Virus record (IMG/VR): IMGVR_UViG_3300010300_000163
Span: 1-20,356 of that record
Source of the DNA: a virus
DNA length: 20,356 nt
Direction: 5' to 3' (one strand)
Shown here in pieces: positions 1-20,356 of this stretch (positions within the stretch are counted from its first letter, which is position 1; every line of letters begins with the position of its first letter). The notes beneath the pieces were generated by a model, which had not been told where the DNA came from, did no database searches, and worked only from the letters and a program-made list of their open reading frames with translations. The translations under genes were made by a program, and so were the position numbers.

Positions 1-28
1 AGAAAGAAAAGGTACTATGATATACCTT
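1..28 (-). terminator. Weak terminator-like hairpin after the large virion gene
   Basis: Minus strand: AAGGTA (28-23), 8-nt loop, TACCTT (14-9), then TTCTTTCT to the window edge. The stem is only 6 bp with two G-C pairs and the tract is interrupted, so this may be chance. It lies 12 nt after the TAG of the 1175-aa gene, where the virion operon could end. Confidence 0.3.
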
Positions 29-39
29 GTGCTAAGACG

Positions 40-3000
40 CTACTTGCTGTCTTGGATTTTGTCAAGTCCTCCGAGATATTTCCAATATACCATATCGAGC
101 GGAGTCCCCTGGAGCAATGCTCCTTTATACTCCTTGTCGCCCGCTATAGCACTGATATCCTGCCATGCTCTATCAAAGATTGCGGTAGGTGGTAAGAGCA
201 TTTCGAGAGTAGCTTTTGCAGGCCCCTCGCGTCTTGCTTTATTTACGATGTAGCGGTTGATACCTAGCAGTCTCCAAATATTATCCTCAAGCAACTCGTC
301 ACGCTTTATGGGTCTACCGTAGAGCGTATCCTTAATCATATCCGTACTCGCATTGGCGGCACCAAATACTACAGCCAAACCTAATAGATTCTTTACACCC
401 TTGCTTGCCAACTGAGCGGCTTGCTTGGTCTTCCCCTCGCTCTGTAATCTCTTCGCTTTGATTATATCCTCGATGCCTGCTTCGCGGAATACATCGAATT
501 GTTTCACTGTGAAACTTTTGAGCATATAGAGAATACGAGCGTTACCACTCTGATTATAATACTTAGGCATCTCACCAAGTGTGGCAGGATTGAGATCCAA
601 GAACTTGTACCAAATTAGTTCTTCAACGCCTTTGGGTAAATTACCTGAAGAAGGATTACTATCCTGTAATTCCTTTACCATCCGCCCTGCCCTCTCTCTG
701 CCAAACACGGGAGCCAAGTCATCCTGCAAAGACTGCGAGTTCTTCATCGCTTGGGCTTTGTACTTTTTCCATGAGGCATTCATGGTGGTATTCTTCGCAA
801 GCTGATCTAACTTCTTGAGTCCGGTTACCGTAAACACTTTATCTAACGCATTGGATAATCCACCCGCACTTGTTGCGGCATCGATATGATGGTCTTTTAG
901 ATTAAAGTATTTTACGAAATCAAAGTTTTCCTTCTGATTAAATAAAGATCTAAAGGTATTGCCGAATCCATTGAAATGTATGCTGTACGCCAGGTCGCCA
1001 AGCTGAGTAATTGCGGAACCAAAGTTACCCATTACTGATATGTAGTTTAAATTTTTTACATCTTGTACAATAGGACTAACCGTCTTTCCGCTGAAGCGAG
1101 CTTGAATAATCTCTTTGAGTTTTTCTATATCCTCGTTGCTAAAATTATCACTATCCTTGAGAAGCCTTTGTGCAACTTGTCCGGCAAGCGAATCATCCAC
1201 CTCCATGTCAATTCCAAGATCCGCCCCCTGTCTGTCCATACTACCCTCAAATCCAACATCCTCGCCACCTGTGCTTGGCTTGCGATAGAGGAACTTGCGT
1301 CTCTCTACTGCCTGCACGGTACGCTCGACATAATTCTTTAGCGCATCTGCGGGGTCTGCGTATCCATCGATCATCTCCTCTTCGGTTATGCGACCAATCT
1401 GCCTTTGCTTTAAATTGCCCGGCAAAGAAGATCCAGGTTGCACAGGTACTCCTCGCAATGTGCGACTTGTTATTTCAGCGGCTGTGCCTTTGTCTATAGA
1501 CTCTATACTATCGAGTCCTTCCCTCTGCGCATATTCCTGCAATGCTCTTGTTACGGCATCAGAGTTATCTCCACTTAGTGCTGAACGAAATGCTTCGTAA
1601 TTTAGGATCTGTCGAGGAAAGTACCCCTGCTGATACCCAACATCTATACCACCCTCTTGCCTGGCGTAATTACGAATATCCTCAAATGCTCTTTGCATCT
1701 CAGAAAACTCCTTGCCTACTTGATCAGACACTTTCAAATCGTCAAGCATGATGCGTATTTCATCCATATCACCATTCAGGAGATTCAATTTAAACTGTCT
1801 CTGTAGTTTCTCATTGCCCTGTAAACGCTTGGTCATTGAGGTAATGAATGGTGCAGTACGATCTAGGTATTTTCGCGTTGTTATATTTACTTTTCTTTCG
1901 TGATCACGGAAGATTTTAGTAAGCATTGGATTAATATTTTTAAGCTTACGAGATAACGGAACTAAAGTATCGCTTAAAAACTCCTTCGCACTCTTCATTC
2001 CTTCTGCGATTTTACCCGGTGGGGCATAAGGACTTGCTGTCTTTTTAATCTTCTCAGCCTTTACACTATCAGGTGCAGTTTTTACCGGGTCTGCTTTGAC
2101 CTGTGCCTCGGTCCTTTTATACAAAGGAGTCTTTTTAAAATTACGAAAACCTTTTACCCCTAAACCTGCGGCCAAAAGAACAAAGATCATTTCAACAGGA
2201 AAACCTGCTTTCTTCATTTCATCCTCTTCATCCTCGGTCAGCATAGAAACAGCGGCGGCACCTCCTGCTCCTGTTGTAAGCAATCCTGTGAAATACTTCT
2301 CATAGTTTTTACCGAGCTTTGCCTCCGCCATCTCCTCGTACTTATTCATGGGATCGGCTTGCTTCATCGGGCGGTCACGCATACCTACGGCAGGCTCAGT
2401 AGGACCCATCTGCGCTCTACGCATATCGTCCTGAAGATCCAAAAGGTTCATGCCGTTGCGTTTATAGATCCTTCTTAGGTCTGCATTAAATTCAGCACGC
2501 TGTTTTTTTGCACCCTTCCCTTTTCCAAGCTTATGATCCAGGGCAAGTATACCTTGCTTGATCTTATTTATCTCTTCCGCATCGCCAACACGCTGTATCG
2601 CAAGATCGCTTGTCTTATTAATACCTTTGAATATTGCTTGGTCTGCCAAGTCTTTACCTTCAAATATTTCCTGTATTGCCGCCATTTGCTCGGTTACTTC
2701 CTCACCTTTTGCCCGTGCGGCTCTGCTTACAATGTTTTCTGCTTCAAGAAGTAACTGATCTTCTAACCCGCCAAGAACTAACTCAGCCGGAATTTCAGTT
2801 GCGTCAGGGCCTGTTAACCCCTTTGGATTCCATACCCGTAGTCTGCGTGGACCAAGACTAGTTACAGGCTCAATACCTGTTACGGGAACAATCTCTGTTG
2901 TATCAGGATCACGAAATGTGAAGTTTTGAACAACAGGTCTACCAACCGCAAAATTATCTATTCCGCCTGCATCATCTATTTTATTTTCTAAAAGCTTAAC

Positions 3001-3567
3001 AACATCGGGACGAGTCGCACCCTCAGTTGCATCTATGTCCAATGTATCATTGAGATATTTCGCTTCTACTGCACCAAGCGTACCACCAAATAAACCACCA
3101 AATAATATTGTACTAGCAATCTCTTCCTGGGTTGGTGCGCGGTCCTCGTCAATCATAGTACGAGCAGTCAGTTCCGCTGTGGCTAATCCTGCACCCTGCC
3201 CTGCACGGATTGCTGTTTTGCCTGCCGTTCCTACATTCGCAAGCCTGCCTACAGGTACAGCACCTAACGCAGTAGCGGCACCCAACTCCCCGAATCCAAC
3301 TTCTTCCTGTAATCCGCGAGAGATTCTGTATTTTTGCGATAAGTAGTTGCCTATACCCGCACCACTCGCACCGCCTGCAATACCACCAAGCACTCCTCCG
3401 AGTAAGGCAGGGACGACTTCGATTCCTATGCTAGTTCCCGTTTCTAAGAGTGTAGGTGGTGCTTCCCTGTAAAGTTCTTGAGACGAACCAAAGTCATACT
3501 CCTTATTAGGATCTAGCGTAGCAGTTTGCTGTTCCTCGAAAACATACTCTTTATTGGGATCTAGCAT
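40..3567 (-). CDS. Putative large internal virion / ejection protein (1175 aa)
   Basis: This is the largest gene in the window, 1175 residues. The N-terminus has two LDPNKEY motifs (2-8, 18-24). Gly-rich hydrophobic stretches follow (about 45-75 and 153-168) and a further pair lies at 425-442 and 456-474 (VEMIFVLLAAGLGVKGF), so it could insert into membranes. The C-terminal ~650 residues are helical and soluble: KVNITTRKYLDRTAPFITSM, then QQGYFPRQ, ending LLPPTAIFDRAWQDISAIAG and DMVYWKYLGGLDK. The C-terminal part resembles the helical domains of large polyvalent phage proteins (LPD38-like, from memory). Size and final position in the virion operon fit a T7 gp16-type ejection protein. No lytic transglycosylase, protease or nucleic acid enzyme motif was found. 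Confidence 0.65.
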   Translation of the reverse strand: MLDPNKEYVFEEQQTATLDPNKEYDFGSSQELYREAPPTLLETGTSIGIEVVPALLGGVLGGIAGGASGAGIGNYLSQKYRISRGLQEEVGFGELGAATALGAVPVGRLANVGTAGKTAIRAGQGAGLATAELTARTMIDEDRAPTQEEIASTILFGGLFGGTLGAVEAKYLNDTLDIDATEGATRPDVVKLLENKIDDAGGIDNFAVGRPVVQNFTFRDPDTTEIVPVTGIEPVTSLGPRRLRVWNPKGLTGPDATEIPAELVLGGLEDQLLLEAENIVSRAARAKGEEVTEQMAAIQEIFEGKDLADQAIFKGINKTSDLAIQRVGDAEEINKIKQGILALDHKLGKGKGAKKQRAEFNADLRRIYKRNGMNLLDLQDDMRRAQMGPTEPAVGMRDRPMKQADPMNKYEEMAEAKLGKNYEKYFTGLLTTGAGGAAAVSMLTEDEEDEMKKAGFPVEMIFVLLAAGLGVKGFRNFKKTPLYKRTEAQVKADPVKTAPDSVKAEKIKKTASPYAPPGKIAEGMKSAKEFLSDTLVPLSRKLKNINPMLTKIFRDHERKVNITTRKYLDRTAPFITSMTKRLQGNEKLQRQFKLNLLNGDMDEIRIMLDDLKVSDQVGKEFSEMQRAFEDIRNYARQEGGIDVGYQQGYFPRQILNYEAFRSALSGDNSDAVTRALQEYAQREGLDSIESIDKGTAAEITSRTLRGVPVQPGSSLPGNLKQRQIGRITEEEMIDGYADPADALKNYVERTVQAVERRKFLYRKPSTGGEDVGFEGSMDRQGADLGIDMEVDDSLAGQVAQRLLKDSDNFSNEDIEKLKEIIQARFSGKTVSPIVQDVKNLNYISVMGNFGSAITQLGDLAYSIHFNGFGNTFRSLFNQKENFDFVKYFNLKDHHIDAATSAGGLSNALDKVFTVTGLKKLDQLAKNTTMNASWKKYKAQAMKNSQSLQDDLAPVFGRERAGRMVKELQDSNPSSGNLPKGVEELIWYKFLDLNPATLGEMPKYYNQSGNARILYMLKSFTVKQFDVFREAGIEDIIKAKRLQSEGKTKQAAQLASKGVKNLLGLAVVFGAANASTDMIKDTLYGRPIKRDELLEDNIWRLLGINRYIVNKARREGPAKATLEMLLPPTAIFDRAWQDISAIAGDKEYKGALLQGTPLDMVYWKYLGGLDKIQDSK

Positions 3568-3568
3568 T

Positions 3569-4687
3569 TCAGTAATTCATTACAGGCACCGTTGGTATAC
3601 CACCAAAAGCACCAGGTAGTTTAGCTTTATTCTCTTCTATTTGTGCCTGACGCTCTTTTTCCCTTTTTTCAGCTCGGAGCATATCGTATTTCATTTTTTC
3701 TCTTACAGTAGTAAATAGTTTCTGTCCCGTCTCAGGGTCAGTATATGGAATCCTAGCATCAAGTATTAGATCCGACTGCTCCTCAATCAGACCTTCTTTT
3801 TTCATCTGTAATGATTTTATTCTGTCACTAGTTTGTGGCGCATAATCATCAGGGTTTTCTTGAAAATCCTTAAATGGAATCGTTACTTGATCGCCACTTG
3901 TATTTCGTACCCTTACTTGACTTTCATCAATTTTGTTAATTTGCGTGCCAATATCACTAAATCTTTTCTCGACATCTTGAGGGACAGGGCTACCAACATT
4001 CATAGATTTATACAATGTTGCGGCAGAATATATATCCCTAGATCTAATCAGACTTTTAATATTTTCTTTCTGCAATGGGAAAAGCTCTTCATTCTGTTTA
4101 GTCTTTTGTGTAGTCGCGGCAGTACCCGCATCCCTTGCCGAAAGGATAGAGGATTGTTGATCCCCTGCATAGTCAGCACCAATTTTTGCCGTTCTTGCGG
4201 CAGATTCTTCCTGTGTCACTCTTGCGGGAAGTGTATCTGCTTCATATTTATTTTTTAGCCTTCGATTTTCATTTAACAACTGCTGTGCAATTTGTGACAT
4301 CTCAAATGCAGACTTCTTCATCATCGCATTTTCCTGCATTGTCCTACCCGCAAGCAATCCGTTTGCACGCTCCAGGTCAGCTATACTCGCGTCTCCGCTT
4401 TGAACCTTCTGAAAAAGTGCCATGTTTTTCTTATCACTTGTTTCATCTCCGGACATTGTGAGTTGCTGAACTATGCTTGGATCTGCGGATAACTGTCCTT
4501 GTAGTGTAGACTCAAGCTGATTCCGCTTCTCCTTATTAAGCCCGTACTGCTGAATCATGCCTCCTATATCACGCCCAAGTCCGGCAATCGCATTGCCAAT
4601 TTGCTCGGAACTTCGAATCTGAGCCTGTAGAAGTGGAGTAGTATCCACCCTCATTAATCCCGCTTGTACTGTATCTCCTATTGCCAT
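3569..4687 (-). CDS. Putative internal virion protein B, coiled-coil (372 aa)
   Basis: A protein of 372 residues starting 9 nt after AAGGAGA. It is largely helical: an N-terminal amphipathic part (QAQIRSSEQIGNAIAGLGRD, 21-40), long Gln/Lys/Glu-rich stretches without enzymatic motifs, and a C-terminal charged helix (EKMKYDMLRAEKREKERQAQ, then IEENKAK) before a short Pro/Gly end, LPGAFGGIPTVPVMNY. Rod-like, enzyme-free proteins at this location suit a structural part of an ejection channel, as T7 gp15 does. The assignment is by position and composition only. The next gene begins 1 nt after its TGA. Confidence 0.62.
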   Translation of the reverse strand: MAIGDTVQAGLMRVDTTPLLQAQIRSSEQIGNAIAGLGRDIGGMIQQYGLNKEKRNQLESTLQGQLSADPSIVQQLTMSGDETSDKKNMALFQKVQSGDASIADLERANGLLAGRTMQENAMMKKSAFEMSQIAQQLLNENRRLKNKYEADTLPARVTQEESAARTAKIGADYAGDQQSSILSARDAGTAATTQKTKQNEELFPLQKENIKSLIRSRDIYSAATLYKSMNVGSPVPQDVEKRFSDIGTQINKIDESQVRVRNTSGDQVTIPFKDFQENPDDYAPQTSDRIKSLQMKKEGLIEEQSDLILDARIPYTDPETGQKLFTTVREKMKYDMLRAEKREKERQAQIEENKAKLPGAFGGIPTVPVMNY

Positions 4688-4700
4688 TGTGTTTTCTCCT

Positions 4701-4778
4701 TTAGCCCGGAAAGGGCATTGCGTCTGCCATCATTCTGCTTGTTGAATTTCCGTAATAATCACCCATCGATTGTCCCAG
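4701..4778 (-). other. In-frame 25-codon extension after an amber stop
   Basis: Beyond the TAG of the 335-aa gene, the same frame reads LGQSMGDYYGNSTSRMMADA then MPFPG and stops at TAA (4703-4701). That TAA touches the AAGGAGA ribosome site of the next gene, the usual place for a gene to end here. It could be a readthrough tail, a once-coding end cut off by a nonsense change, or a 21-aa gene starting at ATG 4766. An open run of 25 codons is not rare by chance. Confidence 0.4.
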
Positions 4779-5786
4779 CTAACCGCGACCCGCTAGAAAG
4801 CCACCACCAAGTGATCCTGCAAAACCAAGAAGTCCACTAGTCAATGAAGCGTCTGCCGCTTTATCCGCCGCATAAGCATTAGCCATTGCATTAGCCTTGT
4901 TCGCGTATGCTTGCATCCCAATATTCACACCTGCATCGGGATTTATCCTAGTCACTGATTCCTGTGGCATTCCAAAAAGTGCAGATCTTTGACCAAATCC
5001 CTGTTGAGTGTAATCACTGCCCCCACGGGTCATCATTAGCGGGTCCATGCCTGTTGCTCGGTTAAAGTTTCCTGCGGTTGTTCCTAGACTCTGAACCTGC
5101 CCACGGGCATTATTTACGATATCTCGGAGATAGTCCTCCCGACTCATCGCTTGGGCGGCAATGCCCACATTGTCAGTACCTCTGCCTCGTGAGGTAAGAG
5201 ATTCTAGCGCTGATTGATCTGCTCGCCTGCGCATCTCAGGCGAAAGATCCTGCATCTGTGACTCCTGAAATGCATCATCAGCCACTTTGTTCATCTGCTC
5301 CACACGGGCTTGCATCAGCGGATCGGATGCTCGCATTGCCTGATTGATGTCAGCACCAAACTGATTAAGAAACTCGATATTGGAAGTGGCATCACGCTCG
5401 GCCATTGTTCGCCCAAAATCCTGTGCCCTCATTGCCTCTTGCTCGGCTAGGCTTGCCATCGGATCAGCGGCTCTTCGAGCAAGATCCATCTGAAGATCCT
5501 GGTATTGCGGATCATAAGCCTGACGATTGTGGAGCATTGTCTGCTGTAATGCCGGATCAGCCATTGCGGCTACATATTCCTGTGCCGCAATTCCCGCATT
5601 AAAATCAGGTAAAGTGAAATAAGATGGAACTCCTGAACTGTTTGTAGACTTCCCTGCCCCACCCAATCGCTTTAAAACATCTGCCTCTTTCGAGTTAATG
5701 TATGCGAGCGATTCTCCTTCGGGAGCATTCTCATTTAAAAGCCTAGCGGCCTCGGCCAATGGATCTTTGATATTTTTCTTTTTCAT
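4779..5786 (-). CDS. Putative internal virion protein A (335 aa, amber stop)
   Basis: Starting at ATG 5786 the protein has 335 residues, mostly helical and rich in Ala, Met, Gln and Asp. The stretch LSPEMRRRADQSALESLTSR followed by GRGTDNVGIAAQAMSREDYL (181-220) resembles a conserved core of marine-phage virion proteins without assigned function. The C-terminus TSGLLGFAGSLGGGFLAGRG is Gly-rich and hydrophobic, suited to membrane contact. An in-frame TTG at 5807 would add 7 residues and overlap the fibre gene. It is the first of three long genes after the nozzle, where podoviruses encode ejection proteins. After the TAG at 4781-4779 the frame stays open for 25 codons to a TAA at 4701; see the separate entry. 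Confidence 0.68.
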   Translation of the reverse strand: MKKKNIKDPLAEAARLLNENAPEGESLAYINSKEADVLKRLGGAGKSTNSSGVPSYFTLPDFNAGIAAQEYVAAMADPALQQTMLHNRQAYDPQYQDLQMDLARRAADPMASLAEQEAMRAQDFGRTMAERDATSNIEFLNQFGADINQAMRASDPLMQARVEQMNKVADDAFQESQMQDLSPEMRRRADQSALESLTSRGRGTDNVGIAAQAMSREDYLRDIVNNARGQVQSLGTTAGNFNRATGMDPLMMTRGGSDYTQQGFGQRSALFGMPQESVTRINPDAGVNIGMQAYANKANAMANAYAADKAADASLTSGLLGFAGSLGGGFLAGRG

Positions 5787-5796
5787 GGGCTTAGTT

Positions 5797-6573
5797 TTAA
5801 AAAACAATTAAGTGAACTGTTACATCTATCAGACCACCTGTGTTCGTTCCCGTAAGTATGCGAACTGTGGACTGATTTATAGAGTAAATTGAGGCATCCA
5901 TCGGGTTTGTGTTTTGAGCCTGTACTGCCGTAACGCAAGCAACAGGATTAGTTACAGCAGTATTAAAAGTTACAGTGTAATCCCCGTCTGCGTTTTTAGT
6001 AATTGATAAAACATTGAACCCATCGCTGACAGTAGGATTTGTGTCAGTCCCATCGAATGTGCATTTTGCTTTTAAAAGCTGAGATGTGTTGGGAATGGAA
6101 TTATCGACATAAGCCTTGATACTTTGCTGAGTCGCCAGGGCAGTATCAGAAGGATTCGATCCACCCATATCATTCTCATCTTTTATCTCAACAGGTACGG
6201 GTGCGGCTACTGATCCGCTGACATTTCCCAAAACATTTAAATTATTTATATGTTCTAGCTTGTCGGATGTAACCGCATCGTCCGCTATCTTCGCAGTTGT
6301 GATATTTAAATCTTTTATATGATCGGTAGTGACTGCTCGATTATTGTTGTCTGTTGCATCCTGTAGTAATTCGTTACCTGTGATTCCGTTAGCAGGAACT
6401 TTCAGTTTTCCATCACCATTGTTTTGTCCATTATTGTAGAACTCGTTGTTTACAATGATAGTAGACCCGTCAGCAGGTTCCTCAAAAGTCGCGAGATCCG
6501 CAATATCCATTAGTTTTTGTGATGTAACTTGATCACCCGATGAAAAGATTTGTCCTGTGTTAAGTATTGGCAT
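5797..6573 (-). CDS. Tail fibre-like protein
   Basis: A protein of 258 residues with strong Shine-Dalgarno TAGGAGATAG before the ATG. The N-terminus (MPILNTGQIFSSGDQVTSQK) resembles a virion-attachment module. The middle carries NITTAKIADDAVTSDKLEHI (90-109) and DTALATQQSIKAYVDN (143-158), two very common fibre shaft motifs. The C-terminal domain (165-258: CTFDGTDTNPTVSDGFNVLS, then DGDYTVTFNTAV) is a beta-rich tip found in many phage fibres. The product is probably a short fibre or receptor-binding tip on the nozzle, encoded directly upstream. It is in frame with the nozzle after that gene's TAG, but its own ribosome site marks it as separate. Confidence 0.78.
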   Translation of the reverse strand: MPILNTGQIFSSGDQVTSQKLMDIADLATFEEPADGSTIIVNNEFYNNGQNNGDGKLKVPANGITGNELLQDATDNNNRAVTTDHIKDLNITTAKIADDAVTSDKLEHINNLNVLGNVSGSVAAPVPVEIKDENDMGGSNPSDTALATQQSIKAYVDNSIPNTSQLLKAKCTFDGTDTNPTVSDGFNVLSITKNADGDYTVTFNTAVTNPVACVTAVQAQNTNPMDASIYSINQSTVRILTGTNTGGLIDVTVHLIVF

Positions 6574-6585
6574 TTTTACTATCTC

Positions 6586-9363
6586 CTATTGTACTGAAGT
6601 GGTTGAACGATCTGTAATTCTAGCATCCACCTTGGTTGCCCTCACATAGGGTCTACCATTAGATGGTTGAAAGTCTGCTTGGATTCCGAATCCACGCTTT
6701 CTGACGCGAAGCCTAACAGATGCATCCTCCGCAGTTCCAAGCTCATTGCCTAGCAGTGTGGTTAGATTTACAGGTTCGCTTATTGAGTCGGGATCTTCTG
6801 CGATAAATCGAATATCTCCGTTGGATGGATTCGATTCACTAGATTTAATCTGAAATTCTGCCCGACTGAAATTCTTTCGATCCATTGAGTCGGCATCATA
6901 TTGCCGTGTGGTTAGCTGACTTACCACATCAATACCGGGGTCATCTTCGGGTCTTTGTCCGGCCTTTTGCGATACCTTGTCTTTACCCTCCAAGGCATCC
7001 AATTTATGGACACCACCTTCAAGGGTAGTAAGATACAAAGCATTCTGCGAACCCTCGCGAGCGACTAATAAATCGCGGATCGCGAAGTCTGAGGAGTTGA
7101 CACTGTCTATACTTTCGAATCCCTGATTGATAAAATTGTATACAAGGATGGTGTTGAGTTTATTCGTATCCCCGGCACCAGGTTCCGAGTCTAGAGGTAC
7201 AGCTAACCAATAGCGGTTATTGAAATAAACTCCGACTGACAGATATGCAAAGTCTTGATTTATTCGGTCGATGTAGGGTTGAATGGTTTCGGATAAAGGT
7301 GTGCCCGTGCCTCGCAGATTATACTCATCAATAAACTCTACTCCATAAATTCCTTGGTCGGATAGGAACATAATCTGATTAGCTACCTGTACGATAGACT
7401 TACGAGCACTTGCCCCCACTTCATCTGTTACCTGTGTGGTTTTTACATCCGCTAAAGATCCACTCACGCCTGTCATCAGATGGATAGATTTACGATTAAA
7501 TACGACTACCGAATCCTGTGTGAAACCTTTAATTCCAACTATAAAATCGCTCTTGCCTGACGATACTCGAAATTGATTTCCTATCTGATCAAATGTATCA
7601 GAATCTAAGATATCCGAGGCCACCAATTCATCCCTGATATCCCGATCTGTTGGCGAGGTGTCAGATGTGTATTGGTAAGGAACCCAAAGTCTACGCTGAT
7701 GAAACTCTCCAAAAGGAGCCGCAGGTTGGTGGATAAATCCTTTGCCTAATGCTAATGGCCTACTGACTGTCAGAGAGTGATTGGAGTCATCTTTAACTCC
7801 AAGGTTAAATGTAAATTGGTTTACAGTAGGAACGGAGGTGACCACCACTTCACTTCCAATAAAGCTATCATAGATCGCAGACTGTGATGTGTGGATAGTG
7901 AGTCTATCTCCGACTGCTAATCCATGTGATGAAACATCCATTGTCACGACACCACTTACTGAAGCTGTGCTAGTGTCCGTTAAATAAGCAGGTGCAGTAT
8001 AAGTACCACTTGCAACTCGCGTGAAATCCTCAAAGTATTCAACCTGTGCCCCACTGACATTGAATATCTTACTCTGAGACTGAGTCATTGTGACTGTCAG
8101 TTGATCATTCGTGGGAACACTTGCGACCTGGTAGCAGTCATTCGGATTATATTCCCAATTTCCCAATCGTGTGAGGGTGACAAAGTCTCCAACTAATCGC
8201 CCATGATCGGATGCAGTAGTCACGCTAATAGTCTGACCCGACTGAGAAGCTGATATAATCTCAAAACGATTTAGCTTTGGGCTTGCGGATAATGTGGTCT
8301 TACGAGTCCTGAAAATAAACATCTTGTCGAACCCTTGGCTCATGCCTACAGGCCCATCCACAGTCTCCCCACCCTGCTCGTAGCGACACTTATATAGCTT
8401 TGCATCTTTTAATCTTACGATCAGGCATAAATTATTTGTCGCTGAGAATATAAAATCATCATTCTCGGAAGATGCATCTGAATAAACTGCTGATCCAAAA
8501 ACCGCATTTACCGCATCATCATCCAAGGTAAAGTTTTCTGTTGTGGATGCGACCGATGTATTGCCCACATTTTTACTATTAACTGTAAATGTAGTGTCTG
8601 CTCCTGAGTCAGCAAAGGATACTGTTTTGGCAGATGTATTTATTGCAGTAATTGTATGACTGCCATTAATTGATGCATCAATGTCATCCACATGGACAGT
8701 ACCACTGACTGCAAACTCTGAAGCCGGAGTATCCTCAAGCGTGAGGGTCACAACATTACTAGCTCGCGAGGCCGCAGTAGCCACATAATTCAGAGTGGTT
8801 GGTATTGCATTACCCATCGAGGCAACTGATGTTCTACCCTCAGGATTGAGAGATGACCAAGTCTGATTTAAGTTTGTGTATGTAGTGTCAATCGTTGACC
8901 AACGCTGTGATGCTCCAACAGTCGAAAATACTTCATTCGTGCCTGTGTCAGCGTAGGTAATGGTACGAGTATTAAAATTAACACTAGCTAGAGGGAATGT
9001 ACCATTCGGGTCATCACCTGTGAAATTTAATCCATCGATGGTGATGTTATTTCCAACGATAAAGGATAAACTCGGAGTGTCATCCAATACGACTGTTACA
9101 ACATTGCTTGATCGAGATGCGGATAAAATAATATAAGGCAAGCGGATCGCATCTTCGCCTGTGGTGATTGATCCGAATAAAGTGTTTAAGCCCTTGCGTG
9201 GTTGCCAAGTGCCGTCATCATTCATGCGACCATTTTTGGACAATGCAACCTCACCGGGCTTTAGCTGATTGGGTCGCAGACGCGCATTCATCCGCAGAAA
9301 GAAGGTATCCCCTTCTGTCACGAATGGATCGTCTAGCTTGCCATATGAGCGATATCTGCTCAC
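6586..9363 (-). CDS. Tail nozzle / hub protein (gp12/gp10-like) with inserted beta modules
   Basis: A protein of 925 residues from a GTG start. The N-terminus (12-60) has PFVTEGDTFFLRMNARLRPN, KPGEVALSKNGRM and WQPRKGLNTLFG, as in podovirus proteins that read 'N-x-R-x-x-P-x-x-L-x-x-G-x-x-x-x-x-x-x-x-x-x-G-x-x-x-x-R-x-G'. Residues about 545-800 resemble a beta-propeller core: RRLWVPYQ, DSVVVFNRKSIHLMTG, QIMFLSDQGIYGVEFID, FNNRYWLAVPL and NTILVYNF. Four beta modules are inserted (about 80-150, 193-262, 368-430, 463-525). The family forms a hexameric nozzle below the adaptor ring and closes the DNA channel until injection. It is much longer than P22 gp10 and somewhat longer than T7 gp12, apparently owing to the insertions. 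The TAG stop overlaps the next gene's ribosome site. Confidence 0.72.
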   Translation of the reverse strand: MSRYRSYGKLDDPFVTEGDTFFLRMNARLRPNQLKPGEVALSKNGRMNDDGTWQPRKGLNTLFGSITTGEDAIRLPYIILSASRSSNVVTVVLDDTPSLSFIVGNNITIDGLNFTGDDPNGTFPLASVNFNTRTITYADTGTNEVFSTVGASQRWSTIDTTYTNLNQTWSSLNPEGRTSVASMGNAIPTTLNYVATAASRASNVVTLTLEDTPASEFAVSGTVHVDDIDASINGSHTITAINTSAKTVSFADSGADTTFTVNSKNVGNTSVASTTENFTLDDDAVNAVFGSAVYSDASSENDDFIFSATNNLCLIVRLKDAKLYKCRYEQGGETVDGPVGMSQGFDKMFIFRTRKTTLSASPKLNRFEIISASQSGQTISVTTASDHGRLVGDFVTLTRLGNWEYNPNDCYQVASVPTNDQLTVTMTQSQSKIFNVSGAQVEYFEDFTRVASGTYTAPAYLTDTSTASVSGVVTMDVSSHGLAVGDRLTIHTSQSAIYDSFIGSEVVVTSVPTVNQFTFNLGVKDDSNHSLTVSRPLALGKGFIHQPAAPFGEFHQRRLWVPYQYTSDTSPTDRDIRDELVASDILDSDTFDQIGNQFRVSSGKSDFIVGIKGFTQDSVVVFNRKSIHLMTGVSGSLADVKTTQVTDEVGASARKSIVQVANQIMFLSDQGIYGVEFIDEYNLRGTGTPLSETIQPYIDRINQDFAYLSVGVYFNNRYWLAVPLDSEPGAGDTNKLNTILVYNFINQGFESIDSVNSSDFAIRDLLVAREGSQNALYLTTLEGGVHKLDALEGKDKVSQKAGQRPEDDPGIDVVSQLTTRQYDADSMDRKNFSRAEFQIKSSESNPSNGDIRFIAEDPDSISEPVNLTTLLGNELGTAEDASVRLRVRKRGFGIQADFQPSNGRPYVRATKVDARITDRSTTSVQ

Positions 9364-9509
9364 TTCTTCTTAACCTCCTGATATAGCTTTTTACCCATGT
9401 AGATTATGGTGATGATTCCAGCTATGCATCCAAAGAGACTATCCAATGTGGACAGACCGAAGGTGGCTAATGTGCCCCCCATGCCGAAGATAGAGGTGCG
9501 ATCAATCAT
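9360..9509 (-). CDS. 49-aa membrane protein (holin/antiholin-like candidate)
   Basis: The open frame encodes 49 residues: MIDRTSIFGMGGTLATFGLS, a membrane segment around TLDSLFGCIAGIITIIYMG (21-39), and a basic end KKLYQEVKKK. The N-terminal Gly-rich part is also moderately hydrophobic, so one or two spans are possible. Its ATG overlaps the stop of the 38-aa gene by 1 nt and its TGA overlaps the GTG of the nozzle gene. A membrane helix followed by a basic C-terminus is holin-like; two adjacent mini membrane proteins could be a holin/antiholin pair. This is inference from topology and position. Confidence 0.6.
   Translation of the reverse strand: MIDRTSIFGMGGTLATFGLSTLDSLFGCIAGIITIIYMGKKLYQEVKKK
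9374..9379 (-). promoter_or_regulatory. Ribosome binding site that sets the GTG start of the nozzle gene
   Basis: AGGAGG lies 10 nt before the GTG at 9363, inside the end of the 49-aa gene. It supports the GTG as the true start of the 925-aa protein, whose frame has no nearby ATG. Confidence 0.75.
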
Positions 9510-9625
9510 TAGAATAAGAGATCCAAGACGATGATTCCTAGCACTAAGCCCACGAATATCGTAATCATTTTCCCACGCTTAGAGAGTGTTTCAAATTTCT
9601 TTTTGAGTAGAATTATGTTTTTCAT
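9509..9625 (-). CDS. 38-aa single-span membrane protein (holin-like candidate)
   Basis: The open frame encodes 38 residues: a basic N-terminus MKNIILLKKKFETLSKRGKM and a membrane helix ITIFVGLVLGIIVLDLLF at the very end. The ATG overlaps the upstream TGA (ATGA), and its TAA overlaps the ATG of the following gene (TAATG), so it is stitched into the operon on both sides. One C-terminal membrane span with a positively charged N-terminus fits a small class III-type holin or an accessory lysis/membrane protein. There is no sequence signature that proves this. Confidence 0.6.
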   Translation of the reverse strand: MKNIILLKKKFETLSKRGKMITIFVGLVLGIIVLDLLF

Positions 9626-10059
9626 TTTTGGTCAGAAGGTCTCGGAAAGGGAGGTCGAGTGGTGGATCTTGTGACTTCAGTTTTAGCACATCTCTTTGCC
9701 ACGAAAATGGGTATTGCTAAATAGCAACCAAGCACTACTGCCGCACCTATCAGGATGCGTTTTATATACGATGTAAATTCAGCGAATCCGCTCTTATGTT
9801 CCGCCATGCCTTGAGCTACCAGGGCACTCACATCTCCGTGCGTTAAAGCCTCAATCGTTTCTTCTGCCTCTACGAGTGCATCTGCATTTTTTAATGCTTC
9901 TCCCGCAAGCACACCCGCACCCGCAGACAAACCTCCTGCCACAGGGCCACCTGCAAGCGTACCCACTGATCCGCCAATCACTCCGCCTAATGTCGGATAG
10001 GTCGAACGAAAGGAACATCCGGCGGTAAGGAAGCAAAGTGCTAAAAGGAGATAGATCAT
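9622..10059 (-). CDS. Lipoprotein with C-terminal membrane segment; u-spanin candidate
   Basis: A protein of 145 residues. The N-terminus MIYLLLALCFLTAGCSFRST has a short hydrophobic stretch ending in a lipobox-like T-A-G-C, predicting a lipid-modified Cys15. A Gly/Ala-rich zipper (25-53) follows, then a helical acidic stretch, a membrane segment at 102-120 (ILIGAAVVLGCYLAIPIFV) and a basic, Pro-rich tail. Lipid anchor at one end and transmembrane helix at the other is the layout of unimolecular spanins such as T1 gp11, which link outer and inner membranes and fuse them at lysis. Two tiny membrane proteins follow, the first overlapping its stop (ATGA). An alternative is a generic glycine-zipper lipoprotein. 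No endolysin is in the window. Confidence 0.6.
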   Translation of the reverse strand: MIYLLLALCFLTAGCSFRSTYPTLGGVIGGSVGTLAGGPVAGGLSAGAGVLAGEALKNADALVEAEETIEALTHGDVSALVAQGMAEHKSGFAEFTSYIKRILIGAAVVLGCYLAIPIFVAKRCAKTEVTRSTTRPPFPRPSDQK

Positions 10060-10289
10060 TAGGGTGCGTCAGGATCAGACCACTCAGACCCTGCAAGAAT
10101 CGTCAACATCTCAGAACGATCATAGGTAGTCTTACCTACTAGAAAGCTAGGCGTGTCGCCTTCAAACTTAACGAATGTCTGTGTACCAGCTAGATTGTAT
10201 CTAAGCGTGTCAGCACTTGTCTCTAGCACTTGGTTAAAATCTACGGAAGATACTTCCGATGCGTCAATAATTACATAGTTTCTGCTCAT
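10059..10289 (-). CDS. Small conserved phage protein (76 aa), unknown function
   Basis: An acidic, soluble protein of 76 residues: MSRNYVIIDASEVSSVDFNQ, TSADTLRYNLAGTQTFVKFE, then SFLVGKTTYDRSEMLTILAG. It looks compact with mixed alpha/beta structure; the 'NYVIIDASEV ... V-F-Q-V-E-TS-DTLR-S-D-TF-K' pattern recalls small proteins that follow fibre genes in marine phages. No function is known to me; a fibre chaperone or minor structural part is possible. It starts 1 nt after the LamG stop, and its TAA overlaps the next ATG (TAATG). Confidence 0.7.
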   Translation of the reverse strand: MSRNYVIIDASEVSSVDFNQVLETSADTLRYNLAGTQTFVKFEGDTPSFLVGKTTYDRSEMLTILAGSEWSDPDAP

Positions 10290-10290
10290 A

Positions 10291-11496
10291 TTATGAAGGG
10301 ACTGAGGATGAAAATGTAGGACCGTTAGTTAAAGTTCCGTCTTGTGAACCCGATCCTTGATCTGTGATAGTTGTTCCTGTACCACCATCATTGTCTCCGG
10401 ATCTCCACCAATGCGTTGGAGCGGTTGAAACATTATTACTGTCATTCAAATTGTTTGGTATTCCTGAGTTATAAATCGTTGCTATATCCCCTGAAACATC
10501 TGTTGACCATAAAGCGATTTCATCAACTAGACCTGCATAGAACTGAGTATTATTTTGCCTTCTTCCTATATCTAAACTTCCAATAGCCATTGGAGAAGTC
10601 GGTACTGTACCACCCGATTGGGCACCACTTGCTGTCGTTTGAAGTGTTCCATTAACCCAAAAATCATAACCCGCTGAACCTCCATTCGATTGAGAGGATG
10701 TCTGCCAAGCAATAAATATATGATGCCAACTAGTATTGCTTAATGAAATTCCTGATCCTGTTCCAAAAGCTCCTAACCCGTAACTTACACCTACTACTTC
10801 GTTGGTCACATAACTCGTACCATTACCTAAAAATAAAGGACGATAATTAGTACTATCTCCACCCATCAATACTTGGGCACCACTTGAGGAATTAATTGTA
10901 GAATCAGGTTTAATCCAAACAGAGGCGGCTTGAAGAGTTAAGTTCGCAGCTGTGTCCATATAGTCATCTACCCCGTCTAAATCTAAACTGTAATTATTTA
11001 TTAGTGGAGCAGTAATTAAATCACCGTCAACATAGTAGGCATTCGCACCAACAGGTATCACATTGACTACCGCATATTGTCCGGCTGTTGCCGTCTTGTT
11101 ATTAAAGCCGTTAATCGAAGCACCCGAACCTGCAATAGTTACTGTTCCCGCTCCTCCTTGTGTGATTGTACAGTTGAATCCGCTAGTTAAGCCCGATGGG
11201 ATTGTGACAATGATCTGTCCGGCATTACTGCAAACGATCACTTTACCATTGTCACTGTTTGATAGGGTGCGAGCAGTTGTTGTTTCTGACACTATGTCAT
11301 TAAACAAATCTGTACCACTGACTGTCACTGCACCTGTCGATCCGTTGACCGATTGCACAGGTGCTAGGGTCATCAGGTTAGTAGCGGTGACTTTTTTAGT
11401 AGTTGCGGTTCCTGCGACATCGTCAACAATGGGTAAAATGTCTGCCCCTGCGGGTGTCGCCAAGTTACTTAATTCTGTTATCTTTTTTGTAGCCAT
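10291..11496 (-). CDS. LamG/concanavalin A-like adhesin (tail fibre or spike)
   Basis: From the preferred ATG the protein has 401 residues. Residues 1-41 (MATKKITELSNLATPAGADI, then LPIVDDVAGTATTKKVT) match a very common N-terminal attachment module of phage fibres. A linker (45-160) includes QSVNGSTGAVTVSG and a beta-rich TVTIAGSGASINGF segment. Residues about 165-360 form a LamG-type jelly roll: NYSLDLDGVDDYMD, SVWIKPDS, WHHIFIAWQT, YDFWVNGTLQ and YAGLVDEIALWS are characteristic strands. Such domains bind glycans or proteins at the cell surface. An upstream in-frame ATG (11523) would add 9 residues and overlap the fibre gene; the internal ATG leaves an 8-nt gap and begins the recognised module. 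No Shine-Dalgarno is seen. Confidence 0.82.
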   Translation of the reverse strand: MATKKITELSNLATPAGADILPIVDDVAGTATTKKVTATNLMTLAPVQSVNGSTGAVTVSGTDLFNDIVSETTTARTLSNSDNGKVIVCSNAGQIIVTIPSGLTSGFNCTITQGGAGTVTIAGSGASINGFNNKTATAGQYAVVNVIPVGANAYYVDGDLITAPLINNYSLDLDGVDDYMDTAANLTLQAASVWIKPDSTINSSSGAQVLMGGDSTNYRPLFLGNGTSYVTNEVVGVSYGLGAFGTGSGISLSNTSWHHIFIAWQTSSQSNGGSAGYDFWVNGTLQTTASGAQSGGTVPTSPMAIGSLDIGRRQNNTQFYAGLVDEIALWSTDVSGDIATIYNSGIPNNLNDSNNVSTAPTHWWRSGDNDGGTGTTITDQGSGSQDGTLTNGPTFSSSVPS

Positions 11497-11504
11497 AATA
11501 ATTT

Positions 11505-12788
11505 TTAGTGAAGTGCAGTCCAAGCTCCGTTGGCGTATCCGTAGAATTTATGTAGATCTGTATCGTACACCATCTCGCCATTAGACGCAGAAATAGCAGT
11601 TCTTTGACTTGTATTCATCCTCGGCATAATCACGCCACCTGTTGTGGAAGCTACTTCGAGGGGTGCGGAGGGGGAGACTGTGCCAATACCTACATTGCCG
11701 TTGGAGTCGATGGTCATGTCTGTCCGGGTCGCTTCAGCAGTACCAAACTTAATATTATGACCCTCACTTCGGATGCATAAATCATTAGTAACTGAACCAT
11801 ACAATATTGAACTAGTTGCGTTTGCGATTGCAACCCTACCCTTTGGCGTCTCACCACGGCTCAAGGTAATAATCGGCTCTGATTCAGTTAATCCTTTATT
11901 TATGTCTAATGAAGTACTAGCACTCTGAGTGCCAATACCGACATGGCCTTCTTTAGTGATGCGCATTTTTTCATCGCCTTTTACACTAAAGCGAATATCT
12001 GCCCCTACTCCGCCCGTGTCTCCGTCATCCGCACCTAAATACAAGCTATCGCCATTCGGGCGAATCATATGATAATAAGTTTCTGAATCAACCCCCAAGC
12101 GCAATCCATCCGTTCCTGCTGTAGAAAGATGCAACTTCGCACTAGGACTCTCAGTACCAATACCTACATTGCCACCTATTCTTTGAAGTAATAGATTGTC
12201 ACCTTTGTTTGAAACTCTTATACCTCCGTCAGTTGTGGTGTCATCAGACATTTTAAAATCCACAAACGGATCGGTTGATTTCAGATGCAAACACGAATCA
12301 TTTAAACCTGAATTAACTTCTAATTTAGCACTAGGACTCGCAGTTCCAATGCCGCAATTGCCATCGGAGTCGATGCGTATTGCTTCAGTCGAATTTGTGC
12401 GAATCGCAAGCTCGTTGGTGGCAGGTGCGTGAATAGCTACCGCTGAACTGCTTGTGCCTGTTTGATCCAAGGCGTATTCATCTGCGACTACATTTCCGCT
12501 TACATCAAGTGATCCTCCTGTTACCGCTCCACTTGTTGAAACAGAACCCGCTGTAACCGCTCCACTTGTTGTCAATGTTGTTGAAACTATATCTCCATTT
12601 ACATCCAACTCTTGGGTCGGGGAGGTTGTCCCTATGCCAACCTTCGTTGTGCCAATGGCGAGTGCGGAAGCTGTGCCCTCTCCGTCTAGCACGGCCTTAA
12701 CTGTAGAGTCCACTCCGTTGGTGTAATCACCTACCTGGAGCAATCCCTTGTAGCTATTTGCGGGTGTTAAATTTTGTAGATCACTCAT
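11505..12788 (-). CDS. Tail fibre protein with GIGT repeats
   Basis: A protein of 427 residues with five copies of a GIGTxSPSxxLxV element (starting at 51, 146, 209, 284 and 367), often preceded by IDSDGN or KEGHV. This is the common repetitive shaft of phage and bacterial trimeric fibres. The C-terminus VIMPRMNTSQRTAISASNGE followed by MVYDTDLHKFYGYANGAWTA is a frequent fibre end cap. No S74-type self-cleaving chaperone is present. An 11-residue tandem repeat lies at 74-95. It would form an elongated host-recognition or side fibre attached to the adaptor/nozzle region. It overlaps the 50-aa gene by 8 nt, and the LamG adhesin gene follows. Confidence 0.8.
   Translation of the reverse strand: MSDLQNLTPANSYKGLLQVGDYTNGVDSTVKAVLDGEGTASALAIGTTKVGIGTTSPTQELDVNGDIVSTTLTTSGAVTAGSVSTSGAVTGGSLDVSGNVVADEYALDQTGTSSSAVAIHAPATNELAIRTNSTEAIRIDSDGNCGIGTASPSAKLEVNSGLNDSCLHLKSTDPFVDFKMSDDTTTDGGIRVSNKGDNLLLQRIGGNVGIGTESPSAKLHLSTAGTDGLRLGVDSETYYHMIRPNGDSLYLGADDGDTGGVGADIRFSVKGDEKMRITKEGHVGIGTQSASTSLDINKGLTESEPIITLSRGETPKGRVAIANATSSILYGSVTNDLCIRSEGHNIKFGTAEATRTDMTIDSNGNVGIGTVSPSAPLEVASTTGGVIMPRMNTSQRTAISASNGEMVYDTDLHKFYGYANGAWTALH
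12523..12571 (-). repeat. 33-bp tandem repeat in the fibre gene
   Basis: The 16-bp word ACCGCTCCACTTGTTG (plus strand) occurs at 12523-12538 and 12556-12571, a 33-bp period coding for TSGAVTAGSVS/TSGAVTGGSLD. Because 33 is a multiple of three, gain or loss of a unit would change shaft length without a frameshift. Confidence 0.75.
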
Positions 12789-12933
12789 AGACTATATTAT
12801 CTCCTGCTTCGGTCAGCATGGGTTCATTGTTCTCCGTGAGGAGTGCGTTGGCGGGTACTCCATCACCACCTGATGGGATGCCACTCCCTGTGAAGGGTCT
12901 TGCTACTCCTACATTTAGATCAATAGACAGCAT
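12781..12933 (-). CDS. Mini protein with LLTE-type repeats (50 aa)
   Basis: An open frame of 50 residues fits exactly between the 84-aa gene (1-nt gap) and the fibre gene (8-nt overlap, ATGAGTGA). The N-terminus is MLSIDLNVGVARPFTGSGIP; the C-terminus has two imperfect units, ALLTENNEP and PMLTEAGDN, then IVYE. Short 'L-L-x-E-x-G' repeats of this sort occur in small phage structural proteins. Without this gene there would be a 146-nt hole in an otherwise gap-free operon, which supports it as real. Function is unknown; association with the adjacent fibre is a guess. Confidence 0.65.
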   Translation of the reverse strand: MLSIDLNVGVARPFTGSGIPSGGDGVPANALLTENNEPMLTEAGDNIVYE

Positions 12934-12934
12934 T

Positions 12935-13189
12935 TTACATCTTGTATGCTAAAACTGCACCACTCGTAAGTTGTAATGAAGTAGTGCGTCCATAAATCGC
13001 GGTATTTGTTGGTAGCGTGGTTGCGTCTCCACCTGTGCATAAAGCGGAGATGTTATCTACATTAGAAGTAATATCTGCAAAGACCGTATCCTCTGTGCAA
13101 ACAATTGCAAAAAAGTCTCCTGTGTGAGCCGCTGTATCATTAATGTATTCACCCCCGTTAAGTCCTAATCCTCTGTATTCGTTTGCCAT
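12935..13189 (-). CDS. Small beta-rich structural protein (84 aa)
   Basis: The 84 residues begin MANEYRGLGLNGGEYINDTA, then AAHTGDFFAIVCTEDTVFAD, and end LQLTSGAVLAYKM. It is beta-rich, acidic, with two Cys and no membrane segment. I recognise the 'EYRG-G ... GEYINDT-A-HTG-F-AI ... LTSGAVLAY' pattern from small proteins in environmental phage structural modules; a minor capsid or head-surface role is inferred and no named family is recalled. It starts 2 nt after the adaptor stop without a Shine-Dalgarno, and the next gene begins 1 nt after its TAA, so it is embedded in a translationally coupled run. Confidence 0.7.
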   Translation of the reverse strand: MANEYRGLGLNGGEYINDTAAHTGDFFAIVCTEDTVFADITSNVDNISALCTGGDATTLPTNTAIYGRTTSLQLTSGAVLAYKM

Positions 13190-13191
13190 GA

Positions 13192-14031
13192 TTAAATAGA
13201 TGTTTGAATTGTTGTTCCGTATGTAATGAATTGTATAAAGTTCTGCTGACCCTGTTGGCGCTCTAGTTTATCAAGTTCAACTAATAACAAGGATTCTGCT
13301 TGTTGATATGCGACTTGCGCTTTGTCAGTTTGTCCGTCTGCGGCTAAAAAATCTCCGTATGCTCCATAGGTTGCATACTCTGAAAATATATAAAGAAAAT
13401 CTTCGCTAGTAGATGTGTAGTTCTCGAATGGTTTGCGGTATAAAATAAACACAGGCTTAGTGCTTGATCTGTCTACTAAGGTTACCTGTCCATAATCCGC
13501 AACTTCTGTTGAAGAAAACTCCACACGAAATGCTACTTCATCTGCATGTCCCACATCATATGGGTCATTATTTGAAACCCGTAGGATCTCTCCAATTGTG
13601 TCATTGAACTCAACGACATTCATAGTAGTAGCAGTTGCAGTTGCTCCGCTTCCACCACCACCACTGAATGATACTGTAGGAGCAGATGTGTATCCTGTGC
13701 CGTGACTAGTTACTGCGACTCCATTTACACGACCCTCAGAGTCGATAGTTGCAGTTGCCACTGCACCTGATCCTCCACCACCTGTGAATGCAACTGTTGG
13801 TGCTGAAGTATATCCTGTACCACCATTACCAACATTAACATTCCTAACCTGTAAATCAGGTGTCTTTTGCTCTAAGCGGATAGTGTCAGGCCACCTGGTG
13901 CGTTCCCATGCTAATCTTCCAAAGCGATTAAAGCTTCGTATGGCCGCACTTTGCTCTTGTTCCAATAAGCTATCAAGTCCAATCAGGTGTCTTAGATTGG
14001 TAAGCATTGTGCTTATTGTTACCTGTCTCAT
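13192..14031 (-). CDS. Head-tail adaptor (gp11/gp4-like) with inserted beta module
   Basis: A protein of 279 residues. The N-terminal helices (1-50: TMLTNLRHLIGLDSLLEQEQ, then RLAWERTRWPDTIRLE) and the C-terminal part (about 145-270: EILRVSNNDPY, PVFILYRKPFENYT, AYGDFLAADGQTDKAQVAYQ) have the pattern of podovirus connector/tail-tube adaptors, with a W-E-R-x-x-W-P signature and a C-terminal helix pair. Such proteins form a 12-mer ring under the portal and hold the nozzle. Residues about 62-138 are different: two copies of a GTGYTSAPTV-type module interrupt the fold. The neighbours are the head and nozzle genes. The assignment comes from pattern and position and was not confirmed by a search. 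Confidence 0.7.
   Translation of the reverse strand: MRQVTISTMLTNLRHLIGLDSLLEQEQSAAIRSFNRFGRLAWERTRWPDTIRLEQKTPDLQVRNVNVGNGGTGYTSAPTVAFTGGGGSGAVATATIDSEGRVNGVAVTSHGTGYTSAPTVSFSGGGGSGATATATTMNVVEFNDTIGEILRVSNNDPYDVGHADEVAFRVEFSSTEVADYGQVTLVDRSSTKPVFILYRKPFENYTSTSEDFLYIFSEYATYGAYGDFLAADGQTDKAQVAYQQAESLLLVELDKLERQQGQQNFIQFITYGTTIQTSI
13627..13821 (-). repeat. Duplicated 40-residue module inside the adaptor gene
   Basis: GTGYTSAPTV followed by xFxGGGGSGAxATAT occurs at residues 71-95 (13821-13747) and again at 111-135 (13701-13627), an exact 120-bp period. The amino acids are far more alike than the DNA, so this is an old or selected duplication. The same module is common in phage fibres and other surface proteins. 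Confidence 0.85.
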
Positions 14032-14375
14032 GCGGGCTTAAAGCTTTGACCTGTAAATGATTGCTTGCCTAATGACTTTGCCTTGAAAGATGGATTATCA
14101 CGAAGGAACTCTTTTACGAAGCTCTTGTCTGACCAACATCCACGATGAGATTGATGCCAACGGAAATATTCCCTGGCGGGGATTGTGGCTTTTAACTGAC
14201 CAAGTCCTTCGGTCTTTGCCACGCCCATTGCTTCGTTTTCTTTGCGTGCCATTTGCTCACGCATGGATGCTTCGTGCTTTTCGAGGTCTACCTCGTAACG
14301 CAAATAACGATCCAAGTTCTTCATAAACTGTGAACCGTTTCCGCTCTTCCACTTTGGTAAAAGTATGTTTGGCAT
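14028..14375 (-). CDS. Conserved phage protein of unknown function (115 aa)
   Basis: The protein has 115 residues. The N-terminal half is helical and charged (NLDRYLRYEVDLEKHEASMR, 20-39). The second half has GLGQLKATIPAREYFRWHQS followed by HRGCWSDKSFVKEFLRDNP, rich in Trp, His and Arg. The aromatic/basic block looks like a conserved core and I associate it with proteins next to adaptor genes in environmental podoviruses, but no function is known to me. Its TGA overlaps the ATG of the adaptor gene (ATGA), suggesting coupled translation and a shared head-tail joining step. No clear Shine-Dalgarno precedes its ATG; the hairpin lies just upstream. Confidence 0.7.
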   Translation of the reverse strand: MPNILLPKWKSGNGSQFMKNLDRYLRYEVDLEKHEASMREQMARKENEAMGVAKTEGLGQLKATIPAREYFRWHQSHRGCWSDKSFVKEFLRDNPSFKAKSLGKQSFTGQSFKPA

Positions 14376-14395
14376 AGTCGTTTAGTTGTAGGTTA

Positions 14396-14424
14396 GGGAG
14401 AGGCCCGCTTGGCGAACCTCTCCC
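14396..14424 (-). promoter_or_regulatory. Perfect 8-bp hairpin between decoration gene and next gene
   Basis: On the minus strand GGGAGAGG (14424-14417) and CCTCTCCC (14403-14396) form an 8-bp, GC-rich stem with a 13-nt loop inside a 64-nt gene-free gap. No U tract follows (CTAACCTAC instead), so it is not a standard terminator. It could be a partial or factor-dependent terminator, or a structure protecting the 3' end of the capsid message. Confidence 0.55.
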
Positions 14425-14439
14425 CTCCTAAATGCGTGC

Positions 14440-14868
14440 TTACGCGAATTGACCGAGATCTACGATGCGTAGACCAATGACGATCTTTCCGGCTGTAGCT
14501 GATGCGATTGCGGCATCCGTTACTTCAAGAAGTATGGATGTTGCGCTGTTCGTTCCGCCAACAGGTTGAGATTGATTGCCTGTGAAGGCATCACCTGTGT
14601 TGAAGACGGGAGCGGACATTGCGTCTACATCAAGAGCATCGATGAACTCATCGGGATCTCCGGATGAAGTTCCTACATCGATAACAAGAGATGTTGTTCC
14701 TGCAAACGCTTCGGATTCGTAAACTCCTACCATTTCAACGGCACCACCCGCAGGGATGGTTGCGATAGTAGCTTGGCCACCATTACCGATAGTTTGTAGG
14801 TCCTCATAGGTTGCGGTGTAAACATGTGTGAAACCGCGTCCTGCTTCGTTGTTACTTAATTCTGACAT
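14440..14868 (-). CDS. Putative head decoration protein
   Basis: A 142-residue, beta-rich, Gly/Ala/Thr-rich acidic protein (AGRGFTHVYTATYEDLQTIG near the N-terminus, ATAGKIVIGLRIVDLGQF at the C-terminus), without Lys clusters or membrane segments. GAGGAA lies about 9 nt upstream of the ATG. Its position directly after the capsid gene, its length and its composition fit a capsid-stabilising or decoration protein that binds the outer shell. I do not recognise a named family; a head-completion role is possible. A hairpin follows 16 nt after its stop, so the scaffold-capsid-decoration trio may be expressed more strongly than the genes downstream. Confidence 0.6.
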   Translation of the reverse strand: MSELSNNEAGRGFTHVYTATYEDLQTIGNGGQATIATIPAGGAVEMVGVYESEAFAGTTSLVIDVGTSSGDPDEFIDALDVDAMSAPVFNTGDAFTGNQSQPVGGTNSATSILLEVTDAAIASATAGKIVIGLRIVDLGQFA

Positions 14869-14892
14869 GATTAATGTTCCTCTGTTTAAGGA

Positions 14893-15861
14893 TTAGTTAA
14901 AGTAACCGTGAGCCTTCGGGCTGTGGCAGGCGAGTCCGGCGATAACATCGCAGAAACCGCGTCTTCCGCCGCCTTGATTTTCAAGCTCAGAATTAGACTC
15001 AGCTTTCAAGGTGTGGATTGCCACATACTCAGGATCGATAAGAAGTCCGGCATCTTTGTCGATAGTGGAAGAACCACTTGTACGATTTAAAAGAGTGCTA
15101 GGTACGATTGCAACATTACCAAAGTCACCTTCGTAGAAATTTACAGACAAGGTGATTTTCTTGCTCTCAGCAGGCTGAGTAACTTGAAAGGATAATGCAG
15201 TTGTTGAACCTTCTTGACGAGCAAAGTCGCTAATCTCTTTCTTAAGAGTTGGACCTGCGATTAAGGTGAGTTGTCCGCCTGGCATTCCGTTGGCTTCGTA
15301 GAGTTCCTGAAGAACGCTGTTGAAGGTAGTCTCTGTTTGCGTTCCGGTTGTGTCGTTAGCAACATTTTGGAAAGCGGCAGGAATGTCGGATGGTTGACCA
15401 CCAAGACCAAGGAACTTAAACATTCCACGGGTTTTGTATGGTGAACCGGAACCGGAGTCTGCTTGGCGATCCTGTGCTGAACAAACAGCGGCTTCCATGT
15501 CGCGCTTGATTTCGCGAACTGCTTTAGCCTCGGAATTTGCAAACTCGGATGCAACTCCGGCTGTGTCTACCAACTCTTGTATGTCGGATACAGCGTATGA
15601 TCTGCGGAACTTCTGCACATAGTTTCCAATGCGAGCGCGGTTAGCGGCTTTGTTGTCAAAGCTAGTTACATCTTCGCCTTCATTGACACCATCAAATGAA
15701 GCAACTGCCAAGTCATCGACTTGTACCTCAAAGAATGTGCCTGATGCGGCGGCTTTTTTTGCCATACTTACGAATGGCGTAGATTCGGGTTCCAGGATTG
15801 TAAGGACATCAGTTAAGTCCTCACGGTTCCCGGCGGTATTATAAGAAGCGGCTTTAGCCAT
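14893..15861 (-). CDS. Major capsid protein, HK97-fold (SU10-like)
   Basis: A protein of 322 residues. The N-terminal REDLTDVLTILEPESTPFVS (13-32) is the hallmark of the SU10/DUF5309 branch of HK97-fold capsid proteins, in which the N-arm reads 'R-E-D-L-x-D-x-x-x-x-x-x-P-x-x-T-P'. Next come an E-loop-like segment (FFEVQVDDLAVASFDGVNEG), a helical P-domain stretch with SEAKAVREIKRDMEAAV, and a beta-rich C-terminus. Hundreds of copies form the icosahedral shell. A perfect AGGAGG precedes the ATG, and scaffold and decoration genes flank it. The length is normal for the family, with no sign of a protease-cleaved delta domain. Confidence 0.93.
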   Translation of the reverse strand: MAKAASYNTAGNREDLTDVLTILEPESTPFVSMAKKAAASGTFFEVQVDDLAVASFDGVNEGEDVTSFDNKAANRARIGNYVQKFRRSYAVSDIQELVDTAGVASEFANSEAKAVREIKRDMEAAVCSAQDRQADSGSGSPYKTRGMFKFLGLGGQPSDIPAAFQNVANDTTGTQTETTFNSVLQELYEANGMPGGQLTLIAGPTLKKEISDFARQEGSTTALSFQVTQPAESKKITLSVNFYEGDFGNVAIVPSTLLNRTSGSSTIDKDAGLLIDPEYVAIHTLKAESNSELENQGGGRRGFCDVIAGLACHSPKAHGYFN

Positions 15862-15870
15862 TTTTATTTT

Positions 15871-15876
15871 CCTCCT
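15871..15876 (-). promoter_or_regulatory. Strong ribosome binding site of the capsid gene
   Basis: AGGAGG lies 9 nt before the capsid ATG and overlaps the scaffold TAG stop. It is among the strongest Shine-Dalgarno matches in the window, fitting the need for hundreds of capsid subunits, and it fixes the capsid start at 15861. Confidence 0.85.
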
Positions 15877-16972
15877 AAGATTTTCTAAGTTTTAAATATT
15901 GTTGATAGTCTGCCATTGACCCGGAAGCTTCGTATTTCTTCTTCGCCGCTTCCACAGCCTTCAGCTTGCTTGATTGAGGAGTCTTTGCCCTTGCCGTTCC
16001 TGCTTCCGTGGATGCCACGGGTGCTTTGGGTTTGGGTGGCGGTTTTGCCGCCTGCGACTGCCTTGCATTTACCGCATTCAATCCTTCGACCATGAGTGCC
16101 AGGGCGAAGTTAGAGTTTGGTAAATGATCGACCAATGGTTTGTAGAGTGCTGACTGCTTCACGCTCATAAACAACTTGTAGTCATCGCTCTCCGGATTCC
16201 CTAAGAATTGGAAAGTTTCGACTGCTTGTTGATCTGATGCCTGACGCTCCTTAATCCATGCCTGCCTTGCGGGAGCATCCTTGCGAATTATCTTCTTCGC
16301 ATTGGATCGTATTCTCCGCAGATCAGCTTTGGTGTAAGTCTTGTCTCCATCCTTTAGGATATACTCGTTTCCGTTGTCGTCATATTGGACCTCATTCTCC
16401 ATTCCATCCTCTGCCCACTCTATAAGAGTGTTTAGATTCTCGACTTCCTTCGCGAGTCCCTGCTCATCTGTAACATTATGCAGAGCATTATCCTTGAGGT
16501 ACTCAGGTACTTCGCCAACTTGCGTTTGCTGTGCCTGCTCTGCTTGAGCTTGCAATGCTTCATTTTCCGCAAGTAGTGCTTTCTTCTGAGCGGTAAGTCT
16601 ACCAAACCGTTTAACCGCAGATGCGTTCAGCGATTTCGCTAGTTCGCGACTTTCCTCTTCGGACAAGTTGTCCAGGTCGATACCATACTTTGAAAGAACA
16701 TCCGAAGGTTGTGGGGGCGGCGATGAATCATCCTCCGTTTCCACATCTTCAGCAGACTGTGTTTCCTCGGCGACTTCCTCAACTTCCGCAGTTTCTTCAG
16801 CGGGTTCGTCCGTCTCCTCGGTGCTTGCTTCAGGTTCCGCATCTTGGGTTTGTTTACTTTTCAATAATTGATCAGCAAACTCTGCCATTGATACATTGCC
16901 ATCCACGGGCGTTTCTGTGTTCACGGAATTTTCAGAGGACTCCGAGATAACCTCTTCTGTTAATGTTTCCAT
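15875..16972 (-). CDS. Capsid scaffolding protein
   Basis: A protein of 365 residues with the classic scaffold layout. It has a long Glu/Asp/Ser/Thr-rich, low-complexity N-terminus (about 1-95), a short Pro run, a helical and probably coiled-coil segment (about 120-150, QKKALLAENEALQAQAEQAQ), and a Lys/Ala-rich C-terminus with a Pro-rich linker (about 310-365). Scaffolding proteins fill the procapsid, guide capsid subunits into an icosahedron around the portal and leave before or during packaging; a basic C-terminus usually binds the capsid protein. It is directly upstream of the capsid gene, and its TAG overlaps that gene's ribosome binding site. No protease motif is visible. There is no clear Shine-Dalgarno before its ATG, so the start is supported mainly by lack of alternatives. 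Confidence 0.88.
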   Translation of the reverse strand: METLTEEVISESSENSVNTETPVDGNVSMAEFADQLLKSKQTQDAEPEASTEETDEPAEETAEVEEVAEETQSAEDVETEDDSSPPPQPSDVLSKYGIDLDNLSEEESRELAKSLNASAVKRFGRLTAQKKALLAENEALQAQAEQAQQTQVGEVPEYLKDNALHNVTDEQGLAKEVENLNTLIEWAEDGMENEVQYDDNGNEYILKDGDKTYTKADLRRIRSNAKKIIRKDAPARQAWIKERQASDQQAVETFQFLGNPESDDYKLFMSVKQSALYKPLVDHLPNSNFALALMVEGLNAVNARQSQAAKPPPKPKAPVASTEAGTARAKTPQSSKLKAVEAAKKKYEASGSMADYQQYLKLRKS

Positions 16973-16993
16973 ATATATTCAAGGTCGTAGCCT

Positions 16994-17026
16994 AGTGTAG
17001 CACAATGTAGTAAATTGTCTTGACAA
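16994..17026 (-). promoter_or_regulatory. Candidate promoter and palindrome before the scaffold gene
   Basis: Downstream of the terminator, the minus strand carries TGC-TACACT (17002-16994), an extended -10 element 21 nt upstream of the scaffold ATG. A TTGTCA at 17026-17021 looks like a -35 box but is 21 nt from the -10, too far for a standard sigma-70 promoter. That box is half of a perfect palindrome TTGTC-AA-GACAA (17026-17015), which may be an operator or chance. A promoter is expected here because the preceding block is terminated. Confidence 0.4.
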
Positions 17027-17033
17027 AGGCAAT

Positions 17034-17068
17034 AAAAAACCCCCTGCGCCACCCCAAGACGCAGAGGG
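17034..17068 (-). terminator. Rho-independent terminator after the portal block
   Basis: On the minus strand the arms CCCTCTGCG (17068-17060) and CGCAGGGGG (17048-17040) form a 9-bp stem with one G-U wobble and an 11-nt loop, followed directly by TTTTTT (17039-17034). The wobble pair and U tract exist only in minus-strand RNA, so the direction is clear. It separates the terminase-portal block from the scaffold-capsid block. Confidence 0.88.
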
Positions 17069-17088
17069 TAATAACCCCGAATAACGAG

Positions 17089-17319
17089 CTAAAGTTTGTA
17101 GAAGGTGTCTAGTTCCTCGTCAATGGCTTCGAGTTTTCCCGTGATATAAAAGTGTCTGTTTGTGTCTGCGATAATCTCCGGAGTCTGCAACGCCCTGATA
17201 GTTTCTTCACGCATACTTTCACGCAATTCAATATATCGGTTGAAGTTAGGGTCGTTCTTGAGAGCGGACAGCGCTCTAATCGCATCCTCATGGTCTATTT
17301 CGTGATTTGTTTTACTCAT
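17089..17319 (-). CDS. Small helical protein of unknown function (76 aa)
   Basis: The 76 residues are predicted to be almost entirely helical and charged: EIDHEDAIRALSALKNDPNF (7-26), NRYIELRESMREETI, then a C-terminal HFYITGKLEAIDEELDTFY. The pattern 'D-P-x-F ... G-K/R-x-x-A-x-x-E-E-L' recalls small phage proteins encoded between portal and scaffold whose role is unassigned. The start overlaps the preceding stop by 4 nt. It is the last gene of the portal block, with an intrinsic terminator about 20 nt after its TAG. A role in head assembly is inferred from position only. Confidence 0.7.
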   Translation of the reverse strand: MSKTNHEIDHEDAIRALSALKNDPNFNRYIELRESMREETIRALQTPEIIADTNRHFYITGKLEAIDEELDTFYKL

Positions 17320-17663
17320 TTACGCCTGACGGGTTTTACGCGCCTGCCCATCCCCACTTTTCGCTTTTCCGCTTTCTTGCGGGCAAGCTGACTCTTGGAC
17401 ATTTCGCTTTTTGTTTTTGGGGTTTTCTTGGAAACTCTTTTAGTGGGGCGACAATATTCATTCTTGCCTCCCTGTCCGCATGGTTTACCGCTACGGGTAT
17501 CCTTCCATTTCTCGTCCTTCCATCTTTTGAGGGATGCACCTTTGGCGGACTTCTTTACATGGCCTTTTGCTTTTCGGCACTTGGCAATCTGTTGGGACGC
17601 ACGGGCAGATGGGAATACTTTTACCCGTGCCTTTACCTTTTTATAACATGCGTCCTTTGGCAT
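17316..17663 (-). CDS. Basic Cys/Trp-containing protein, DUF5872-like (115 aa)
   Basis: A very Lys/Arg-rich protein of 115 residues. The N-terminal motif is MPKDACYKKVKARVKVFPSA (1-20), with QQIAKCRK at 24-31. The centre has SLKRWKDEKWKDTRSGKPCG (44-63) and NEYCRPTKR (68-76). Cys6, Cys29, Cys62 and Cys71 with Trp48 and Trp53 suggest a small, possibly metal-bound fold. From memory the W-K-D-E-K-W-x-D/C-G/Y-C-R-P-T pattern corresponds to DUF5872, present in phages and large algal viruses; I could not confirm this. Function is unknown. It starts immediately after the stop of the 86-aa gene and its TGA overlaps the next ATG (ATGA), so translation is probably coupled. Confidence 0.8.
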   Translation of the reverse strand: MPKDACYKKVKARVKVFPSARASQQIAKCRKAKGHVKKSAKGASLKRWKDEKWKDTRSGKPCGQGGKNEYCRPTKRVSKKTPKTKSEMSKSQLARKKAEKRKVGMGRRVKPVRRK

Positions 17664-17924
17664 CTAGCAGTTCCACATTTTCCGTGACCAATAATTAGCA
17701 CTTAATTTAGTACTTTTCCCTTTGATGCCACCACTCCTTGCGCAATAACTCTTTTTGCGAGCAGGGTTATTTTTCTTAATACTAAGATTAGCATCTCCGA
17801 AACGGATAGTTTTCTTCTTACCGCCCTCAGATGCTAAGACTACAAACTTCTTCTTACCGTAGCCAGGCTCGCCTTTGCGGATTCGTCTTGGCGAATTTAC
17901 TTTAGTTGGTCTACCGCTTGCCAC
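17664..17924 (-). CDS. Small basic conserved phage protein (86 aa)
   Basis: From a GTG start the protein has 86 residues: RRIRKGEPGYGKKKFVVLAS (13-32), GGKKKTIRFGDANLSIKKNN (34-53) and a C-terminal SANYWSRKMWNC. The G-Y-G-K-K-K-F-V-V and Y-W-S-x-K-M-W elements are familiar from marine phage proteins of unknown function. Cys61 and Cys86 plus aromatic residues could support metal binding or a disulfide, but nothing proves it. An ATG at 17960 in the same frame would give 98 aa; I prefer the GTG because the conserved-looking part begins just after it and the overlap with the 37-aa gene shrinks to 14 nt. The TAG stop abuts the ATG of the next gene with no gap. Confidence 0.75.
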   Translation of the reverse strand: MASGRPTKVNSPRRIRKGEPGYGKKKFVVLASEGGKKKTIRFGDANLSIKKNNPARKKSYCARSGGIKGKSTKLSANYWSRKMWNC

Positions 17925-18024
17925 GCTTTTTGACCATCTTCTTTCCGGTCTTCTTCGCATAAGCTTTAGCCGCCGCTTTACCCTTTGTACCGTAACCGAA
18001 TTTTTTCTTACCTACCATTGGCAT
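17911..18024 (-). CDS. Tiny highly basic phage protein (37 aa)
   Basis: The gene encodes 37 residues beginning MPMVGKKKFGYGTKGKAAAK and ending in KKRGKR, with 15 Lys/Arg and no acidic residue. AAAGGGA lies about 8 nt before the ATG, and the portal stop lies 15 nt upstream. The composition and the V-G-K-K-K-F-x-Y pattern match small Lys-rich proteins I have seen beside portal genes in environmental phages; their role is unknown. Binding to packaged DNA or to the portal-DNA interface is a composition-based guess. It overlaps the next gene by 14 nt. It is in the same frame as the portal after that gene's TAG, but its own ribosome site and start argue for a separate protein. Confidence 0.7.
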   Translation of the reverse strand: MPMVGKKKFGYGTKGKAAAKAYAKKTGKKMVKKRGKR

Positions 18025-18039
18025 AATATATGTCCCTTT

Positions 18040-20118
18040 CTATGCCGCTTCTGTTTGAGCGGTTTGTCCGAATTGTGTGGGAGCCGCACCGAGTCTGCCA
18101 ATGACAGCATTCTGCTTTTGCGTAATCTGCATCTGACGCTGTTGCACATAATTCTGTATGCGCTCCTGCAATGCCGGATCCTGTTGTGCTTTCTGTTGAA
18201 TATCAGGTTGTGATAACCATTGCTGAAATACTTGCATCTTCAGTTCATGTGCATCCTGTGGTCGAACATTAGGAGGTACTCCTGCCATAAGTTCAGCAAT
18301 TGTCTGCCTCTCCTCATCCACCGCTTTCTGTGATGCAGTCTCCTTGGGGATCATGATCTTCTCCGATGCACCAGGCATGATCTGCCCTACTGCAAGCTGA
18401 AGAAGTCTCTCGGTATCCAATGTGCCTGATCTGTCAAGTGCAGGGGCAAGCTCGGCAATCGCTTTTACGCGCTCAAGCATTTGTTCGGGATCTTGTGTCG
18501 CCACATCAAACTGTAAGTAAAAGTCAAATCTTTCGCCTGGTCTGCCCTTACTAAACTTCTGTACATCCTGCATTCCGGTTACACGGAAAAACTCTGCATC
18601 GGGTCCGTACTGCTGATAAAGAGTCCATACTTGATCGATCACATACTTCAGATGATTGAATACCTTATTAATTACAGCCTGCTGTTTATTCTGTGCCTCC
18701 ACTCGGTCAACGCCTGGAGCGTTATTACCCATATAGCGGTCAAATAATTCCTGTATATATCTGCGGACTTCTATATTTCCACCATCAAAACTTGGTGTGT
18801 CTGCCCAACGAATCTCACCAGGTGTACGATAAGGAACACGAACCCCCGGTCCCCACTTAGTGGGTGGCCTTCCAAGAGGATGTTCCAAAGGAGGCAAAGT
18901 TGCTAATGACTGACGATCAATCATTGCATCTGTTTCAATCTTTGCGACCTGTTGTAAAGGTTCTCCGACTTCAGGAATTGAGCGGGAGGAATAAAGTCTT
19001 TTGCTTACATTCTCATATTTAGTAACCACAAATGGATACTTACCATGAGCGTAATCCATAAGTTCATGCTTGGCATACAACTCAGGAATGTCGGGATGAA
19101 AGATTGTGCAGTAGATACCGGGTACTCCATCCTCATCGAGTAGTCTTTGATAACAGTACACTATTCTAATAGTCTCATCATCATCACGAATGACCGCATC
19201 TTCCTGTCTGATATTATACAAACTATTATCCGCCTGTGTGTGCTTGGCTTGATCTTTCGCTCTTTCTACAAAGTCAGCATCCCACCCTTCCGTATTTATC
19301 TTTGACTCCAACTGCTCAGGAGTCATATGCAATACATGAAAGCAGTATGGTGCCTCCTGTGGATCGATTGTATAATTAGGAAAAATAACATCCTCGTCCG
19401 GTGCCAACGCTTTGATGCGTGGTCGATTTACGACCTGGCGGGTAACGGGGACTGTGGTTGTGCCATCCTTGCGAAGCTCGCGGAGCATCGCTTTTGCTTT
19501 GGCTTTGGATACTTTAAATTGATCTTTTAGTGCGGCGGATAATTCCTCATCCATACTACCATCCTGGATTACTTCTGCAATCTGTGGAAGTGCCTGGGCG
19601 ATCTCGTCCAAGCGGATGGTTTGTTGCTGTTTAAGTTCCTTGGAATCCCAATAAACATAATGAACCATCAGGCCCTTCTCGAAAAAGTGGTTAAGTCCGA
19701 GTTCCAATTGATCGTAAAACTCCTCCATCTTGGAGTTCATTAACCAACGAAGGAACATGGATATCACATTTGCACGCTCAATATCACCGGATTCCACAGG
19801 GGTAGCTACGATATGTGCGGATCTTACCGCATTGGTAGTCATAGCCACACACTTGTTAATCTGATTATCCACCATGCGGATCTCCTGATCACTCGCCCCA
19901 TCCCACGGAAATACATCTCCTGTTTGGCTCAGATTGGAATGCTTCTTAAAATCGTCAGACTTTCCTGACCATAAGCAGTTCCTTACATCGTAATCTCTTT
20001 GTCTACGATCCAACCATTCACCCAACTCGGATTGAGTCCTGCGGTAAGTTTCCGCAAGATAGTCAACATCGGGTTCTTTACTTACATAAAGTAATTCGTC
20101 ATCGGCGGCAGACTGCAT
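18040..20118 (-). CDS. Portal (head-tail connector) protein
   Basis: A protein of 692 residues from the chosen ATG. The N-terminus is helical and charged (DELLYVSKEPDVDYL at residues 7-21, then DYDVRNCLWSGKSDDF). The central part has VIFPNYTIDPQEAP (245-257), HGKYPFVVTKYENVSKRLYS (358-377) and a hinge helix EVGEPLQQVAKIETDAMIDR (383-402). The C-terminus is Gln-rich (about 640-692), as expected for a barrel or tail region. Length and motif order fit the roughly 700-residue portals of podoviruses, which form a dodecamer at one capsid vertex, dock the terminase and admit DNA. The gene sits directly after the terminase. The reading frame is open upstream to an ATG at 20184 (714 aa), but that overlaps the terminase and no strong ribosome site decides; a TTG at 20163 lies 5 nt after GGAGG. 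The start is therefore uncertain. Confidence 0.85.
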   Translation of the reverse strand: MQSAADDELLYVSKEPDVDYLAETYRRTQSELGEWLDRRQRDYDVRNCLWSGKSDDFKKHSNLSQTGDVFPWDGASDQEIRMVDNQINKCVAMTTNAVRSAHIVATPVESGDIERANVISMFLRWLMNSKMEEFYDQLELGLNHFFEKGLMVHYVYWDSKELKQQQTIRLDEIAQALPQIAEVIQDGSMDEELSAALKDQFKVSKAKAKAMLRELRKDGTTTVPVTRQVVNRPRIKALAPDEDVIFPNYTIDPQEAPYCFHVLHMTPEQLESKINTEGWDADFVERAKDQAKHTQADNSLYNIRQEDAVIRDDDETIRIVYCYQRLLDEDGVPGIYCTIFHPDIPELYAKHELMDYAHGKYPFVVTKYENVSKRLYSSRSIPEVGEPLQQVAKIETDAMIDRQSLATLPPLEHPLGRPPTKWGPGVRVPYRTPGEIRWADTPSFDGGNIEVRRYIQELFDRYMGNNAPGVDRVEAQNKQQAVINKVFNHLKYVIDQVWTLYQQYGPDAEFFRVTGMQDVQKFSKGRPGERFDFYLQFDVATQDPEQMLERVKAIAELAPALDRSGTLDTERLLQLAVGQIMPGASEKIMIPKETASQKAVDEERQTIAELMAGVPPNVRPQDAHELKMQVFQQWLSQPDIQQKAQQDPALQERIQNYVQQRQMQITQKQNAVIGRLGAAPTQFGQTAQTEAA

Positions 20119-20159
20119 ATGCGTAGCATAATGTAACCTTTTGTAGTTGACATGGCAAG

Positions 20160-20356
20160 TCAATATCCTCCACCACCCGTACACATGAGGCTTCCACCAC
20201 CAATATAATCGGGTCCGCTGACCATTAAGTATCTAATAGTATCAACAAAATCCTTAAAATGCTCCTGACGGGAACTGCCCGTATATTCAAGCATCGAGGT
20301 AATAAAATTATCACACCTGTCAGACACAAAGAGTTTTGGCTTATTCTTATCCGACA
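20160..20356 (-). CDS. Terminase large subunit, C-terminal fragment (gene continues past the window)
   Basis: Only the last 64 residues are present, read in frame from the window edge to a TGA at 20162-20160. The segment contains KPKLFVSDRCDNFITSMLEY, then EHFKDFVDTIRYLM, and ends in a Gly-rich tail. A 'conserved Asp/Cys stretch, then F-K-D-x-V-D-x-x-R-Y' pattern close to the C-terminus is typical of large terminases, where it follows the RNase H-like nuclease domain. The packaging motor cuts concatemeric DNA and pumps it through the portal, and the portal gene is immediately downstream, which supports the call. The ATPase domain and nuclease acidic residues lie outside the window, so this rests on the tail and synteny only. 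Confidence 0.75.
   Translation of the reverse strand, partial: SDKNKPKLFVSDRCDNFITSMLEYTGSSRQEHFKDFVDTIRYLMVSGPDYIGGGSLMCTGGGGY

Follow-up and report, generated by a model that had tools for sequence, protein, structure and literature searches.

O-spanins of the lambda type are characteristically lipoproteins encoded by an embedded frame. In uncultured marine phages, lysis genes seldom receive an annotation, since they are very small, overlap one another and share no sequence with the model systems. A unimolecular spanin (u-spanin), as defined by Kongari et al., combines an outer-membrane lipoprotein signal with a C-terminal transmembrane domain (PMC6139136). None of 58 u-spanins carries a periplasmic cysteine, beta strands are predicted for the periplasmic domain of T1 gp11, and this spanin survey mentions no glycine-rich spanin (PMC6139136).

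We analysed a whole IMG/VR record of 20,356 bases, referred to here as the window, which is probably a fragment. The locus of interest comprises the following features.

11523..10291: laminin-G-like fibre gene, upstream of the 76-aa gene
10289..10059, minus strand: conserved 76-aa gene, upstream border of an exchangeable slot
10059..9622, minus strand: P145, 145 aa, candidate unimolecular spanin
9625..9509, minus strand: P38, 38 aa, one-helix membrane protein and partner of P145
9509..9360, minus strand: P49, 49 aa, candidate small holin
9363..6586, minus strand: 925-aa tail nozzle or stabilization-like gene, relative of head closure Hc3, downstream border

The initial annotation had described three ORFs joined by ATGA, TAATG and GTGA overlaps, and they were found exactly so; these junctions chain P145, P38, P49 and the 925-aa gene, with GTGA linking P49 to the latter. 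The placement of the cluster between a fibre and a nozzle gene held on the nozzle side but not on the fibre side, where the 76-aa gene intervenes. The best phage match of the 925-aa product was the 'head closure Hc3' protein of phage C75C1, and weaker matches were labelled 'phage stabilization protein', so that 'nozzle' is a reasonable label by relatedness. A hydropathy scan of a greedy ORF set placed membrane helices of the window in P145, P38, P49 and one antisense ORF; the three proteins account for every coding membrane protein predicted in the window. We read these three, with a probability of roughly 0.66, as the membrane component of a lysis cassette inside the tail operon.

P145 and its two small neighbours

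The order P145, P38, P49 recurred at 118 fetched loci, among which some contigs were fetched twice, and the loci yielded 93 distinct P145, 73 distinct P38 and 118 distinct P49 proteins. The pN/pS ratios were 0.38 for P145, 0.30 for P38 and 0.41 for P49. Since the order recurs at 118 loci and the ratios lie between 0.30 and 0.41, the three are real genes under purifying selection and more than chance reading frames. At three further P145 loci P38 and P49 were missing, and all three are cut at a contig end.

P145 carries the lipobox LTAGC-S with Cys15 after a short signal, a glycine-zipper-like segment at residues 24-55, a conserved periplasmic part (THGDVSALVAQGM...), a membrane helix at 102-120 (mean Kyte-Doolittle 2.58) and a basic cytoplasmic tail with Cys124 and a TRxPF motif. 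The cysteine and helix reported initially are thus both present, and homologues lacking either, which would have refuted the initial reading, were not found: both features are kept in 93/93 distinct full-length P145 homologues. The cysteine is invariant in this set, with Gly or Ser at -1 and Ser or Asn next (93/93), and the helix follows the consensus ILIGAAVLLGxYLAIPIFVAK in 20 aligned representatives and the 93 homologues. No periplasmic cysteine occurs in the 93 homologues; the regular expression used for this count (CSL/F/M/V) passed over six of them with CSIR, in which inspection of the sequences found the same cysteine and no periplasmic one. Beyond the helix, the tail averages 6.7 K+R, and this basic character argues for an N-out/C-in protein with an inner-membrane anchor and a cytoplasmic C-terminus. 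We infer from these features that P145 is lipidated and membrane-located, and its predicted topology is of the unimolecular-spanin type. Lys or Arg precedes the hydrophobic core in only three of the tested homologues, and at -3 only part of the family conforms to a strict lipobox (Thr in the window; Leu, Met or Phe elsewhere).

P145 therefore resembles T1 gp11 in its N-terminal lipoprotein-type cysteine, C-terminal helix, cytoplasmic tail and lack of a periplasmic cysteine, and in that its gene adjoins a candidate holin gene. It differs from T1 gp11 in that its periplasmic part is glycine-zipper-like and probably helical rather than formed of beta strands, in its short signal without a basic n-region and in the lack of a recognisable endolysin nearby. 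Bacterial glycine-zipper outer-membrane lipoproteins share with P145 a lipobox followed by a glycine-zipper segment, and one such lipoprotein, encoded by a genome from the phylum-level sample taken around a Verrucomicrobia relative, matched the P145 profile over residues 5-56 (E 1.2e-5); in this protein, however, a charged stretch resembling a coiled coil takes the place of the C-terminal membrane helix of P145. In contrast to lambda Rz/Rz1, P145 is a single protein without an embedded frame: an embedded ORF within its gene was considered and rejected, with 437 stops in the +1 frame against 452 expected. The AlphaFold model of P145 is all-helical and of low confidence (pLDDT 55.8), and a structure search with it returned nothing at E<=0.001.

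P38 has a C-terminal helix at residues 20-38 behind a basic amphipathic N-terminus (MKNxxLLxxKF..LSKKGKM), is 38 or 39 residues long throughout the set checked and, at the loci inspected, starts as a rule at an ATGA overlap with P145. It accompanies P145 everywhere except at the three contig-end loci. A family search with P38 gave nothing significant.

P49 (47-57 residues across its family) has a hydrophobic N-terminal segment rich in Gly, Ala and Thr, a helix at about 18-36 and a Lys-rich C-terminus. Its leading family was phrog_920 'holin', matched by the window protein at E 0.014 and by 8 of 20 members, the best at 8e-4. Residues 10-49 align with these holins, which are likewise small and hydrophobic with a Lys-rich C-terminus; P49 differs in its weak score against an unspecific profile and in a length of merely 47-57 residues. 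Because at E<=1 the profile also gives hits in 11 of the 14 genomes used as controls, the match is only suggestive, and phrog_920 was rejected as stand-alone proof of a holin. The profile searches proposed for the cluster thus returned a weak holin match for P49 but, in the libraries searched, no spanin family for P145.

An exchangeable slot beside P49

In a first collection of 143 loci with P49, P145 and P38 were absent from 25. In a larger P49-anchored set, 86 non-redundant loci carried P145+P38, 50 carried an alternative module and none carried both; a further 22 P49-anchored loci had too little upstream sequence. One locus had neither module, that of C75C1, the nearest named phage, despite a P49 relative. 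With the exception of C75C1, the slot at inspected P145-less loci with enough upstream sequence was occupied by the alternative module, which in some relatives is also preceded by the 76-aa gene. Whether relatives keep the three genes together had been proposed as a check; P145 and P38 do stay together, but P49 is also common to the alternative module, and the unit is an exchangeable pair, P145+P38, next to a candidate holin that both modules share. P49 is probably this common holin. The mutual exclusion is complete across the 136 anchored loci and the same neighbour is kept, so the best explanation is that P145+P38 and the alternative module are two ways of doing one job. The slot probably serves the outer-membrane disruption step.

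The alternative module consists of a 106-118-aa protein, in most cases accompanied by one of 72-74 aa, and a membrane protein of 154 aa. The first two each combine a single N-terminal helix with a stretch that resembles a coiled coil. In nearly all sequences of the 154-aa gene the +1 frame stays open over some 92 codons; over 27 non-redundant genes it holds 2 stops compared with ~136 expected under synonymous shuffling, and a strict lipobox is present in 19 of the 27 against 2.4 expected. In the frames inspected this lipobox follows a hydrophobic stretch and is followed by a Ser/Pro/Gln-rich tail, and several of the frames have a Met and basic residues before the hydrophobic stretch. By analogy, the embedded frame resembles an Rz1-type o-spanin-like lipoprotein. 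The module as a whole is like lambda Rz/Rz1 in its +1 embedded lipoprotein frame and its membrane/coiled-coil partners, and differs in that the gene hosting the frame encodes a multi-helix protein and not a classical i-spanin.

Partners of 114 and 74 aa gave a weak match to the Rz-like spanin family phrog_739 (E ~0.03). In pelagiphages, genes for relatives of the 106-aa protein adjoin terminase genes or, as in Pelagibacter phage HTVC027P, are found two genes upstream of a peptidase M15. The embedded frame, the phrog_739 match and the pelagiphage neighbours jointly point to lysis, and none of them is proof alone. In tblastn searches of 50,697 phage records, P145 and P49 found no match, and neither did the 154-aa protein or an alternative P49-like protein of 56 aa.

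Mosaicism, endolysin searches and host

Compared with the relative G001, the window shares 100% identity in P145, 93% in a 342-aa gene and 68% in the nozzle gene, but only 35% in the capsid protein and 31% in a 714-aa gene. Against G008 the capsid protein and the 714-aa gene each reach 72% and the nozzle gene 27%, with P49 at 88% and P145 at 71%. The flank identities shift between G001 and G008, which marks the window as a mosaic in which the three genes are retained as those around them change. Candidate ejection proteins of 342, 372 and 1175 aa come after the nozzle gene.

Two relatives, G004 (37,199 bases) and G008 (37,269 bases), have direct terminal repeats of 112 and 99 bases and were taken as complete. 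P145, P38 and P49 are nearly the sole predicted membrane proteins in these genomes, the exceptions being stray small or antisense frames and, in one genome, one short lipoprotein-like ORF. A second holin/spanin set, which would have refuted the assignment, was not found in related genomes, these two included.

The initial annotation had also proposed a search for an endolysin, and here the outcome was negative in the two complete relatives and in 17 records. A Pfam scan of the G004 and G008 genes at E<=0.01 found no lysozyme, amidase, transglycosylase or M15 peptidase, and PHROGs searches of the large proteins and those of unknown function found no endolysin. PF00959, PF01510, PF01464 and PF08291 gave nothing in the 17 records, though they gave hits in controls, and no SAR endolysin was suggested among proteins of less than 260 aa with an N-terminal helix. 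Since no endolysin was recognised in either set, the endolysin belongs to an unrecognised family or lysis differs in these phages.

One complete genome encodes an integrase, and some relatives look temperate. One relative with all three genes sits in a contig of a Verrucomicrobia assembly, where it adjoins tRNA-synthetase, LpxI and enolase-like genes; its P145 and P38 do not overlap but have between them a stretch that carries an ORF on the opposite strand. This arrangement is consistent with an integrated prophage in a bacterium that makes lipid A, although the contig may be misassembled or misbinned. In a phylum-wide search of 388 genomes, only this relative matched clearly.

Competing explanations and a proposed lysis mechanism

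We infer a lysis function for the cluster, and with it a role for P38. P49 would act as the holin and permeabilise the inner membrane when infection ends. P145 would be lipidated at its N-terminal cysteine and placed in the outer membrane, with its C-terminal helix in the inner membrane; after degradation of the cell wall it would bring the two membranes together and rupture the outer one. P38 would work as the dedicated partner of P145, and might regulate it or serve as a co-factor. In related phages, i-spanin-like membrane/coiled-coil proteins and the embedded o-spanin-like lipoprotein would fill the P145+P38 slot. The initial reading of the cluster as spanin plus holin is supported in outline, and the mutual exclusion with the embedded-lipoprotein module adds independent support.

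Other roles were weighed. Ejection proteins of other podoviruses form a channel through the periplasm during infection, and glycine-rich segments occur in membrane-active ejection proteins. P145, P38 and P49 could likewise belong to a DNA-ejection apparatus, in which P145 would be an internal or tail-associated protein that forms the periplasmic channel. The genes do lie within the structural operon and overlap the nozzle gene, and the glycine-rich segment of P145 resembles those of such ejection proteins. However, a conserved lipidation-type cysteine and an inner-membrane helix are ill-suited to a virion protein, membrane proteins of 38 and 49 aa are unlikely in a virion, candidates for the ejection proteins already follow the nozzle gene, and the slot can instead hold a module in which a lipoprotein frame is embedded. 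We consider an ejection role unlikely.

Somewhat less probable again are two explanations in which P145 has no part in lysis. Small phage lipoproteins that block superinfection or alter the cell surface are known, and P145 could be an outer-membrane lipoprotein of this kind, with P38 and P49 aiding its insertion or regulation. The temperate appearance of some relatives, with an integrase or bacterial neighbour genes, would suit such a role; the location in a late tail operon, the C-terminal inner-membrane helix conserved in 93/93 homologues and the mutual exclusion with the o-spanin-like module do not. At a similarly low probability, the lysis proteins could be P49 alone, perhaps with P38, and P145 an unrelated hitch-hiking lipoprotein. 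This would account for the occurrence of P49 without P145 and for the lack of a family match to P145, but P145 and P38 are separated at contig ends only and exclude the alternative module in the 136 anchored loci.

Within the lysis-cassette reading, a more specific proposal is offered tentatively, at rather less than even odds. P145 may represent a new family of spanins in which a single protein, derived from a glycine-zipper lipoprotein, works with an obligate partner of 38 aa; the phages concerned would lyse Gram-negative, probably Verrucomicrobia, hosts and themselves lack any recognisable endolysin. The pair may be swapped as a unit with a new two-component type of spanin whose lipoprotein is embedded in the gene of a multi-helix membrane protein.

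The slot provides an annotation rule for many IMG/VR contigs, with 213-253 relatives per query: next to a candidate holin common to all, expect either of two candidate spanin modules that exclude each other. The apparent absence of an endolysin from complete genomes could point to wall-degrading enzymes of a new class. The swap itself is a natural setting in which to ask whether one protein can do the job of a two-component system.

Putative embedded lipoprotein frame in the alternative module

The slot in the tail operon is bordered in several relatives by the same 76-aa gene, whichever module lies inside, P145 with P38 or the alternative with a 154-aa membrane protein gene.

Window 10059-10289: 76-aa gene (MSRNYVIIDASEVSSVDF...), slot border
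L083 9394-9858 and L272 6001-6465, loci of relatives, and further loci: 154-aa membrane protein gene
G001 34784-35014: short lipoprotein-like ORF (MKAIIIIALIALVGCAKKN...)

At L083, L272 and other loci, the +1 frame of the 154-aa gene holds a conserved lipobox-bearing ORF, a candidate o-spanin of the embedded type. Some T7-like marine phages have the 154-aa gene between their scaffold and capsid genes. G001, one relative, has a second short lipoprotein-like ORF, distant from the cluster.

Genome mosaicism and life style

The window is a mosaic: the nearest relative of its tail/ejection half (3569-10289) is G001, and that of its head half (12935-20356) is G008. G008 and G004 (L155-L158) are both complete, measure 37 kb and carry direct terminal repeats; neither contains a recognisable endolysin. 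G008 encodes integrase, DnaB, PTPS/QueD-like and nucleoside deoxyribosyltransferase proteins. On a 44,081-base contig of a Verrucomicrobia assembly (L226-L228), a relative of this phage appears to adjoin bacterial tRNA-synthetase and LpxI genes, which suggests that the host belongs to the Verrucomicrobia and that the life style is temperate.
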